Origin: Calothrix sp. CSU_2_0
Lineage (GTDB): Bacteria; Cyanobacteriota; Cyanobacteriia; Cyanobacteriales; Nostocaceae
Direction: 5' to 3'
Length of the DNA stretch: 64,000 nucleotides
Assembly (NCBI GenBank): GCA_012034595.1
Contig: JAAUPE010000011.1
Span: forward strand, 1 to 64,000
In this document: in pieces, positions 1 through 64,000 of the stretch
Position numbering within the stretch: the stretch's first letter is position 1
How the letters are laid out: every line of letters begins with the position of its first letter
Position numbers and translations under genes: made by a program
The notes under the pieces: generated by a model
What the model was told of the DNA's origin: nothing
Seen by the model: the letters and a program-made list of their open reading frames with translations, nothing else
Database searches by the model: none

Positions 1-264
1 ATATCCTGCCGATAGAATCATTTGGGTTTTTCTAATGTATCCGATTTACATAAAATCTTTCTACATTTACAAATATTTAATCTAATTACAAAACATCAAC
101 TTTTGAAGTTTGAAGTATTAATTGTTACTAATTACTGAGTGACAATAATAGTTAGGATGTTTTTTGCTAAATTTGATTATTTTTAGCCCAAATCTCGGAA
201 AATAAAAGGTGAAAGCAGAATCAACTTGAATTAGCAGCTTAATATTGTTATCGGGTTAAATCTT

Positions 265-1053
265 ATGAACTTAAATCGTCGCCATTTTTTATGTTTGCTG
301 AGTGCTAGTACAGGTGCATTATTGCTCGATGCTTGCACTCCATCGGAAAATCAACCGAGTATTCAGAATACCTTGACAGTTGCCGCAAGTCCAGAAGAAA
401 CTCCGACAGCAACCCCAACAGAAGAAATAAAAGGAGCGATTCAGTTGCCACCTTTACCTTACGCATACGAAGCGCTGGAGCCACATATCGATGCTAAAAC
501 AATGCAGTTTCACCATGACAAACACCATGCAACTTATGTGAAAAATCTAAATGCAGCTTTAGAAAAACACCCCCAACTCAAAAACACCAGCGTCGAACAA
601 ATGGTACAAAATCTGAATAACGTACCCGAAGACATTCGTAACACGGTGCGTAATAACGGAGGCGGACATATTAATCATTCAATGTTTTGGCGTATAATGA
701 AACCCAATGGTGGTGGAGAACCAACAGGCGCGATCGCACAAGCTATCAAAGAAAATTTTGGTAGTTTTGACGACTTCAAAAAGCGATTTAATGAGGAAGG
801 AACTAAGCGTTTTGGTAGTGGTTGGGTATGGCTAGTTCGGGACAAAAGCGGCAAACTCGAAGTTGTTTCTACAGCTAATCAAGATAATCCCATCAGTGCA
901 GGTAAGTATCCGATTATGGGTAATGACGTATGGGAACATGCATATTATCTTAAGTATCAAAGTCGTCGTGCAGATTATTTAGATGCTTGGTGGAATCTGC
1001 TCAATTGGGATGAAATAAATCAGCGTTTGGCAGATGCAGTCAAGTTTAAATAA
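265..1053 (+). CDS. sodA: Mn-type superoxide dismutase, Tat/lipoprotein form
   Basis: Converts superoxide to hydrogen peroxide and oxygen. The N-terminus has a twin-arginine motif (RRHFL, residues 5-9) and a lipobox-like LDAC ending at Cys24, so export by Tat and lipid anchoring are likely. A Pro/Thr-rich linker follows, and the catalytic domain starts near residue 58. The expected metal ligands are visible: His83, His138 (NHSMFW), Asp221 and His225 (DVWEHAYY). Gln206 in ANQDNPI is the outer-sphere Gln typical of Mn enzymes. Membrane-bound MnSODs are known in filamentous cyanobacteria. The gene stands alone and converges with the surface-protein operon across a shared terminator. Family assignment is firm; Mn rather than Fe, and the anchoring route, are inferred from motifs. 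Confidence 0.88.
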
Positions 1054-1069
1054 AAAATATCTAAACTTT

Positions 1070-1102
1070 GTAAAGACGTTCCATTGTAACGTCTTTACTT
1101 TT
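1070..1102. terminator. Bidirectional intrinsic terminator
   Basis: An 11-bp perfect stem (GTAAAGACGTT at 1070-1080, AACGTCTTTAC at 1088-1098) with a 7-nt loop and a following T-run lies between the convergent sodA and the minus-strand surface-protein gene. On the minus strand it falls right after the stop codon, so it can serve both genes. Confidence 0.8.
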
Positions 1103-3974
1103 AGTTGACCTTGGCACGAAAACGAATAAAACCGTAGGAACTAGTTGGTGTAATATTCGCTGGAATAATATCACCTACTCGGAAATATACAGCACCATTA
1201 TTATTATTTATCTCTTTGCAAGCAGTAGGAAATGTTGTTGTTGTGTTTGGATAAAAACCACTATTGGGTAAAATACCCGAACCATCAATAATATCACTGG
1301 GTGTTGCGCCACTCAAACTCATCTGCATTGTACCAGCAACATAAGTTTGATTTGCGGGGATAAAATCGCATAGATTTACATCTTTAGCTGTCATTGCTCC
1401 ATCTGAGAGGAAGTAAATCGTATATTCGATTTCATCTTGGGGAGCCGGAATTCCTGGAGACGTAGGAATTTGTTCGGTTGCGATCGCACCTAATAGATAA
1501 GTTTCAGCACTTGGAGTCCATGCAACTGTGGGATTGTCATTTATGCCCCCAGGTTCGCTATCTGCTAAATTGTTGTAAAGTGCGATCGCGGTTGTGGTTG
1601 TCGCATTTTTTTTCCGAATACCTGTGACTCGTTTAACTAACCGTAATCTTGGACCAAGTTTACTAATTGTAGGGTCATTTGGTAGGTCTTCTGTGCCGGG
1701 GTCATTACTTTTAACATCAGTATTTCCATCGCTTGATATGATGGCTTGATTTGATACAGATATAACTCCCGCAGGTATTGGATCGTTAATTTTTATGCGG
1801 AACTTGATGGTAGTGGTGTTATCTGCTGCTGTGATTCCCAAGGTTCCACCTTTCGTCGCATTTGCCCCTAATCCCAAGCGAAATTTGACAACTTTGGCAG
1901 TTCCATCGTAATCTGCTTGGTCATCAGCATTAGTATCGGTTTTTGCTCCACTGTTTTCACCCGCAGATATTTGCAACGAACCGGGGACATAGGTTGTGTT
2001 TGCGGGGATATTATCAGTTAAAACCACTGTGGTAGCTGGGGTTGTGGTGCTGGTATTTTTAACAATAATTGTATATTCGAGGGTATCTCCAGGGGTTGCT
2101 GTTTGGTTCGCTAGGGGAGTTGTACCACCAGATTTGTCGTTATCTTCGACGATGGCAACGGTTTTCTCGGCAGTTGGGGTACTTGGTGCGATGATATTGA
2201 CGTTGCTAAAAGCAGCTTGACTGGGAATATAAGTCCAGATATCGAGTCCTTTTGCATCTCCAAATGAACCTGTACAAGATGTGTTGGTGTTACTGCCTGG
2301 ATTACTACCATATTTTCTACCAATACCAGTAGTGTCAAATCCATTAATAGCGTCACTTAAAGCAGGATTTGGTGGATTTGCTCCACAAAGTACCTGACCG
2401 GGTGTACCAACATTAACACCAGATAAAGTTTTATAACCGCGATCGTCGTAAAATCCAACTTTATTGCCTAAGGAGTTTATCGCATTCAGGAGGGTAAAAC
2501 TGGGACCTCCTAGAGTACTATTTTCTGCATCAATTAAAGGAAAGTGATATTCTCCATTGCGAATAACAATTTGAGCTTTGTAATCTGTACCAACAGGGAA
2601 GGGATTACCACTATTGTCTTTACCGTCCCAATTTGCTGTTTGTCCTGTGGTGGTTGTGACTAACCCCCGTAACTGGCGATTTTCCGGTTTATTGGGGTCA
2701 AAGTTTATGCCATCTTTACTAATGATAATTTCATAACTACCCAATACATTTGTATCGAATATAAAATTACCACCTTTATTAATTACTGAAGTGTTATTGC
2801 TCACATTACCTATAAATTTAAAAATTGGATCGCCATTTGGTAATGTTTCGATTTTTGGTAATATTGGTGATATGGGTAGTCCCCGTATGTTGATGACATC
2901 CATTGCACCAGCACTTGATTGGGGATTATTGAATAAAATAGTGTGGGTTGGGAGCGCAAAATTTGTACTACCTTTGAGAATCGAAAGGGAACCACTGTTG
3001 TTGCCGTTATCACCAAGAACGTCATGGTAAAGCGGTGATTTACCATCACTATCGTAGTATCCAACATCGTTACCGTAAATTAAAAATGCATTGGGGTCTA
3101 AACCATTTAAATTGCTTTCATAACGAAAACCATCTTTAGTGACTACATAAAATTTAGAGTATATGGGTCTACCATTATTCCCTGTAAATAGTGCCAGATA
3201 ATCTGCAAAAAGTCGTCCTTTGATATCCGTTGTTGATGTTAAACTGCTTCTTACTGTTACATCCCAAGCTGCAACAGTTGAACCTTGGTTTTTATCAAAA
3301 TTTTTAGAGTCGGTTAGACCAATATCTGCGGGAATATTGTTGCCCGAACTAGAACTATTTGCATCTCCATTTGGTCCATAAAAAACTATATAGTAAATTC
3401 CATTTGCTGGAGCTTTGTAGTAGCAAGGGACATAACCATCTGTTACCTGACTCCCAGGTGTCGCAATGATGTCATTGGTAATTGTATCGGGACCAGCTAC
3501 TTCTTGTTTTCGGCTAGTAATTTTACCTTGGTTAGCCGTATTTCCGGTGAGAGTTCTTTGTGCTGAACATTTAAATTTTAAATTAGTAGAAGATAGGGTT
3601 TCATTCCCAATCCGACCCCCTTTGGCATCATAGATGAGGATATCGCCGCTGTCTACACCTACAGCACTCGAACCTAAGAGAATATATTCGTCTTTATTTG
3701 CATAAACCTGTAGTAATGTTCGACGCAGTAGGGAATTATCTGTAGGTGTAGTGGGTCCATACTTTTCTACTGTTTGCCATTCTAGGTTAGCCCTTGAACC
3801 ACTTGCACCATTTGGATATAAATCTCTACTTCCCTCAGCTTGTGCTGCTTTGATACTGCAACCAAAGGTACAAGCTAATAAGATAAGACTACCAATTAAT
3901 TGTTGATTACTACCATTGCATGATTTTCGTTTACTGAATTTATTTAATCGAGTTAAATCTATGGGAAATTTCAT
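1101..3974 (-). CDS. Large secreted DUF11-repeat surface protein
   Basis: A 957-residue secreted protein of unknown function and the last gene of a minus-strand operon. Residues 1-46 form a long signal peptide with an AQAE-type cleavage region. The middle is Asn/Thr/Gly-rich beta sequence. DUF11-type segments occur near residues 630-760 (typical DTLEYTIIVKN and ANTTYVPGSL phrases) and again in the last 170 residues. The extreme C-terminus ends in GFIRFRAKVN, and the last gene of the second cassette (31566-34352) ends in the closely related GFVRFRVRVD. Its start overlaps the stop of the barrel gene by 4 bp (ATGA), which implies translational coupling. By analogy with DUF11 proteins it is probably a surface or sheath component or adhesin; this is inference. 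Confidence 0.75.
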   Translation of the reverse strand: MKFPIDLTRLNKFSKRKSCNGSNQQLIGSLILLACTFGCSIKAAQAEGSRDLYPNGASGSRANLEWQTVEKYGPTTPTDNSLLRRTLLQVYANKDEYILLGSSAVGVDSGDILIYDAKGGRIGNETLSSTNLKFKCSAQRTLTGNTANQGKITSRKQEVAGPDTITNDIIATPGSQVTDGYVPCYYKAPANGIYYIVFYGPNGDANSSSSGNNIPADIGLTDSKNFDKNQGSTVAAWDVTVRSSLTSTTDIKGRLFADYLALFTGNNGRPIYSKFYVVTKDGFRYESNLNGLDPNAFLIYGNDVGYYDSDGKSPLYHDVLGDNGNNSGSLSILKGSTNFALPTHTILFNNPQSSAGAMDVINIRGLPISPILPKIETLPNGDPIFKFIGNVSNNTSVINKGGNFIFDTNVLGSYEIIISKDGINFDPNKPENRQLRGLVTTTTGQTANWDGKDNSGNPFPVGTDYKAQIVIRNGEYHFPLIDAENSTLGGPSFTLLNAINSLGNKVGFYDDRGYKTLSGVNVGTPGQVLCGANPPNPALSDAINGFDTTGIGRKYGSNPGSNTNTSCTGSFGDAKGLDIWTYIPSQAAFSNVNIIAPSTPTAEKTVAIVEDNDKSGGTTPLANQTATPGDTLEYTIIVKNTSTTTPATTVVLTDNIPANTTYVPGSLQISAGENSGAKTDTNADDQADYDGTAKVVKFRLGLGANATKGGTLGITAADNTTTIKFRIKINDPIPAGVISVSNQAIISSDGNTDVKSNDPGTEDLPNDPTISKLGPRLRLVKRVTGIRKKNATTTTAIALYNNLADSEPGGINDNPTVAWTPSAETYLLGAIATEQIPTSPGIPAPQDEIEYTIYFLSDGAMTAKDVNLCDFIPANQTYVAGTMQMSLSGATPSDIIDGSGILPNSGFYPNTTTTFPTACKEINNNNGAVYFRVGDIIPANITPTSSYGFIRFRAKVN

Positions 3975-6900
3975 AATTTTGCACCTCCGACAACCGAATT
4001 GGGGGAATTGACAGGAACAGATACAGTGGCTTTATTTTCTTGGGGTACAGGTACTGGTTTTTGTAAACCGAAACCATCGAATAGTTCGTTGAGCTTCACT
4101 GTTAAACCCAGATATAATCCACCATCGGAACGAGAACCGCTAAAATCTCGGTCATTCACTGTTCCAAAGCTGTAACCACCAGCTAATCTTAAGTTAGGTG
4201 TAAGGTAATACCCTGCTTCCAGTAAAAACGCGGTTTCACTAAAGTTTAATCCCGGTTGGGTTATCCATCGCGCTTCCCCTACCAAGTCCCAGCTATACCC
4301 AGGACGGTAAGTGGCTCGAAGTTGGGATAAAGATACAGTACTGGTTCCTGCCAAGTCGCCAGCTAGGAATGTGGTACTATTCCGCAGGGCATACTTTCCA
4401 TATAGTTCCCATTTCCAGTTGGGTGCATATATTGCTTCGGCAGCAAATGTGTGGTCTTCCGAACCTGTGCCACTTCCTAAAAGGATGGTATCGGGGATGG
4501 TGGAAGGGTTTTTGCGATATTCGTAGCGAAGTAGTGCATTAAATTTATCGTTATTGCGATCGCGATATGCTAATCCAATTTTCAAATTTGCGGTGTCTTC
4601 AATCCCCGACAATTTCAGGTTGGAGGAACCTGCTTGTTGGTAACGTACTAAGGCGGTGAGGGATGGTGATATTTTCCCGGTAGCGCCTGCGGAAATTACG
4701 GTGTTACTACCACCGGAGGAACTACGATGTTGATATCGAGCGCTTGCTTGGAAATTCTTCTCGTTGTATTCCAATCCAGCGCTGTAGCTATCGCCACCAC
4801 TAAAACCAAGGGAGGCTCCACTTTGTCCGACTGCGAAAGGTTGGGCAAATTGTCTCCCTGCACCTGTTATTCCCTGGAAGCTGCCAAATACATGTTCGTA
4901 GGCTAAATCCATTTTTAAGCCGGGGGAAATCTGCCAGCGCTGATTTAATCCTATTGCCCCCTGGACTGTCATGCCGTTAGCGCCACCCAGAAGGCTGTAG
5001 CGCCCTGTTAAACTGGTGTCGCTACCAATTTTGTATTCCCCGTCGATATCGAAGGTGGTAATCGATTGTCCGGTGAATTGTCCGCGATTGTAGAATTGCT
5101 GTCCTAAACGCAAGTTTATTCCGGGTACAACTGCATAATTTAAGCCTAGTAAGGTTCTGTCCGGATAAACTGCATCGGTGTTGTTGGATAATGTGAGTTC
5201 GTTTTGAGCAAGGAATGTGAGATTTTTGGCGAGGGGGAAGGTTAATCTGGAACGTAATTGTTCTGATGTTCCCGATGCATTGGGTATGAGTCTATCTTCC
5301 CTATCTCGATGCAGTAAATCGACATCAATGTTTGCTTTGCCGATGCGTTGCTGAATCCCTGCGCTAATTGTTGTTAGAGAATTATCAACTCTGGCTCCGG
5401 GAAGAGGTTGATTGCGGGGAGCGAAAATGTCTTCAAAGGTATTTAGTTGTCGTGGTGCGGTTCCTTCGTTGTCTTCATGGTCATACTGAACTCGAAAACG
5501 GGTATTTTGGGAAATTGTTCCATTAATTTGGGCACCATAGCGGGTTTGTCCGGGAACGAAGCTAATTGTGGCATCGTTTGCGAATCCTGTGTCTGCTTTG
5601 CGGTAATATGCTCGTCCCAATAATCCGGGGAATAATTGGCTATTTGCCTCGAATCGATAGGCAGAACCTTCCACATTTCCAACGATATCGGAGGTATTTG
5701 CTGAATGGGCATATTCGGCAATTAAATTGGTTTTGGAACTGAGGGAAATTAAGGCATCTGCTCCATAGATTTCAAATTTTCGTAAACCTTGGCTTTGATT
5801 TAAGTAAGTTCCACCTAACCAACTTTCCCGATCGGCTTTGCGGTTGAGGTGATAGCGCAATCTCCCTGCGTAAAGGTTGCTGGAATTATCATTGCTTTCG
5901 TATTGATATGTGGAAACAATCTTCCTAACTAATACCTGTCCTTTGTCGTCAACATCGGTTCTTAATAGTGGTTGACGGAATAGCAGCGTTCCTCTGTCAT
6001 AATCGATATCGTAATCGTCCCCCCGATTTAACTGTTTGCGCTCCAAAATGGTTCCTGGACGATTCAATTCCTCCAATTCCACGAACACATTCTCGCTTCC
6101 CGGCACTAACAACCGTCGCGATAGAAAATAAAATCCGCTTGTACCGTCGGGGGGAATAGTATCCCGTTGAAAACCCTCCAAATTATTCCCATAAATTGCC
6201 GTTGCTTGGAGATTGCCAAAATTATAATTTGCCTTGAAACCATGTAACTGGCGATTTGTGGCTGTAAATTCCTGGGAACGGGTAGCAAATTCATTCGTAT
6301 CGTAATCACCCCACATCAACGAATCTACACCACCTAACTTATTCGGTGAAGTCCGTTCAAGTTTGGCATAGAAACTATCGCGGGAAGGTGTGAGAACCTG
6401 GGATGTGGAACTATCACCATATACAGGATACGTCTGTTCGCAAAATTGAGTATCTCGATACAACCGAGTTTTATTATCGCAAGTTTGATTCAAATTGCGA
6501 TCGCTATTCATTGCTCCTGTAAATAGCCAGTCACCAATCTTTCCCTGGGCAAATACTGATGAACGAGCATCTAGTTGATAACCATAGTTCTTGTCTGGTG
6601 GTAAAAAATCGCGGAAACTACCATAAAAGTCCGTACCCCGCTTCCCAAGTCGTACATCTACCACACCTGTGGCAATGGAAGAACGTAAATCTGTTTCCAA
6701 GGTCAATTCAGCAAAAGCATCCAAATTCCCAGATATAGCTTGGATGCGGACATTCTGCGGTTTTAGTTGCGATCGCAATTTGGCTTGAAATTGTCCTTGT
6801 TGTGCTTTGACTTGAAATCCGGGTTGTTCGGAACTAGCATCTTCACCAACAAATTCTCCTGCGGTAGTTTTCAGAGTTACTAAAGCATCGCGGTTGGAGC

Positions 6901-7678
6901 GGTTGCCATTAGCATCTAATAGCTGTCCTTCGATGGTTGCGGTGGAGCGTCCATTGGCAGGAATTCTGGTTTCCAGAGTTCGTAAGCTCATTTGTGTTGC
7001 AGTTCCCCGCACCTGTACTTTCACTGATGCTGATTCTGCGATAACACCATTTACTAAGGTTCGGGCAGTAATTGTATTTTCCCCATCTTGTAAAGTGACT
7101 CCGTACCAAGTTTGAGTAACTGTGTTTTTTTGGGAATTTATTTCAGTTTTGCCGATTAATTTGGAATCAACTAATACATTATTAACTAGTAATTCCACTT
7201 GGGAATTTTGTGAGTGTTGTAGCTTTACTGTAGTGGCAGGGATATCGACAATTGCTGAAGGTATTGGTTCTAAAAATTCTAAGGAAATATTCTCTTCTTT
7301 CAGATTTAATTCTTTAACTTCTTTCTCAGAATTTAGAGCTAATCCCCTAACCTCCTTCCCTCCCAGGGAAGAGGGAATATTCAAAGTCTGTTTTTTCCCA
7401 GGAGAGAGATTTAAAGAGAACTCATCTTGATTCTGTTGTGCGATCGCAATAGTTTTTTCTAAAGAATTTAAACCTAACTCCCTAATCTCCTTCTCTGTGT
7501 AGTTTACTTCCCCAAAAGAATGGGAAGAGGGAATATTCAAAGTCTGTTTTTTCCCAGGAGAGAGGTCATCTTGATGAGCATTAGCATGATTAACACCCAA
7601 ACACAAACAAAAAACTTCAGTAACCAACCCCAGAACCAAAAAACGGGGGGCTATAAAACAATAATGTGGAATCTTCAT
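3971..7678 (-). CDS. Large outer-membrane beta-barrel protein with Ig-like N-terminal region
   Basis: A 1235-residue protein with a signal peptide ending near NHANA (about residue 34). An N-terminal region carries two LSPGKKQTLNIPSS repeats, encoded by a 43-bp direct repeat. Ig/Big-like strands follow to about residue 340 (for example RIPANGRSTATIEG). From about residue 340 to the end there are alternating strands with many aromatic residues, like an outer-membrane barrel. Conserved phrases include VYGDSST, WGDYDTNEF, GTSGFYFLSRR and DYDIDYDRGTLLFRQPL. It overlaps both neighbours by 4 bp, between a DUF11/SdrD-like protein and a DUF11 protein. A paralogue with the same order lies at 34365-38286. 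It may anchor or export its operon partners; no substrate can be read from the sequence. Confidence 0.75.
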   Translation of the reverse strand: MKIPHYCFIAPRFLVLGLVTEVFCLCLGVNHANAHQDDLSPGKKQTLNIPSSHSFGEVNYTEKEIRELGLNSLEKTIAIAQQNQDEFSLNLSPGKKQTLNIPSSLGGKEVRGLALNSEKEVKELNLKEENISLEFLEPIPSAIVDIPATTVKLQHSQNSQVELLVNNVLVDSKLIGKTEINSQKNTVTQTWYGVTLQDGENTITARTLVNGVIAESASVKVQVRGTATQMSLRTLETRIPANGRSTATIEGQLLDANGNRSNRDALVTLKTTAGEFVGEDASSEQPGFQVKAQQGQFQAKLRSQLKPQNVRIQAISGNLDAFAELTLETDLRSSIATGVVDVRLGKRGTDFYGSFRDFLPPDKNYGYQLDARSSVFAQGKIGDWLFTGAMNSDRNLNQTCDNKTRLYRDTQFCEQTYPVYGDSSTSQVLTPSRDSFYAKLERTSPNKLGGVDSLMWGDYDTNEFATRSQEFTATNRQLHGFKANYNFGNLQATAIYGNNLEGFQRDTIPPDGTSGFYFLSRRLLVPGSENVFVELEELNRPGTILERKQLNRGDDYDIDYDRGTLLFRQPLLRTDVDDKGQVLVRKIVSTYQYESNDNSSNLYAGRLRYHLNRKADRESWLGGTYLNQSQGLRKFEIYGADALISLSSKTNLIAEYAHSANTSDIVGNVEGSAYRFEANSQLFPGLLGRAYYRKADTGFANDATISFVPGQTRYGAQINGTISQNTRFRVQYDHEDNEGTAPRQLNTFEDIFAPRNQPLPGARVDNSLTTISAGIQQRIGKANIDVDLLHRDREDRLIPNASGTSEQLRSRLTFPLAKNLTFLAQNELTLSNNTDAVYPDRTLLGLNYAVVPGINLRLGQQFYNRGQFTGQSITTFDIDGEYKIGSDTSLTGRYSLLGGANGMTVQGAIGLNQRWQISPGLKMDLAYEHVFGSFQGITGAGRQFAQPFAVGQSGASLGFSGGDSYSAGLEYNEKNFQASARYQHRSSSGGSNTVISAGATGKISPSLTALVRYQQAGSSNLKLSGIEDTANLKIGLAYRDRNNDKFNALLRYEYRKNPSTIPDTILLGSGTGSEDHTFAAEAIYAPNWKWELYGKYALRNSTTFLAGDLAGTSTVSLSQLRATYRPGYSWDLVGEARWITQPGLNFSETAFLLEAGYYLTPNLRLAGGYSFGTVNDRDFSGSRSDGGLYLGLTVKLNELFDGFGLQKPVPVPQENKATVSVPVNSPNSVVGGAKL
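7366..7564. repeat. 43-bp direct repeat inside the barrel gene
   Basis: The same 43 bases occur at 7366-7408 and 7522-7564, both in frame, each encoding an LSPGKKQTLNIPSS-type peptide. The sequence between them also repeats a degenerate 'ctaatctccttc' phrase. It looks like a dispersed noncoding repeat that entered the N-terminal linker and was duplicated there. Confidence 0.85.
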
Positions 7679-9129
7679 TTTTTTACACCCTCCCGATTCA
7701 ACGGGGTAACAGCAAAATTCATCCTCACAAGTCCACCTGGTTCCAAACGCACCAAACGCGATTGACTATTACGTTCCTTAACTTTGCGATTTGGGGCAAT
7801 GTTGTATCCTGGAACGCTACTCAAATCCAAAACTCCAGTACGACTACCAGAAATCACATTGGAGAGAGAAAAAATACCATTAATATCAGTAGTAATTCGG
7901 TTGCCATCATCAAGAATTACCACTGCATTCGATATTCCTTTTTCACCAGTTTGCTGCTCCCCATCGAAGTTTTTATCATCGAATACACGACCAATCAAAG
8001 TCCCACAATCTGAGAGAATACCAGAGCGAACCTTGAGCTTGTAACGTGCTGGTCCATCCCGTAATTCGGCATTTGTATCACTACGTCTAGCAGTAACACT
8101 CGCCAAATTTTCACCATTACCACGAATTGCATCGGGATTGAGTTTGACTGCATAAGCCAGATTGATAAAACCCTGGGGAGGAATTGTTAAATCTGGGGTA
8201 AAAGTAATATTCGCACCATTATTAATAGTGCTTAATTTTACAGCCTGATTTCCGAACTCAGCCCGTGCTGAATTTTTAACAAAAACGAAACCGGGAGGTA
8301 ATGCATCGGTAATCTTGATTTGGTTTGCGGATACATTATTTAAATTTCGCACCAAAAGCCGATAAATTACCGTATCTCCCGGTTCTGCCGCACTTCTATC
8401 GGCAGTTTTCGTGATTTGAATTGGTTGGGAAGCACCGACACAAATTGGTCGATCGAGTAAAGCGATCGCAGAAAGTGCTAAACCTGTAGTTGTACCATCT
8501 TGAATTGGCACGGTTGTAGAGAAGGATGTGGGGTCTCCGTCTAAACTTATACCTTTACCATCTAGGGCTGTGGCAGTATAGGAAACGGTGTTGGTGATGT
8601 CATTCCGGTTGGTAATCACAATCCGAATTTGACGCTGGTTATATTCCCTTGCACCACTGGGAGGATTGACGACTAAGATATAACGTCTACCAATATCAAG
8701 TTGTCCGTTAGTCCGGTCTAATAGAAAATTATATGTACCTTTTGGTTCTTCATTACCGAGGAAATAGGGATTAAGGTTTTGAAGATTTGGCGGTAAACCA
8801 GTAAATTTAGTTCCTGAGCCTGTTCTTGTTAATGGTACAATTCCCCGTAATTGGTCATCATTGCTTGCCTCATACACCCCAACACTAAAACCAGCATAAT
8901 CTGGCAAAAGTTCACCACCACAACCGCGAATCCCTCCAAATGGGTCAACTAGATTTTGTTCGAGTTGATTGCTGATTCCTGTGATTTCCACATTATCGGC
9001 ATTTGTAAAAGAATAACTTGCGGTGTTCCGGATACTTGCATAAGTTCTGGAATAAGGAAATATATAGCTAATTATTAAAATTGCCGAGAAAAGCGGATTT
9101 TTTAAAGATTTTTTTAATCGCGATCGCAT
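7675..9129 (-). CDS. Secreted DUF11 / SdrD B-like domain protein
   Basis: A 484-residue protein with an N-terminal signal or anchor helix (about residues 10-32). A beta-rich region follows, then a DUF11 domain around residues 235-365 (ITKTADRSAAEPGDTVIYRL). A C-terminal SdrD B-like/carboxypeptidase-regulatory-like domain spans about residues 372-470 (CGTLIGRVFDDKNFDGEQQ, then IVLDDGNRITTDINGIFSL). It is upstream of the barrel gene and overlaps it by 4 bp. A shorter relative with the same two domains heads the second cassette (38286-39212). It is probably a periplasmic or surface partner of the barrel; its exact role is unknown. Confidence 0.78.
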   Translation of the reverse strand: MRSRLKKSLKNPLFSAILIISYIFPYSRTYASIRNTASYSFTNADNVEITGISNQLEQNLVDPFGGIRGCGGELLPDYAGFSVGVYEASNDDQLRGIVPLTRTGSGTKFTGLPPNLQNLNPYFLGNEEPKGTYNFLLDRTNGQLDIGRRYILVVNPPSGAREYNQRQIRIVITNRNDITNTVSYTATALDGKGISLDGDPTSFSTTVPIQDGTTTGLALSAIALLDRPICVGASQPIQITKTADRSAAEPGDTVIYRLLVRNLNNVSANQIKITDALPPGFVFVKNSARAEFGNQAVKLSTINNGANITFTPDLTIPPQGFINLAYAVKLNPDAIRGNGENLASVTARRSDTNAELRDGPARYKLKVRSGILSDCGTLIGRVFDDKNFDGEQQTGEKGISNAVVILDDGNRITTDINGIFSLSNVISGSRTGVLDLSSVPGYNIAPNRKVKERNSQSRLVRLEPGGLVRMNFAVTPLNREGVKK

Positions 9130-9274
9130 ATAATCTAACCTAAATAGAGCAAGCTGTTGGGATTAGTCCAAAATCTCAAGTCTGAATTAAGTTCCATTTC
9201 GGATTACTGTAATTCTTGATTTTTGGTATTTTTAGAATAAATCCATTGCTGCGAATGGGAATTTTGAATTTCTA

Positions 9275-9859
9275 CTAACGCACCTTTACCAAATATGAAG
9301 TTTTCACATTGGCATTTGCTTCTAATTGTTGACTAAAACTCCAACGCACATTGGTATAAGCTGCCGCAGGTGCTGGACGTTGTTCAACTTTGCCATTGGT
9401 GGTAACTTTAATTTGGGGATTTGTGACAAAGGTTTTACCATTGTCGATGCTGTAACTAAGGGTTGCTCCAGGTACGGGGGTTGCAGAATTGAGTGTGTAG
9501 ACCATTCCCTGACGAATTGGTTGAGTAATTATTAAACCTTTAGCAGCTTTACCACCTGCATTTGTTGCTGTCACAGTAAACCGCAGCACATCCCCAGATT
9601 TGACGGTTGCTTTCCCACCTAAAGGTTTCCAATTCACTATTTGCTTACCTTGGGAATCTCTAGAAATTTGCTGTAAATCAGCTACTAATAGTAAATTTAC
9701 TTTAGGTTGCTGTATATTTTGTGCAAGTCTAGTACTAGAACTGAATAATTGTGTGATACCGGAGGTAAGCGAAGCTATCGCGGGTTTATCTACTATCCAA
9801 AGTAAAGAGAATAATGTTGCTGTAATCCCCAAACCTGTCAAATAAAAGTGTTTTTTCAT
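9275..9859 (-). CDS. Small secreted DUF11-type protein
   Basis: A 194-residue protein with a signal peptide (hydrophobic GLGITATLFSLLWIV, cleavage probably near residue 30) and a single DUF11-like domain at about residues 55-194 (KSGDVLRFTVTATNAGGKAAKGL, then IRQGMVYTLNSATPVPGAT). It lies 145 bp upstream of the 484-residue gene in the same direction and probably belongs to the same expression unit. Function unknown; a structural or partner protein for the large surface proteins is the simplest reading. Confidence 0.75.
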   Translation of the reverse strand: MKKHFYLTGLGITATLFSLLWIVDKPAIASLTSGITQLFSSSTRLAQNIQQPKVNLLLVADLQQISRDSQGKQIVNWKPLGGKATVKSGDVLRFTVTATNAGGKAAKGLIITQPIRQGMVYTLNSATPVPGATLSYSIDNGKTFVTNPQIKVTTNGKVEQRPAPAAAYTNVRWSFSQQLEANANVKTSYLVKVR

Positions 9860-10010
9860 TGTTATTATTTCAATTTCGATTTTTATATCTTTAGTTATTG
9901 TTCCCTTTTTTCCCTTCTTTAATACAAGTAAAAAATTAGACTGAAGAAAAGCTAGAAGAAAAAAGGGAAAGCTGCTGATTCAAAGTATGAGTTTACCTCA
10001 CGCAGAGAAT

Positions 10011-10067
10011 ACAGCAGATTGCAATTAGATGAGGTAGAGTCAAACAACCCAAAAGCCATACATAAAC
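10011..10067. repeat. Dispersed 57-bp repeat, copy 1
   Basis: This segment (acagcagattgcaattagat onward) matches 42350-42407 with about six or seven differences. The 305-bp gap 9860-10164 that contains it shows no coding potential. Confidence 0.7.
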
Positions 10068-10164
10068 TTCTGAATGCTGAACTCTGTCTTCTGCTGTAAG
10101 AGCTTTAGATTCTCGACTTTTAAATTTCATACCTCAATTCAGCAACGCCAAAGTTAGGTGTGTT

Positions 10165-12705
10165 TTATTTTGGTATAGGTGCTGATGTACTCCCAGAATC
10201 CTTAATCTGACGCTGGAAGGTAAACTTGCCAGTTCCTTGAGGTAGAACAACAGTTATGGTGTCTTTGTACACCTTGATATCCGTCTTAGTACCATTAGAA
10301 GCAGTTGTGACAGAAGGATTTGTACCTACCGCAGAACCATTACCAGTTCCGTTGTACACCGAGTCTATGGTACTATCAAACCAATTATTCCCATTTGCGA
10401 TCGCTCCATCTTCAGTAATCACCAAATCCTTGGCAGGTAAAACCACATTATCAACACCACCGCCAAAAGAAATATTGGTATAGGTAATTTGATACTCAAT
10501 AATGCGTCCAGGTTTGGCAGATGCATCTAAAGTTGCTCCATCTTCGCTAAAACCAACTACTTCGGTTGTGCGATCGCTTTCTAGTATTCGTGCTTTTTTG
10601 ACTAACTGGAGATAATTCGTATACAACCTGTCAATCGTAATATTGCTGGGTTCACTCCCATAACCAGGAGTACCATCATCCACAAACGCAACTATCTTCA
10701 CTGGATAACTTTGCAACTGTGGTACATCACCAGGTAAATTAATTTCCACCGTATAATTTAGCAAACCACCAGCGACAACGCTCACTTTGATGGGAGTATT
10801 TCCAGCCTTCAGAACTAAAGTACCATTTGAGGATTCATAAACCGCAGTTTTTCCATCTGCTGTAATTGTAATGGTAGTACCATCCGGTAATTGCTTGTCG
10901 GTTAATTTGAGTTCTGTAGTATCAAACAGTTTTGGCTCTAGGGTAATTTCCTCGGTGTCACTGCTGGTATTTTGAGCGGTATTATTAAAGATAGTTGCCT
11001 TTGTTTCAACATCAGTCAATAAGTCTGTTGGCTTCTTATTGGCAGGTACAACCAGGGATTTATTGGTAAAATCGTGGTCGTTATCAGCATTACCAGTGGG
11101 GTTACTACTATCAACTGGACCAATTGCCTCTGGTTTTTTATCTGGACCATTGAGAGGTGCGATCGCAAATTTATAGAGTGTGACTTCACCACCAATTGTC
11201 TTGGTTCCATTGTCATTCGGACCACTTCCCCCGTTAGTACCTTGATTCGTGTCATTGGCAGTTGGATTGCTTCCTTTCCCAGAATCCACACCATCCTTAT
11301 TAATATTGGCAACACCATCGGTAATACCACCTTCGTCACCTGTTTTACCATTAGGATTGATTTCACCTAAACCATTGTTGGGGGTTTGGTCTCCCGATTC
11401 ATCATACACAAGTTGCTTTGGTTCCCCTGGTTGAGATTGACCGAAAACTTGAGCAATGTTAGCAATTTGTCCACCTGTGAAACCATCAGGGGTGACAGTG
11501 AAGGTAAAGTCTTTGTATGTAGCTTTTGCGAGTCCTGCGGTTGCAGTTGTTTTGTAGATGAAACCAACTCTTGTAGCTTTAGTAGTTCCAGAAAAGGGAA
11601 ATTTTTTCCACTCTGCTTGGTGGGCAGGTGTTAATTCTGAGGTTGTGGTGTAGACAGGTATCCAATCGTTGGATGGTGCAGTTGGAGTTGCCGAACCAAG
11701 TTTCATCTTGTTAGGAATTGCATCTGATACCAATACATAAGATTCAGTGGTATCCCCATCCACACTAAGCTTAGTACCATAAAGTTCCGATGCAGATACT
11801 CCGGCAATTGATGTTGAATTCTCTACCCGTAGAGCTAGTTTATAGGTAAGGATATCGTCAGTGAAAATTGAGGTACTATTCTTATCATAATTAGAGATAG
11901 CCTTGAGGATAGTCGCAAAAGCTTGTTTGCGATCGCCTACAGTAATTATCTCATTACTATTTTTAGCACCAGTTGTATCCATTGCTTCTTTTTCGTCTGG
12001 TGTGGTGGTATTATTCTCACCACCTTTACCATTGGCGTTATCTACCGTGTAAACGTCTCCTCCATCTTTTACTAGTTTTTCGTTTTGCTGGTTATCTGTA
12101 CTGGTTTTACCTAAGGAAACTTTTAAGGTATCTCCTGTATTTGCAGAATCTAATACTTTGATGGGGACAATAACTCGAACTTTCCCACCAGGAACAATTG
12201 AACCGTCGGTTTCACCAAAAAAGGATGTATCTCCAGTTGCGATTCCTCCTACAGGTAAGTCTTTGGTGACACCATTAATCACAACTTGAATTTTTTTAGT
12301 TGGATCGACTGTAAATGATGTGGTGACATTACCATCTTTATCTTTGAGGGTGACAATATCGGGTATAAAAAACTGGGTAGGGTCATTACCTATATTGGTG
12401 ATTTCAAATTCAACGTTGAGTGTATCACCTGCATTGGGTTTTATATTGGTTGGTGGTTGTGCGGTTATGTTAATACCTGCTACTTCGGCAACGTTGATGA
12501 TTACTTCGTTAGATGTGGTGTTATAAATCTTGGGTTTACCGTCTTCTATCGTCCCATCACTGAATTCTCCGGTTGCAGTGTTCTTGATTGCACTTCCGGC
12601 TGTAACTCCTTCTGCGTGTAGAGGTGATGCAATTTGTAATGTACTACTAATTACCAATGTCACTGCTAAAAGTTGATGTAAATGATAGTGCTGATAATTC
12701 TTCAT
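10165..12705 (-). CDS. Large secreted beta-repeat (DUF11-like) surface protein
   Basis: An 846-residue protein with a signal peptide (LLAVTLVISSTLQIASPLHA, about residues 12-31). The rest is Thr/Asn/Gly-rich beta sequence. DUF11-like segments occur near residues 80-200 and in the C-terminal 150 residues (PGRIIEYQITYTN). A low-complexity Asn/Gly/Asp linker lies around residues 440-510, with many Asp-rich stretches that could bind calcium. It is the first gene of the minus-strand series and has a long AT-rich upstream region. It is a cell-surface or sheath protein by composition; specific function not recognisable. Confidence 0.75.
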   Translation of the reverse strand: MKNYQHYHLHQLLAVTLVISSTLQIASPLHAEGVTAGSAIKNTATGEFSDGTIEDGKPKIYNTTSNEVIINVAEVAGINITAQPPTNIKPNAGDTLNVEFEITNIGNDPTQFFIPDIVTLKDKDGNVTTSFTVDPTKKIQVVINGVTKDLPVGGIATGDTSFFGETDGSIVPGGKVRVIVPIKVLDSANTGDTLKVSLGKTSTDNQQNEKLVKDGGDVYTVDNANGKGGENNTTTPDEKEAMDTTGAKNSNEIITVGDRKQAFATILKAISNYDKNSTSIFTDDILTYKLALRVENSTSIAGVSASELYGTKLSVDGDTTESYVLVSDAIPNKMKLGSATPTAPSNDWIPVYTTTSELTPAHQAEWKKFPFSGTTKATRVGFIYKTTATAGLAKATYKDFTFTVTPDGFTGGQIANIAQVFGQSQPGEPKQLVYDESGDQTPNNGLGEINPNGKTGDEGGITDGVANINKDGVDSGKGSNPTANDTNQGTNGGSGPNDNGTKTIGGEVTLYKFAIAPLNGPDKKPEAIGPVDSSNPTGNADNDHDFTNKSLVVPANKKPTDLLTDVETKATIFNNTAQNTSSDTEEITLEPKLFDTTELKLTDKQLPDGTTITITADGKTAVYESSNGTLVLKAGNTPIKVSVVAGGLLNYTVEINLPGDVPQLQSYPVKIVAFVDDGTPGYGSEPSNITIDRLYTNYLQLVKKARILESDRTTEVVGFSEDGATLDASAKPGRIIEYQITYTNISFGGGVDNVVLPAKDLVITEDGAIANGNNWFDSTIDSVYNGTGNGSAVGTNPSVTTASNGTKTDIKVYKDTITVVLPQGTGKFTFQRQIKDSGSTSAPIPK

Positions 12706-13548
12706 TTTATTTTGTGGACTTTGTAATATGGTAATTTTGCTTGTGGAAAATATTTTTGCTAAAAAATAGGGTTTTAGTACTTGAACTAAAAGTAGTTATT
12801 TGTTTGTATATTTAACATTCCCTAAAATCAACATATTATTATCATCAGTTTCGGAAATAATCCGGATGGTTATTGTTTGTGATAATCAGTTTTGCTTACG
12901 TGTTATTCCTGATGCTCATCTATAGTCTGATTAATCAGATGAATGAAATGGTTGTGATTATGTCTCTAAGCCGAAACTCTTATCTAGCCTGGAAACTGGG
13001 AACCATTCAGGGTAAGGGCTGTGTTTTAACTTAGTGCCATTTGCCTCTAAGCTTTATTTCTACTTAAATATTTGAATATTTTTAATCTCTTAAAATAGTT
13101 AGTTGTGATAGTAAATATACTCGCATCAGTAGAGAAAAATAGTTATTTTTACTGAGAAAATTTATATTTTTGGTATTGATATAAGCTATTGAATGTTTGT
13201 TTTAAATTGAAAAAATAGTTTGTTTTGTTTGGTTTTGAGTATATGAAAATTGATTTTTAAAAATCTAATAGTTTACATATTTAGATAACAAAACTTATTC
13301 GCATTTGCAAAGTCTATATTTAATTTTTAATAAATTCAATGATTTTACTGAAGACAAATAATATTTTAATTTGTTAATGATTTGCTTGTTAACAATCTAT
13401 TAATCGAGCAAGCACAATTATTCGCGGTGGGTAACGCTACGATAATCTGATTAGGTAAATCAATATGTTTCTTGTAACGTGACATACCCTACTTACTTGT
13501 ATTTTAAAATTTAAAAAAATAAAACCAAATTCCTGTTTTTATATTCCT
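12706..13548. other. 843-bp AT-rich upstream region with a GC-richer core
   Basis: No coding region is supported. It is the leader and promoter region of the 846-residue surface-protein gene (minus strand). A less AT-rich block at about 12925-13050 contains a CTGATTAATCAG palindrome (12927-12938) and a repeated CTCTAAGC. It could be a structured leader or an old repeat; I match it to no known riboswitch. Confidence 0.5.
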
Positions 13549-13938
13549 TTAAATACTTTGTATCTTACTAATATTTGCTTCCCAATTTTTACCATCAAAC
13601 CTGACTATTTCAAAATTAGAAATAACATCTCCATCTAAGCAACGTACATTCACATCGATACAATCAGGATGACTACGAGGAATATAAAATGAGTGAATCC
13701 CGCAAATGCTGCAAAATTTGTGCTGGGCAATGCCTGTATTAAATGTGTAAGTCTGTAATATATCTTCACCCTGTAATAATGTAAACTTTTCCCGCTTCAC
13801 AATTAGATGTAAAAACCCTTTTTTACTGCAAATAGAGCAATTACAATCATCGACTTTGTGATTTTCTACTTCTACTCGAAAGCGTACTGCACCGCAGTGA
13901 CAACCACCTTCGTATTTAACTGGAGCATGAATTTCCAT
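13549..13938 (-). CDS. GFA / CENP-V-fold zinc protein
   Basis: A 129-residue single-domain protein of the glutathione-dependent formaldehyde-activating (GFA) family. The zinc-binding cysteines are visible: GGCHCGAVRF near residues 11-20, DCNCSICSKKG near 32-42, and FCSICGIHSFY near 95-105. The length is normal for the family. Most members have no proven substrate, so the formaldehyde-glutathione reaction should not be assumed. It is a single gene; the ATG at 13938 follows directly from the family start. Confidence 0.85.
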   Translation of the reverse strand: MEIHAPVKYEGGCHCGAVRFRVEVENHKVDDCNCSICSKKGFLHLIVKREKFTLLQGEDILQTYTFNTGIAQHKFCSICGIHSFYIPRSHPDCIDVNVRCLDGDVISNFEIVRFDGKNWEANISKIQSI

Positions 13939-14051
13939 AATAATTTTATTTGCAATTTAGAAAATTAGGGATTCATTTTAGTGTATTTCCGTTATTGTGA
14001 CGTAAGGGAGCAATCCCAAAACCTTGATTTTCCCGACAGATTGGGTAAGTC

Positions 14052-14807
14052 TTATTCTAATTTTAGAACACGATACTGCACCCCTGTTTCAAAAATTCTA
14101 ATGCCTCCTCCCTCCGCAATCGTTTGCCGTAATGCTTCGGGATGAGTGACAGCAACACCAGCTAAATAATCGATTCCCATATTTGCTAAATCTGATAACC
14201 AGGGTACAGTTGGTCCCATTAAGACTAATGTGGCATTTTGCGACAACTCAACCAAACGTGGAAAAGTCTTATTAACAATAGAAGTTGCTGTCAAAAATAC
14301 CCAGTCTGCCTCCGGTAAAAGATACTCACAAGCTGTATCAGGTAAATCTTGGTTATTTGGTTGACGTTCGAGTACAGTCATGTCCGCTTCCCGTTCATAC
14401 TCAGATAATCCAGGATAACGTCCAATTATGACTACTCGTTTTCCCCTAATTAACGGTAAAAAATGCTCAAACACAGCAAGATTTGCCGAACCATTCGGGT
14501 AAAGTGGTTGTGCAGAAGCCAAAAGTGCTGAAGATGGGTTGATAACAGCATTAATTGCTGCCATTGCCACAGTAGCTTCATAACTATTCCAGGATTTTAA
14601 CCAAGGTGCAATATTTGCGATCGCAGTATTTACTAGTGTTCCTGACCAAGGTAATGTCCGGTTTGCTTGTCCTGGACTCATGCACAATCCTATACTTTCT
14701 ACTTGACAAGATGTCCAAGTTAGTCCAATAAGAATTTCCCTTATGACTGCATTTGTCTGGCTTGCTTTTTGTAGTAAATTATAAATTTCCTGTGGTTTTA
14801 CTTTCAT
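14052..14807 (-). CDS. DUF364-type Rossmann-like protein
   Basis: A 251-residue protein. It shows the two features of the DUF364 / putative heavy-metal-chelatase family: an enolase-N-like first part (GLTWTSCQVESIGLCMSPG near residues 28-46) and a Rossmann-like second part (GKRVVIIGRYPGLSEYEREA, then LMGPTVPWLSDLANMGIDYLAG). Family members are linked to metal or anaerobic metabolism, but no reaction is established. The neighbouring GFA gene points the same way, but the 113-bp gap does not prove an operon. Confidence 0.75.
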   Translation of the reverse strand: MKVKPQEIYNLLQKASQTNAVIREILIGLTWTSCQVESIGLCMSPGQANRTLPWSGTLVNTAIANIAPWLKSWNSYEATVAMAAINAVINPSSALLASAQPLYPNGSANLAVFEHFLPLIRGKRVVIIGRYPGLSEYEREADMTVLERQPNNQDLPDTACEYLLPEADWVFLTATSIVNKTFPRLVELSQNATLVLMGPTVPWLSDLANMGIDYLAGVAVTHPEALRQTIAEGGGIRIFETGVQYRVLKLE

Positions 14808-14967
14808 TGTTAAGTTCCTGACTGCTTGTGGTTACAGTAACAGGATTACTCCTTAGTTCCAGTCAACGATGAACAAGACCATTTTTGTATTTTTATTTCG
14901 ATGCAACGTAAAACAATAAGTAGTGATGCAAAAATATTTATACATCTCGAAAACCCCAAACCCTTGG

Positions 14968-15062
14968 GATTGCTACTCTACCCTTCGGGAACCCTCTACC
15001 CTGCGGGAAGCGCAGAGCGCAACGAGGGAACGAGAAGACAGGGAGTGTCTACCTTACGTCGC
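14968..15062. repeat. 95-bp dispersed repeat, copy A
   Basis: Identical over 95 bp to 31052-31146. It contains short inverted segments (CCCTTCGGGAACCC, CCCTGCGGGAAGCGC). It lies in the intergenic region before topA, and no reading frame is conserved. It resembles the small dispersed repeats common in Nostocales. Confidence 0.85.
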
Positions 15063-15226
15063 AATGACATATATATTTAATTTTGCCTAACCACTTATAT
15101 GCTTCTACAGCATCTCAATTAAAAATCGCTATAGATATATTTGGCAAGAATTGTAACTGAAAGTGAAAAAATCCAAACAACTGTACTATAAAAATTAAGA
15201 AGTCCTTTGTTTTTGATTAAGGTGTC

Positions 15227-17437
15227 ATGGCAAAACGCCTTTTAGTGGTTGAATCTCCTGGTAAAGTGAAAAAGCTCAGTCAAATTCTGGGTGCTGATTG
15301 GATTGTACGCGCTAGCTGCGGTCATATTCGCGAACTTAGTAATGATGGGGAAGATTCCCTGGGGTTTACGATGGATGGTAGCAGTGTTCAATGTCGCTAT
15401 ATCCCTCGTGACCAAAGAGCGAAAGAAACGATTCAAAAACTGAAGGATGCGGTTCGACAGGTTAATGAGGTCATTTTAGCAACCGATCCTGACCGTGAGG
15501 GGGAAACTATTGCTTGGCATTTGAAGGAAGCTTTGAATTTAAAGGATCCAAAACGGGTTGTTTATACTGAAATTACCGAATCTGCTGTGCGTGCGGCTAT
15601 TTCTCATCCAAGAAAGTTAGATGTTAATTTGGTTGGTGCTGGTTTATGTCGGGATTGTTTGGATAAGTTGGTTGGATATAAGGGAAGTCCACTTGTTTGG
15701 GCTTTGAATAATGGTGCTAAAAGTGTTGGTAGGGTTCAGAGTGCGACTTTACATTTAATTTGTCGGAGGGAGAGGGAAATCGTTGCTTTTGTTCCCCAAG
15801 ACTATTGGAGTGTTTGGGTTGATTACGCTGAGGGTTTTCGCGGTTTTTATAAGGGGATTCTCTGTGATGGTGTTGAGGAACCAAAGTCGGAGACGGAAGT
15901 TAATGACGATACTACATATAAAAGTAATGAATCATTAGAATCGACTCGTGTGTTATCGGAAGCTGAAGCTAATCGTTTAGTTGAAGAAGCTAAAAAGCAT
16001 CCACACCAAATTATCAAATATGAGGGAAAAATTACCAGTCGTCAACCACCTCCACCTTTTATTACTTCGACTCTTCAACAAGCTGCTGGTTCGCGATTGA
16101 AGTTTGCTCCTGAAAAGACGATGCAGATAGCACAAAAATTATACGAAGCTGGTCTAATTACTTACATGCGGACGGATTCTGTGATGTTGAGTCCAGAGTT
16201 CTGTGATAGTGTCCGTAAGTGGTTGGAGGAAAATGACCCGGAGAATGTCCCTCCCAAAACTACAAGACATAAAAGTAGTAAAACGGCTCAAGAAGCACAT
16301 GAGGCTGTTCGTCCTACGGATGTTTTCCGTCCTTCTGCTCATTTACGAATTGAGTTATCGACGGATGAATTTAATTTATATGTTTTAATTTGGAAGCGGG
16401 CTGTTGCTTCTTTATGTCGTCCTGCCCAGTTACGCAAAACTCTTGTAATTACCCAATCTGGTCAAATTTTGTGGCAAGCTAGGGGTCAGGTGGTGGAGTT
16501 TTTTGGTTATGCTAAATATTGGTTAAATTTGAGTAAGGATGCGCTTCTACCTAATTTGCAGCAGGGACAAATGCTGAGTTTGGCAGATTCAGGACATGAA
16601 AAGAAGCAAACTCAACCTCCTCCTCGTTATAGTGAACCGAAGTTGGTGCAGTTGATGGAAAGGAAAGGAATTGGTCGTCCAAGTACTTACTCCCCAACGA
16701 TTGCCACTTTAAAAAAACGGGGTTATGTGGAGCTAATGAAGGATAATCTCAAACCGACTGTTTTAGGTTTGGAGGTTGATGAGTTTTTGCAAAAAGCTTT
16801 ACCCGATTTACTGGAAACTGAATTTACTGCGAAGATGGAAGATGCTTTGGATGCGATCGCATCTGGTAAGCAGCCTTGGCAACAGTATCTCACGAATTGG
16901 AATCAAAGTTATTTTGTTCCGGCTTTGGCTAAGGCGAAAACTGTTCCTGTTGCTGTGTCAAAGGTTAGTAATAGTAGCGATCGCAATTTTGATAAGTCTC
17001 GCACTCGTTGTCCTCAGTGCAATAATCATTTGGTGAAAATTCCCAGTAGCAAGGTAAAGAAGAAGTATTTTTTGAAGTGTGTAAGTGGATGTGAGAATGT
17101 GGTGTTGTTTTGGAGTGAATACAGCAAAAGTTGGGAAGCTCCTCGTTCTCAATCTGCCAAAGAAAAGGATATTAGTCCCGAAAAGTCGAAAACTAGTCCA
17201 ACTACTTTAACTACATTTCCCTGTCCTGTATGTAAGAAGTCTCTGGAGGAATATTGTTACACCAAAGATGGGCAGGATAAGAAGTTGTTACGCTGTTCTG
17301 ATTCTAAATCTCGAATTGATGCTAAACACAAGGATGTTGCTTTTTTCTATACTGCGAAGGGGTGGTGGAGTCCTAAGTTTGGTAATCTTGAGGTGACATC
17401 TGGTAAGGGTTTGAAGAAGAAGTCGGGTAAAAAATAA
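15227..17437 (+). CDS. topA: Type IA DNA topoisomerase
   Basis: Relaxes negatively supercoiled DNA by single-strand passage. The Toprim domain occupies about the first 140 residues (VVESPGKVKKL and the metal-binding DPDREGETIAWH). The catalytic tyrosine is Tyr313 in ITYMRTDSV. RKGIGRPSTYSPTI around residue 485 is the conserved central motif. The C-terminus carries two Cys-rich zinc-ribbon-like repeats (CPQCNNHL..CVSGC and CPVCKKSL..LRCSD) and a basic tail. At 736 residues it is on the short side for a chromosomal cyanobacterial TopA. It sits next to parA and an integrase, so it could be an accessory or plasmid-type copy rather than the housekeeping enzyme; the window cannot decide. Confidence 0.92.
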   Translation: MAKRLLVVESPGKVKKLSQILGADWIVRASCGHIRELSNDGEDSLGFTMDGSSVQCRYIPRDQRAKETIQKLKDAVRQVNEVILATDPDREGETIAWHLKEALNLKDPKRVVYTEITESAVRAAISHPRKLDVNLVGAGLCRDCLDKLVGYKGSPLVWALNNGAKSVGRVQSATLHLICRREREIVAFVPQDYWSVWVDYAEGFRGFYKGILCDGVEEPKSETEVNDDTTYKSNESLESTRVLSEAEANRLVEEAKKHPHQIIKYEGKITSRQPPPPFITSTLQQAAGSRLKFAPEKTMQIAQKLYEAGLITYMRTDSVMLSPEFCDSVRKWLEENDPENVPPKTTRHKSSKTAQEAHEAVRPTDVFRPSAHLRIELSTDEFNLYVLIWKRAVASLCRPAQLRKTLVITQSGQILWQARGQVVEFFGYAKYWLNLSKDALLPNLQQGQMLSLADSGHEKKQTQPPPRYSEPKLVQLMERKGIGRPSTYSPTIATLKKRGYVELMKDNLKPTVLGLEVDEFLQKALPDLLETEFTAKMEDALDAIASGKQPWQQYLTNWNQSYFVPALAKAKTVPVAVSKVSNSSDRNFDKSRTRCPQCNNHLVKIPSSKVKKKYFLKCVSGCENVVLFWSEYSKSWEAPRSQSAKEKDISPEKSKTSPTTLTTFPCPVCKKSLEEYCYTKDGQDKKLLRCSDSKSRIDAKHKDVAFFYTAKGWWSPKFGNLEVTSGKGLKKKSGKK

Positions 17438-17443
17438 AATACT

Positions 17444-17486
17444 TTCTTTCACTCAGGTAGAAAGTGATGACTTTTTCTTTTTATCT
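17444..17486 (+). terminator. Probable topA terminator
   Basis: A 7-bp stem (ACTTTCT ... AGAAAGT) shortly after the topA stop codon is followed by a T-rich stretch (gactttttctttttatc). The stem is weak but well placed. Confidence 0.5.
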
Positions 17487-17602
17487 CTCTGTTTTTTATT
17501 TTTTCATCGTCTTTTTGAGGTGCGATCGCAATTTTTCCCTATTTATTTTTGAAGATTGCTACGTATATTAAATAATATAACACTAAATATTGATATATAA
17601 AT

Positions 17603-17734
17603 CATTTAACTATGCTCTATTCACACACTAATTAAATTGACATTTAAGTGTCTCAGCATTTAAAAATTCAAATGTTTAATATGATTTGGAATAAAGTTTA
17701 AACATTTAGATGCTATTAATCATTTAAACATCTA
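17603..17734. repeat. Iteron-like CATTTAA(ACATCTA) repeats upstream of parA
   Basis: At least six copies of CATTTAA or its complement occur in about 130 bp: 17603, 17641, 17657, 17670 (AAATGTTTAA), 17696 (GTTTAAACATTTAGATG) and 17721 (CATTTAAACATCTA). The same words recur after the integrase (21757-21880) and at 22871-22916. Clustered words before parA suggest partition or regulator binding sites or plasmid-type iterons. Confidence 0.6.
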
Positions 17735-17783
17735 TATATTAAGTACAAAACCTGATATTATTTCTCAAAATTCTGTAAAAACT

Positions 17784-18374
17784 ATGATTGTGACGGTAGC
17801 AGCGTTTAAAGGTGGGGTTGGGAAATCTACAACTGCACTGCATTTGGCTACATACTTGCAAACAAAGGCTGATACCCTACTAGTGGACGGTGATTTAAAT
17901 CGTAGTGCGTTGGATTGGTCGAATAGGGGCAGTTTACCTTTTAAAGTGGCTGATGAAGAAGAGGCTATTAGTTTAGCCAAGCTTTATGAGCATATTGTTA
18001 TTGATACGCCATCTCGTCCAAAGACTGATGAACTCAAGAAGTTGGCACGAGGTTGCGATTTTTTAGTTATTCCTACCACACCAGATGCGATCGCATTGGC
18101 AGCGACTCTAAAAATGGTTAATGAGTTGCAGGGTGTGAGGGTTAATTACCGTATTCTCTTAACTCTTGTGCCACCTTATCCGAATAAAGCTGGTGAGGAG
18201 GCTAGGGAGACTTTAGAAAGTGCTGGATTACCTATATTTAAGACGGCTATAAGACGCTTGACGGTGTTTCAACATGCGGCTTTGGAGGGTGTGCCAGTAA
18301 ATGGGGTTAAGGATGCTTACGCGCAAATTGCATGGCGTGGTTATGTTGAGGTGGGTAAGGAGATGTTGTCTTAA
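17784..18374 (+). CDS. parA: ParA-family partition ATPase
   Basis: A 196-residue deviant-Walker ATPase, close to small plasmid ParA/ParF length. The Walker A is KGGVGKST (residues 9-16), Walker A' is VDGDLNRSALDW (about 37-48), and Walker B is IVIDTPSRP (about 71-79). There is no N-terminal DNA-binding domain. No ParB gene is adjacent; the small protein at 18929-19192 has the size and features of a ribbon-helix-helix partner. The repeats upstream fit a partition or autoregulation site. It would move or tether a replicon or element over the nucleoid. Confidence 0.88.
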   Translation: MIVTVAAFKGGVGKSTTALHLATYLQTKADTLLVDGDLNRSALDWSNRGSLPFKVADEEEAISLAKLYEHIVIDTPSRPKTDELKKLARGCDFLVIPTTPDAIALAATLKMVNELQGVRVNYRILLTLVPPYPNKAGEEARETLESAGLPIFKTAIRRLTVFQHAALEGVPVNGVKDAYAQIAWRGYVEVGKEMLS

Positions 18375-18464
18375 TAGTCAGGAGTCAGAAATCAGGTGTC
18401 AGGATAATTAAGTTTCAAAAGTTAAATTGTTATTTTAATTAAGGAGTAAAGAATTACTGTCACT

Positions 18465-18489
18465 AACCCAGGGCTAAAGCCACTGGGTT
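18465..18489. repeat. Stable hairpin downstream of parA
   Basis: AACCCAG-GGC-TAAA-GCC-A-CTGGGTT forms a 10-bp stem with a tetraloop. No T-run follows, so it is not a classical terminator. Its position about 75 bp before the IscB-like remnant would suit a subterminal hairpin of an IS200/IS605-type element; this is tentative. Confidence 0.5.
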
Positions 18490-18564
18490 TGCAAGAGGGG
18501 AAATAACCACTTCCCTGAATCAGGTTAAACAAGTGTCTAGCTAATTAAACTGAATTGTCTGTGC

Positions 18565-18903
18565 ATGGTATCCCAAAACACCCAATTAATTGAAATTGTC
18601 CCATTAGAATTTCATCGTCGCCAACTTCATCGCTTACAGCACTCTGTTGGGCATATCCGTCCCAGGTATGGCGGAACAATTAGCGCTGGGTTCAAGCGTG
18701 GTTCAGTGGTAAAACATCTAAAGCATGGCTTCTGTTATGTAGGTGGTTGGCAAGAATCGCCAACTAAAAAATATCCAAACAGAAAAACAATTAGCTTGCA
18801 CAGTCTTGGAACTGGTAAGCGATTCACACAAAATGCGACCCCCAAAGATTGCATTTTTAGAACTTACGGCTCATGGAGAATATCCAAGCCGTGTTTCCTC
18901 TAA
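18565..18903 (+). pseudogene. C-terminal remnant of an IscB-like (RRXRR/HNH) protein
   Basis: A 112-codon open frame. Its phrases RRQLHRLQ, RYGGTISAGFKRGSVVKH, YVGGW and ISLHSLGTGKRFTQNA resemble, from memory, the C-terminal part of RRXRR/IscB-type RNA-guided nucleases encoded by IS200/IS605-related elements. The RuvC and HNH parts are missing: an in-frame stop at 18538 closes the frame, and the upstream sequence shows no continuation. It is most likely a decayed insertion, not an expressed gene. A +1-frame reading from 18743 overlaps it and is not supported. Confidence 0.45.
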
Positions 18904-18928
18904 GTTTCCACACATCCCACGAGGTTTT

Positions 18929-19192
18929 ATGAGTACGAAGAAGAAAACTAGTCGTTTTGATGATTTGATTGATGCTGCTCGTAGTCGTCAACAACGTGAT
19001 GAGTTACCATCTACGGAAGCAAAGTTAGATGCTAAAAGTAAAAGTACTGACCCTAACTATATCCGAACAACTGTTTATTTGCCGAAGCAATTACACAAAA
19101 GAATGAAAGCTACTGCATTGTCTCAAGATAAGCAAATGAGTGATGTTATTGCAGAATTAGTTGAACAGTGGTTGTTGAATCAACAAAGTTAA
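18929..19192 (+). CDS. Small ribbon-helix-helix-like protein, probable ParA partner
   Basis: An 87-residue protein. The basic N-terminus (STKKKTSRFDDLIDAARSR) is followed by a linker and a C-terminal ribbon-helix-helix-like segment (IRTTVYLPKQLHKRMKATAL, then MSDVIAELVEQWL). The ATG at 18929 is preferred because a CGAGG ribosome-binding site lies just upstream, whereas the longer frame to 18743 runs through the IscB-like remnant. It may act as the centromere-binding or repressor partner of ParA and bind the clustered repeats; this is inferred from gene order. Confidence 0.7.
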   Translation: MSTKKKTSRFDDLIDAARSRQQRDELPSTEAKLDAKSKSTDPNYIRTTVYLPKQLHKRMKATALSQDKQMSDVIAELVEQWLLNQQS

Positions 19193-19352
19193 TTATTAAT
19201 GGTTAATCGTTAATAGCTATTAATTGGTAATGTACTTTTAGTTCACTTAATTTTTTAAGTTAAAGTGTGCTTAGACATCAATATATTTTGAACTAATTTT
19301 ATGTTTACTACCTTCCAATTATTCCTATTAACTATTAACCACTAATTACTAA

Positions 19353-20033
19353 CTAAAGTGCAATTTCCTCACCCTTTTCGGTAAAGCGAACATCTTTAAT
19401 CTTCCATTGACTATTGCTTGTCAAAGTTTTGCGAAGACTGCCAAATAAAGCGAATTGTTCGCAACTTGAAAGTGAAGTTAATATGCGTTTGGAATTTGGA
19501 GATAGACGTAAATCAACGGTGGCAATACCGTTTTTAACGTTGACACGATATCCAGAAAGGCTAAAATCCCCATTATCCCGTCCTTCTAGTATCTTACCCA
19601 CCGCACCTGCTAGGGGTTCTTGTACGGAAACTGGAGTTTTTTGAGCGACTAGTTCTTGACATTCGGCATCGCTAGTATAGACTGTTACATCTGTTGTTTT
19701 ACCCCCAGGTGTTTCGGTAGTAGAAGGAATTTTGTTGTATGCGATCGCATTTTTAGTTGGTTTTGCTTCGCTTTGGTTTATCTTTTCCCGTAACTTAGCT
19801 ACACTTGGTGATGGATTTGGGGATGGGGTAGTTTTAATTTCTGGTGCTTCATTGGTTGGTGTTGGAGAAGATGTGGGTGTGCTGGGTGCAAATGCCGCAA
19901 TACTTGGTGTTGCTGTCGCTTCAGGGGTTGAACTACCGTTATTATTTGCGGTAGGGTTAGATGCACAGCTGCTGATAGCAACTGCAATGACTGCAATAAC
20001 CAAGGGGAATATATACTTTTTCTCTGTATTCAT
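19353..20033 (-). CDS. GerMN-like lipoprotein
   Basis: A 226-residue lipoprotein. The signal peptide contains a lipobox (AISSC, Cys at about residue 23) and is followed by about 90 residues of Pro/Thr/Ser-rich linker. The C-terminal domain (about residues 110-226) has the GerMN pattern: VYTSDAECQELV, then YRVNVKNGIATVDL, then SSCEQFALFGSLRKTL. GerMN domains occur in cyanobacterial envelope proteins with unclear function. It converges with the ribbon-helix-helix-like gene. The start at 20033 gives a good signal peptide. Confidence 0.65.
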   Translation of the reverse strand: MNTEKKYIFPLVIAVIAVAISSCASNPTANNNGSSTPEATATPSIAAFAPSTPTSSPTPTNEAPEIKTTPSPNPSPSVAKLREKINQSEAKPTKNAIAYNKIPSTTETPGGKTTDVTVYTSDAECQELVAQKTPVSVQEPLAGAVGKILEGRDNGDFSLSGYRVNVKNGIATVDLRLSPNSKRILTSLSSCEQFALFGSLRKTLTSNSQWKIKDVRFTEKGEEIAL

Positions 20034-20273
20034 AGATTTTTTGATTCTCCTGCTACCGTGGGAGTTAACATTTAACTTCAGTGTGAGGAGCGATATTTCC
20101 GTATAATTTTGTGGTTTTGAAGAAAGTTACTTCAAATTGCGATCGCGAAGTGACTCCGATGGGAGTATCGCTTATCTTTACAGATAATATCTTATTCGCT
20201 GGTGATAATTTGCGTCTGTTTGCCCGATATCATTCTATCAAAAAGTAGTGATAATTAATGCTTACAATTGTCT

Positions 20274-21752
20274 ATGTATAACACTGATGCTAGTACGTAT
20301 GACCCTCGAAAAGCTGAATGGGAAGGTGTATCCATAGAAAAATGGGATACTGCCAAATGGAAGCAGTGGAAAGCTAAAAACTCAGTTGCTGATGATTTGT
20401 CTAAGATTGAGCGTGAATATCTACGAATTAAACATGCTGTTCACGTTGCTAATTCGGCGTTAAGTTTGGAACGGGTGAAGGTTAAAATTAAGTTAACTAG
20501 TGCAAAATCTATTGGTTTGCAAGGGACTTTTCCATGTAAAACTGGTGATGTCGGGAAGAATGGTAGTAAGAATAAACAATATACGATTTCTTGCGGTTTT
20601 ACTGCAAATGATTTAGGGGTGAAATCGGCTGTGGCTAAAGCTCGTGAACTTGATTTATTATTAATTACTAAACAATTTCAATGGACTCCTGAATTGCTGG
20701 GTAAGCAGTCTCAAAATCATCAAAATCAGTTTTTGAGTGAAGATAAAAACCCAGAGAGGTTAATTTGTGAATTAGTCCAGGAGTATGAGCAGGAATTTTG
20801 GAAAACTCACATCAAAAATCGTCAGGGTTTGCGAACTTGGGATAGTCATTATCTGCGGCATTTGAAGAAGTTACCCCAAGACATGCCATTAACTTTGGAT
20901 GCTTTGGAAGATGCTTTGGAAAAGACAAAGCCAAATACTTCATCGCGATTTTTTTTATCTTGGCAATTAAAGAAATTTTGTGATTTTTGCGGTTTTGATG
21001 GAGTCAAAACTGTTAATTCCTACGCGACTCCTAAACCAAATCCAGCAATTAGAAGAATTCCTTTAGATGAGGAGATTATCGAAGGTTTTAATTTGGTTGG
21101 AAGTCCTCTTTCTCCATTTGCTAGTAAAGATAATCTTACTTTTCCTGAACAATGGCAATGGGCTTATGGTATGTTGGCGACATATGGATTAAGACCCCAT
21201 GAATTATTTGCTGTTGATTTGAATGCTTTTACTAGTTCAGAAAATACTTTTCATCTATTACGATTAAATCCTAGTTTAACTGGAGGAACTAAAACGGGGG
21301 AAAGAAATTGCGGTGTTCCTCCTATACATCCCCATTGGGTAGATTTATTCGATTTAAAAAATGTCAAACTTCCTGTAACTGGGGGTACTTTAAGCAATCA
21401 AGCTGCAAAATTACATATTCGTTTTCGTAATGTCAATTTAAATTTTCGTCCCTATGATTTGCGTCATGCTTTTGCTATTCGAGGACATCGTTTGCAGATT
21501 CCGATTAAGACTATGGCTGATTATATGGGACATACTGTGCAGGAACATACGAGAACTTATCAACGTTGGATGAGTGAGGATGCAAATTTGGAGATTTATA
21601 AGGAAGTGGTGATTAATCGGATGGGGGGAAGTAGGGAAGCAATGAAGCGAAGGATTAGGGAGTTGGAAGCTGATGTCTTGGTTTTGAGGGGGGAGAATGA
21701 GACTTTGAAGGGTATTTTACGTCAGCATGGGTTGGGGGAGTTTTTAGAATAA
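20274..21752 (+). CDS. Tyrosine recombinase / integrase
   Basis: A site-specific recombinase of about 492 residues. The C-terminal catalytic half shows Arg in YGLRPHELFAVDL, the box II phrase RPYDLRHAFAIR, GH in ADYMGHTV, and the nucleophile Tyr in TRTYQRWM. The N-terminal half has a SAM-like core-binding region. After the catalytic Tyr there is a coiled coil (RRIRELEADVLVLRGENETL), unusual for simple integrases but common in cyanobacterial element-encoded ones. The ATG at 20274 is preferred to the TTG at 20268. It forms an accessory module with parA and the flanking repeats. Confidence 0.87.
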   Translation: MYNTDASTYDPRKAEWEGVSIEKWDTAKWKQWKAKNSVADDLSKIEREYLRIKHAVHVANSALSLERVKVKIKLTSAKSIGLQGTFPCKTGDVGKNGSKNKQYTISCGFTANDLGVKSAVAKARELDLLLITKQFQWTPELLGKQSQNHQNQFLSEDKNPERLICELVQEYEQEFWKTHIKNRQGLRTWDSHYLRHLKKLPQDMPLTLDALEDALEKTKPNTSSRFFLSWQLKKFCDFCGFDGVKTVNSYATPKPNPAIRRIPLDEEIIEGFNLVGSPLSPFASKDNLTFPEQWQWAYGMLATYGLRPHELFAVDLNAFTSSENTFHLLRLNPSLTGGTKTGERNCGVPPIHPHWVDLFDLKNVKLPVTGGTLSNQAAKLHIRFRNVNLNFRPYDLRHAFAIRGHRLQIPIKTMADYMGHTVQEHTRTYQRWMSEDANLEIYKEVVINRMGGSREAMKRRIRELEADVLVLRGENETLKGILRQHGLGEFLE

Positions 21753-21756
21753 AGCT

Positions 21757-21880
21757 ACATCTAGATGTTTAAAATTTTATGCTTTTTCCAAATGTTTAAA
21801 TGTAAGTGATAATTACGATCGCAGTGAATTTGGAAATAATCATCTTTGTTTTGTTGCTTTTGCGTTTAGATGTCTAGATG
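21757..21880. repeat. TAGATGTTTAAA-type repeats downstream of the integrase
   Basis: ACATCTAGATGTTTAAAA (21757-21774), AAATGTTTAAATGT (21790-21803) and TTTAGATGTCTAGATG (21865-21880) share the same words as the cluster upstream of parA. They may be binding sites of the ribbon-helix-helix-like protein, or arm sites of the integrase. Confidence 0.55.
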
Positions 21881-22108
21881 CAAAATAATTCTAATATATC
21901 CTGATGTGTATTAATTATTTTACTATTTGTAACTTGTATTACCTTCACATTACAGTAATTACGTGTTTTAATTTAAGGCTATTTTGTGAATGTGCCTCTA
22001 TGCAAAGATTTTAAAAGAATAGGAGATTGCAATAATGTTAACGAACTACTATACATAAACATTAATTTTTATAGTACTGCAGTACTCTGCCTGCTTTTCG
22101 TGAGGTTA

Positions 22109-22171
22109 GAAGTTGGGTTACTGAATTACTCCCACTAATGTTCCCGTTTTGTGGAGGAGGAACCCGACTTC
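22109..22171. repeat. Dispersed inverted repeat (GAAGTTGGGTT / AACCCGACTTC)
   Basis: A near-perfect 11-bp inverted repeat with 41 bp between the arms, next to a HIP1 octamer. A related copy with perfect arms is at 27031-27095. It is a small palindromic repeat element with no coding potential. Confidence 0.6.
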
Positions 22172-22184
22172 GAATGCGATCGCA

Positions 22185-22763
22185 CTATTGGCAAATTATC
22201 TGTAAATCTAAAATGAACCCTGGTAATACATCTTCCCCTGATATTTGGGTGGGATTTTCAAGAATTTCTACGGGTTTTCCTAAGCGATATATTTCAACTT
22301 GATGTAATTTACGGTTAATTAACCAGCCTAGTTTTACCCCGTTACTGATATATTCTTGCATTTTTGCTTGAGTTTCCTTAAGACTGTCGGTTGGTGACAT
22401 TAACTCTAGAACAAAATCAGGTGCGATAGGGGGGAATTTTTCTTGTTGTTCGGTAGTAAGTGTATTCCATCTTTCATTACTAATCCAGGAGATATCGGGG
22501 GAGCGGTTTGCTTTGCTCGGTAGTTGGAAGCAGGTGGAGGAATCGAATAATACACCTAGTTTTGCTTGGCGATTCCAAATGACAAAATCTGCTCCTATTT
22601 CAATATTACGCTTTCCTGTTCCTCCTCCTGTTGGTGGCATAATTACGATTTCTCCGTTGCTGTTGCGTTCAAATTTAATTTCGGGGTTATTTTGACACAG
22701 TTGATAAAATTGGTCGTCGGTGAGTTTAATGATGTGGTTAAGGTTGATTGTGATGGCTGTCAT
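22185..22763 (-). CDS. Uma2-family (DUF820) nuclease-like protein
   Basis: A 192-residue protein of the Uma2 family, which is abundant in cyanobacteria and has a PD-(D/E)XK restriction-endonuclease fold. Visible motifs are the N-terminal DDQFYQLCQNNPEI, GEIVIMPPTGG, the core SPDISWI and DFVLELMSPTD with LKETQAKMQEYI, and a C-terminal EDVLPGFILDL. Length is typical. Biological targets are not established for most members. It is not clearly part of the retroelement downstream; its stop lies on the integrase side. Confidence 0.88.
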   Translation of the reverse strand: MTAITINLNHIIKLTDDQFYQLCQNNPEIKFERNSNGEIVIMPPTGGGTGKRNIEIGADFVIWNRQAKLGVLFDSSTCFQLPSKANRSPDISWISNERWNTLTTEQQEKFPPIAPDFVLELMSPTDSLKETQAKMQEYISNGVKLGWLINRKLHQVEIYRLGKPVEILENPTQISGEDVLPGFILDLQIICQ

Positions 22764-22870
22764 GGGGATGACGGGGGTATGGTTATGGTTTTAGGTTAGC
22801 GTAATTTTTCGCGGAAATAGAAAGGTGCGATAAGCGGAGCTTAACGTTAAGGACGTATCGTGTTTTTATA

Positions 22871-22916
22871 AACTTAGATGTTTATATGTTTTATGAAAAT
22901 GTTAAATGTTTAAGTG
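22871..22916. repeat. Third TAGATGTTTA / AAATGTTTAAGTG repeat cluster
   Basis: AACTTAGATGTTTATATG (22871-22888) and AAATGTTTAAGTG (22904-22916) match the parA/integrase repeat words. The rest of the gap 22764-23136 shows a dispersed-repeat fragment around a HIP1 site and no convincing gene. Confidence 0.5.
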
Positions 22917-23136
22917 TTTTTTTAAGTTGGTTTTCTGCGTGGGGGATATTTTGTGGGGTGCGTTTGCTTTGCGATCGCGCGTGGATGAGTCGGATAAATT
23001 TTCGGTTTTGCAACCTACCAAAGTATCCAACTCGGTTTTATATTTAGATAAAATTGTTTTTATCGCTGGAATAGGTCTGGACTCCCTTTTGTACGCTCGA
23101 TAAATTCCCATTTACCAATTCTGACTTTTAGGAGCG

Positions 23137-23262
23137 CTCACGCAGAAAACAAGACGACCCGAAAACCGTTGTTGTTGTTACGATTATCGCGCGTATTGTT
23201 GTTGCGATTGGCACTGCGACAGTTTTCTGGGTTGTTGTTCCAGGAACCACCACGCAGCAGCT
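23137..23262 (-). ncRNA. DGR template repeat (TR)
   Basis: A noncoding 126-bp segment that aligns without gaps to 24962-25087, the 3' end of the kinase-FGE gene. It differs at 12 positions, all T on the + strand of the TR, that is A on the coding (minus) strand: nine A-to-T and three A-to-G. Runs of AAC codons lie exactly where the target varies. It starts 20 bp after the reverse-transcriptase stop, on the same strand. It would be transcribed as the template RNA for mutagenic retrohoming. Confidence 0.95.
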
Positions 23263-23281
23263 AAATTTGCCTATCCCTTGT

Positions 23282-24340
23282 TTATGTTCTCACAAATGCG
23301 ATCGTGGCAAATATTTTTTTTCGCAATCGCCAGGTATTTCCATGTTTTAGGTGTCCTATCCAGCTTTGTAAGCTTTGGGAAATCTTTTTTTGGGTGATTT
23401 GACCTTGAGTATAGTTTAGTTGCATTCTTCGCAATCTGCGCCGCGATCGCTTTAAGTTTTCGGTGCGAACTCGAATCCGGTCTGGTAGTATACGGAAACC
23501 AAGAAAGTTGGCTCCGTGATTGGTTTTAAATAATTGGCTTTTGATTGGGTGTAGGTTTAATCTTAATTGGGTTAAATATTCTTCTATGGCTATTTTACTT
23601 TCGGCTAATGCTTGTTTATCTTCTCCAAATAGAGCAAAATCATCGACGTAACGGATATATTTTTCAATTTTTAGTTGTCTTTTAATAAAGTGGTCAAATT
23701 CGTTTAAATAAACATTGGATAGAAATTGACTTGTTAAGTTACCAATTGGTAAACCGCGTCTGCGTTGAGTTGGTGTGAGTAGGTTATCTCCGGGAAAGTA
23801 TTCTATAACTAATTCTTGAGGATTGCTGTTATCGATTACTTTATTGATTAACCAAAGTGTATCGACGCATTTAATTTTGTGTTTTACTAGGTTTTTTAAA
23901 ATTTCATGGTCAATACTGGCAAAATATTTTTTAATGTCGCATTGGAGAATATAGGTGCTGGAGCGTGCAAATTTTGTAAATCGACGTAATGCACGGTGGG
24001 TTCCAAAACCGATACGATTTGCGTAGGAGTCAAATATGAATGTGCGTTCAAAAATTGGTTGAATTATATTATGGATGGCATGATGAACAATTCTATCTCG
24101 ATATGGTGCGGCTGAAATTATACGGGGTTTAGGTTCTAATATAGTGAAGGTTTTGTAAGCACCGCGTTTGTAAGTTTGAGTTTCTAATTCTATTTTTAGT
24201 TGAAAGAGTTCGTTTTCTAGGTTGTAATTAAAGCTTAAAACACTATCTCGAAATCTCTTGCCTTTTTGGGCTTTTTTGGCTGCTGATAATAGATTTGAAT
24301 AATCTATTATTTGATTCCACAAATTTCTATATCTTTTCAT
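23282..24340 (-). CDS. DGR reverse transcriptase
   Basis: A 352-residue reverse transcriptase of the diversity-generating retroelement class. RT motifs are visible in order: [32 protein letters not shown], the DGR-type signature IGNLTSQ (residues 199-205, in place of the QG-containing motif of group II intron RTs), the catalytic YVDD (residues 231-234), and ANFLGFRI. There is no maturase or endonuclease domain. It copies the template RNA with adenine-specific errors. Order on the minus strand is target, avd, RT, TR. All catalytic residues appear intact, so the element may be active. Confidence 0.95.
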
Positions 24341-24349
24341 TAATTTCTA

Positions 24350-24488
24350 TTGTAGGTTGGGTTAGACGCACGAAACGTATGGAAGTTTAACGAATAATTT
24401 GTTTTGCGTCGTAACCCAACGTTTAGATATCTCGGATAATTTAAAAGTACAAATTTTGGGTTAAGCAAAGCCTCCACCCAACCTACAA
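24350..24488. mobile_element. MITE-like element between avd and RT
   Basis: A 139-bp segment bounded by perfect 13-bp terminal inverted repeats (TTGTAGGTTGGGT at 24350-24362, ACCCAACCTACAA at 24476-24488). CTA is present immediately outside both ends, a possible 3-bp target duplication. An internal GTAACCCAAC adds a partial third arm. It contains no gene and exactly fills the space between the avd stop and the RT start region. Confidence 0.65.
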
Positions 24489-24833
24489 CTAATATGTTTT
24501 TTGGCGTTGTTGCTTTATCCAAGAGCCTAAATCTATACCAATGCTATTGATTAATTTGCCGACATATTCGTGTCTTTCTGCTTGAATTAACTGAAAGTCT
24601 AATAATAGTCGGGTTTGATGCCTTAATATGTCTAATTTAGGATTTAGCGATTCTAATTGGGTTAGTTTTTCTTTGGCATAGCGGGCTGATATTAGCTGTT
24701 CTAATAGCTCATAAAGTCCTTTAATAATTCTGTCTCCTAATAGCAATTTATGGTCGCGTGGCAATCGATTGAGGATGGGCACGTACCATTTAATTAAGTC
24801 GTAGGTTTTTTGAATTATTGGTAAATCTGACAT
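24489..24833 (-). CDS. avd: DGR accessory variability determinant (Avd-like four-helix protein)
   Basis: A 114-residue, all-alpha, basic protein. Its start (LPIIQKTYDLIKWYVPILNRLPRDHKLLLGDRI) and heptad-like pattern (LYELLEQLI, LRHQTRLLLDFQLI) match the four-helix-bundle Avd proteins that bind the DGR reverse transcriptase and the template RNA. The position between target gene and RT on the same strand is the usual one. The C-terminus (LGSWIKQQ) is family-like. The stop codon abuts the MITE-like element, so the last codon could have been shaped by the insertion. Confidence 0.88.
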   Translation of the reverse strand: MSDLPIIQKTYDLIKWYVPILNRLPRDHKLLLGDRIIKGLYELLEQLISARYAKEKLTQLESLNPKLDILRHQTRLLLDFQLIQAERHEYVGKLINSIGIDLGSWIKQQRQKTY

Positions 24834-24863
24834 TCTACAATTTTACATTAAAGTGCCTAAAAA

Positions 24864-24894
24864 ACATAAAAAAAATCGATCCGCCATAAGGCGG
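24864..24894 (-). terminator. Intrinsic terminator of the DGR target gene
   Basis: On the minus strand CCGCC-TTAT-GGCGG (24881-24894) is followed by ATCGA and a run of eight T. It lies about 70 bp after the target stop codon. That is too far for the cruciform described a few bases beyond the homing site of the Bordetella phage DGR, so a terminator is the better call. Confidence 0.7.
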
Positions 24895-24961
24895 AAAAGG
24901 AGAGTGAAAAGTAAAGAAGTGTAAAGGGAAAAAGAGGAAGAGGGAAGAGGGGAAGGGAATC

Positions 24962-25087
24962 CTCACGCAGAAAACAAGACGACCCGAAAACCGTTGTAGA
25001 TGAAACGATTAACGCGCGTATCGTTGAAGCGATAGGCACTGCGACAGTTTTCTGGGTAGCTGCTCCAGGAACCACCACGCAGCAGCT
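24962..25087 (-). repeat. DGR variable repeat (VR)
   Basis: The last 126 bp of the kinase-FGE gene, including the stop codon, aligned gap-free to the TR. Ten codons differ: residues 594, 595, 596, 604, 606, 608, 611, 614, 615 and 616. Nine of these are Asn and one is Asp in the TR reading. The last 35 or so bases, from the codon for residue 617 to the end, are identical in both repeats and are where an IMH-type homing signal would lie. Confidence 0.95.
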
Positions 25088-26843
25088 TTCTCTGATTATC
25101 ATTACCGCTTAATCTAGCACTGCCGTCAGTTGGCGCTTGAGAATAATTGTCATTCCAAACGTCTTGACACCATTCCCACACATTCCCGTGCATGTCGCAC
25201 AAACCAAAGGCATTTGGTGGAAATTTCCCTACTTCTGTTGTTTCCTTTCTATAAACTCCCTTGGGTGCAGAGCCATAAGGTGTCACAGTGCCATTATAAT
25301 TAACTAAATCAGTTGTAATCGTCTCCCCAAAGTAAAACGGTGTAGTTGTCCCCGCACGACAGGCATATTCCCATTCTGCCTCGCTGGGTAATCTGTAATT
25401 ACGTCCTGTTTGTTGACTGATTTTCTTACAAAATTCCACACCATCATCCCAAGATACTTGTTCCACAGGTCGATTTGCACCTTTGAAACTAGCAGGATTA
25501 TTCCCCATAATGGCTTGATACTGTGCTTGGGTGACTGTGTACCTCCCCATGAAGAAACTAGGAACTTGAACTTGACGCTGTGGACTTTCGTCTTTGCTTC
25601 TACCTACTTCACTTTCTGGAGAACCCATCGTAAAGGTTCCTCCTGGTATCTGTACCATGTCCAAGGTGACACCATTCCCCAAATCTTCAGCCAAGTATTT
25701 CGCGTTTAATTTCCTGCGATTGTTAATTGTTCCCTTGCTATCTACCGTCACAGTTTCAAAATTCAAGGTTTGCAGCGAGAAATTAGACTTTGTTGCGGTT
25801 TTGCTAACAGGGGATGATGTTGATGTTGGTAAAGAGTCGCGTGTTCCTGAGTTGGTTATTTCGCCAATATCCGATTTCTGTGGTTCTTGGGTATCCCGCA
25901 TAAATATTTTGCCCCCAAGGAAGCTTAACCCAACTCCCGTACCTAACCAACCCAAAGTTTTTAGGATTTCGCGTCGTTGTTTTGAATCGGGTTGGGATTG
26001 AGATTGAGGTTTTGGCTTAGGTTTGAGTGCTGTAACTGCATCCATTGCATCAAAAGCACTTTGATACCTGTCATTAAAGTGGTATCGCACCATCTTGGTT
26101 AAAACATCAGCCATTTTTCCGTTGACATTTGCCCAGTTTTGCCAGATGATGTCACCAGTTTTTGGGTCTTTGGGCAACTCGTGGGGTTGTATCCCCGTTA
26201 AAGCGTATATTCCCAAAACTCCAATTGCATGAATATCGCTACTAAGTTTCGGCTGTCCGTTACTCTGTTCGCTAGGCATATATCCAGGTGTACCAATCGC
26301 CACGGAAGGGATTGTTTGCCCTTGGGGACTCATCATCAATGTGCCGATTTCTTTAACTGCACCAAAGTCAATCACAACTATTTTCCCGTCTTTGTGACGA
26401 CGCATTAAGTTTGCTGGCTTAATGTCGCGGTGAATGATATTTTTATTGTGGATAACTGTAAAAACTTCGAGTATTTCCTGTAATAGCTGAGTAACTTCTG
26501 CCTCACTCCATTGCTTCCCAGGATATATTTCTCGGCTCAAGTCTTGCCCATCAACAAATTCTTGAACTAGATAAAATTCGCCATTGTCCTCGAAGTGAGC
26601 AAATAATTTAGGTATTTGGTCTGATTCATTCCCCAAGCGATATAAAACCTGAGCTTCGTTTTCAAACAGCCTTTTGGCAACTTCTAATATTCCTGGATTC
26701 GGATTATATTTAAGCTGCTTAACTACACATTTGGGATGGTTGGGTAAATTTATATCTTCGGCTAAATATGTATCACCAAATCCACCACTGCCGATAATTT
26801 TGATGATTCTGTATCGGTTTTGGAGAATTTGACCGATATGCAT
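24963..26843 (-). CDS. DGR target: Ser/Thr kinase fused to FGE/C-type-lectin-like domain
   Basis: A 626-residue protein. The kinase domain spans about residues 10-270, with a Gly loop (GSGGFGDTY), Lys42, HRDIKPAN at 138-145 and DFG at 159-161, all intact. A Pro/Gln linker and one hydrophobic segment (about 295-312) suggest a membrane crossing. Residues of about 395-626 form a formylglycine-generating-enzyme/sulfatase-modifying-factor fold (GGTFTMGSPE, RLPSEAEWEYACRAG, GNVWEWCQD). The variable residues lie in the last 35 positions, where lectin-fold DGR targets place their binding surface. The extracytoplasmic domain could bind variable ligands and signal to the kinase; this is inferred from domain order. 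Confidence 0.93.
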   Translation of the reverse strand: MHIGQILQNRYRIIKIIGSGGFGDTYLAEDINLPNHPKCVVKQLKYNPNPGILEVAKRLFENEAQVLYRLGNESDQIPKLFAHFEDNGEFYLVQEFVDGQDLSREIYPGKQWSEAEVTQLLQEILEVFTVIHNKNIIHRDIKPANLMRRHKDGKIVVIDFGAVKEIGTLMMSPQGQTIPSVAIGTPGYMPSEQSNGQPKLSSDIHAIGVLGIYALTGIQPHELPKDPKTGDIIWQNWANVNGKMADVLTKMVRYHFNDRYQSAFDAMDAVTALKPKPKPQSQSQPDSKQRREILKTLGWLGTGVGLSFLGGKIFMRDTQEPQKSDIGEITNSGTRDSLPTSTSSPVSKTATKSNFSLQTLNFETVTVDSKGTINNRRKLNAKYLAEDLGNGVTLDMVQIPGGTFTMGSPESEVGRSKDESPQRQVQVPSFFMGRYTVTQAQYQAIMGNNPASFKGANRPVEQVSWDDGVEFCKKISQQTGRNYRLPSEAEWEYACRAGTTTPFYFGETITTDLVNYNGTVTPYGSAPKGVYRKETTEVGKFPPNAFGLCDMHGNVWEWCQDVWNDNYSQAPTDGSARLSGNDNQRKLLRGGSWSSYPENCRSAYRFNDTRVNRFIYNGFRVVLFSA

Positions 26844-27834
26844 AGATTTACCCAGGCTACGTATTGATTGATTTTATTCTGCCATATTCGAGTTTGATAT
26901 TGAGTGTTTTTATCTTTGGATTTTTGCGATCGCGGAAAAATTGAAATTGTCATTTGGAGTTAGAAGACGGGTTACTGGGTTTGTCGTGCTGACGAAGGAA
27001 GCATCTTTTTGGAGTTTTTGCGTGGGGTTAGAAGTCGGGTTATTTGGCTTGTCGTGCTGAGTTGGGATATTTTGTGGTGCGAGGAACCCGACTTCGGGGT
27101 GCGTTTGTTTTGCGATCGCAAATTCAGGTTTTTGCTTGAAATCTTTGCTATATAAGCTTTTTAATTAGGATACTTGTATTTCTTGCTATGTTGGAATTTT
27201 GCGAAATTATTCTGGCATGTAATATTCATTCAATATTTGTGGCTATTTTTACTTCTGAATCTAAAATTCTTAAGTTTTATTACTTAAGTAGTGAATAAAT
27301 TTTACCTCTATCTAAAGAGGCTTTTATAGCTAAAACTATGCAACTTTGTGTTGATTATCGCTGTAATTCTTTGGCTGGCATAGGTTGTAGATTGTTATTT
27401 TTAATTTAGAGCTTTATGGTTGCTAAATATAAAAATCTATTTTTCTGCGCTAAAGTTACTATAATTACTTCTTTAGCTTATATAATTTACCAATCCATAG
27501 ATTTTAGATGTAACTATAAAGTAAGCAATATTTAATATTTAGTTTGATTTTTAATTAAGCTTTCTTTTACTGCTTAATTTAAGATATTTACCTTACATAC
27601 ATCTTGAACTTACGATTTAACACTAAAACACAACCACAAACAACTGATTTAGATGAAAAAACGACTTGTGGTGCGATCGCATGGCAATATTGGCAAAAGT
27701 CTATATCATAAAAATAATTGTAAGTCAAGAGAAAACTTTGATTTCGCGTAAAAAAGGAGGTGCTAAAAGTAAGAAAAAAGTAAGAAATGAAATTTAGTAT
27801 AAAGCTTGAAAGTACTGTAAATAGGGGATAAAAA
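26844..27834. other. 991-bp intergenic region with dispersed palindromes
   Basis: No gene is supported. It holds two related repeat units (from about 26960 and 27028, each with 'gttagaag.cgggtta' and 'tgtcgtgctga'). The rest is AT-rich and probably contains promoters for the divergent kinase-FGE and rsmA genes. Confidence 0.6.
27031..27095. repeat. Dispersed inverted repeat (GAAGTCGGGTT / AACCCGACTTC)
   Basis: A perfect 11-bp inverted repeat, 43 bp apart, followed by 'ggggtgcgtttgttttgcgatcgc', which recurs around 22957-22980. A degenerate extra unit precedes it at about 26960. Same family as 22109-22171. Confidence 0.65.
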
Positions 27835-28659
27835 ATGGTTCAACCGCGCAGGGTCCATGCCCAGCATTGGCTCAAAAGTGAGCAGGCTTTGGGTAGTATA
27901 TTGGAGGCAGCAGCTTGTCATGAAAATGACCGAGTACTGGAGATTGGTCCAGGAACTGGGATTTTGACACGGCGTTTGTTACCTGTTGTTGGGGGTTTAA
28001 TTGCGGTGGAAATTGACCGTGATTTGTGTAAGTTATTGACAAAACAGTTGGGAGAAAGGCAGAATTTTTTACTTTTACAAGGTGATTTTTTGGAGATAGA
28101 TTTATCCTTTTTATTAAATAATTTCCCCGCTTTTCAGAATCCGAATAAGGTAGTAGCTAATATTCCATATAATATTACTGGTCCAATTATTGAGAAGTTA
28201 TTGGGGACAATCAGCAATCCAAATCCACAACCTTATGAATCCATAGTGTTACTCATACAAAAAGAAGTAGCAGATAGAATAGTTGCTAAGGCAGGTTCTA
28301 GAGCTTTTGGAGCTTTAACTGTGCGTGTATCATATTTGGCAAGATGTGAGTATATTTGTACGGTTCCAGCTAAAGCATTTTATCCAGCCCCAAAGGTAGA
28401 TTCAGCAGTGGTAAGATTGACACCACGTCCATTGGAAGTCGCAGCCAATGACCCGAAGTATTTGGAAACTTTGGTAAAATTAGGATTTAGCGCCAAGCGG
28501 AAAATGCTACGAAATAATTTGCAAACTGTAATTGAACGCGATCGCATGACGCAAATTCTGGAACAATTAGATATAAATCCCCAATCCCGTGGTGAAGACT
28601 TGAGTGTTGAGCAGTGGGTAAGGTTGGGTAATGAGTTAAAAGAATTGAGCAATGCGTAG
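27835..28659 (+). CDS. rsmA: 16S rRNA dimethyladenosine transferase
   Basis: A 274-residue enzyme that dimethylates two adjacent adenosines near the 3' end of 16S rRNA during 30S maturation. The SAM-binding motif VLEIGPGTGILTRRLL is near residues 34-49 and the catalytic NIPYNITGPI is near 111-120. The basic C-terminal domain is full length (FSAKRKMLRNNL). It begins VQPRRVHAQHWLKS, typical of cyanobacterial RsmA (KsgA). It overlaps the true ispE start by 8 bp, a conserved rsmA-ispE arrangement in cyanobacteria. Confidence 0.95.
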   Translation: MVQPRRVHAQHWLKSEQALGSILEAAACHENDRVLEIGPGTGILTRRLLPVVGGLIAVEIDRDLCKLLTKQLGERQNFLLLQGDFLEIDLSFLLNNFPAFQNPNKVVANIPYNITGPIIEKLLGTISNPNPQPYESIVLLIQKEVADRIVAKAGSRAFGALTVRVSYLARCEYICTVPAKAFYPAPKVDSAVVRLTPRPLEVAANDPKYLETLVKLGFSAKRKMLRNNLQTVIERDRMTQILEQLDINPQSRGEDLSVEQWVRLGNELKELSNA

Positions 28660-29592
28660 TTATAGTTTGATTGCACCTGCAAAATAAATTTATATTTGGA
28701 AATCATTGGGGATAGACCCGACGGGTATCATGAGTTAGCGATGGTGATGCAGAGTATTCAGCTTGCTGACCAGGTTGATATTAGTGCGAATGGAGATGAA
28801 AAGATTCGCTTGCGTTGTCAGAGTTTGGAAGTTCCCAACGACAAAACAAATTTGGCATATAGAGCTGCGGAGTTGATGACAAAAAAATTTCCCGACGTTT
28901 TTGCCAATTATGGTGGTGTTGATATTACCATTCACAAAAATATTCCCGTCGCTGCGGGTTTGGCAGGAGGTTCCACAAATGCAGCAGCAGTATTGGTAGG
29001 GATAGATTTATTGTGGAATCTTGGACTTACTCAGCCGGAAATCGAAGAATTAGGTGCTTCATTAGGTTCTGATGTTCCATTTTGTGTGGGAGGAGGAACC
29101 GCGATCGCAACTGGAAGAGGAGAAAAACTTGCTTCTATTTTGGGATTGGAGGATATATATATAGTATTAGGGAAGCACAAAAATCTCTCTGTATCCACTC
29201 CTTGGGCATATAAAAGTTATCGTGCAGCATACGAGGATAGTTATATTCGAGAGAAAAAAGACTTGGTAGCACGTGCCAAAGCAGTACATTCAGCACCAAT
29301 GGTACAGGCTATTATTCATAAAGACATCCAAGAAATTTGTCAGCACTTACATAACGATTTAGAGAAAGTCGTATTACCTGAATATTCTCAAGTATCGGAA
29401 TTACGGACAACATTTGCAGATTCAGGAGCTTTGGGTACAATGATGTCAGGTTCTGGTCCCAGTGTTTTTGCAATTTGCGAATCAAAACCACAGGCAGAAT
29501 CGATTAGGGAGAGAGTACAAAAATTAATTCCTGATACCAGTCTAGAATTATTTGTGACAAAATTAATTTCCCATGGAATTCAAATTGTATAA
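28652..29592 (+). pseudogene. ispE: 4-diphosphocytidyl-2-C-methyl-D-erythritol kinase, frameshifted near the start
   Basis: IspE phosphorylates CDP-methylerythritol in the MEP isoprenoid pathway. From the ATG at 28652 the frame reads MRSYSLIAPAK and then stops. One more A in the run at 28681-28684 would give [20 protein letters not shown], the expected N-terminus. The remaining frame (from about 28696) is intact, with the GHMP ATP motif PVAAGLAGGSTNAAA and the C-terminal MMSGSGPSVFA. The lost PAK-N segment carries substrate-binding and catalytic residues, so a TTG start at 28696 would give an inactive enzyme. A 1-base sequencing error in the A-run, RNA-polymerase slippage, or a functional copy elsewhere could explain it. 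Confidence 0.85.
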
Positions 29593-29627
29593 ACTTTTTG
29601 CGTCTCTGCGCGACACTTAATTTTATT

Positions 29628-30773
29628 TTATTCCCCAAAATCAGCAACCGACCAACCCAAAACCCTCTCATACAAAGTCTCATAGACAGAACAAATTTTA
29701 GCGCCACCATGACGTTGAGGACGACGAACTACTTGGATTGGATAAGTCAAAGAATTATTTAACTTTGCAGCAAAATCCACACCAAGAACACCAATAAAAT
29801 CAAACTGCGACACAGTTTCTTGAATCGCTTCCAGCAACCTTACGTCATCAATCGGACAAGCAAAACAAAAATAATTGCAAAAGTTTAAATAACTCCCCCA
29901 ATTTGCACCAAATTCAAAATCATTTGCATCACTGACTATTTTTACCGCAAACAAATCTTTAGGAAACTTCATATTCCATCGCACAACACCTACCAAATCC
30001 AACCTCAATTTTTGACTTTCCTCCCCCACAGTCACATCTAAATGAGTTCCCCAATTTTGTGGAGGATAATTTGTAGCCGCACATTCCTGCATCCAAGTAA
30101 AATCAGCTTTTAGAGCGCGGTTAATTGTCGGTGCAACTTGACGATAAGTAAAATTGTTTGTAGGATTCGGTATCGTTACAGCTTCGACATCCTTTTCCCC
30201 CAAACTTCGCTCGATAAAAGTAGAAAAATTAGACGCATCTTTCCATTGACCCAAATACTCAATCCGACCTTCCTCACCCTTCGGAGGTCGTCCCCGATTT
30301 GTGCGAACCTCCGTCGCTGGTGGTCGATAATCCTTTTCTATTTGACGACATTCAGCAACCGTTACATCCCCCGCAAAAACCCGCTCTCGTAAAGTCTCAA
30401 AGACAGGTGTTGGTGCTTGACGTTGGACTTTTTCTAACCTCTCCAACGCTTCCGGAGCAATTTTTGCCGCATCCCCTACCTGTTCCAAATCATCAGAACC
30501 CGTTAACTTCAAAAAATATTTTGCAGCTTTAACAAATCGCCATAATAAAGAAGGTTCACGATTATTATTTACTGCTAACTGACGAATCCAAGCGGAAAAC
30601 GAAGAAAACCCTTTTTGCTTGTAGAGTTTTTGTTGCTGGACTTTAAGAGTTAGTTTTGCCAGTTCTGTCCAATCTGCCCTACTTCGAGAAAGTAATTGAG
30701 ATAGACGAACCTCAATTTCTTCAAGCTGCCCCTCTGATGATTTCGAGGTTGGTACTGTATTTATAAATTGCAT
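29628..30773 (-). CDS. Protein with possible MmcB-like nuclease-fold C-terminus
   Basis: 381 residues, not recognised with certainty. The N-terminal 150 residues are helical and basic (LLSRSRADWTELAKLTLKVQ, FSSFSAWIRQLA), like a coiled or DNA-associated region. A linker follows (RTNRGRPPKGEEG, AT-hook-like RGRPP). The C-terminal part contains DLFAVKIVSDANDFEFGANW followed by YLNFCNYFCFACP, resembling the K-x-S-x-x-D-F...KW..Y...CD.FYFAV pattern of MmcB-type DNA repair proteins. Palindromic DNA lies just upstream of the start. No operon partner. A role in DNA binding or repair is inference. Confidence 0.55.
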   Translation of the reverse strand: MQFINTVPTSKSSEGQLEEIEVRLSQLLSRSRADWTELAKLTLKVQQQKLYKQKGFSSFSAWIRQLAVNNNREPSLLWRFVKAAKYFLKLTGSDDLEQVGDAAKIAPEALERLEKVQRQAPTPVFETLRERVFAGDVTVAECRQIEKDYRPPATEVRTNRGRPPKGEEGRIEYLGQWKDASNFSTFIERSLGEKDVEAVTIPNPTNNFTYRQVAPTINRALKADFTWMQECAATNYPPQNWGTHLDVTVGEESQKLRLDLVGVVRWNMKFPKDLFAVKIVSDANDFEFGANWGSYLNFCNYFCFACPIDDVRLLEAIQETVSQFDFIGVLGVDFAAKLNNSLTYPIQVVRRPQRHGGAKICSVYETLYERVLGWSVADFGE

Positions 30774-30785
30774 GTTTGACCTAAA

Positions 30786-30807
30786 TAGACTAGATTACTT
30801 TAGTCTA
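30786..30807. promoter_or_regulatory. Operator-like palindrome upstream of the MmcB-like gene
   Basis: TAGACTA (30786-30792) and TAGTCTA (30801-30807) form a perfect 7-bp inverted repeat with an 8-bp spacer, 13-34 bp before the ATG of the minus-strand gene. The placement fits a repressor site; no regulator is identified. Confidence 0.45.
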
Positions 30808-31051
30808 GTTGGATGGATTATTTGTCACATGTTCAATACTTAAATAATAAATGAATATTGCTCAAATCATCGATAAATAGGGAAAAAGAAAAAAATTAAC
30901 ATATATTTATTGTCTGGATTATTACAAACAATTATTTAAGGACGACCGCAAAGATTGAGAATTGTTTGTAACTCGATTAATTTCAAATAGAATTCAGGTA
31001 ATATCACAGCACTATCATATTTTAATAATAGTTAAACCTCGTCTACCTTGA

Positions 31052-31146
31052 GATTGCTACTCTACCCTTCGGGAACCCTCTACCCTGCGGGAAGCGCAGA
31101 GCGCAACGAGGGAACGAGAAGACAGGGAGTGTCTACCTTACGTCGC
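31052..31146. repeat. 95-bp dispersed repeat, copy B
   Basis: Identical to 14968-15062. It lies about 95 bp upstream of the DUF3082 gene. The rest of the gap 30774-31241 is AT-rich and has no gene. Confidence 0.85.
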
Positions 31147-31241
31147 TGTTTGACGCATTTGAATCGCTAAAAAACTCCGGGTTCGATCGTGGACGAGGTT
31201 TATATGGATATATAATCACTAGCGAACCAAGAAAAAATTTT

Positions 31242-31556
31242 ATGAGCGAAAACCAAGCAGAAAATCCCAACACTCCATCAAAAGTAAGTCCATTAAATTG
31301 TTTAATCGGCTCAATCGTTGCCGGAGGATTAGCGTACGCGATATTTAACTTAATGAATGCGATCGCAATTAGTTTTGCTAGTAAGCCAATTACCGCAAGC
31401 AACGAAGTAGTTTTTCGGATTACGATCGCAGTGCGAACATTAGTGGTGGGAATGACAGCTTTGGGAACCGGAATTTTTGGATTAGTTGCAGTTGGTTTAT
31501 TTGGATTAATGATTCAAACATTAATTCAGAAAAAAGCATCCTCAGATAATTCGTAA
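31242..31556 (+). CDS. DUF3082-type small membrane protein
   Basis: A 104-residue protein conserved in cyanobacteria. It has a short polar N-terminus and two predicted membrane helices (about residues 18-46, CLIGSIVAGGLAYAIFNLMN, and about 66-94, LVVGMTALGTGIFGLVAVGL). Helix positions and the PLNCLIGSIVAGGLAY start match DUF3082. Function unknown. It converges on the second DUF11 cassette with only 9 bp between stop codons. Confidence 0.75.
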   Translation: MSENQAENPNTPSKVSPLNCLIGSIVAGGLAYAIFNLMNAIAISFASKPITASNEVVFRITIAVRTLVVGMTALGTGIFGLVAVGLFGLMIQTLIQKKASSDNS

Positions 31557-31565
31557 ATTTTAGAT

Positions 31566-34352
31566 TTAATCCACGCGAACTCTAAACCTCACAAAACCAA
31601 CATTATTACCAGAAGTATAATCAAGTGTACCAAAATTAACTAGTACAGCACCAGTGGGGTTTCCTTGATTCGGACAAATATTATTAGCTGGTAGTGGTGC
31701 AACTGGGGAGAAATAACTACCTTTGTCAGCATCACTATTATTAGTTTGATTTGTAATTAGATTGGCAATATTTAGAGAAATCCCATTGCCTGAACTAAAA
31801 GCATCAGGAATAAAACTTGTCCCCAAAGGAATAGGATCGCAAAATCTCACATTAGGGATGGATTGATTGCCATTAACTAAGAAATAAATAGTATATTCAA
31901 CTTCATCACCAGCTTTTAGGAGTAATTGTGGATCAATCCGGATAACTCCAGTTGGTGCGTAGACCCGAAGGGACTTGTCGCTAGACATCGCAGAATTCGA
32001 CCAAATAATTCTATCATCGTTAGGGTCACTTGGGTCATCAATCACTTGGCTAAAGTCAACACCAGCAAGGGGAATACCGTTGCGAGTCACCTTAGTTATC
32101 CGTTTCAGACCATATAATCTGGCATTTAATGGTGGAGATGGGGGAAGAGGAGGTGTTTGTAAGACTAAAATGGTTGGGTCAGTAGTACCGCTATTGGATT
32201 GGTTAACATTACGATTAGTATCAGGAATACCGGGGTTAATCCCAGAACCAGGTTGAGTAGGGTTTGTAGAGTCACTCGCGTCCGAAAGAACTTCTGGTTG
32301 GGTATTTGCATCGTTAGGAGTTAGATCGATTCCTGCCACATTCTCGATTTGACCAGATGCACCAGCTAAAATGCGGGCATTGTAGATTAGGGTTAATTGG
32401 GAACTTGGAGGAAGACTATTCGGGTTAGTAAGCGGAATAAATTGCCCCGTACCGTTGAAATTACCACTTAGTAGACTAGACGCAGCTTGAAAGCCATTCG
32501 GAAACTGAATTTGGTTATTAGCATCCTGGAGAACTTCAAGTTGAGAAGGAATGCGATCGCTGATAATTACATTATCAATCGGTGCGGCAGTTGGATTAAT
32601 AATGGTTAGGGTGTACTGCAAATCATCCCCAATTGTCGCGTTCCCAGAATTATCGTTATCTTGCAGGAATCTCACAGACTTATAAATTATTGGTTGTCGT
32701 AGGCATTCCGCACCCGAAACAATACCAGGAATTGTTCCAGAAGTTTGAATATTTCCATCAGTTCCCCTAGTTGCACCATAATTACCCGAATCATCAACCA
32801 ATGAACCATCAATAGAGGGAATACCAATATCAAAAAAAGCACCCGCAATCCCACCTGTAACTGTTGTTGTTGGAGCAAGTGGAACATTTGCTGTTGCGAC
32901 AAAACCACCACCACCACCACCACCTGGACCATGAGGAATACCTCTGCGAATATCACTACCATCACCACCACTAACATTCACCACTAAACTTGTTGGGTTA
33001 GTTGTGTTGGGGTTTTGAGCAGTAACGATCGCACTACCTCCTGCACCACCACCACCACCACCATCATTGAATTGAATACTCGAATTTCTTGTTAGTTGTA
33101 TTGGTGCATCGTTTCCCGATGCGTCAATTGTACCTTGACCGCTAAAAGTACCAGCCCGTACTAAAACTATACCGCCTCCTGTGGCACCACTACTCGCCAA
33201 ACCACCAGCAGGAATGCCAGCACCATCGTTATTAGAACCAGCACCACCACCACCACCCATAATTACTCTCGTAGTTGTCGCTGGGAATTGATTACCACCA
33301 CGTCCACCAATATCTTTCTTGGTAAACCATGTTAATCCCCCTTGTCCACCTCCACCCCAATTACCACCACCACCACCACCAGAGTTTTCATCGTTACCGA
33401 CATTACTCACAGGAAGCGAGTTTAGGGGATTAATGTTAATATCATTACCATCTGGGTCACCATCAGTACCACCACCACCAGCATTTCCAAACACCCCACG
33501 ACCAAAACTTCCACCAGGATAACCTTCATTCGCAACACCTGGATCGGGATTTAAGGAGTTTGTCACTGAATTAAAGGTAAATCGGGGTGTTCCAGCAGTT
33601 CCTTCTCCTTTGGAAGCATTTGCACCGATATTTGTTGTTGAAGTTGCAGGAGAAGGGGCATTGAATGCTTCGTAAACTGTTTCTGGAAACGGTAAAGTGC
33701 CTCCAGTTGTGGGTGTAATTCCCAGTTCTAAACCAGCACCACCACGAAAACCCTGACCTTTTACATCTATAGTTCCACTCAAATTCAACTGCTTGGCAAC
33801 ATCAAAAACAACGACTCCACCAGATGAACCATCCCAAGGAGCAGAAGTAACTGTCGAGCTAATATTGGCATTAAGATATTGGGGAACACGAATTACTTGG
33901 AATGTTTGCTGTCCTTGGAGGTTATTTGCAGGGGAAGTAATGTAAGTATTTAATAATCCCCCATTATTTGCTCCACGCACAGTTACAGAACTACCGCTAG
34001 CTTGTTCAGCAACCACATACTCGTATACACCTGCTGAACTCCCTTGCATCTGCATAATTACCAACAAATCACCCACTTGGATATCGATGCTTGCACCTCG
34101 ACGAGAACCAAGTGTAATATTAGTGCCAGAAATATTTGTACCAGGATAATAAGTATTAACAACACCTGCGATCGCGGTTGAGGTGTCTTTTCCTGGTGTT
34201 GCACACAATGATGGTTGTATTTGTGCTAGTACTGGAGAACTATTAGTATAAATTAGTAAACTTTGATAACTCAAAGTCGTGAATAGAAGAATACAACTGC
34301 GAAAAACTTGTATAAAGTACTTTTTAGATAATTTCATATAACTCTTTTTCAC
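31566..34352 (-). CDS. Large secreted glycine-rich DUF11 protein (second cassette)
   Basis: A 928-residue protein, last gene of the second surface cassette. A signal peptide occupies about residues 1-43. The first half is Gly-rich, with GGGGGG blocks between about residues 290 and 500 (DNA rich in ACC repeats). A DUF11 domain (about 565-680; SVRFLQDNDNSGNATIGDDL, then YTLTIINPTAAPIDN) follows. The C-terminal 180 residues match the end of the 957-residue protein: LKRITKV, DEVEYTIYFLVNG, RFCDPIPLGTSFI, and the final GFVRFRVRVD. It starts 12 bp after the barrel pseudogene. A surface or sheath role is inferred from composition. Confidence 0.75.
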   Translation of the reverse strand: MKKSYMKLSKKYFIQVFRSCILLFTTLSYQSLLIYTNSSPVLAQIQPSLCATPGKDTSTAIAGVVNTYYPGTNISGTNITLGSRRGASIDIQVGDLLVIMQMQGSSAGVYEYVVAEQASGSSVTVRGANNGGLLNTYITSPANNLQGQQTFQVIRVPQYLNANISSTVTSAPWDGSSGGVVVFDVAKQLNLSGTIDVKGQGFRGGAGLELGITPTTGGTLPFPETVYEAFNAPSPATSTTNIGANASKGEGTAGTPRFTFNSVTNSLNPDPGVANEGYPGGSFGRGVFGNAGGGGTDGDPDGNDININPLNSLPVSNVGNDENSGGGGGGNWGGGGQGGLTWFTKKDIGGRGGNQFPATTTRVIMGGGGGAGSNNDGAGIPAGGLASSGATGGGIVLVRAGTFSGQGTIDASGNDAPIQLTRNSSIQFNDGGGGGGAGGSAIVTAQNPNTTNPTSLVVNVSGGDGSDIRRGIPHGPGGGGGGGFVATANVPLAPTTTVTGGIAGAFFDIGIPSIDGSLVDDSGNYGATRGTDGNIQTSGTIPGIVSGAECLRQPIIYKSVRFLQDNDNSGNATIGDDLQYTLTIINPTAAPIDNVIISDRIPSQLEVLQDANNQIQFPNGFQAASSLLSGNFNGTGQFIPLTNPNSLPPSSQLTLIYNARILAGASGQIENVAGIDLTPNDANTQPEVLSDASDSTNPTQPGSGINPGIPDTNRNVNQSNSGTTDPTILVLQTPPLPPSPPLNARLYGLKRITKVTRNGIPLAGVDFSQVIDDPSDPNDDRIIWSNSAMSSDKSLRVYAPTGVIRIDPQLLLKAGDEVEYTIYFLVNGNQSIPNVRFCDPIPLGTSFIPDAFSSGNGISLNIANLITNQTNNSDADKGSYFSPVAPLPANNICPNQGNPTGAVLVNFGTLDYTSGNNVGFVRFRVRVD

Positions 34353-34364
34353 TCTTCTTGGCGG

Positions 34365-37300
34365 TTAAATTCCCATACTACTGTTACTTTTCGGCGATGT
34401 ATCCACAACCGTCTTCACGACAGATTCTTGCTGTTGTCGAGGTGCGGATTTTTGCCTCCCAAATCCTCCAAATAACTCATTGATTTTGTAAGTGAGATTT
34501 AAATATGCTCCCCCTGCGGAACGGTATCCAGTAAAATCGCGATCGCTCACATCTCCAAAGGCATAACCAAGTCCAATTCTGAAGTCGGGGGTAATATGAT
34601 AACCACCTTCTACAGCAATACCAAATTCATTGAAACCCTCACTAGGTTGTCCGAACCAGCGTCCTTCAACTGCGACATCGGTACGGTAGCCAATTTGGTA
34701 ACTAGCACGGACTTGGGCGAGATGCACAGCACTTGTATTGGTAAAATTATTAGCAAGATAACTAGTAGCATTACGTAATGCATATTTGCCATAAAATTCC
34801 CAATGCCAATCAGGTGCATAAATAGCTTCCGCAGAAAATAAATGCTCGATTGCCCCGTTTCCATTCGCTAAGAGTAAATCATTGGGGATGGTGGAAGAAT
34901 TTTGACGGTATTCGTAGGAGAGTAAACCGTTGAATTTGTCGTTGCTAGGGTCACGATACGCTAAACCAACACGTAAATCTGCCGTGTCAGCAAGTCCTTC
35001 TAAAAGTTGATTTGCTCCCCCAGCTTGTTGGTAGCGAGCAGCAACCGTGAGTGCAGGTGAAAGTTTTCCCGTTGCAGCTGCGGAGAGAACCATATTATTG
35101 GCTTCTTGACCATCACGATATTCAAACCGAGCATTTGCTTGGAAGTTGGGGTTGTCGGTGTAATCTAGTCCGATGCTGTAGGAATTTCCAGAGAACAAAC
35201 CAAGGGAAAATGCACTTTGTCCGGTGGTGTATGGTTGAGCAAATCTAACTCCTGTGGAGGTGTTTCCAAAGATATTATTTTGAATTCTTTCGTAACCTAG
35301 ATTCAACTTCAGTCCAGGAGCAAGACGAATTCGGTGATTCAGTCCTACCGCACCTTGGTCACTCATACCGTCACTACCTGCAAAGATAGAATAACGTCCA
35401 GTAAGATTGGTATCTTCAGAGAATTTGTGTTCTACTGTGGTATCCAAACTAGTGATACTGTTACCCTTAATAACTCCACCATCAAAGAATTGTTGTGTGA
35501 GTCGCATATTCATACCCGGATACAATGCCCAATCTAAACCCAGAGTGGTGCGGTTGGGATAAAATGCGTCTGCTTTACCTAAATTGGTTTCATTTTGGGC
35601 TTGGAATGTCAGAGATTCAGTTAGGGGAATACTTGCTTTGGATACAAGTTGACTAGCATTCGCGCTAAATTACTGATTAATTCGGTCATTTCGGGAATGA
35701 TTGACATACTCTACCCCTAATTCCACATCCCCCAATTTTTGCTGTACTCCAGCTCGGAATGTTTCCAGAGAATTATCGATTTTGCTACCTGGTTTTAGTT
35801 GGGGTTTGGGGGTTGAATAAATCAAATATTTCTGTGCGTTGTGCAGGTGCAACCCCAAAATTCCTTTCCTTTTCATAGCCAAGATTAAAACTCGTTGTCT
35901 CCGTAAATTTACCAATTAGAGCCGCTCCATAACGAGTTTGTCCGGGAGCAAAACTCCAAGTAGCATTGTTAGCAAAATTTTCCGAAACAGAACGGTAAAA
36001 CCCTTGTGCGGACAAATTCGGAGTGATTTTCCCCAATGCTTCCAGACGATATGCAGAACCACTCATATCCCGAAACGAGAAAGAATTGTGATTCGATAAA
36101 CCTACGGTTCGCTGACGCGATCGCGCATATTCCCCGACAATTTGACCGGAGTTACCCAAAGGAACAAAGAAATCTGCACCATAAAGTTCAAAATCCCGTT
36201 CATTTTGGTCTTCTTTGATGTAGCTCCCAGCAATGAAGGGTGATTTAGTATCCAAATTTTCTTCCCGGAAATTATACTGTACCCTTCCCCCATACAACTT
36301 ACTATCGCTACCTTTATCATTTTGGTAAGTCACAACAATCCGGTTTGCCAAAGTACTACCAAACGGATTCAATTGAGTTGAAGCAATGCGATCGCGAAAT
36401 AGTAATGTTCCTCTGTCATAATCAATTTCGTAATCTGCACCACGGGATAATGCTTTGCGTTTGACAACTGTTCCTGGTCGGTTGATTTCTTCGGATTCAA
36501 TAAATACATCTTCACTACCGGGAATTACTAAGCGACGTGACAGGAAATAATATCCACTTGTACCATTTGGGGAAATTGTATCCCGTTGGAAACCTTGGAT
36601 GTTGTTGGCAAACATACCAGTAACTTGTAGATTACCCAGGTTGTAATTTCCCTTAAAACCGTGTAACTGTCGAGTAGTTGCGGTAAATAATTGAGATGTG
36701 CGAGCAAATTCTTGGGTATTGTAGTCTCCCCACATGAAATAATCCGATTCCGCACCAGGAATTTTGGGAGTACGTTCAAATTTAGCGTAAACACTATCAG
36801 TTGAAGGAGTGGTTGGAGTTACAGTAGATGCATCACCATACACAGGATAAGCTTTTTCGCAATCCTGAACTCCACCAAAAAGTCGCACATCACCATTGCA
36901 ATCTTGATTTAGAGGACGTTTACTATTAAATGCACCTGTAAACAGCCAATCTCCGACTTTTCCAGTTGCAAATGCAGAAGCATTCAAATCAACATCTGTA
37001 CTACCAATCTTTTGCGGATTCAGAAAATCGCGATTACTACCCCAATAATTTGTTCCACCAGCACCAATTCGTAAATTTACAACTCCAGTTGCTAAAGATG
37101 GACGTAAATTGGTAATAAATTCCACATTTACATAAGTTTCAATCGCAGAAGCAATATATTTTGCCTCTACAATCGATGCACGAACTTTTACGTTTTGTGG
37201 TTCATAAGCAGCTTGAAGAATTGCCGAAAATTTACCATTATTAGCTCGAATTTGAAAACCAGGTGCATCATCATCTTGGTCAGCACCGAGAAACTTTCCA

Positions 37301-38286
37301 GCAGTCGCGCTCAGAGTTACAATAACATCTTCAGGGATGATTTCTCCATCTTCGTTAACAATTTTACCCGTAAATTCAATTCGCGATCGCCCGTCAGCCG
37401 GAATTCTACTTTCATCGATGGGTGTAATTACAAGTTTGGCTTTTTGCTCTTTTAAATTGACTTTGATTATGCTAAATTTTCCATCTGGAGTCTGGGCTGT
37501 AATGGTATTTTCACCATTCTCTAGAGGAACGTTATACCAAATTTTTGTATATAGCTCGTTAGCCTCATCCTTTTGCAAGTAACTAGGAATATGGGAATTA
37601 ATTGGTTTTCCATTTAATGTTACATTAACCTCTAAACTAGGATGAAATTGAACTGCTAAATTTGTAATTTTATTATTAGTATTTCCAGTAACTGGGGTAA
37701 TTATTCTAACTTCTCGTATTTGTTGCTTTGTAGAATCAATAATTTCTGTTTCTTGTTGTTTTTTCCTCTCAAATTCACTTTTCAACTCCGGCTTCTCATT
37801 AGATTCTGGAGGTGCAATACTAATAAAACTTTTAGCTTTGTTAGTAATTAGAGTTTTTGTCTCTTCAGTAGATTTTTCTTTGATTCCACTATTATCTAAT
37901 CCTAAATCTAATGACTTTAGTTTGTTATTAGAAACATCAGCTTTTAAATTATCTTTATGAGTTGGAGAAACAAGACTCAAAAGTCCACTATCTTTCCCAA
38001 CTAATCCTACATTACTGTCAACAGATACATCTTTTATTTTTCCCTGACTTGAAAAACCTAAATCAATCTTTTCCAAATCAGACAAATTATCAGGTTCAGA
38101 AATAGCTTGCTTAGGAGAAAAAATAATCTCCTCCTCCTTCACAGGTACAACCAAATCTAAATTATCCGAAGAATTAGAACTTTCAAAAATCAGAGAATTT
38201 CCACCCTCAGCAGCAGCACTCGCACCAGAAAAAACAGGAATAGTACTACAAATAGTTAATAAAGTTACATCAAACTTCTTCACCAT
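34365..38286 (-). pseudogene. Second outer-membrane barrel gene, broken by a frameshift and a stop
   Basis: Paralogue of the 1235-residue barrel gene; intact it would encode about 1305 residues. The first 833 codons (to 35785) cover the signal peptide, a long Ser/Lys-rich region, Ig-like strands (ESRIPADGRSRIEFTG) and the first half of the barrel. A one-base excess at about 35799-35812 (C/A run) shifts the frame. The next frame continues KPQLKPGSKIDNSLETFRAG and then hits TAA at 35670-35672. The same frame stays open from there to 34365 with the rest of the barrel and ends like its paralogue (LNLTYKINELFGGFG). Two independent lesions argue for real decay. The N-terminal part could still be made. 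Confidence 0.85.
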
Positions 38287-39212
38287 TACCGTTCCTCCCC
38301 AAATGCAGGAGTTACAGCAAAATTCATTCTGCCCATACTTCCAGGTGCTAATCTTACCAAACGAGACTGACTATTTTTATCAATTCTATAGAGATTAGGA
38401 GCTTGAATATAACCAGGTAAACTAGTCAAATCTAAAATTCCAGTTCGATTTCCAGCAATAACATTCGCAACCGAAAAAATTCCATTCACATCAGTAATAA
38501 TACGATTTCCATCATCCATATAAATTACCGCATTAGGAATTCCCGCTTCACCCGATTGTTGTTCCCCATCAAAGTTTTTGTCAACAAATACTCGACCAAT
38601 TAAAGTACCACAATCAGAAAAAATACCCGGACGAATCTTCAATTGATGACTTGCAGTATTACTTCTTGCTCTACCAGCTATTGCCACTGCCAAATTTCTC
38701 CCGTTTCCCCGCATCCCATCAGGTGTAACAGTCGCAGCATAAACTAAATTCAAACTAGCTTGAGGTGGAACATTACCAGCAAAAGTAATATTAAAAGCAC
38801 GATTATCTAACTTTGTTACAGATACCGGTATTTGAGATGCTTCATTATTACTAATAATCGAAGCTTGCAAAGATTTAGTTTCAAAGACTAATCCTAAAGG
38901 CAATGTATCTGTTAAGATTAGATTATTCGCATTTGCATTCCCTGTATTACGAATTGCAATTCGATAAAGTACAGTATCACCGGGCTTAACAGCAACTTTA
39001 TCCGCAGTTTTAGTTATTCTTAATTCTGCAACTTCCGCATTAAAAAAAGCACGATTTGTATTAGTTGGCTGGCGAAAACTGTCACCTCCAAATATAGCCG
39101 TGTTAACAACTTCATTCGCAGCAACTGGTAAAATATTAGATACACAAATTCCAGAAATTATTAATACTAGTGAAAGATAATTATGCTTCCACCGCTTAAG
39201 TATTACTATCAT
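38286..39212 (-). CDS. DUF11 / SdrD B-like secreted protein (second cassette)
   Basis: About 308 residues from the ATG at 39212. That start gives a good signal peptide (MIVILKRWKHNYLSLVLIIS, cleavage near VAA); the open frame extends to 39257 without a better one. A DUF11 domain (ITKTADKVAVKPGDTVLYRI) is followed by a SdrD B-like domain (CGTLIGRVFVDKNFDGEQQ, then IYMDDGNRIITDVNGIFSV). It is a shorter version of the 484-residue protein of the first cassette. Its stop overlaps the barrel start (TAATG), implying coupling. Confidence 0.77.
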   Translation of the reverse strand: MIVILKRWKHNYLSLVLIISGICVSNILPVAANEVVNTAIFGGDSFRQPTNTNRAFFNAEVAELRITKTADKVAVKPGDTVLYRIAIRNTGNANANNLILTDTLPLGLVFETKSLQASIISNNEASQIPVSVTKLDNRAFNITFAGNVPPQASLNLVYAATVTPDGMRGNGRNLAVAIAGRARSNTASHQLKIRPGIFSDCGTLIGRVFVDKNFDGEQQSGEAGIPNAVIYMDDGNRIITDVNGIFSVANVIAGNRTGILDLTSLPGYIQAPNLYRIDKNSQSRLVRLAPGSMGRMNFAVTPAFGEER

Positions 39213-39783
39213 TTCAATACAGGTAATGGTTAAACAATGAGCCTTGCAGATTGGCATAATTTTTCTGCTAATTGCAGAAAATACTATGTAATGATTTTTT
39301 CAAATGCTGAAAAATACAGCATGTCGCAATCTCTTCTAAATCTTCAATCCTGAACCCGGATAATATTATTTTTTAAAATATAAATGCCCTGGTTAATTTA
39401 TTAGGTTAATTGGTCAAATAACAGATAGATGCGAAGATAACCTAAATCAAATAAACTTTTCCCTAAATACTAAATATAACCACTTAAACATTAGTTGATA
39501 ATGTGTATTTTACTGATTTTTAAAAATATAGCGACGGACAACAAGTAAATATACAAGCGTAAAAATACTTACGTACAGCTTACTGAACAAACATTCATCA
39601 CTGCTCGTCGTGATTCTAATCAAAAGTACGATTTTATAAGTCTTTCAGCACAAGTTTCTACCATCTATGTTGAGTTGCGATCGCTCCGAAGGAGTATGCA
39701 AGAGTTTCAACGTTTCGGAACGTATAATCAATTTTGCACTACTACTTAAAGCTGTTTTATAAGCAATTCTGTAGCGAACTGCA
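39213..39783. other. 571-bp intergenic region with small hairpins
   Basis: No gene is supported. Two hairpins lie just upstream of the second cassette: TTTTCTGC/GCAGAAAA (39261-39281) and TGCTG/CAGCA (39306-39322). They could act in the 5' leader. The remainder is AT-rich. Confidence 0.5.
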
Positions 39784-41670
39784 CTAAAGACTCACAACTA
39801 CGCGAAAACCACATATCCGCAACCCACCATCAGACTCATTCCAACTGCGACTAGCACTGCGACACAAAACAGGGCTAAAACTCCAAGAACCACCACGTAA
39901 TACCCTACGGTTTTTATCACCATCCCATTCCCACACACTGCCATCATCAGGCGCGCCAATATAATTATTATGCCAGGGGTCAGCACACCATTCCCAAACC
40001 AGCCCGTGCATATCGTATAATCCAAAATTGTTCGCGAGTTCAAAACTTCCCACTGGGGTAGTTTCTCGACGAAATTTATTTCTCCCTTCTAATATCGCAC
40101 TGTCGCTACCACCACAATTTGCCAAGTCAGGTGTTATGGTTTCCCCAAAATGAAATGGTGTGGTTGTTCCCCCACGACAAGCATATTCCCATTCTGCCTC
40201 ACTTGGTAAACGATACTTACGTCCAGTTTTTTGGTAAAGGCGATCGCAAAATTCTTGGGCTTCATGCCATGATACATTTTCTACAGGGCGATTCACACCT
40301 TTAAATTTTGATGGATGCGGATTTAAAGCAATATTCACTTTGGGTAAGCCTGTCACAGCTCGCCACTGTGCCTGAGTAATGGGATATTTACTCATGCATA
40401 AGGTTTCAATCGTTACTAAATGGCGAGGACGCTCGTCAGCATCTCCTTCACTATCTTTAGAACCCATTAAAAAACTTCCACTAGGAAGCGATACCATTTC
40501 TAAGAAAATCCCGCTTCCTAAGTCTTCAGTAAAGAAACGTGCCATATTGCGTTCTTTAGAAATTTCTCTACCTTGGGTATCGACTGTGAGGACATCAAAT
40601 TCAAAAGAATAAAATGCAGGAACTTTTAATAGTTCTTGAGATTGAAAAGCTGGTTTAGAAGGTGGATTTTTAGTAAAAGTATTATTAGGTTGAGATGGTT
40701 GTGGTGATTCTACTTGGGGAATTGTCACCCTGCCAAAAAAATTCGTAAAATTACTATTATTTAAATCCTGTAAAACTTCGATTGCCGATTGATACCTTTC
40801 TCGAACTAAATTTTTTAGTAGTTTATCTAAAACATATCCTAATTGTTCGCTGACTCCTAAATTGCTCTGGCTCAAAATTTCCCGCCAAAGCCACTGAGCA
40901 TTAATAGCATCATAAAGTGGATCGTACATATTTCCATATTTATCTTGCTGCGGCAAACATCTTGTTAATAACCGCACGCAAGTTACACCCAATGAATATA
41001 AATCACTGGCATGACAAGCAAAACCAGCCATTTGTTCGCTAGGTGCATAACCAATTGTATAAATTACCGTTGCTTGTCTGGCAATACTCGCTTGTGTAAT
41101 TTGTTTTGCTCCACCAAAATCAATTAATACCAACCTGTTATCACCATGACGACGAATAATATTTTCAGGTTTGATATCTCTATGAATCACATTCCGGGAA
41201 TGAATGAAGGCAATAACTGGCAAAATATCGGTTAATAACTGCCTGATTTTTGCTTCATTAAATGAAGATGTTTGTAGCTCCTTAAATAAAGTTTCCCCCT
41301 CAATAAATTCTTGTACCAAATACAAACTTGCTCCTTGCTCAAAATAAGCAAGCAGTCGAGGAATTGAAGGGTGATTTTCACCTAATTCATAGAGTCTAAA
41401 TGCCTCCTCTTTAAATAGTTGTGCAGCTTTAGCACGTGATGCAGTTCCCTGCACTTGCGGGAAAAATTGCTTAATCACGCATGGAGCATCAAGTCGATCG
41501 GCATCTTCTGTGGCATAGGTTTTGCTAAAACCACCCTCTCCTAACAGCCTCAAGACGCGAAAGCGGTTTCGCAGCAAGTCGCCAAAGTTACTTTGTCCAC
41601 AGGCATTACAAAATTTATTTTCGTCTGCGTTGAAGGGGTTAGAGCAATTGGGATTTTGGCAGATTCGCAT
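39784..41670 (-). CDS. Zinc-ribbon Ser/Thr kinase fused to FGE/C-type-lectin-like domain
   Basis: A 628-residue paralogue of the DGR target. An N-terminal zinc ribbon (CQNPNCSNPF...FCNACG, residues 4-24) precedes the kinase domain (GEGGFSKTY, HRDIKPENI, IDFGGAK), then a Pro/Gln linker without a clear membrane helix, then an FGE-fold domain (SGSFLMGSKDSEGDADERP, RLPSEAEWEYACRGG, GLVWEWCAD). The last 40 residues align with the variable region of the DGR target (RGGSW...CRSASR...GFRVV), but the DNA differs from the TR at many non-adenine positions, so it is not a current target of that TR. Probably a regulatory kinase with a ligand-binding domain. Confidence 0.88.
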   Translation of the reverse strand: MRICQNPNCSNPFNADENKFCNACGQSNFGDLLRNRFRVLRLLGEGGFSKTYATEDADRLDAPCVIKQFFPQVQGTASRAKAAQLFKEEAFRLYELGENHPSIPRLLAYFEQGASLYLVQEFIEGETLFKELQTSSFNEAKIRQLLTDILPVIAFIHSRNVIHRDIKPENIIRRHGDNRLVLIDFGGAKQITQASIARQATVIYTIGYAPSEQMAGFACHASDLYSLGVTCVRLLTRCLPQQDKYGNMYDPLYDAINAQWLWREILSQSNLGVSEQLGYVLDKLLKNLVRERYQSAIEVLQDLNNSNFTNFFGRVTIPQVESPQPSQPNNTFTKNPPSKPAFQSQELLKVPAFYSFEFDVLTVDTQGREISKERNMARFFTEDLGSGIFLEMVSLPSGSFLMGSKDSEGDADERPRHLVTIETLCMSKYPITQAQWRAVTGLPKVNIALNPHPSKFKGVNRPVENVSWHEAQEFCDRLYQKTGRKYRLPSEAEWEYACRGGTTTPFHFGETITPDLANCGGSDSAILEGRNKFRRETTPVGSFELANNFGLYDMHGLVWEWCADPWHNNYIGAPDDGSVWEWDGDKNRRVLRGGSWSFSPVLCRSASRSWNESDGGLRICGFRVVVSL

Positions 41671-42454
41671 GGTTGTTGAGGTATTGCATCTTGTCCAAAG
41701 TTAGCCCCAATATTGAGATGATTGAAAGCTGCTACGTTTGCTATTAAACAAGAAATTTATGTATAGTTAATTTTAGCGATTTAGGAATTGTGTATAAAAC
41801 AGTCGGAAGGAATTTTCCTAGTATCAATATAACTGCCTCGCTTATCCTATACAGCCGTTTTCCTTAAGTAAATACAGACATTGTTTAAATTTGCATGTTG
41901 TAGTTTGGTAGACATTTTGGATACAAATGAAAAAAATAATCTTTCATTTGGTTTTCGGGCTTTTCAATATTAAGTAAATATGGGCGCACTTTATTTCTAT
42001 TATAGGGCGAATACTATCTTAAGCTTGACAATAATGTCAAGAGAATATCTCTGAAAATTCCATTTAATTTATAATTAATTTATGTTTAATTTATGATTTA
42101 AAATTAGACATGTTCAACTCAGTATATAAAAAGCAACTAGTCATTAAAATTATAGAGGTACAAATCTTGCCATTGGAGAGTATTTTTGTAACGAAGTTTG
42201 GGCGATATATTGGGTTGATTGGTTATTTTTGATTAAGAATTAGCTGTAGAGATGTCATAAATCAATGATTTCCCCAAATGATATAATGTTTGGATTAGAA
42301 CAGTTATGAAAGCTGTAAATTACAAACAATTTATTCAGAGTTTTCTGATACAGCAAATTGCAATTATATGAGGTACAGTCAAACAATCTAAAAGCCATAT
42401 ATAAAACTGTTTTACTTCTGACTACTGTACCCCCTGAAATCGGACTTTTACTGT
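41671..42454. other. 784-bp AT-rich intergenic region
   Basis: No coding region is supported apart from the dispersed repeat at 42350-42407. It separates the divergent kinase-FGE gene and the small Cys-rich gene and must hold their promoters. Confidence 0.55.
42350..42407. repeat. Dispersed 57-bp repeat, copy 2
   Basis: Matches 10011-10067 with about six or seven changes (shared phrases gcaattaNatgaggta, gtcaaacaa and aaaagccata). It lies about 50 bp before the small Cys-rich gene. Confidence 0.7.
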
Positions 42455-42667
42455 ATGTCTAATCAGCAATTATCACCATGTAAAAATATCTGCAATGAAT
42501 GTATTTTTCATGCTTTAGTAGAAGATTTTACAGAATGTCTTAATCCTGATGAATTGGGTGTAAATTGTTCGACTGTCGTTTTTTGTAGTTCATTCCAACC
42601 TACACAACAAATTGATAGTCCTTGCGTATCCTTTGGTGAAGATAATGATGAAATGGTTGTATGTTAA
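42455..42667 (+). CDS. Small cysteine-rich protein
   Basis: A 70-residue protein with seven cysteines in CKNICNEC, ECLNPDELGVNC and VVFC contexts and an acidic tail ending in C. The spacing suggests a metal site or disulfides. No family is recognised. No strong ribosome-binding site is visible. It converges with the DICT histidine kinase (46 bp between stops). It may be a real small gene; the Cys pattern is the main support. Confidence 0.55.
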   Translation: MSNQQLSPCKNICNECIFHALVEDFTECLNPDELGVNCSTVVFCSSFQPTQQIDSPCVSFGEDNDEMVVC

Positions 42668-42713
42668 GTATAAGTCACGATAAACTTACGGCTCCCTATG
42701 GGATAAGCCGAAT

Positions 42714-44123
42714 TTAAGGCGTTCGGCATATCGCAAGTTGGACTACAAAGGTAGAACCCTCTGTTTGCTTACTTTTGACCGAAATCGAACCTCCGCAACG
42801 TTGCAGATATTGCTGAACAACAGTTAAACCCAATCCCGCACCACCTGATTCTTCTGCGATTGGTGGACGAGTACTGTAAAAACGGTCAAAAATTTTCGAT
42901 ATTTCACTTTCGGCAATTCCCACACCAGTATCACGAACTTCCAGTAAGATATAGTCCCCTTGTAATCTCGCTTTCACCCAAACTTGACCACCATTAGGTG
43001 TAAATTTGATACTATTACCCAATAGATTAATTGCTATTTGCTTAAGTCCACCATGAACAAACCAAACTGGTGGTAAATCAGTCGGTACAGTATAAGCAAG
43101 CATAATCCCTTTTTCTTGAGCGATCGGCTGATAAGTACTCACAACCCCAGGAATAATATCAGAAAGGTGTACTGGTTCAAAATTAGGATATTTTAAGCTT
43201 CGCTCCAATTCGACCAACTCAAGCACACTAGTAATGAGAGAATTTTGGCGATCGCACTGGGAATGTAGCATTTGTAAATACCTTTGTCGCTGGGGTGGTT
43301 TGAGCGCAGGAGAATTGAGCAGTGACAAAGCCGTTTTCATGTGGGTTAGAGGTGTACGTATCTCCTGACATACATGATTTAAATAAGCATCTTTTTCTTG
43401 GAGGGTGACACGAAGATGTTGATTTTGCTGTTGCAACTTACTCAAACGCAACTTTGTCCGCTTGCGGTGGATTTCTTCCTGTTGTTGCATTTGTCGAACC
43501 AGCAAACTGTTCAAAATAGCGGGTTCGGGTATACCTGCATCAATAATTGGCTGGATTGACGGAAGTTGTGTAAAAGCTTGTTGAAAGCTTTCCACCACAT
43601 GTCCAACCAATTTACTCTCAAACGATGTCATTGCGACTAACAATGGTTTGGGTTTTGTATTTGCCCTTAAAGATTTTTGCTTTTTGACACCCCTAGATGG
43701 ACGTATAGCCACAATTAAACTGGAAAATTGCGGAGATAAAACCATCCAAAAATATTCCCGTTGTAATTTATCTGACGGAAAATATATCGGTACATGCAAA
43801 GAAGTCTCCGAAACTCCATTTACCAGGTTTTGTGATTGCGGTACTCCCAAATGGCAAGTGTAAATTTTTGCAGATGCATTCGCTTTTTGTTGATAGCGCA
43901 ATAACTCCGACTGCCAAATATTTCCTGCTGGTAGCTTTGCCCATACCGTCGCTGGTATTTGCTGCTCAATCAAGATGTCGATTTGCGATCGCACCATTGC
44001 TAGTAATGTCGCTGGAGATACGGACGAAGGTTGACAGATGTTTTCACTAGTTGCAATTAACTGATACAAAGATAAATCTTGAGCTAGAGAGACATTCATG
44101 GGCAAAGGAGTTTTGGGAGACAT
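42714..44123 (-). CDS. DICT-domain histidine kinase with degenerate H-box
   Basis: A 469-residue protein. The N-terminal 200 residues match the DICT sensory domain found with cyanobacterial two-component and cyclic-di-GMP proteins (MVRSQIDILIEQQIPATVW). A basic coiled coil (RKRTKLRLSKLQQQNQHLRV) leads to a HisKA-like region, then an intact HATPase: N-box NLLGNSIKFTPNGG, DTGVGIAESEISKIFDRF, and GGAGLGLTVVQQYL. The H-box reads VCQEIRTPLT, with Gln where the phosphoaccepting His of HE[LI]RTPL belongs. It is cytoplasmic, with no membrane helices. It may be a non-phosphorylating partner kinase, or use another His; this is inference. Confidence 0.85.
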   Translation of the reverse strand: MSPKTPLPMNVSLAQDLSLYQLIATSENICQPSSVSPATLLAMVRSQIDILIEQQIPATVWAKLPAGNIWQSELLRYQQKANASAKIYTCHLGVPQSQNLVNGVSETSLHVPIYFPSDKLQREYFWMVLSPQFSSLIVAIRPSRGVKKQKSLRANTKPKPLLVAMTSFESKLVGHVVESFQQAFTQLPSIQPIIDAGIPEPAILNSLLVRQMQQQEEIHRKRTKLRLSKLQQQNQHLRVTLQEKDAYLNHVCQEIRTPLTHMKTALSLLNSPALKPPQRQRYLQMLHSQCDRQNSLITSVLELVELERSLKYPNFEPVHLSDIIPGVVSTYQPIAQEKGIMLAYTVPTDLPPVWFVHGGLKQIAINLLGNSIKFTPNGGQVWVKARLQGDYILLEVRDTGVGIAESEISKIFDRFYSTRPPIAEESGGAGLGLTVVQQYLQRCGGSISVKSKQTEGSTFVVQLAICRTP

Positions 44124-44344
44124 GGGCAGGAAATATACAAGTATAAAGCAATAAATAATACTGCTTTACATTTTGCACTGTAAATGTTCGTTATATTACA
44201 TATTTTTGATAAAGTCGCGAAAAATTGAGTATTTATTTTTAGATTTTGGGAGAAAGGCAGGAGACAATTGGGAATTGTTTTACAAGTTTCTATGATGTCG
44301 CTCAATAAATTTCACGTTTAACCAATCTTTCCACACCATGCGGT

Positions 44345-44460
44345 TGTAGAGACGTAGCATTGCTACACGAATGTGCCGAAGAGAAGTTTTGTGGACGGAA
44401 ACCGTCCACAAAAACTTCTCCCCGTGGCAAAGTTTCGCGGCAACTTCGCTGTTTCTACAG
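44345..44460. repeat. Palindromic repeat (TGTAGAGACGTAGCA family)
   Basis: An outer unit begins TGTAGAGACGTAGCATTGCTAC and ends in a T-rich CTACAG arm. Inside, GAGAAGTTTTGTGGACGG (44381-44398) pairs with the complementary segment at 44402-44420. Related units occur at 50468, 52702, 56861 and 58992. The rest of the gap 44124-44647 holds no convincing gene. Confidence 0.75.
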
Positions 44461-44647
44461 GATTGTGGATGTATACATAACCATCAAAATAAAATTGATA
44501 GACCACTAAAGAATTTGAGCAGGTTTTGGGCACTTTGGAGTCTTGCTTGTGCCTGGGCTATATTTTGGGGACGTTCACCATTTTATTTATACAAACCATC
44601 TATAAAACTTAAGCTAACATATCACCTATTATCCTCATGAAAGAACT

Positions 44648-45772
44648 ATGACAAAAGAACTCATCACACAGCCTAGAGAATGCCCATTATTTATTGCCGA
44701 ACAATTCGCCCGTCAGAGTAAAATTACAGAAGCGATCGCATTTGGAAGTGGTAATATCAATGACACTTTTCTGGTTGCCGTAGATACTCCTGGCGAACCA
44801 TATTTTATCCTACAACGCATTAATACAAAGGTTTTTAAACAACCTCAATTAGTAATGCAAAATATGCGTTCCCTCACCGAACATGCTTGTCAAAAGCTAC
44901 AAAGTATGAATTTAGACCGTCGTTGGGAAGTACCTCGTGTGCTATTAACCAAGGATGGTTTCGACCATTGCAGCGATGCAGAGGGTTCATTTTGGCGAGC
45001 AATCAGCTATATTCAAAATTCCCAGTCTTTTGATACCATACAGACAATTCAACATGCCAAAGAAGTTGGTTATGCTTTAGGTATGTTCCACAATCTAATT
45101 GGTGATTTATCACCCGCAAGTCTTGCCGATACCCTTCCAGGATTTCACATTACACCAGGCTATCTGCAACAATACGAACAAACTTTATCTTTACATACCG
45201 ACACTAACATTTCTGCCGAAATCAAGCATTGCCTGCAATTTGTGAGCGATCGCACAAATTGGGCACATGTACTAGAAAATGCTCGAACAGAGGGTAAGTT
45301 GCCGTTACGTTTAATGCATGGTGACCCCAAAATCAATAATGTAATGTTCGATACTGAAACTAACAAAGCTGTAAGTGTTATTGACCTTGACACTGTAAAA
45401 CCGGGATTAGTACATTACGATATTGGTGATTGTTTGCGTTCTGGTTGCAATCCTGTAGGGGAAGAAGTTGAAGATTGGGAAAGCGTTTATTTTGATACTG
45501 ATTTATCTCAGGGAATACTACAGGGTTATCTTGCGATCGCAAAAGCATTTTTAACGGAAAATGATTATTTATATATATATGATGCAATTCGTTTAATTAC
45601 ATTTGAGTTAGGATTAAGGTTTTTTACTGATTATTTGGCAGGAAATATTTACTTTAAAGTAAAGCATCCAGAGCATAATCTTTTAAGGGCATTGGTGCAG
45701 TTTAAATTAACAGCAAGTATTGAATATCAAGAAGCAAATATTCGTCAGGTTATTAAGGATTTGCAGAGATAA
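44648..45772 (+). CDS. Phosphotransferase-fold sugar kinase (NahK-like)
   Basis: A 374-residue aminoglycoside-phosphotransferase-superfamily kinase. A nucleotide-binding N-lobe (GSGNINDTFLVAV, YFILQRIN) precedes the catalytic loop HGDPKINNVMFD and the metal-binding VIDLDTVKPG; YDIGDCLRSGCN follows. The pattern resembles N-acetylhexosamine 1-kinase proteins, but the sugar cannot be read from the sequence. It lies upstream of the DOMON-like gene in the same direction (116 bp), possibly co-transcribed. Confidence 0.78.
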   Translation: MTKELITQPRECPLFIAEQFARQSKITEAIAFGSGNINDTFLVAVDTPGEPYFILQRINTKVFKQPQLVMQNMRSLTEHACQKLQSMNLDRRWEVPRVLLTKDGFDHCSDAEGSFWRAISYIQNSQSFDTIQTIQHAKEVGYALGMFHNLIGDLSPASLADTLPGFHITPGYLQQYEQTLSLHTDTNISAEIKHCLQFVSDRTNWAHVLENARTEGKLPLRLMHGDPKINNVMFDTETNKAVSVIDLDTVKPGLVHYDIGDCLRSGCNPVGEEVEDWESVYFDTDLSQGILQGYLAIAKAFLTENDYLYIYDAIRLITFELGLRFFTDYLAGNIYFKVKHPEHNLLRALVQFKLTASIEYQEANIRQVIKDLQR

Positions 45773-45888
45773 TTACTAATTCAAAATCTGCCAATCAACA
45801 GAATTATTATTTTTCTCATAAGTCAAGCATCCAAATTAGAGAATTTTGAATTTTCTCCCTAATTAAAACTAGAAACTTTAAACAAAAA

Positions 45889-46434
45889 ATGGAACACACT
45901 TTTTCTCTACAACCTTTTTCTACGACAGAAACTCTACCAAACATCAAAATTACAGGTAATCTTGCCAGAAATGAAAATTTACTAATCATTAGTTTTGCAC
46001 TTACAGGGAATATTACCGAAGTTGAAATTCCATCACCATCAGATAACCCAACACGAAAAAATCAACTTTGGGAACAGACATGTTTCGAGTTCTTTATTGG
46101 AATTAAAAACTCACCTCGCTACTGGGAATTTAATCTTTCCCCTACCGAAGATTGGAACCTTTACAGTTTTGACGGGTATCGTCAAGGAATGCAAGAAGAA
46201 ACTGCATTCTCCACACTCCCATTTAGTATTTATCAAAGTGATGATTGTTTCGCGATCGCATTAGATTTTGACTTAAGTAAAATTATCCCTAACGAACAAG
46301 TCTTAGATGTTGCGATCGCATCTGTAATTCAATCTAAAAATAACCAAATAACTTATTGGGCATTAACTCATTGCGCTGAAGAAGCTGATTTCCACCAACG
46401 TAGTAGCTTTATTTTGGATTTAGCAGTTTCTTAA
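45889..46434 (+). CDS. DOMON-like domain protein
   Basis: A 181-residue soluble beta-sandwich protein without a signal peptide. Motifs IPSPSDNPTRKNQLWEQTCF, EFFIG, YWEFNLSPTEDWNLYSFDGY and ALTHCAEEADFHQRSSF fit the DOMON-like family common in cyanobacteria. DOMON folds bind sugars or heme; the ligand here is unknown. The upstream sugar-kinase-like gene makes a carbohydrate link plausible but unproven. Confidence 0.8.
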   Translation: MEHTFSLQPFSTTETLPNIKITGNLARNENLLIISFALTGNITEVEIPSPSDNPTRKNQLWEQTCFEFFIGIKNSPRYWEFNLSPTEDWNLYSFDGYRQGMQEETAFSTLPFSIYQSDDCFAIALDFDLSKIIPNEQVLDVAIASVIQSKNNQITYWALTHCAEEADFHQRSSFILDLAVS

Positions 46435-46469
46435 TGATATCCTCTGCAAAGTTTTGCGGAAGAATAATC

Positions 46470-46525
46470 TCCCGCAAACTTCTCTCTGCGAACCTCTGCG
46501 TAAACCTCTGCGCTACTCTGCGTTT
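46470..46525. repeat. Tandem CTCTGCG repeat
   Basis: Four CTCTGCG units in about 50 bp (ctctctgcgaacctctgcgtaaacctctgcgctactctgcg), a common noncoding repeat in filamentous cyanobacteria. A single related unit follows ispE at about 29600. Confidence 0.6.
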
Positions 46526-46681
46526 AAAAATTAAATATTTGCCTCTTTTGGTGGATATTCTCATCTTTACTTTATAAATTATAATACCTAGCTGGGTTAT
46601 GACTTATATCTGAATTTATCTCACGTGGAAGTGCAGAGAAGAATATAAAATTATAAATACACAAATATATAGAAAACACTT

Positions 46682-48460
46682 ATGCAAACGAGCGAGCAAC
46701 CAAAGAAAGCGAATAATCCCCTTGCTAAATTTGAAGGATTTTTCATTCAAATGGTAATGCCAGGATTAGAAGCAAAATGTGGGGAAATAGTAGCCCAATC
46801 CCTGGGTTCCAATTGGCAAATTAAACCAATCGGTGATAATAATACAGAATTTGAAATAACCCTCAACGATGACGCTTTATCCGCAAAACAAGCTTGGGAC
46901 AAAAGTTACGAACTGCGATCGCAACCTGGTATTATCGATGCCGAACCATTGTTTACCGTTCCCATCACCCAAAATCAGAACTGGGACGAACAATTAAAAC
47001 CCCAGCTTCAACAATCAGAAAATCAAGCAAATCAAGTATCTGAAGATGCTGAAAACCCCGATTGGAGCCTAAAGCAACTTCGAGTCTTTGAAACATGGCA
47101 GCGTTTTTTCCCCGATGCCAATAAATTACCAGGGGATGGCATAATTATTGGGCATCCCGATACCGGATACACACCACACCCAGAAATAATTAATAACTTA
47201 CTCACAGCAGAAGGTTTCGATTTCCTCAAAAATGATAACGATCCAACCGATGAGTTGCAAAAGTCAGGGGGAGAAGTTATCAATAATCCCGGACATGGGA
47301 CATCAACTGCTAGCGTTATTGTTAGTCCCCAATCCAAACAAGCGAATTATTCTAACGGCAAGTATGTTACAGGGGTTGCCCCAGGTGCAAAAATAATTCC
47401 CCTGCGTGTAACATATTCAGTCGTACTTTTAAGCATTCGCAATCTTGCAGAAGCAATCGAGTACGCAGCAGATAACGGGGTACACATACTCACAATTAGC
47501 TTAGGTGCAGGTTTTCCGAATCAGCGTTTGCGAACCGCGATAATTTATGCTCAAAAACGAGGTGTAATTATTGTCGCAGCATCGGGGACATCGGTTCCTT
47601 ATGTAGTTTATCCTGCGGCATACGATGAAGTCATTGCTGTCACAGGTAGCACAGTAGAGCGTAAAATTTGGTGGGGGGCAACGACTGGGAAACAAGTAGA
47701 TGTGGTAGCACCTGGAGCTTCGGTTTGGTACGCTAAAACTCGCAAGCAAGAGAATAGCGATGAATTTGAGTACAGTATCGAAAGTGGTGAGGGAACTTCA
47801 TTTTCTGCGCCATTTGTAGCAGGTGTAGCAGCTCTGTGGTTGTCATATCATGGACGAGATAATTTAATTGAACGCTACGGAGTAGAAAAAATTCCCTTTA
47901 TTTTTAATCAATTATTGCGGGATAGTTGTGATAAATTTCCGACGTGGAAACCAAATAAACATGGTACGGGTATTGTCAATGCCGAGAAGTTACTTGATGC
48001 ACCTTTACCTGATAGTGTGAATCGCTCGATTATTGCACCAGGTATGGCATTGCAACAGTATTCGTCTGTAGATAGGGGTGAAATCAATACTTTTACCCAT
48101 TTATTTGAATCCCAATTATCAACAACTGAATCAGCAAATAATTTTCTTTTTCGAGATGATGGCAAGTTGAGTGCTAGTCTTTGCCAAATATTACAAGTCA
48201 GCGAAGCCGAATTGCCACAACGTTTGAAAGAGGTGGGGCAAGAATTAGCTTTTTACTTAACAACTAATCCCGAACTTTACCAGGAATTTGCAGACAGTTT
48301 GCATAGTCAAGAGTCAGCTTTAAAACCACCATCAACCCAATTCAAAACGATAGAAAATAATTCATTGAGTAAGACAAATTCGATGCGTGCGATGTTATTA
48401 AAACAGGGAATTTCTGAAGTTTTTAAAAATAAGATAGAGAACAAATTGCCGGAAAATTAA
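46682..48460 (+). CDS. Subtilisin-like serine peptidase (S8 family)
   Basis: A 592-residue peptidase. The catalytic triad is intact: Asp160 (GHPDTGYTPHPEI), His205 (GHGTSTASVIV) and Ser373 (EGTSFSAPFVAGVAALW). The first 120 residues act as an inhibitor-like propeptide (LAKFEGFFIQMVMPG...LSAKQAWDKSYEL) rather than a secretion signal; no signal peptide is visible, so it may be intracellular or use an unknown route. The C-terminal 150 residues are an unassigned extension. It is a single gene. Confidence 0.9.
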   Translation: MQTSEQPKKANNPLAKFEGFFIQMVMPGLEAKCGEIVAQSLGSNWQIKPIGDNNTEFEITLNDDALSAKQAWDKSYELRSQPGIIDAEPLFTVPITQNQNWDEQLKPQLQQSENQANQVSEDAENPDWSLKQLRVFETWQRFFPDANKLPGDGIIIGHPDTGYTPHPEIINNLLTAEGFDFLKNDNDPTDELQKSGGEVINNPGHGTSTASVIVSPQSKQANYSNGKYVTGVAPGAKIIPLRVTYSVVLLSIRNLAEAIEYAADNGVHILTISLGAGFPNQRLRTAIIYAQKRGVIIVAASGTSVPYVVYPAAYDEVIAVTGSTVERKIWWGATTGKQVDVVAPGASVWYAKTRKQENSDEFEYSIESGEGTSFSAPFVAGVAALWLSYHGRDNLIERYGVEKIPFIFNQLLRDSCDKFPTWKPNKHGTGIVNAEKLLDAPLPDSVNRSIIAPGMALQQYSSVDRGEINTFTHLFESQLSTTESANNFLFRDDGKLSASLCQILQVSEAELPQRLKEVGQELAFYLTTNPELYQEFADSLHSQESALKPPSTQFKTIENNSLSKTNSMRAMLLKQGISEVFKNKIENKLPEN

Positions 48461-48471
48461 ATTACTAAAAA

Positions 48472-48609
48472 CTAAAAACTTGCCACTAATTCCTGCAAAA
48501 CTTCATATCCATCGCGGAAAACTGACCAACCATCACCCACCAAAACCACTTTTACCTTACTTAAATGCCCTAAGGGACTTACAGAAAATAAAATATCCCA
48601 ATCATAGAT
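48472..48609 (-). pseudogene. Possible C-terminal gene remnant
   Basis: A 45-codon open frame without a start. It encodes protein-like sequence (DWDILFSVSPLGHLSKVKVV, then VGDGWSVFRDGYEVLQELV) and stops at 48472; an in-frame TAA at 48610-48612 cuts it off. No family is recognised. It may be the tail of a deleted gene, or chance. Confidence 0.3.
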
Positions 48610-48774
48610 TTATCTATAACTTGTAAGTAAGGATGGGAAAACCCCATCCCTACAATACTTTCTGTTTTTACCCCTAACTCCTGTACTTCCAAATTAAAAA
48701 ATAATTCACAGGAATGATGTTAAGGAGACGCGATCGCATTAAACTAGTACGGTTGCACTCTCACATTTGTTAGA

Positions 48775-50253
48775 ATGTCTGATTTAATTTTATTTTGGCA
48801 TCGTCGTGATTTACGCATTGCTGATAACACAGGATTGATGGCAGCAAGACAACAATCCCGCAAAGTTGTGGGTGTATTTTGCTTGGATCGCAATATTTTA
48901 GAACGGGATGATGTTGCCCCCGTGCGAGTCACATATATGATTGGTTGCTTACAAGCTCTGCAAAAAAGCTATATCCAAGCTGGTAGTCAGTTATTGATTT
49001 TGCATGGCAACCCCACTCAAACCATACCCCAACTAGCGTCAGCTTTGGGAGTAAAGGGAGTATTTTGGAATTGGGATGTGGAACCCTATTCCCAAGAACG
49101 GGATACTGTAATTATTGATGTGTTGAAAGAAAAGGGTATTCAGTTTTTAGACCGAAATTGGGATCAAATTTTGAATGTACCCGATGACATTCGCACGGGT
49201 AACAATGCACCATACACCGTTTACAGCCCTTTTTGGAAAAATTGGAGTAACAAACCGAAAGCTGCACCTGTCGCTACATTACATGATGCAGAAGGGTTAA
49301 CGGCAAGTGAACTGGAAATTGCCCAGGCAAATGGAGCTAGAGAATTACCTAGTGCCAAGGATTTAGGATTTATTTGGGATGGGGATTTAGTCATTGAACC
49401 TGGGGAAGTTGCAGCACTTGAAAGGTTAGAGGAATTTGCGGCAACTGGAATTAATTCATACCAAGAAGACCGTAATTTTCCTGGTATCGATGGGACATCG
49501 AGATTGAGTGCAGCATTGAAATTTGGAGCCATTGGTATCCGTACTGTATGGCAAGCAACCCTCGAAGCAATGGAAAACAGCCGCAGTGACGAAACAGCAG
49601 CAGCAATTCGCACCTGGCAGCAAGAAATCGCCTGGCGAGAATTTTACCAACATGCGATGTATAATTTTCCCGAACTTGCTGAAGGTGCATTCCGTGATGC
49701 CTTTAAAAATTTTCCTTGGGAAACCAATGACGAATATTACCAAGCATGGTGTGAAGGTAAAACTGGATACCCAATAGTTGATGCAGCAATGCGACAAATG
49801 AACGAACTTGGTTGGATGCACAACCGTTGTCGAATGATTGTAGCGAGTTTCTTTACCAAAGATTTGCTACTCGACCCTCGTTTGGGCGAAAAGTATTTTA
49901 TGCAAAGATTGATTGATGGGGATTTGTCTGCAAATAATGGTGGTTGGCAGTGGAGTGCATCGAGTGGAATGGATCCCAAACCAGTGCGTATTTTCAATCC
50001 TGCCAGTCAAGCACAAAAATTTGATGCGGAGGGTGAATATATTCGACAATGGCTTCCTGAATTACGTTCTGTTGATACAGGGGATTTATTGACGGGAAAT
50101 ATCACACCATTGGAACGGGATGCTTTTGGTTATCCCCAACCGATAGTAGACCATAAAATTCAACAGAAAATCTTTAAAGATAAGTATCAGCAACGAAAAG
50201 GGGCAATACTTACAGGGGGAGTTGAGACTGCGATCGCGGAGCAGTATCCTTGA
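48775..50253 (+). CDS. phr: Deoxyribodipyrimidine photolyase
   Basis: Repairs UV pyrimidine dimers using light and FAD. 492 residues. The antenna domain begins ILFWHRRDLRIADNTGL. The FAD-binding half shows DRNFPGIDGTSRLSAALKFG, WREFYQH, CEGKTGYPIVDAAMRQ, GWMHNRCRMIVASFF, and DGDLSANNGGWQWSAS with the tail of a class I CPD enzyme. The Trp electron-transfer path residues appear present. The antenna is probably 8-HDF, as in other cyanobacteria; this is inference. It is a single gene. Photolyase is favoured over cryptochrome because the active-site signature is intact. Confidence 0.92.
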   Translation: MSDLILFWHRRDLRIADNTGLMAARQQSRKVVGVFCLDRNILERDDVAPVRVTYMIGCLQALQKSYIQAGSQLLILHGNPTQTIPQLASALGVKGVFWNWDVEPYSQERDTVIIDVLKEKGIQFLDRNWDQILNVPDDIRTGNNAPYTVYSPFWKNWSNKPKAAPVATLHDAEGLTASELEIAQANGARELPSAKDLGFIWDGDLVIEPGEVAALERLEEFAATGINSYQEDRNFPGIDGTSRLSAALKFGAIGIRTVWQATLEAMENSRSDETAAAIRTWQQEIAWREFYQHAMYNFPELAEGAFRDAFKNFPWETNDEYYQAWCEGKTGYPIVDAAMRQMNELGWMHNRCRMIVASFFTKDLLLDPRLGEKYFMQRLIDGDLSANNGGWQWSASSGMDPKPVRIFNPASQAQKFDAEGEYIRQWLPELRSVDTGDLLTGNITPLERDAFGYPQPIVDHKIQQKIFKDKYQQRKGAILTGGVETAIAEQYP

Positions 50254-50449
50254 TACATCGCAAAGCGGTATCCTTGATACATCGCAAGTTTGGGATAAAC
50301 AAAAGATTTTTTTTAATTCTCAAAAATCCATATCAAATCCGATTGATTATTCATACTTGCCTTGACACTCCCCTGCCTAAAGACGAGGGGATTCTTAAGA
50401 CATTATTCCTAACGATTACCCAAGACTTTGATAGTTTAAATTTGTTCAT

Positions 50450-50582
50450 TAGACATCTCCGAAATGATTGTAGAGACGTAGCACTGCTACGCGAATGTGC
50501 CGGGACAGAAGATTCTGTCCGGCAACTTCGCAGTCTCTACAAGGGTTTCAGGCAACACATAATTAAATTCGGTCGATGTCTA
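50450..50582. mobile_element. MITE-like element with TAGACATC / GATGTCTA ends, copy 1
   Basis: A 133-bp element with 8-bp terminal inverted repeats, containing a TGTAGAGACGTAGCA palindrome and a GACAGAAGATTCTGTC hairpin. It shares internal sequence with 52683-52773, and its arms recur at 56819-57040. No coding capacity. The rest of the gap 50254-50797 holds no supported gene. Confidence 0.65.
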
Positions 50583-50797
50583 TTAGATATTAATTAAGTT
50601 TAATCATCTTTCATCCTCAAGGCTTGATAAGGGAGATTACTCTTTTTTGGACTACAGACATACTTCTTAAATCTTCCCCAATATATATCTCCGGAAAGCC
50701 AATCAAAAATCACCTACTCTTTTGGGATGATGAATCAAAAACTTGAGGAGAGTAAAAGTGAATAGCAAACAGTAATAAAACTCAGGAGGGTAATTTC

Positions 50798-51043
50798 ATG
50801 GCTCAAGCCACAACAAACAATACAACCCAAAATGCATTGAGTAACTTAGAATACGATTTTGTGACCGTACTGCAAAATAAAGCCGAAGCAGTAAAAGCTT
50901 ACGAAAACTACATCAAAGATGCTCAAGAGGTTAATTCGCAACCTTGTGTGGAACTGTTCCAAAAATTACGTCAAGCAGACATTGAACACGCACAAGAAAT
51001 TCGTCGTCATTTACAACAAGTGATGGAAAAAGGCAAAATGTAA
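50798..51043 (+). CDS. Small helical protein with strong RBS
   Basis: An 81-residue protein with a very good Shine-Dalgarno (CAGGAGGG, 8 bases before ATG). It is mostly helical: LEYDFVTVLQNKAEAVKAYE, LFQKLRQADIEHAQEIRRHL. The composition and E/H/A pattern resemble short ferritin-like or four-helix stress proteins of cyanobacteria, but no family is certain. No membrane segment or signal. A promoter region must lie in the 200 bp before it. Function unknown. Confidence 0.7.
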   Translation: MAQATTNNTTQNALSNLEYDFVTVLQNKAEAVKAYENYIKDAQEVNSQPCVELFQKLRQADIEHAQEIRRHLQQVMEKGKM

Positions 51044-51240
51044 GCCTTATTTGCGTAGAGATGTGTTTATTTATCGCGTCTCTGCCACACCAAAGAAGCG
51101 TCCCAAATTGTAGGGGTGGGTATCTCCACCCTTACTGGAAATCCCTGATGGTGATGTTATGGATAATTTTCGGAAGATATTTCAAAACTTTACAATATAA
51201 CTTGCATATTTTTACGGTAATGACCCGTTACTATATAGGA

Positions 51241-51335
51241 GACGTTCGAGTGGGAATTTAGTGGTTTGTACTGAGTTCCTGCGATGCCCATCATGCTTGC
51301 TAATTCCCCCTCTGCAAGCTTGGTGGGCTTTTCAA
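51241..51335 (+). ncRNA. Candidate small RNA
   Basis: A -10-like TACTAT (51229-51234) is followed by about 95 nt with no open frame. It ends in a GC-rich imperfect stem (GCCCATCATGCTTGC at 51286-51300 with GCAAGCTTGGTGGGC) and then TTTTC. No good -35 at standard spacing is visible. It may be a free-standing sRNA or a leader/terminator relic; I match it to no named RNA. Confidence 0.35.
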
Positions 51336-51535
51336 ATTTTATTTATGCATATTTTTAAAGTGCCTTAGAGATAATTATTTAGGGTGAAATTACCTTGAGA
51401 ATGCGGATACACAGATGAAACAAGCTTGTTTTTGGGAATGCTGGGATTAGATTTGTATCTATATAAATGTACAGTAGAGGTATTCCCAGAAGATATCTAC
51501 CAAGTTTAGAAACGAGTATTATATTTAGCCTTTAA

Positions 51536-52681
51536 ATGTATCAACGTGAGATGAAAAGAAAAATTAGTTTTTTTAAACCAAAACCTATTATTGCCGGGAT
51601 TCTCGCTGTACTTTGGCTGAATCCTGCGATTGCACAACAAAACCCAGATTTGACGCGAGCTGAGGTATACAAACTAGCTAATTTAGTTGATTTGCTTTTG
51701 TCAAATAAAGCACCACGTCGGGCTAGGGTGAAGGATGCATTACGTCCTCTGGATGCGTTGCAAACAAAGCAAAATTCTCTCGCGGAGTTATTGTTTAATG
51801 AGGGTTCGTTTTTACGGGTTGGTTCTAAGGCTATATTTAGGTTTAAACCTGGTTTGAAACGGATTCAACTCAAAAATGGTCAGGTTGTAGCTGAGACTAT
51901 ATTTGAGTTGCAAAATGGTACTGTGGTGGCAATCACTCCTCCTGGTAGCGGAGGAACTACGATTGAGGTTCCAGGAAAGACTAGGGTAGAAGCGATCGTT
52001 GCGGAGTTACCATCTCCAACTCCATCCCCAACACCAACACCAACAGAAACTCTGTATTCAAAAATTAATGGTAGTGGTTTTACTATGACCTACGACAAGA
52101 GTCGAGATATTGCTCTTGTCTCAAATTTGGGTATTAACCCAATTAGGGTTTATAGTGGCGATGGTCAGCAGTTTCAGCTTTTACAAGGTGGACAAGCGAT
52201 TGATGTTAAAAATGGCGTTTTGGGTGAGGTAAGAACCTTTGATTTGGGTCGTTTTTATGCTACTACCAAGTTAGCAGCAGGTTTGGGACCAGGACAAGAG
52301 GGTTTGCTGTTAAAGGAATCTCCACAGGTTCAAGAGACTTTTAGATTAGTTAGAAAGGATACTATTGCTGCTTGGAAAGCACAGCAAGGTTGGATTGAGG
52401 GGTTGTGTAGTGTTAATGGTCGTGGGGTTTCGAGTACCCTATCTACTAATTGTATAAATACTAATTCAGATGATCCATTACGGGGATTTGAAGATAGACG
52501 GGATGTGACAGTTCCAGAACCTCAACCAGAACCAGAACCAGAACCTCAACCTCAACCAGAACCAGAACCTCAACCTCAACCAGAACCACAACCGCAACCT
52601 CAACCACAACCTCAACCTCAACCAGAACCACAAGCACAACCGCAACCTCAACTAGAACAACAACCAGAACCAATTAGATAA
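51536..52681 (+). CDS. FecR-type periplasmic protein with Pro/Gln-rich tail
   Basis: 381 residues. Two ATGs are possible; the second (51551) gives a compact signal peptide (KRKISFFKPKPIIAGILAVL...AIAQ). The body (about residues 40-165) is a FecR-like beta domain (LAELLFNEGSFLRVGSKAIF, then KNGQVVAETIFEL). A second beta domain follows (GSGFTMTYDKSRDIALVSNL). The last 60 residues are PEPQPQ hexapeptide-like repeats, suggesting a wall-spanning spacer. It is followed at 142 bp by a beta-barrel gene. It may link cell wall and outer membrane rather than regulate iron uptake; no sigma/TonB partners are present. Confidence 0.78.
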   Translation: MYQREMKRKISFFKPKPIIAGILAVLWLNPAIAQQNPDLTRAEVYKLANLVDLLLSNKAPRRARVKDALRPLDALQTKQNSLAELLFNEGSFLRVGSKAIFRFKPGLKRIQLKNGQVVAETIFELQNGTVVAITPPGSGGTTIEVPGKTRVEAIVAELPSPTPSPTPTPTETLYSKINGSGFTMTYDKSRDIALVSNLGINPIRVYSGDGQQFQLLQGGQAIDVKNGVLGEVRTFDLGRFYATTKLAAGLGPGQEGLLLKESPQVQETFRLVRKDTIAAWKAQQGWIEGLCSVNGRGVSSTLSTNCINTNSDDPLRGFEDRRDVTVPEPQPEPEPEPQPQPEPEPQPQPEPQPQPQPQPQPQPEPQAQPQPQLEQQPEPIR

Positions 52682-52682
52682 A

Positions 52683-52773
52683 TAGACATCTCCGAAAAAG
52701 ATGTAGAGATGTAGCATTGCTAAGTCTCTACAAGGGTTCTAGGTAACGCATAATTAAATTTGGTCGATGTCTA
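52683..52773. mobile_element. MITE-like element with TAGACATC / GATGTCTA ends, copy 2
   Basis: A 91-bp shorter version of 50450-50582, with the same 8-bp ends, a TGTAGAGATGTAGCA palindrome and the shared GGTAACGCATAATTAAATTT segment. It starts 2 bp after the FecR-like gene and lies between it and the barrel gene. Confidence 0.65.
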
Positions 52774-52822
52774 ATAAATATTCCTTTAAATATTGCTTCA
52801 CATTCAGAGGTTAAATAAATTT

Positions 52823-53935
52823 ATGCGTGCTTCTTCAATTACTTTGTATTCATTAATAACTCTCCTAGCTTGGGATATTAGTTATGTGAATGCTGCGACT
52901 CCTGGAGAACTAGGAAAAACATCACCACAGATAGAAAGCGAAGATTTTGTGGTTTCCGAATTAGATACATCAAAATCAAATACGTCAGATGAATTAGCAA
53001 AATTTACCGTTAGTGAAACAGTTCCGAAAAAACTAGATATCGCACCTCCAGAAATCATATTCGATGATGAGAAAAAAAATATTTCCCAATTACCCAATCC
53101 TGGAGAAACAAATAATCCGGCAAGTTTCCCGGATGCGGAACCTTTAGACGAGAAAGAAGTTGAGGAGGAACTAGGGGAAATTAGGTACATCAAACCTCGT
53201 GCTGTGCAGCAACCACCACAACCTCGTCAACCCGATGTGCAGTTATTATTGCGTTCTTCGACGTTTTCGAGTTCTAATATTACTGCTGTTGATTTCCTTC
53301 AACGCAGCGATACTGTGTTTGTAAATAGTGCAACTTTGCTTGCAACTCCAAAATTGGGGGAAGAGACTCGTTTAGTTGCATCAGCTACGGGAGGTTTAAC
53401 CAGATTTGCCACCAAAGGAGAATTTAATTACAATTTCCTGAGTTTCAATGCAGGAATACAACAACGAATTGCACCGGGAATGTATGGACAATTAGGATGG
53501 GTACAAGATCGACTTTATAATCAAAATAATAGCGATCGCATTTTACTTGATGATTCTGTACGTTTAACTATTGGTAGACAAGACCAATTGAGTAAAAGGT
53601 TACGATTAGATTCATTTTATGATTTGCGTGCAAGTTTTTCCGAACCGAAAGAGCAAAGTCGTGTAGCAAATAGCTTAGGTGCGCGTTTGCGCTACGATTT
53701 GACTCCGAAATTACAAGGTGGATTAGATTATCGTTTAACTTTGAAAGATTATACTAACCAAGATAGGTTTGATACCCAGCATCAACTTGGTGTTGACTTG
53801 ATCTATAACATTAACAAAGATTTATTTATTGGCAGTTCTGCTTCTTATTTGTTTGGTTCTTCTTCTGCTAGTTCGATTGATTTAAATAATTTTTCTCTGG
53901 GTGTGAATATTGGTTTGAATGTGCCTTTATTTTGA
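52823..53935 (+). CDS. Secreted outer-membrane beta-barrel protein
   Basis: About 370 residues from the ATG at 52823, chosen because CAGAGG lies 13 bases upstream and it gives a clean signal peptide (SSITLYSLITLLAWDI...VNAA). An acidic, Pro-rich region (to about residue 135) is followed by about 230 residues of alternating strands ending in Phe (SLGVNIGLNVPLF), typical of an outer-membrane barrel. Tyr/Arg-rich strands such as YGQLGWVQDRLYNQ and ARLRYDLTPKLQGGLDYRL support this. It sits behind the FecR-like gene in the same direction, although a MITE separates them. Transport or anchoring partner; substrate unknown. Confidence 0.72.
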   Translation: MRASSITLYSLITLLAWDISYVNAATPGELGKTSPQIESEDFVVSELDTSKSNTSDELAKFTVSETVPKKLDIAPPEIIFDDEKKNISQLPNPGETNNPASFPDAEPLDEKEVEEELGEIRYIKPRAVQQPPQPRQPDVQLLLRSSTFSSSNITAVDFLQRSDTVFVNSATLLATPKLGEETRLVASATGGLTRFATKGEFNYNFLSFNAGIQQRIAPGMYGQLGWVQDRLYNQNNSDRILLDDSVRLTIGRQDQLSKRLRLDSFYDLRASFSEPKEQSRVANSLGARLRYDLTPKLQGGLDYRLTLKDYTNQDRFDTQHQLGVDLIYNINKDLFIGSSASYLFGSSSASSIDLNNFSLGVNIGLNVPLF

Positions 53936-54228
53936 TTAGTTTATTTCTATTTCCGACTTATTAACGTGTCTTTCTCAAATAATTTAATTATTAAATTCTG
54001 GGGTGTGTTAGCTTCCAAGCGTAACGCACTTATTTTCTGATGTCTTATACCAATTTAATGTGAAGCCGGGGATTTAGTTGTATAAAAATTCGATAATCCC
54101 AAAATAAAATTATTATGGGAAGCCCAATTTGATAATTTTTTCATGAACTAAATCTGCATATTCCCACGGAGTCAAACCTATTGAATATAGAAGATAGGTG
54201 AAGTCGTAAGACTTCGGAGGAGATAAAA

Positions 54229-54459
54229 GTGCAGGTAAAATCATTATTAATTATTATAATTTCTTTAGTAACAGCAGGAATACTTTCCACAACTGATAAC
54301 TATACAGAAAACAATCCATGCTTCCATACTTCGGTATGTGCGAATCAAACAGTTTCAACATTAGAAAAAAACAATTTTCAAATAAGTTTAAAACTACGCA
54401 CTCCTCCCAAAAGAGGATTACCAAATCGTCGCGAAGTGGGAGGTACTCGCTTTAGTTAA
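54229..54459 (+). CDS. Small secreted protein with a DUF928-like tail
   Basis: A 76-residue protein. The GTG start at 54229 is set by a strong CGGAGGAGAT ribosome-binding site. The signal peptide (LLIIIISLVTAGILST) is followed by a short body and the ending TPPKRGLPNRREVGGTRFS, which resembles the first motif (P..RG.P.RR.GGGTR) of cyanobacterial DUF928 proteins. The rest of DUF928 is missing, so this is either a genuine small peptide or a truncated family member. A strong terminator about 100 bp downstream supports a transcribed gene. Confidence 0.6.
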   Translation: MQVKSLLIIIISLVTAGILSTTDNYTENNPCFHTSVCANQTVSTLEKNNFQISLKLRTPPKRGLPNRREVGGTRFS

Positions 54460-54555
54460 TTAACAAGTATTAAATAAATATAATTACAATTATTAATTAC
54501 TAAATAAATTCTCCAATATCGCACAATATATTTAATTATGAGAAAAAAACTATAG

Positions 54556-54586
54556 AAACCCGGTTTCCCCTGGAACCGGGTTTTTT
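54556..54586 (+). terminator. Strong intrinsic terminator
   Basis: AAACCCGGTT-tcccctgg-AACCGGGTTT followed by TTT: a 10-bp stem and a U-run, about 100 bp after the small secreted protein. The rest of the gap 54460-54849 holds no gene. Confidence 0.85.
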
Positions 54587-54849
54587 AAATCCTGTCTAAA
54601 TTAATGAAGTGCCACTTTCCTACCTGGCTACTTGAATATGCAAATCAAAATGCTTAAATCTACCAAATACGTAGATTAATTAAGTACCAATTAATATAGT
54701 GACATTGTTCGCTGTGATAAGCTCCGCTTATCTGTAAGAACGTATCGCATTACATTTGGCGATTAGTCTGTTTATTAAAAGGTTTAAGAAAACAGGAAAA
54801 TCGCGCCCACATCACAATAAAACTCTATCCTATAGGGGGACGCATCCTG

Positions 54850-55476
54850 ATGTTATCCAAACCATCGGCAGATTCTCAAGAGTCTCTGCTGCTCAATCTT
54901 AAGCATCGTCGCATCGTGGAAAAAATTGCGCGTAAGTATACACGAGGTACTTCAGTAATTTGGGAAGATGCCCTACAAACTGCCTTTATTAAGGTATTGG
55001 AAGCGATTAAAGCTGGCAGATTTCGTCATGGGGGTACTGAGGAATTTTACCGTTGGGCTACGGTTGTGGCAAGGTACGAGATAATTGATTTTGTCCGTAG
55101 GGAAATTCGTCGTCAGTGCAGCAGTTTAGACCAAGCTGTACCGGGAACTGATTTATCGATGTTGGAGACTATTCCCGATAAGTTGAATTTGTTCGATGCT
55201 GTTGAACATGCTGATTTTACCTTGCATGTGATTGAGGTTATCAATACACTCGACAAGTGCTATTCCGAACGGGGTTATTTGCACATTTGGCAAGGACAAA
55301 TTCAAGGTAAGAAACAAATAGAAATAGCCCAAGAAATGGGGGTTACTCAACCGGAAGTGTCGAAACGTCGCAAGGAGTTGACTATGCTTGTTGCTTACGA
55401 ATTAGGTTTACTGCCTATTAAGAAGGGTAAAGCCAAAAGTGAGCAAGTGCGGAAGCGTGAGAAAAATCAATGGTAG
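54850..55476 (+). CDS. Sigma-70-family (ECF-like) sigma factor
   Basis: 208 residues. Sigma region 2 spans about residues 15-90 (IVEKIARKYTRGTSVIWEDA, FYRWATVVARYEIIDFVRRE). A poorly conserved linker is followed by a region-4-like helix-turn-helix (GKKQIEIAQEMGVTQPEVSKRRKEL) and a Lys-rich tail. Regions 1 and 3 are absent, as in group 4 sigma factors. No anti-sigma gene with a membrane helix is adjacent; the next gene encodes a soluble protein of uncertain type. Which promoters it serves is unknown. Confidence 0.85.
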   Translation: MLSKPSADSQESLLLNLKHRRIVEKIARKYTRGTSVIWEDALQTAFIKVLEAIKAGRFRHGGTEEFYRWATVVARYEIIDFVRREIRRQCSSLDQAVPGTDLSMLETIPDKLNLFDAVEHADFTLHVIEVINTLDKCYSERGYLHIWQGQIQGKKQIEIAQEMGVTQPEVSKRRKELTMLVAYELGLLPIKKGKAKSEQVRKREKNQW

Positions 55477-55601
55477 TAGGATTTTAGATTGGGAATAAGC
55501 AAACGCGATCGCTCGTTAATACTACTAGAATCAATTGCATTGAACTAATTTTGGGTTGAAAAGAGCGATTCTCATCTCTAATTTTCTGGAAATAAGTAAT
55601 T

Positions 55602-56210
55602 ATGAGTTATGAAACTGGTAGATTTAAGTTTAAATCTAAGCCTAAACCGGGCGAAATTTGGGAAATTAGACGAGTTCCACGAATTCCTTATGATGTAGAT
55701 ATTACTGCCTATGAGTGTCTTTATTCTCAGATTGCCCGAAGTTTTATTCGGGGAGAGTCTTCAAGACGTTATGTAATGATTGTGAGTGAATCTGCTGATT
55801 GTTTGGTTGTTCCTGTGATGTTGATGTCATCGGAAGTGAATTATTTTAGTAATATTGATGTAGTTATTTCTCAGCAAATATCTGGTTTGGAGCAAGATTT
55901 ATTAGCAAAAACTTGGTTGGTTACGGAAATGTTGGTTTGCAATTTGTTGCAACCTGTTGGTCAGCGATTATCTTATGATTTATATAATGATTTGATGGAT
56001 CGGAGTGAAGAATATCAAGATAATGTTTTGGATTTAGAAAATGTCGATATTTTTCACAAACAGGAGTTAGATTTTACTGACCTTTTTTATATACCAATAA
56101 ATATTTATCGAAATCATCAAAGGTATATTGATGGTATTAATGCTACGGAAAGTTTATTAAATGATGTATTGCTTTTAGAGCAGGAAACAAAATTAATTAA
56201 GTATTTTTGA
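55602..56210 (+). CDS. Soluble protein, possibly PemK/MazF-like fold
   Basis: 202 residues. KPGEIWEIRRVP near the start, RRYVMIVSESADCLVVPVML in the middle and LLAKTWLVTEMLVC...LQPVGQRL follow the strand order of PemK/MazF proteins, but the family's catalytic residues cannot be confirmed by eye. The last 70 residues are acidic and helical (MDRSEEYQDNVLDLENVDIF). It lies 125 bp after the sigma-factor gene in the same direction, so it could be its regulator or a toxin-like effector. No antitoxin gene is visible. Confidence 0.55.
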   Translation: MSYETGRFKFKSKPKPGEIWEIRRVPRIPYDVDITAYECLYSQIARSFIRGESSRRYVMIVSESADCLVVPVMLMSSEVNYFSNIDVVISQQISGLEQDLLAKTWLVTEMLVCNLLQPVGQRLSYDLYNDLMDRSEEYQDNVLDLENVDIFHKQELDFTDLFYIPINIYRNHQRYIDGINATESLLNDVLLLEQETKLIKYF

Positions 56211-56291
56211 TTTTCTGTCGAAAAATTTTGTCAAAGTGGGTAAGTTTACAGAAATACCCTCCAACTAAATAAATTTGCGATCGCAGCTATT

Positions 56292-56840
56292 ATGATTGAA
56301 GTCCTAGCAGCACTTTCTGCTTCTGCGGCAGCAGGTATTAGAACTGCTGTACCACTACTATTTATTGGATTGCTCCAAGGAAATATTCTTTGGTCACAAG
56401 TTCCTATTTTATCCCGCCTTTCTTCATCTTTTTTACTGGGTTTGCTGACTGCTTTATCTCTTGTTGAAGTGTTTGCTTCCAAAAAATTGATTGGACAAAG
56501 GGTATTACAAGTGGTTCAACTAGTTTGTAGTCCAGTGGTTGGGGCAATTATGGGGTTAGCTTTTGCAAATTCCTCAACTACTCATCCGGTATGGCTATTA
56601 GCAATAGTTAGTGGAGGTTTGGCTTTTATTCTCAAACTTGTACAGGTTGGTTGGTTTTTCCGCTTGCGGGGTTTGCCTTTATGGGCTGTTTTTATCCAAG
56701 ATTTTTTGTGTGTTGTTTTGGTCATTTTTGCATTTGATGCTCCTTGGCAGGGTGGTTTAATTGCTTTGCTACTGCTGTGGTGGGCTATTCGTAGCGGTAA
56801 AAGTTGGTATGATTGGTATAGACATCGGAGTGAAAATTAA
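56292..56840 (+). CDS. DUF4126 membrane protein
   Basis: A 182-residue integral membrane protein with about four or five hydrophobic helices. The N-terminal ALSASAAAGIRTAVPLLFIG and the second helix (SSFLLGLLTALSLVEVFASK) match DUF4126. Function unknown. Its last codons (DWYRHRSEN) run into the left arm of a MITE-like element (from 56819), so the native C-terminus may have been replaced. Confidence 0.8.
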   Translation: MIEVLAALSASAAAGIRTAVPLLFIGLLQGNILWSQVPILSRLSSSFLLGLLTALSLVEVFASKKLIGQRVLQVVQLVCSPVVGAIMGLAFANSSTTHPVWLLAIVSGGLAFILKLVQVGWFFRLRGLPLWAVFIQDFLCVVLVIFAFDAPWQGGLIALLLLWWAIRSGKSWYDWYRHRSEN

Positions 56841-57040
56841 TTATGCGTTACCTGAAGCCCTTGTAGAGACTGCGAATGTGCCGCGAAACTTTGCCACGGG
56901 GAGAAGTTTGTGGGGACGGTTTCCGTCCACAAAACTTCGGGGATACTCCCCTGTGGCAAGATTTCGAGAATCTTCTGTCCCGGCACATTCGCGTAGCATT
57001 GCTACGTCTCTACATCTTCTCTTTTTCACTCCTATGTCTA
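56819..57040. mobile_element. MITE-like element, copy 3 (inverted, larger)
   Basis: A 222-bp segment with TAGACATCGG at the left and ATGTCTA at the right (one base off perfect). It contains GTAGAGAC palindrome arms (56861-56870, 57006-57014) and two internal inverted repeats, including GGGGACGGTTTCCGTCC. It overlaps the 3' end of the DUF4126 gene and ends 36 bp before hemH. Confidence 0.65.
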
Positions 57041-57075
57041 TTGGTTAATTGTACTTTTCAAAAAAACTAATCTTT

Positions 57076-58242
57076 CTAATGTAATATTCCTACCGCATGT
57101 AATAATCCGTGCCCAGTTAACAGTTCAAACAACAAACCGATAAATCCCAGCATCGCAATTCGTCCATTCCACACTTCTGCACTACTGGTGATACCCCATT
57201 CCCAATTTTCAGGAGGATACATTTTCACGTTTTTCTTCATTTGACTGACTTGCGATAAATCCAATCTCGGAGATTTCAACGCATCAATCGCCAAATCTGC
57301 TAAAGCACGAATAAATACTGGGTGAGTATTTAACGCTGGAACCCGACGGAAGTTATCTATACCTGCAATTTCGGCAAGTTCGCGATATTCAATATCAATT
57401 TCTTCCAATGTCTCAATGTGTTCCGAGACAAAGCTAATGGGGACAACAACTAGATTTTTGACACCTTGTTCACCTAATTCTTCGATCGCATCTTCGGTGT
57501 AGGGTTGTAGCCACTCAACCGGACCAACACGACTTTGATAAGCTAAAGTATGAACATTAGGACGATTCAGAGTACGCATAATTAATTCCGTACATTCTTC
57601 AATCTCTTGCTGGTATGGATCACCCGCTTCCTCTACATAGCTTTTCGGTACACCGTGAGCGCTAAAGAAGACATGCGCTTCGTCAGGGTTTTCCAATTGA
57701 TCGAGTTCTTGGGCAATGAGTTCTGCCATTGCTTGCAAGTATCCAGGCTGTTTATACCAAGATGGGATGACGGTATATTTTTGTTTTTGCAGCTTGGGAC
57801 TTGTTTTCCACATCTGTTCCAACAAGCGGAAACTGGAACCACTGGTACTGATGGAAAATTGTGGATACAGGGGAAGGATGACTAATTCATCAATGTCATC
57901 CTGAACCAAACGTGCGATCGCTTCTTCTGTGTATGGATGCCAATACCGCATCCCAATATAAATCTCCGCATCTTCACCCAAAGCTTGCAATTGTTCCTTC
58001 AGTGCTTCCCCTTGAGCTTCTGTAATCCGACGTAAAGGAGAACCACCACCAATTTTCTTATAATTTTCTTGCGATCGCGTTGTTCTTCGTGTCGCAATAA
58101 ACCATGCTAGGGGTTTTTGCAACCAAGGAAATGGTAGACGAATAATCTCTGGATCGGAAAATAAGTTGTAAAGAAATGGTCCTACATCTTCTAGTTTGTC
58201 AGGACCGCCAAGATTGAGTAATAATACGCCTACACGACCCAT
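57076..58242 (-). CDS. hemH: Ferrochelatase with C-terminal chlorophyll-binding-like helix
   Basis: Inserts Fe2+ into protoporphyrin IX, the last step of heme synthesis. 388 residues from the ATG at 58242, which follows GGGGGAAGAG; the ATG 18 bp upstream is less likely. The family start [14 protein letters not shown] and the catalytic-core phrases [39 protein letters not shown] and [17 protein letters not shown] are intact. The last 45 residues add a linker and a membrane helix with a chlorophyll a/b-binding motif ([20 protein letters not shown]), as in cyanobacterial and plastid enzymes. It is divergent from a methyltransferase gene. Confidence 0.96.
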
Positions 58243-58332
58243 AGCAATCTCTTCCCCCAATCTTCAGGTTTTTTACTAATGTTAACAATATATCTTTATT
58301 AAATATATAAGTTCTTTACAGGTAATTAAGCA

Positions 58333-58956
58333 ATGGCTACAATTTTGCGAGATTTGAGCTACCGCTATCAGTGGTTGTATGATGCGATCGCTCGTTTATC
58401 ATCCCTCACTGTCGGTGGCGAGAACCAGTTTCGACAGCTTGCTTTGCAAGACTTAATAATTTGCTCAGATACAAAGATTTTAGATTTATGCTGTGGTAGT
58501 GGTCAAACAACAAAGTTTCTTGTTAAAAATTCTCAACAAGTTGTTGGTTTAGATGCATCTCCTCTATCTTTACAAAGAGCTAAAAGAAATGTCCCGCAGG
58601 CGACCTATGTGGAAGCATTCGCGGAAAAAATTCCTTTTAATGAAAATGAATTCGATTTAGTTCATACTAGTGCTGCCCTTCACGAAATGCAACCGCAACA
58701 ATTGCAAGAAATTCTCAAAGAAGTATACCGCGTATTGAGACCTGGTGGAGTGTTTGCGCTAGTCGATTTTCATCAACCCACCAATCCTTTGTTTATTCCA
58801 GCTTTATCGGTATTTTTCTGGTTGTTTGAAACGGAAACTGCTTGGCAATTACTTAAAACCAGTTTACCGGAGTTACTCACGGAGGTTGGATTTGAAGTCT
58901 CAAAACCAATTTTATATGCAGGTGGCAGTTTACAAGTAGTTCAAGGAAGGAAATAA
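58333..58956 (+). CDS. Class I SAM-dependent methyltransferase
   Basis: A 207-residue UbiE/COQ5-like methyltransferase. The SAM motif ILDLCCGSGQTTKFL is near residues 50-64, VVGLDASPLSLQRAKRN is motif II, FDLVHTSAALHEM is the post-II motif, and YRVLRPGGVFALVDFHQP is motif III. The substrate cannot be inferred. It is divergent from hemH (about 90 bp between starts), which makes a shared promoter region likely. Confidence 0.85.
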   Translation: MATILRDLSYRYQWLYDAIARLSSLTVGGENQFRQLALQDLIICSDTKILDLCCGSGQTTKFLVKNSQQVVGLDASPLSLQRAKRNVPQATYVEAFAEKIPFNENEFDLVHTSAALHEMQPQQLQEILKEVYRVLRPGGVFALVDFHQPTNPLFIPALSVFFWLFETETAWQLLKTSLPELLTEVGFEVSKPILYAGGSLQVVQGRK

Positions 58957-59502
58957 TACCAATTCAAATAATGATTGCAACACATCCAACGGTAGAGACG
59001 TAGCACTGCTACGTCTCTACAAATATCTATCTGTCGCGTTGTTGTTTCAAAGTGGTAAAGTAATCGTACAGAATTATTTACACATGAGTTTCGAGTCTGG
59101 GTAAGAGTTTTATCACTTAATTTTGTTTAGCCACTTCAGGTAAAATTCCAACTTTCCTGTTTTTGTTTCTGATTCAACCACTTTTCGTTAGCGTGAGATT
59201 ACGAGCGATCGCAATATTTCTCTGATAGCCTGATTTCCGGTACTTGGGTTGTAATTTCTGCTGGAGATTGCCGTATTGCGTTTGGAATTAAATTAAATTG
59301 TTTGGGTAATTATTTAATTGCCAATAATCTGTTTGTGGAGATGGCTACTAATATTTGAGTTCCCAAGGGGAGTAAAAGAAGAAGATTGAGCGTGCTGTCA
59401 TTTATGCTTTGTACCTGGTGAGTAGGTATTTTTGGCGAAAAATAAACATCAATTTCGTTAACCGATAACAGAAAAAGTTGGTTATCAAACCTATAAATTA
59501 AC
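58957..59502. other. 546-bp intergenic region
   Basis: Apart from the palindrome at 58992-59020, no feature is supported. A minus-strand frame at 59310-59516 has no family-like content. Confidence 0.5.
58992..59020. repeat. Perfect palindrome of the GTAGAGACGTAGCA family
   Basis: 14-bp arms (GTAGAGACGTAGCA / TGCTACGTCTCTAC) around one base. It is the simplest unit of the repeat family, and could also terminate the methyltransferase transcript although no T-run follows. Confidence 0.7.
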
Positions 59503-59631
59503 CATGAACAGAACAAACGAAACTATCGCACAACTGGTTACAAGGTTAGTTTTGGAATTTGAACAAATGAAAGCCGAAAAAGAAAAAGCTAACGTAAAAT
59601 CACCTCAACCAACTTCCCTTCAAAAACCCTA
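59503..59631 (+). CDS. Possible small helical ORF convergent with the recombinase
   Basis: 42 residues, starting MNRTNETIAQLVTRLVLE and continuing EFEQMKAEKEKA, with a proline-containing tail. It overlaps the 3' end of the recombinase gene by 43 bp. The helical pattern is protein-like, but there is no strong ribosome-binding site and no family. Small genes accompany xisF in fdxN elements, but I cannot match this one to XisH or XisI. Confidence 0.3.
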
Positions 59632-61139
59632 ATTTCTCGAACTATTTGAGAAATTAAGCGTTTTTTATCAGCAGGCAATTTGATTGATTCCCAAAAAGCA
59701 GAGTCAGAAAAGGAATTTACAACACGCTCTTGAGATATCAAATTCTCTTTCCATCGGTTTGTCTCACCAGCTTTTGTGTCGATTATTTGAGACTGTAAAT
59801 CCTCAATCGCTCGTAGAATTGCCGAATTCGGATTAGGTATTAACTCCAACTGGTGCATCTGCTTTCGCATTTCAATGACTGCTTGTGGTTCCTCCATTGG
59901 CAATTCCTCCCGTGCGATCGCACTCAGTCTTTCTGCTTCAGCTACCAAATATGGGATTAACTGTTTTTCAACCTTGGTATCGGTAATCATTGTTTTGTTG
60001 TGGCATAGCTTTTCGCTGCGATAGAAATTGCATTGGAACCAGGATTGAAGTCGATTTTCCCTCTTCACAAATCGACTTCCTTGAATTGAACAAGATGAAC
60101 CACAGTTTGCACATCGAACTAGTCCACTAAAAACATTAGAAACTTTAGGAGTGTCAGCAACCCATCGGTTACGGGCATTAGTGGAAAACATCTCCAAGAT
60201 GCGATCGCGCTCCTGTATTGTCATAATTGCTTGATCGGGATGGGTATCCCACTGAACTCCAGCCAACCGACGCGGTTTATAATTCTTTTTACCGGGATAA
60301 GTAACTCCTCTAGGAGTACCACCAGCTAGTACTGGATTTGTTAACCAATTTTGAAGTCCAGTGCTGGTTATTGCCAATCGGTTTGAAAAAATGCGTTTCG
60401 TTTTTTTACTTTGTTCCCATAACTCGTTACTAATCTCTGCTTCCGCAGTCACCATATAACTAGCTTTGTCTTTAGAAGCAACCAAAGTGGTTCGTGTTAT
60501 CCCGAAAATTTGATTTAATCGCTTGACTGCTGCTCGACAAGTTCCAGCTTCAAAAAAAGCATCAACTCGCATCCTTGCAACTTCTACAACCGATAACTCT
60601 CTCTTGCCATCAAGCAAACAAACCAAGGGAGTATCATCTTTCTCGTAGCGATCGTATGTTTCCCCAGCAATCTTATATCCAAAAGGTGGGAAAAAAGGTG
60701 GTTTTCCTGCCTTTTCTCTAGTTTCCAAATCTTTGCGAACCCGTAGAGAAATCATTTTTACTTCATGTTTGGCAAGAGCAACCCGAATATCAGCAGAGAA
60801 CTCCCCCCCCACACTTTCTACGTCAAAGTTATCATCTAAGGCTTCAAGTAAAACTTTCTGTCTGCGACAAACCTCTAGTAATCGATAAAACAAAACTGGA
60901 GACGCTGACAACCGATCGAGTCGAAGAAACAACAACTTGGCGATCGCACTTGGTGGACGAGACTCAATATACGCGATCGCTTGGTTTATTCCTTCTCTCT
61001 TGTCATTGGTGCGTTTCCCAATATCATAAAATATCCTTGTTGCACCAGCTTCTCGGAGTCGTCGAAGTTGTTTAACCAATGCTCCTTCGTCGTCGCTTTG
61101 TTCTTCGGTGCTTACACGTCCATAGCCAATTACTTCCAT
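59589..61139 (-). CDS. xisF: XisF-like large serine recombinase
   Basis: 516 residues, close to the length of XisF of the Anabaena fdxN element. The resolvase domain is complete: GYGRVSTEEQSDDEGALVKQ with the catalytic Ser of RVST, and RLDRLSASPVLFYRLLE. A recombinase domain (FGYKIAGETYDRYEKDD) follows, then a zinc ribbon (CANCGSSCSIQ...CHNK) and a coiled C-terminal region. Such enzymes excise developmentally regulated elements from heterocyst genes. Its start codon lies 48 bp from the break in a cytochrome oxidase gene, the position expected for an element-end recombinase. The symbol is by similarity; its own element may differ from fdxN. Confidence 0.85.
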   Translation of the reverse strand: MEVIGYGRVSTEEQSDDEGALVKQLRRLREAGATRIFYDIGKRTNDKREGINQAIAYIESRPPSAIAKLLFLRLDRLSASPVLFYRLLEVCRRQKVLLEALDDNFDVESVGGEFSADIRVALAKHEVKMISLRVRKDLETREKAGKPPFFPPFGYKIAGETYDRYEKDDTPLVCLLDGKRELSVVEVARMRVDAFFEAGTCRAAVKRLNQIFGITRTTLVASKDKASYMVTAEAEISNELWEQSKKTKRIFSNRLAITSTGLQNWLTNPVLAGGTPRGVTYPGKKNYKPRRLAGVQWDTHPDQAIMTIQERDRILEMFSTNARNRWVADTPKVSNVFSGLVRCANCGSSCSIQGSRFVKRENRLQSWFQCNFYRSEKLCHNKTMITDTKVEKQLIPYLVAEAERLSAIAREELPMEEPQAVIEMRKQMHQLELIPNPNSAILRAIEDLQSQIIDTKAGETNRWKENLISQERVVNSFSDSAFWESIKLPADKKRLISQIVREIRVFEGKLVEVILR

Positions 61140-61154
61140 TGGATGCCACCAAAT

Positions 61155-61199
61155 TAGTCATCCAATTATATACTGGATAATGAACATGGAGGAAATCCA
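61155..61199. other. Candidate recombination border (att region)
   Basis: Between the recombinase start and the first recognisable coxA codons (GGNPVLFQ, from 61188) lie repeated TGGA half-sites: ATCCA/TGGAT (61160-61164, 61174-61178) and TGGA-ggaaa-TCCA (61187-61199). An in-frame TAG at 61155 shows the upstream sequence is not coxA. The exact core cannot be set without the other border. Confidence 0.5.
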
Positions 61200-62108
61200 G
61201 TACTTTTCCAGCATTTATTCTGGTTTTACTCCCACCCTGCTGTTTACGTGATTATTCTCCCAATATTCGGGATTTTCTCGGAAATCTTCCCCGTTTACTC
61301 CCGCAAACCCCTATTTGGTTATAAAGTCGTTGCCATATCTTCGTTAATGATTGCCGCAGTTAGTGCGTTTGTGTGGGTTCACCACATGTATGCAAGTGGC
61401 ACACCTGGGTGGATGCGAATCATTTTTATGATTTCGACGATGTTCGTTTCTGTACCAACTGGGATTAAAGTGTTTGCTTGGGTAGCAACAATTTGGCGCG
61501 GTAAAATCAGCTTGACAACACCGATGCTGTTTGCATTGGGTGGTTTGGTGATGTTTGTATTTGCTGGTGTCGTTGGTATCATGTTGTCTTCTGTACCTAT
61601 CGATATTCACGTAAATAATACCTATTTTGTTGTCGGACATTTTCACTATGTTCTCTACGGAACTGTGACGATGGGGTTGTTTGCTGCCATCTATCACTGG
61701 TTCCCGAAAATGACTGGACGGATGTATTACGAAGGTTTGGGTAAATTGCATTTCTGGTTAGCTTTCATTGGTACTAACTTGAATTTCTTTCCCATGCATC
61801 CGTTAGGACTTCATGGTATGTTGCGTCGAGTCGCATCATATGACCCCGAATATACTTTCTGGAATGTGATTGCAAGTATTGGTGCATTCTTACTGGGGAT
61901 GTCCACATTACCATTCATTTTGAACATGATTAGTTCTTGGATTAACGGAGAAAAAGCACCTGATAATCCTTGGAGAGCAATTGGTTTGGAGTGGTTAGTT
62001 TCTTCTCCTCCTCCTGTGGAGAACTTTGAAGAAATTCCTGTGGTGGTTTCTGCACCTTACGGTTACGGTACAAATGAACCATTAGTTGCAGGTTCCCATC
62101 AAGAATAG
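61188..62108 (+). pseudogene. ctaD: Cytochrome c oxidase subunit I, 3' part only (interrupted gene)
   Basis: About 306 of some 550-580 residues. The open frame begins in sequence before 61188 unrelated to the family; from there it reads GGNPVLFQHLFWFYSHPAVYV with no own start (a GTG at 61248 would remove the CuB His and its Tyr). YSHPAVY in place of HPEVY marks an A2-type heme-copper oxidase. Later ligands are intact: HHMYASG and VVGHFHYVLYG (CuB, heme a3, heme a). The N-terminal helices with the first heme a ligand are missing, so the gene is nonfunctional as arranged unless recombination joins it to a 5' part. ctaE follows in the normal order. Confidence 0.9.
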
Positions 62109-62189
62109 GGAGTGGGGATTGGGGAATACATATATTTATTCTTCACCCCATACCTAATAACTATTAACAATTATCCAACTTAAAAAATC

Positions 62190-62798
62190 ATGGAAAGTTC
62201 AGTTAATACACATATACAGCATTCTCCGGAACATGCGATCGCACATGAGCATGATGAGGAAGGGAATAAGCAGTATGGGTTTATAGTATTTCTACTCTCG
62301 GAAAGTGTAATTTTTCTCAGCTTTTTCGCTGCTTATGCTGCGACTAAATTAACTACACCCCAGTGGTTGCCTGCGGGGGTTACTGGTTTGGAGGTCAAGG
62401 AACCAATAATCAATACTGTAATTCTGGTTTCGAGTAGTTTTGTCATTTATTTTGCTGAGAGGGCATTACAGCGTCATAAGCTCTGGGGTTTTCGCGTGTT
62501 TTTGCTGTTAACAATGGCAATGGGTAGCTACTTTTTATACGGTCAAGCGGTGGAGTGGGGTGGTTTGGAATTTGGTTTTACCACTGGTGCTTTTGGGGGT
62601 TTGTTTTATTTGTTGACTGGATTTCACGGGTTACATGTTTTGACTGGTATTTTGTTGCAGACTATGATTTTGATTCGTTCCTTTCTGCCGGGAAATTATG
62701 ATAATGGGCATTATGGGGTGTTTGCGACTTCGTTATTTTGGCACTTTGTCGATGTAATTTGGATTATTTTGTTTCTCTTGATTTACGTTTGGCAGTAG
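62190..62798 (+). CDS. ctaE: Cytochrome c oxidase subunit III
   Basis: A 202-residue integral membrane subunit of the aa3-type oxidase. The His-rich N-terminus (HIQHSPEHAIAHEHDEEGNK) precedes five helices. Family motifs FLLSESVIFLSFFAAYA, YFAERALQRHK, TGFHGLHVLTGILLQ and SLFWHFVDVIWIILF are intact. It lies 81 bp after ctaD in the usual subunit order. Its expression would depend on a promoter upstream of the interrupted ctaD or one within the gap. Confidence 0.95.
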   Translation: MESSVNTHIQHSPEHAIAHEHDEEGNKQYGFIVFLLSESVIFLSFFAAYAATKLTTPQWLPAGVTGLEVKEPIINTVILVSSSFVIYFAERALQRHKLWGFRVFLLLTMAMGSYFLYGQAVEWGGLEFGFTTGAFGGLFYLLTGFHGLHVLTGILLQTMILIRSFLPGNYDNGHYGVFATSLFWHFVDVIWIILFLLIYVWQ

Positions 62799-62867
62799 GA
62801 TTGAAGGTGCGATATGCATAATTGCATTAAGCCCTGATTATCGCAAATATTTATATACAAAAATCTG

Positions 62868-62895
62868 GAGACGTTAGATGTAACGTCTCTATTTT
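62868..62895 (+). terminator. Intrinsic terminator after ctaE
   Basis: GAGACGTTA-gatg-TAACGTCTC, a 9-bp perfect stem, then TATTTTGCTTTT. It lies about 70 bp after the ctaE stop. Confidence 0.75.
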
Positions 62896-62994
62896 GCTTT
62901 TGGGGGTTAGGGATGGTTTATGATTTGATATATAAGGCGATGACCGATATTTTGGCAGATTTGGTTTAGAAGAGCGCTATTAATCGTAATAATT

Positions 62995-63370
62995 ATGAAT
63001 GAAAATCTACTAACAGAATCTGATATCCAACAAGTTATGGAGCGGGTTAAAACTGCCTTTCCATTTTTTACTAATTGGGAATATAGTAACCAAAAGAATG
63101 ATGAGTATTTCGGCTTTTCTATCTGGGGGGAGTTGGTTATTAACCCAGAAGAAATAATGCCACGACGTTTTTTTTATTACACTTGATTTAAATCATGAAA
63201 ACAAGTGGGAAGGATGTTTAACAATTGGTCAACATTCCTATCTCTGGTCAAGTGCGGATGTCGGTGATGCTCATTTGCTCAATACAGACATGAGTGAATC
63301 TTTGGAAGAAGCAATTGTAGAACTTAAAGCAAAAATCCTAGAACTGTTTCGAGCTTTTTCTGTGTTGTGA
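62995..63370 (+). pseudogene. Small unknown gene with a T-run frameshift
   Basis: The first frame (62995-63186, 63 codons) begins NENLLTESDIQQVMERVKTA and stops after PRRFFYYT. Removing one T from the eight-T run at 63168-63175 joins it to a second frame with protein-like content (LDLNHENKWEGCLTIGQHSY, WSSADVGDAHLL, SLEEAIVELKAKILELFRAF) ending at 63370, about 124 residues in total. No family is recognised; it looks like a small cytoplasmic alpha/beta protein. Sequencing error, real decay or slippage are all possible. Confidence 0.65.
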
Positions 63371-63548
63371 GATGCGATCGCTTGTCTTCCCTTTCTGATA
63401 AGTAAATTTTTCACATGTCATTGGTTCTCAATTGTCAAGTCAAATTGAGCTTTTGTAACAAAAATGATGATATTCTTTATGTGAGGTAACAAACTAAAGG
63501 AAAAGATTATGTGTACAATTAACCAAAATAAAACTTTCTGAGGTATAA

Positions 63549-63902
63549 ATGGGCGAAATTCCTCTAGTTACCATAGTGATTTCATCTCAACTGCCCCCAG
63601 ATGAAATAGAATCTTTAGAAACATCGTTGTCTCTAAGTTCAATTAAGGTGCAAAAGTCACCAAGTCGGGTAGTAGGGGTAGATGACATTGTTTTGGTTGC
63701 TACAGTTATTTCAGGGGTAGCAGCAACAGCCCAATTGATGGATTATGGTATCAAAGTTGCTAAGTCAATCAATAATTGGCGGCGAAAATTGCGGGAAAAA
63801 GGGATAGAACCACAAGGTAAGTTAGAGCATCCAAAACGCCCCTTTCTTGATTTAAACACCGCTACTGATGAAGAAATAGAAGCATGGTTGTCTCAAAAGT
63901 AG
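63549..63902 (+). CDS. Small protein resembling conflict-system component EACC1
   Basis: 117 residues. A ferredoxin-like first part (LVTIVISSQLPPDEIESLET, SIKVQKSPSRV) is followed by a hydrophobic helix (DIVLVATVISGVAATAQLMD) and a basic/acidic tail. The layout (LPPDE start, residue-rich linker, single central hydrophobic helix) resembles the effector-associated constant component 1 of bacterial conflict systems. It overlaps the next gene by 19 bp, as a coupled unit. The assignment is by pattern and modest. Confidence 0.5.
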   Translation: MGEIPLVTIVISSQLPPDEIESLETSLSLSSIKVQKSPSRVVGVDDIVLVATVISGVAATAQLMDYGIKVAKSINNWRRKLREKGIEPQGKLEHPKRPFLDLNTATDEEIEAWLSQK

Positions 63903-64000
63903 GTGTGGTAGATGTCAAAATCCCCATTAAACCGGGAGTAAAGAAAGTTACTGAGCAAGAGAATTCGTTCAGTAATCAAATTTTGATTTTGTTTTCAGTT
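63884..64000 (+). CDS. Partial gene overlapping the EACC1-like gene
   Basis: An open frame from the ATG at 63884 to the window edge (39 codons so far: VVSKVGVVDVKIPIKPGVKK and onward). It overlaps the previous stop, suggesting translational coupling. In EACC1 operons the next gene often encodes an effector (protease, caspase-like or similar); nothing diagnostic is visible yet. Confidence 0.45.
   Translation, partial: MVVSKVGVVDVKIPIKPGVKKVTEQENSFSNQILILFSV

Follow-up and report, generated by a model that had tools for sequence, protein, structure and literature searches.

An RT-14-like RNA follows the TR of a Calothrix DGR and recurs in TR/VR cassettes that lack a neighbouring RT

Introduction

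When a TR and a VR differ only at adenines, two questions follow: whether a DGR wrote the differences and could still do so, and whether such a template has to stay beside the enzyme genes. Both are raised by a locus of Calothrix sp. CSU_2_0, in a stretch of 64,000 nucleotides (contig JAAUPE010000011.1, positions 1 to 64,000) that is called the window here. In the DGR of Bordetella phage BPP-1, TR-to-VR rewriting is A-directed and involves RT and Avd. DGR-type RTs carry the motifs IGxxxSQ and YxDD, and known DGRs have a stem-loop on the VR side, just downstream of the VR.

Results

The locus reads target-Avd-RT-TR-RNA on the minus strand. Its parts, and two genes that lie before it in the window, are the following.

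17784..18374, plus strand: ParA-type ATPase (PF01656, 44.6 bits, cut-off 25.4)
20268..21752, plus strand: tyrosine-recombinase-like gene (PF00589, 24.1 bits, under the cut-off of 27.1)
22983..23139, minus strand: structured RNA, RT-14-like, directly 3′ of the TR (RF02921, 46.5 bits; model R1, 148.6 bits, a score that is not independent, R1 having been built from 26 sequences that include the window and the copies C102 and C37 of the same genome)
23137..23264, minus strand: TR, from the TR/VR alignment, beginning 17-19 nt past the RT stop codon
23282..24340, minus strand: DGR-type RT of 352 aa with IGNLTSQ and YVDD (PF00078, 87 bits)
24489..24833, minus strand: Avd of 114 aa (NF033474, 133.5 bits, cut-off 80; PF22296, 64.3 bits, cut-off 40)
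24880..24895, minus strand: hairpin just 3′ of the VR (terminator-like scan, one found against a shuffle mean of 1.7, weak alone)
24962..25089, minus strand: VR, a 128-bp match to the TR with 12 differences at TR adenines
24963..26843, minus strand: target gene of 626 aa, a Ser/Thr protein kinase (PF00069, 109 bits) with a C-terminal FGE-sulfatase domain, C-type-lectin-like (PF03781, 185 bits)

PF03781 spans residues 395-622 of the 626-aa target, and the VR is the 3′ end of this gene, stop codon included. A first-pass annotation of this DNA had called the RT and Avd intact, and indeed both frames are open, as is that of the target, and Avd matches NF033474. The RT scored 144.8 bits with the group II model TIGR04416, under its cut-off of 300, and no DGR-RT-specific NCBIfam model was among its matches. 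Its nearest relatives are in Nostocales cyanobacteria; RTs 55-74% identical occur in named cyanobacteria, many with a TR right after the RT. A hairpin comparable to the one 3′ of the VR was seen by eye at the same place in C37.

The region from 17784 to 21752 also holds a ParG-like protein, below cut-off, and RrnaAD and GHMP-kinase genes lie on the other side of the DGR. Together, the ParA, ParG-like and recombinase-like genes make an integrated plasmid or island possible. A Uma2-family gene (22185-22763) adjoins the RNA end of the DGR.

The TR (23262-23137) and the VR (25087-24962), both on the minus strand, form a gap-free alignment of 126 bp. Twelve positions differ between them: from TR to VR, nine change A>T and three change A>G, and no C, G or T position is altered (0/92 non-A differences). 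Adenines make up 34 of the 126 TR bases, and the chance of all 12 differences falling at A is 2.8e-8 (hypergeometric). Both the gap-free alignment, with its coordinates and counts, and the restriction of the differences to TR adenines had been reported in the first-pass annotation, and both were reproduced by our recount; the identity runs 2 bp further on the 5′ side, to 128 bp. A repeat finder reported the TR/VR pair as the sole direct-repeat family of at least 40 bp in 14000-30000. Ten codons are altered from TR to VR. Nine are the Asn codons (AAC/AAT) already noted, and the tenth, GAT>GTT (Asp to Val), was absent from the earlier list; the accompanying remark that AAC and AAT cannot turn into stops is correct and holds for NNC/NNT codons.

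Directly after the TR lies an RNA element of about 155 nt, which was not among the parts named earlier. Its fold has 40 pairs in 26 cyanobacterial sequences, 33 of them compensated in at least one sequence. With Rfam RF02921 (RT-14), the window element falls under the gathering score of 48.1 bits and C102 lies above it (49.4 bits), both as full-length matches, and the C37 RNA was not listed at E 0.1. Base pairs are retained in 97.5% of cells at RT-adjacent loci, 94.2% in the cassettes described below (a set of 32 that includes G128:C1a) and 91.5% in fused loci, in alignments that were fitted to the RNA model and lean towards it. In BPP-1, a structured spacer 3′ of the TR recruits RT-Avd and primes the cDNA, according to PMC12875486. 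By analogy, the RNA element is probably the counterpart of that spacer and would bind RT-Avd and prime. The window differs from BPP-1 in that its TR is downstream of the RT and its RNA is an RT-14-like element; compared with the Rfam family, the RNA stands out here by its link with the 3′ side of a DGR TR, also where an RT is lacking.

Relatives with an RT next to the TR agree with the window. Among 55 RT-adjacent TR/VR pairs (57 loci taken, two without a detectable VR), 49 have at most two non-A differences; these final figures come from realignment, nine of the 55 pairs having values of 18 or more in the ungapped comparison. Because 12 of 12 differences are at A, RT and Avd match their families, RT-adjacent relatives are matched as well and a compensated RNA follows the TR, we are nearly certain that a complete DGR is present in the window, one of the cyanobacterial kinase-FGE type, which would work by A-directed TR-to-VR homing. 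The first-pass annotation had likewise seen a complete DGR with past A-directed mutagenesis, and the parts and relatives bear it out. By the example of known DGRs, the TR transcript with its RT-14-like 3′ element would be bound by RT and Avd, the RT would prime on it and copy the TR RNA into cDNA, inserting random bases at template adenines, and this cDNA would replace the VR, altering mostly Asn codons of the kinase's C-terminal sensor domain.

On logical grounds, gene conversion was discarded as the source of the TR/VR matching, because it would make the A differences vanish too. The pair could also be dead, homing having ceased. The window record is that of one assembly, but the 0/92 non-A differences, the open RT and Avd and the retained RNA pairs make a dead pair unlikely. 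It is plausible, from the open frames and the RNA pairs, that the element is still competent, as the first-pass annotation suggested, although a single assembly cannot show competence. As for a second strain of the locus, a DGR RT was not found at E 1e-30 in two genomes of the same genus.

R1 finds the RNA three times in the source genome, in the window and on the contigs C37 and C102. The C102 copy belongs to a second full DGR, whose RT is 67% and Avd 68% identical to those of the window and which has 15 of 15 TR/VR differences at A. In C37, a target is accompanied by a TR and an RNA of its own, with a VR-to-TR gap of 185 bp, and RT or Avd matches are absent from the 9 kb examined. Fifteen of its 16 TR/VR differences are at A, the other being a C/G five bases from the end; at non-A sites, its TR differs from its own VR at 1/94 positions versus 14.6% from the nearest other TR compared. 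Two full DGR RTs came up in the RT search of this genome, along with three matches at 24-27% identity. Because of the 15 of 16 differences at A, the gap of 185 bp, the two full DGR RTs and its being one of three RNA copies, we lean towards the window or C102 machinery also copying the C37 TR in trans. The C37 and window RNAs differ in 17.7% of aligned columns, and recognition by one RT is an assumption. Beyond the RNA, the C37 contig continues for just 465 bp, and with genome completeness at 96.5% an RT may have been overlooked. A frameshift in this assembly divides the C37 target into two overlapping frames (L015 1434-1479), so the cassette may be dying.

When the genome was searched with the window TR, the local VR was joined only by the copies of TR and VR on C37 and C102 and by short partial matches; the latter, in C306 and C258, were judged by eye not to be VRs. 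A similar stretch of about 140 bp was seen by eye in the window (24350-24490, between RT and Avd) and in L015 (300-440, beside the C37 TR), and is perhaps a small repeat element. At L015 3285-3377, both strands weakly match the whalefall-1 RNA, under the gathering score, which perhaps reflects an inverted repeat.

Beyond this genome, R1 has matches in 47 of 100 relatives at E 0.001 and, at E 1e-8, in at least 106 of the 217 genomes of the family; RT matches at E 1e-25 are found in 59 of the 217. Among the 106 RNA-bearing genomes listed, 47 have an RT match of at least 300 residues, 9 a partial one only and 50 none. From the matches listed, we examined 93 loci in which no full RT directly precedes the TR, leaving out RNA matches weaker than about E 1e-9 and, for example, G165, G231:C1004, G186:C40, G170, G140:C12 and G204:C38. 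With C37 they make 94, namely 32 target-VR-TR-RNA cassettes, 29 fused target-RNA loci, 7 loci with RT remnants and 26 others. One of the 32 cassettes, G128:C1a (L183), is followed closely by Avd and RT, which makes it a full DGR in rearranged order and leaves 31 RT-less cassettes; in the stretches examined for these 31, no RT or Avd was found at E 1e-4. In L183, the TR-RNA precedes Avd and RT, all on one strand, which is the opposite order to the window. Another rearranged order is seen in L131 (G055:C39), where the TR-RNA precedes a target with a matching VR (14/31 A and 0/79 non-A sites differ) and an Avd match comes after.

The RT-less cassettes have closely matched TR/VR pairs. The median non-A difference is 1.05% in the 31 cassettes and 0.0% in the RT-adjacent pairs (n=55), the cassettes being slightly less clean (p 0.033 for 32 pairs, G128:C1a included); at A sites, the difference is 0.50 in the cassettes (again 32 pairs with G128:C1a) and 0.47 in the RT-adjacent pairs. 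The first TR/VR scans penalised non-A mismatches and thus favoured clean pairs. The cassette search was rerun without this penalty, which added five decayed or partial cassettes and gave a median of 1.5% for the 36. Zero non-A differences are seen in G129, G225, G190, G156, G220 and G116. At the other end, three of the five added cassettes are decaying, with 14 non-A differences each, out of 95 sites in G048a, 97 in G113 and 89 in G180. Many cassettes share a leader, seen by eye, in which the TR is preceded by a hairpin and a promoter-like TTGATA-N18-TACATT; a promoter scan of L161 returned that site alone, with 1.9 sites expected in shuffles.

VRs were also compared between species, in pairs with gene-body identity of at least 80% (best 40). 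The VRs of G128:C1b and G129 differ at 0/95 non-A and 21/30 A sites, their TRs at 0/95; those of G129 and G225 at 0/95 and 17/30; and those of G190 and G156 at 1/99 and 16/25. Other pairs are less clean, for example G208 and G203:C139 (15/100 non-A, 20/25 A). As the VRs differ at many shared TR adenines and hardly elsewhere, rewriting continued after the lineages split. One could instead ascribe A-only differences to selection on the protein, without any retrohoming, as the altered codons fall in a domain thought to bind ligands. However, selection would not leave synonymous and non-A sites untouched, as they are between G128:C1b and G129 and in the window (0/92), and we give this explanation practically no credence.

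In the fused loci, the target continues straight into the RNA and a separate TR is absent. In two of them (G247, G252:C1c), the place of the VR holds a near-copy of another genome's TR, with 1/26 adenines changed, as expected if recombination between VR and TR had deleted the intervening DNA, like a solo repeat. The remaining fused loci are distant from every cassette TR compared. A fused target's own mRNA could serve as its template. In L176 and L178, the fused targets encode Asn-rich, nearly unaltered template sequence at the sensor site.

The RNA tree has 156 leaves, leaving out L136-L138 (decayed fused loci, by hand) and RNAs shorter than 140 nt; the RNA is short, and many of the nodes have weak support. 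Changes between the RT-adjacent and RT-less states number 31 on the tree; 500 shuffles gave 51 on average and never fewer than 42. The largest clade without any RT-adjacent RNA comprises 31 leaves, which come from 28 genomes (one per species); its SH-like support is 0.955, and the window RNA is placed in a larger group that contains it. In this main RT-less clade, the VR-TR gap is 189-203 bp in 13 of 14 cassettes and 328 in the other. The RT-less state thus seems to have been both gained repeatedly and inherited.

Where could these cassettes obtain an RT? Within the main RT-less clade, an RT match of at least 300 residues occurs in 6 of the 28 genomes and a fragment in 3, and the other 19 have none. 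RT-less genomes include the near-complete assemblies of G129 and G225 (2 contigs each) and G011 (4). A hidden DGR RT was sought with PF00078 in 11 genomes (G000 included), some of whose matches lie beyond the 30 loci screened; 28 of the 30 gave a frame, L224 probably a wrong one, and none of the 28 frames had an IGxxxSQ-like motif. Fifteen RTs gave group II, retron and DRT models as their best NCBIfam matches, nearly all under curated cut-offs, which makes the labels tentative. L290 of G129 is without the DGR motif and barely similar to the window RT, and G011 has no PF00078 match. Nor was a full RT in the genome associated with cleaner cassette TR/VR pairs (13 with versus 18 without, p 0.76; p 0.38 when the five decayed or partial cassettes bring those without to 23; p 0.89 and 0.46 with G128:C1a still counted).

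DGR RTs do occur on plasmids: six cyanobacterial plasmids carry such RTs at 64-68% identity, one over just 70% of the length, and the RNA is present in all six stretches, right after the RT in five. Related RTs in phage records are all less than 60% identical, and the three relatives from viral contigs are 36-41% identical.

From these sequences, we infer that the RT-less cassettes are non-autonomous and depend on enzymes acting in trans, with plasmid-borne RTs as possible suppliers. Two observations speak against a trans model, as most genomes of the main RT-less clade are without a DGR RT and RT presence is unlinked to better matching. The clean pairs in RT-less genomes would reflect either late RT loss in each, supply from outside or something else. 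One possibility is that the cassettes are fresh wrecks of complete DGRs, produced by recent, independent deletions of RT and Avd, the TR/VR match being a memory. This would account for the RT remnants beside the TR at 7 of the 94 loci, the clear decay in G048a, G113 and G180, the RT fragments that are all that is left in G008, G159, G172 and G227, the repeated losses implied by 31 state changes, and the 19 of 28 clade genomes without a DGR RT match. However, recent wrecks should not form a well-supported clade of 31 elements in 28 genomes without an RT-adjacent member, nor share a gap of 189-203 bp in 13 of 14 cassettes, nor have VR adenines re-randomised between species with non-A sites and TR nearly fixed, as in G190 and G156. 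Overall, we find the wreck explanation possible and rather doubtful.

Alternatively, the RT may come and go on plasmids or islands and keep the cassettes matched, the RT-less isolates having lost it recently. The six plasmids with DGR RTs and the RNA fit this, as does the position of the window DGR near ParA and a recombinase-like gene. Yet plasmid action on chromosomal cassettes is conjecture, and the lack of any link between a full RT in the genome and TR/VR matching (p 0.76 and 0.38) points the other way; an itinerant RT is conceivable, and we would not favour it. Our own reading, which we hold tentatively and with a little less than even confidence, is that of a long-lived class of non-autonomous cassettes, each a sensor gene with a stand-alone template-RNA gene (own promoter, leader hairpin and RT-14-like RNA), which would outlive their RT and be served by RT-Avd in trans from other loci or plasmids. 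A second class would be formed by the loci whose RNA is joined to the target, where the target's mRNA could act as template.

Discussion

Taken alone, the window DGR is ordinary. The cyanobacterial DGRs of PMC7517822 resemble it in RT, TR, a Ser/Thr kinase target with a C-terminal CLec domain and a VR at the 3′ end, and that report assigns remote targets in the same genome by TR identity. The passages compared do not describe RT-less targets that have a TR and an RNA to themselves (PMC7517822). Activity of the window DGR is made credible by analogy with Nostoc punctiforme, in which PMC12691664 reports a highly expressed TR RNA and low-level A-specific mutation by resequencing.

Loci that have lost their RT are known elsewhere. 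In the single genome of Thiohalocapsa PB-PSB1, some are read as diversified in trans; their VRs match another locus's TR, whereas the cassettes here keep their own TR and RNA (PMC10907252). The leftover targets of Treponema denticola survive without RT, as here, but also without a TR (PMC4891356). We did not find RT-less TR-RNA cassettes described as a class in the passages compared, and an earlier report is possible.

If the cassettes are served in trans, several sensors could be diversified by one RT, and surveys led by the RT, such as the metagenome survey PMC8144416, which starts from RT genes, would miss them. The cassettes make trans recognition of a DGR template RNA directly testable and offer a small template module separate from the enzyme. 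Clean TR/VR pairs in genomes without a DGR RT are a puzzle in their own right.

Finally, the RNA element has a precedent away from the RT. In Nodularia spumigena CCY9414, PMC3610870 describes a strong start site 199 nt after a DGR RT, with a proposed ncRNA, and about 70 further copies of the ncRNA element in non-coding regions as insertions; these copies occur without RT but are not TR-VR cassettes. In G162, perhaps strain CCY9414, R1 gave 4 matches.
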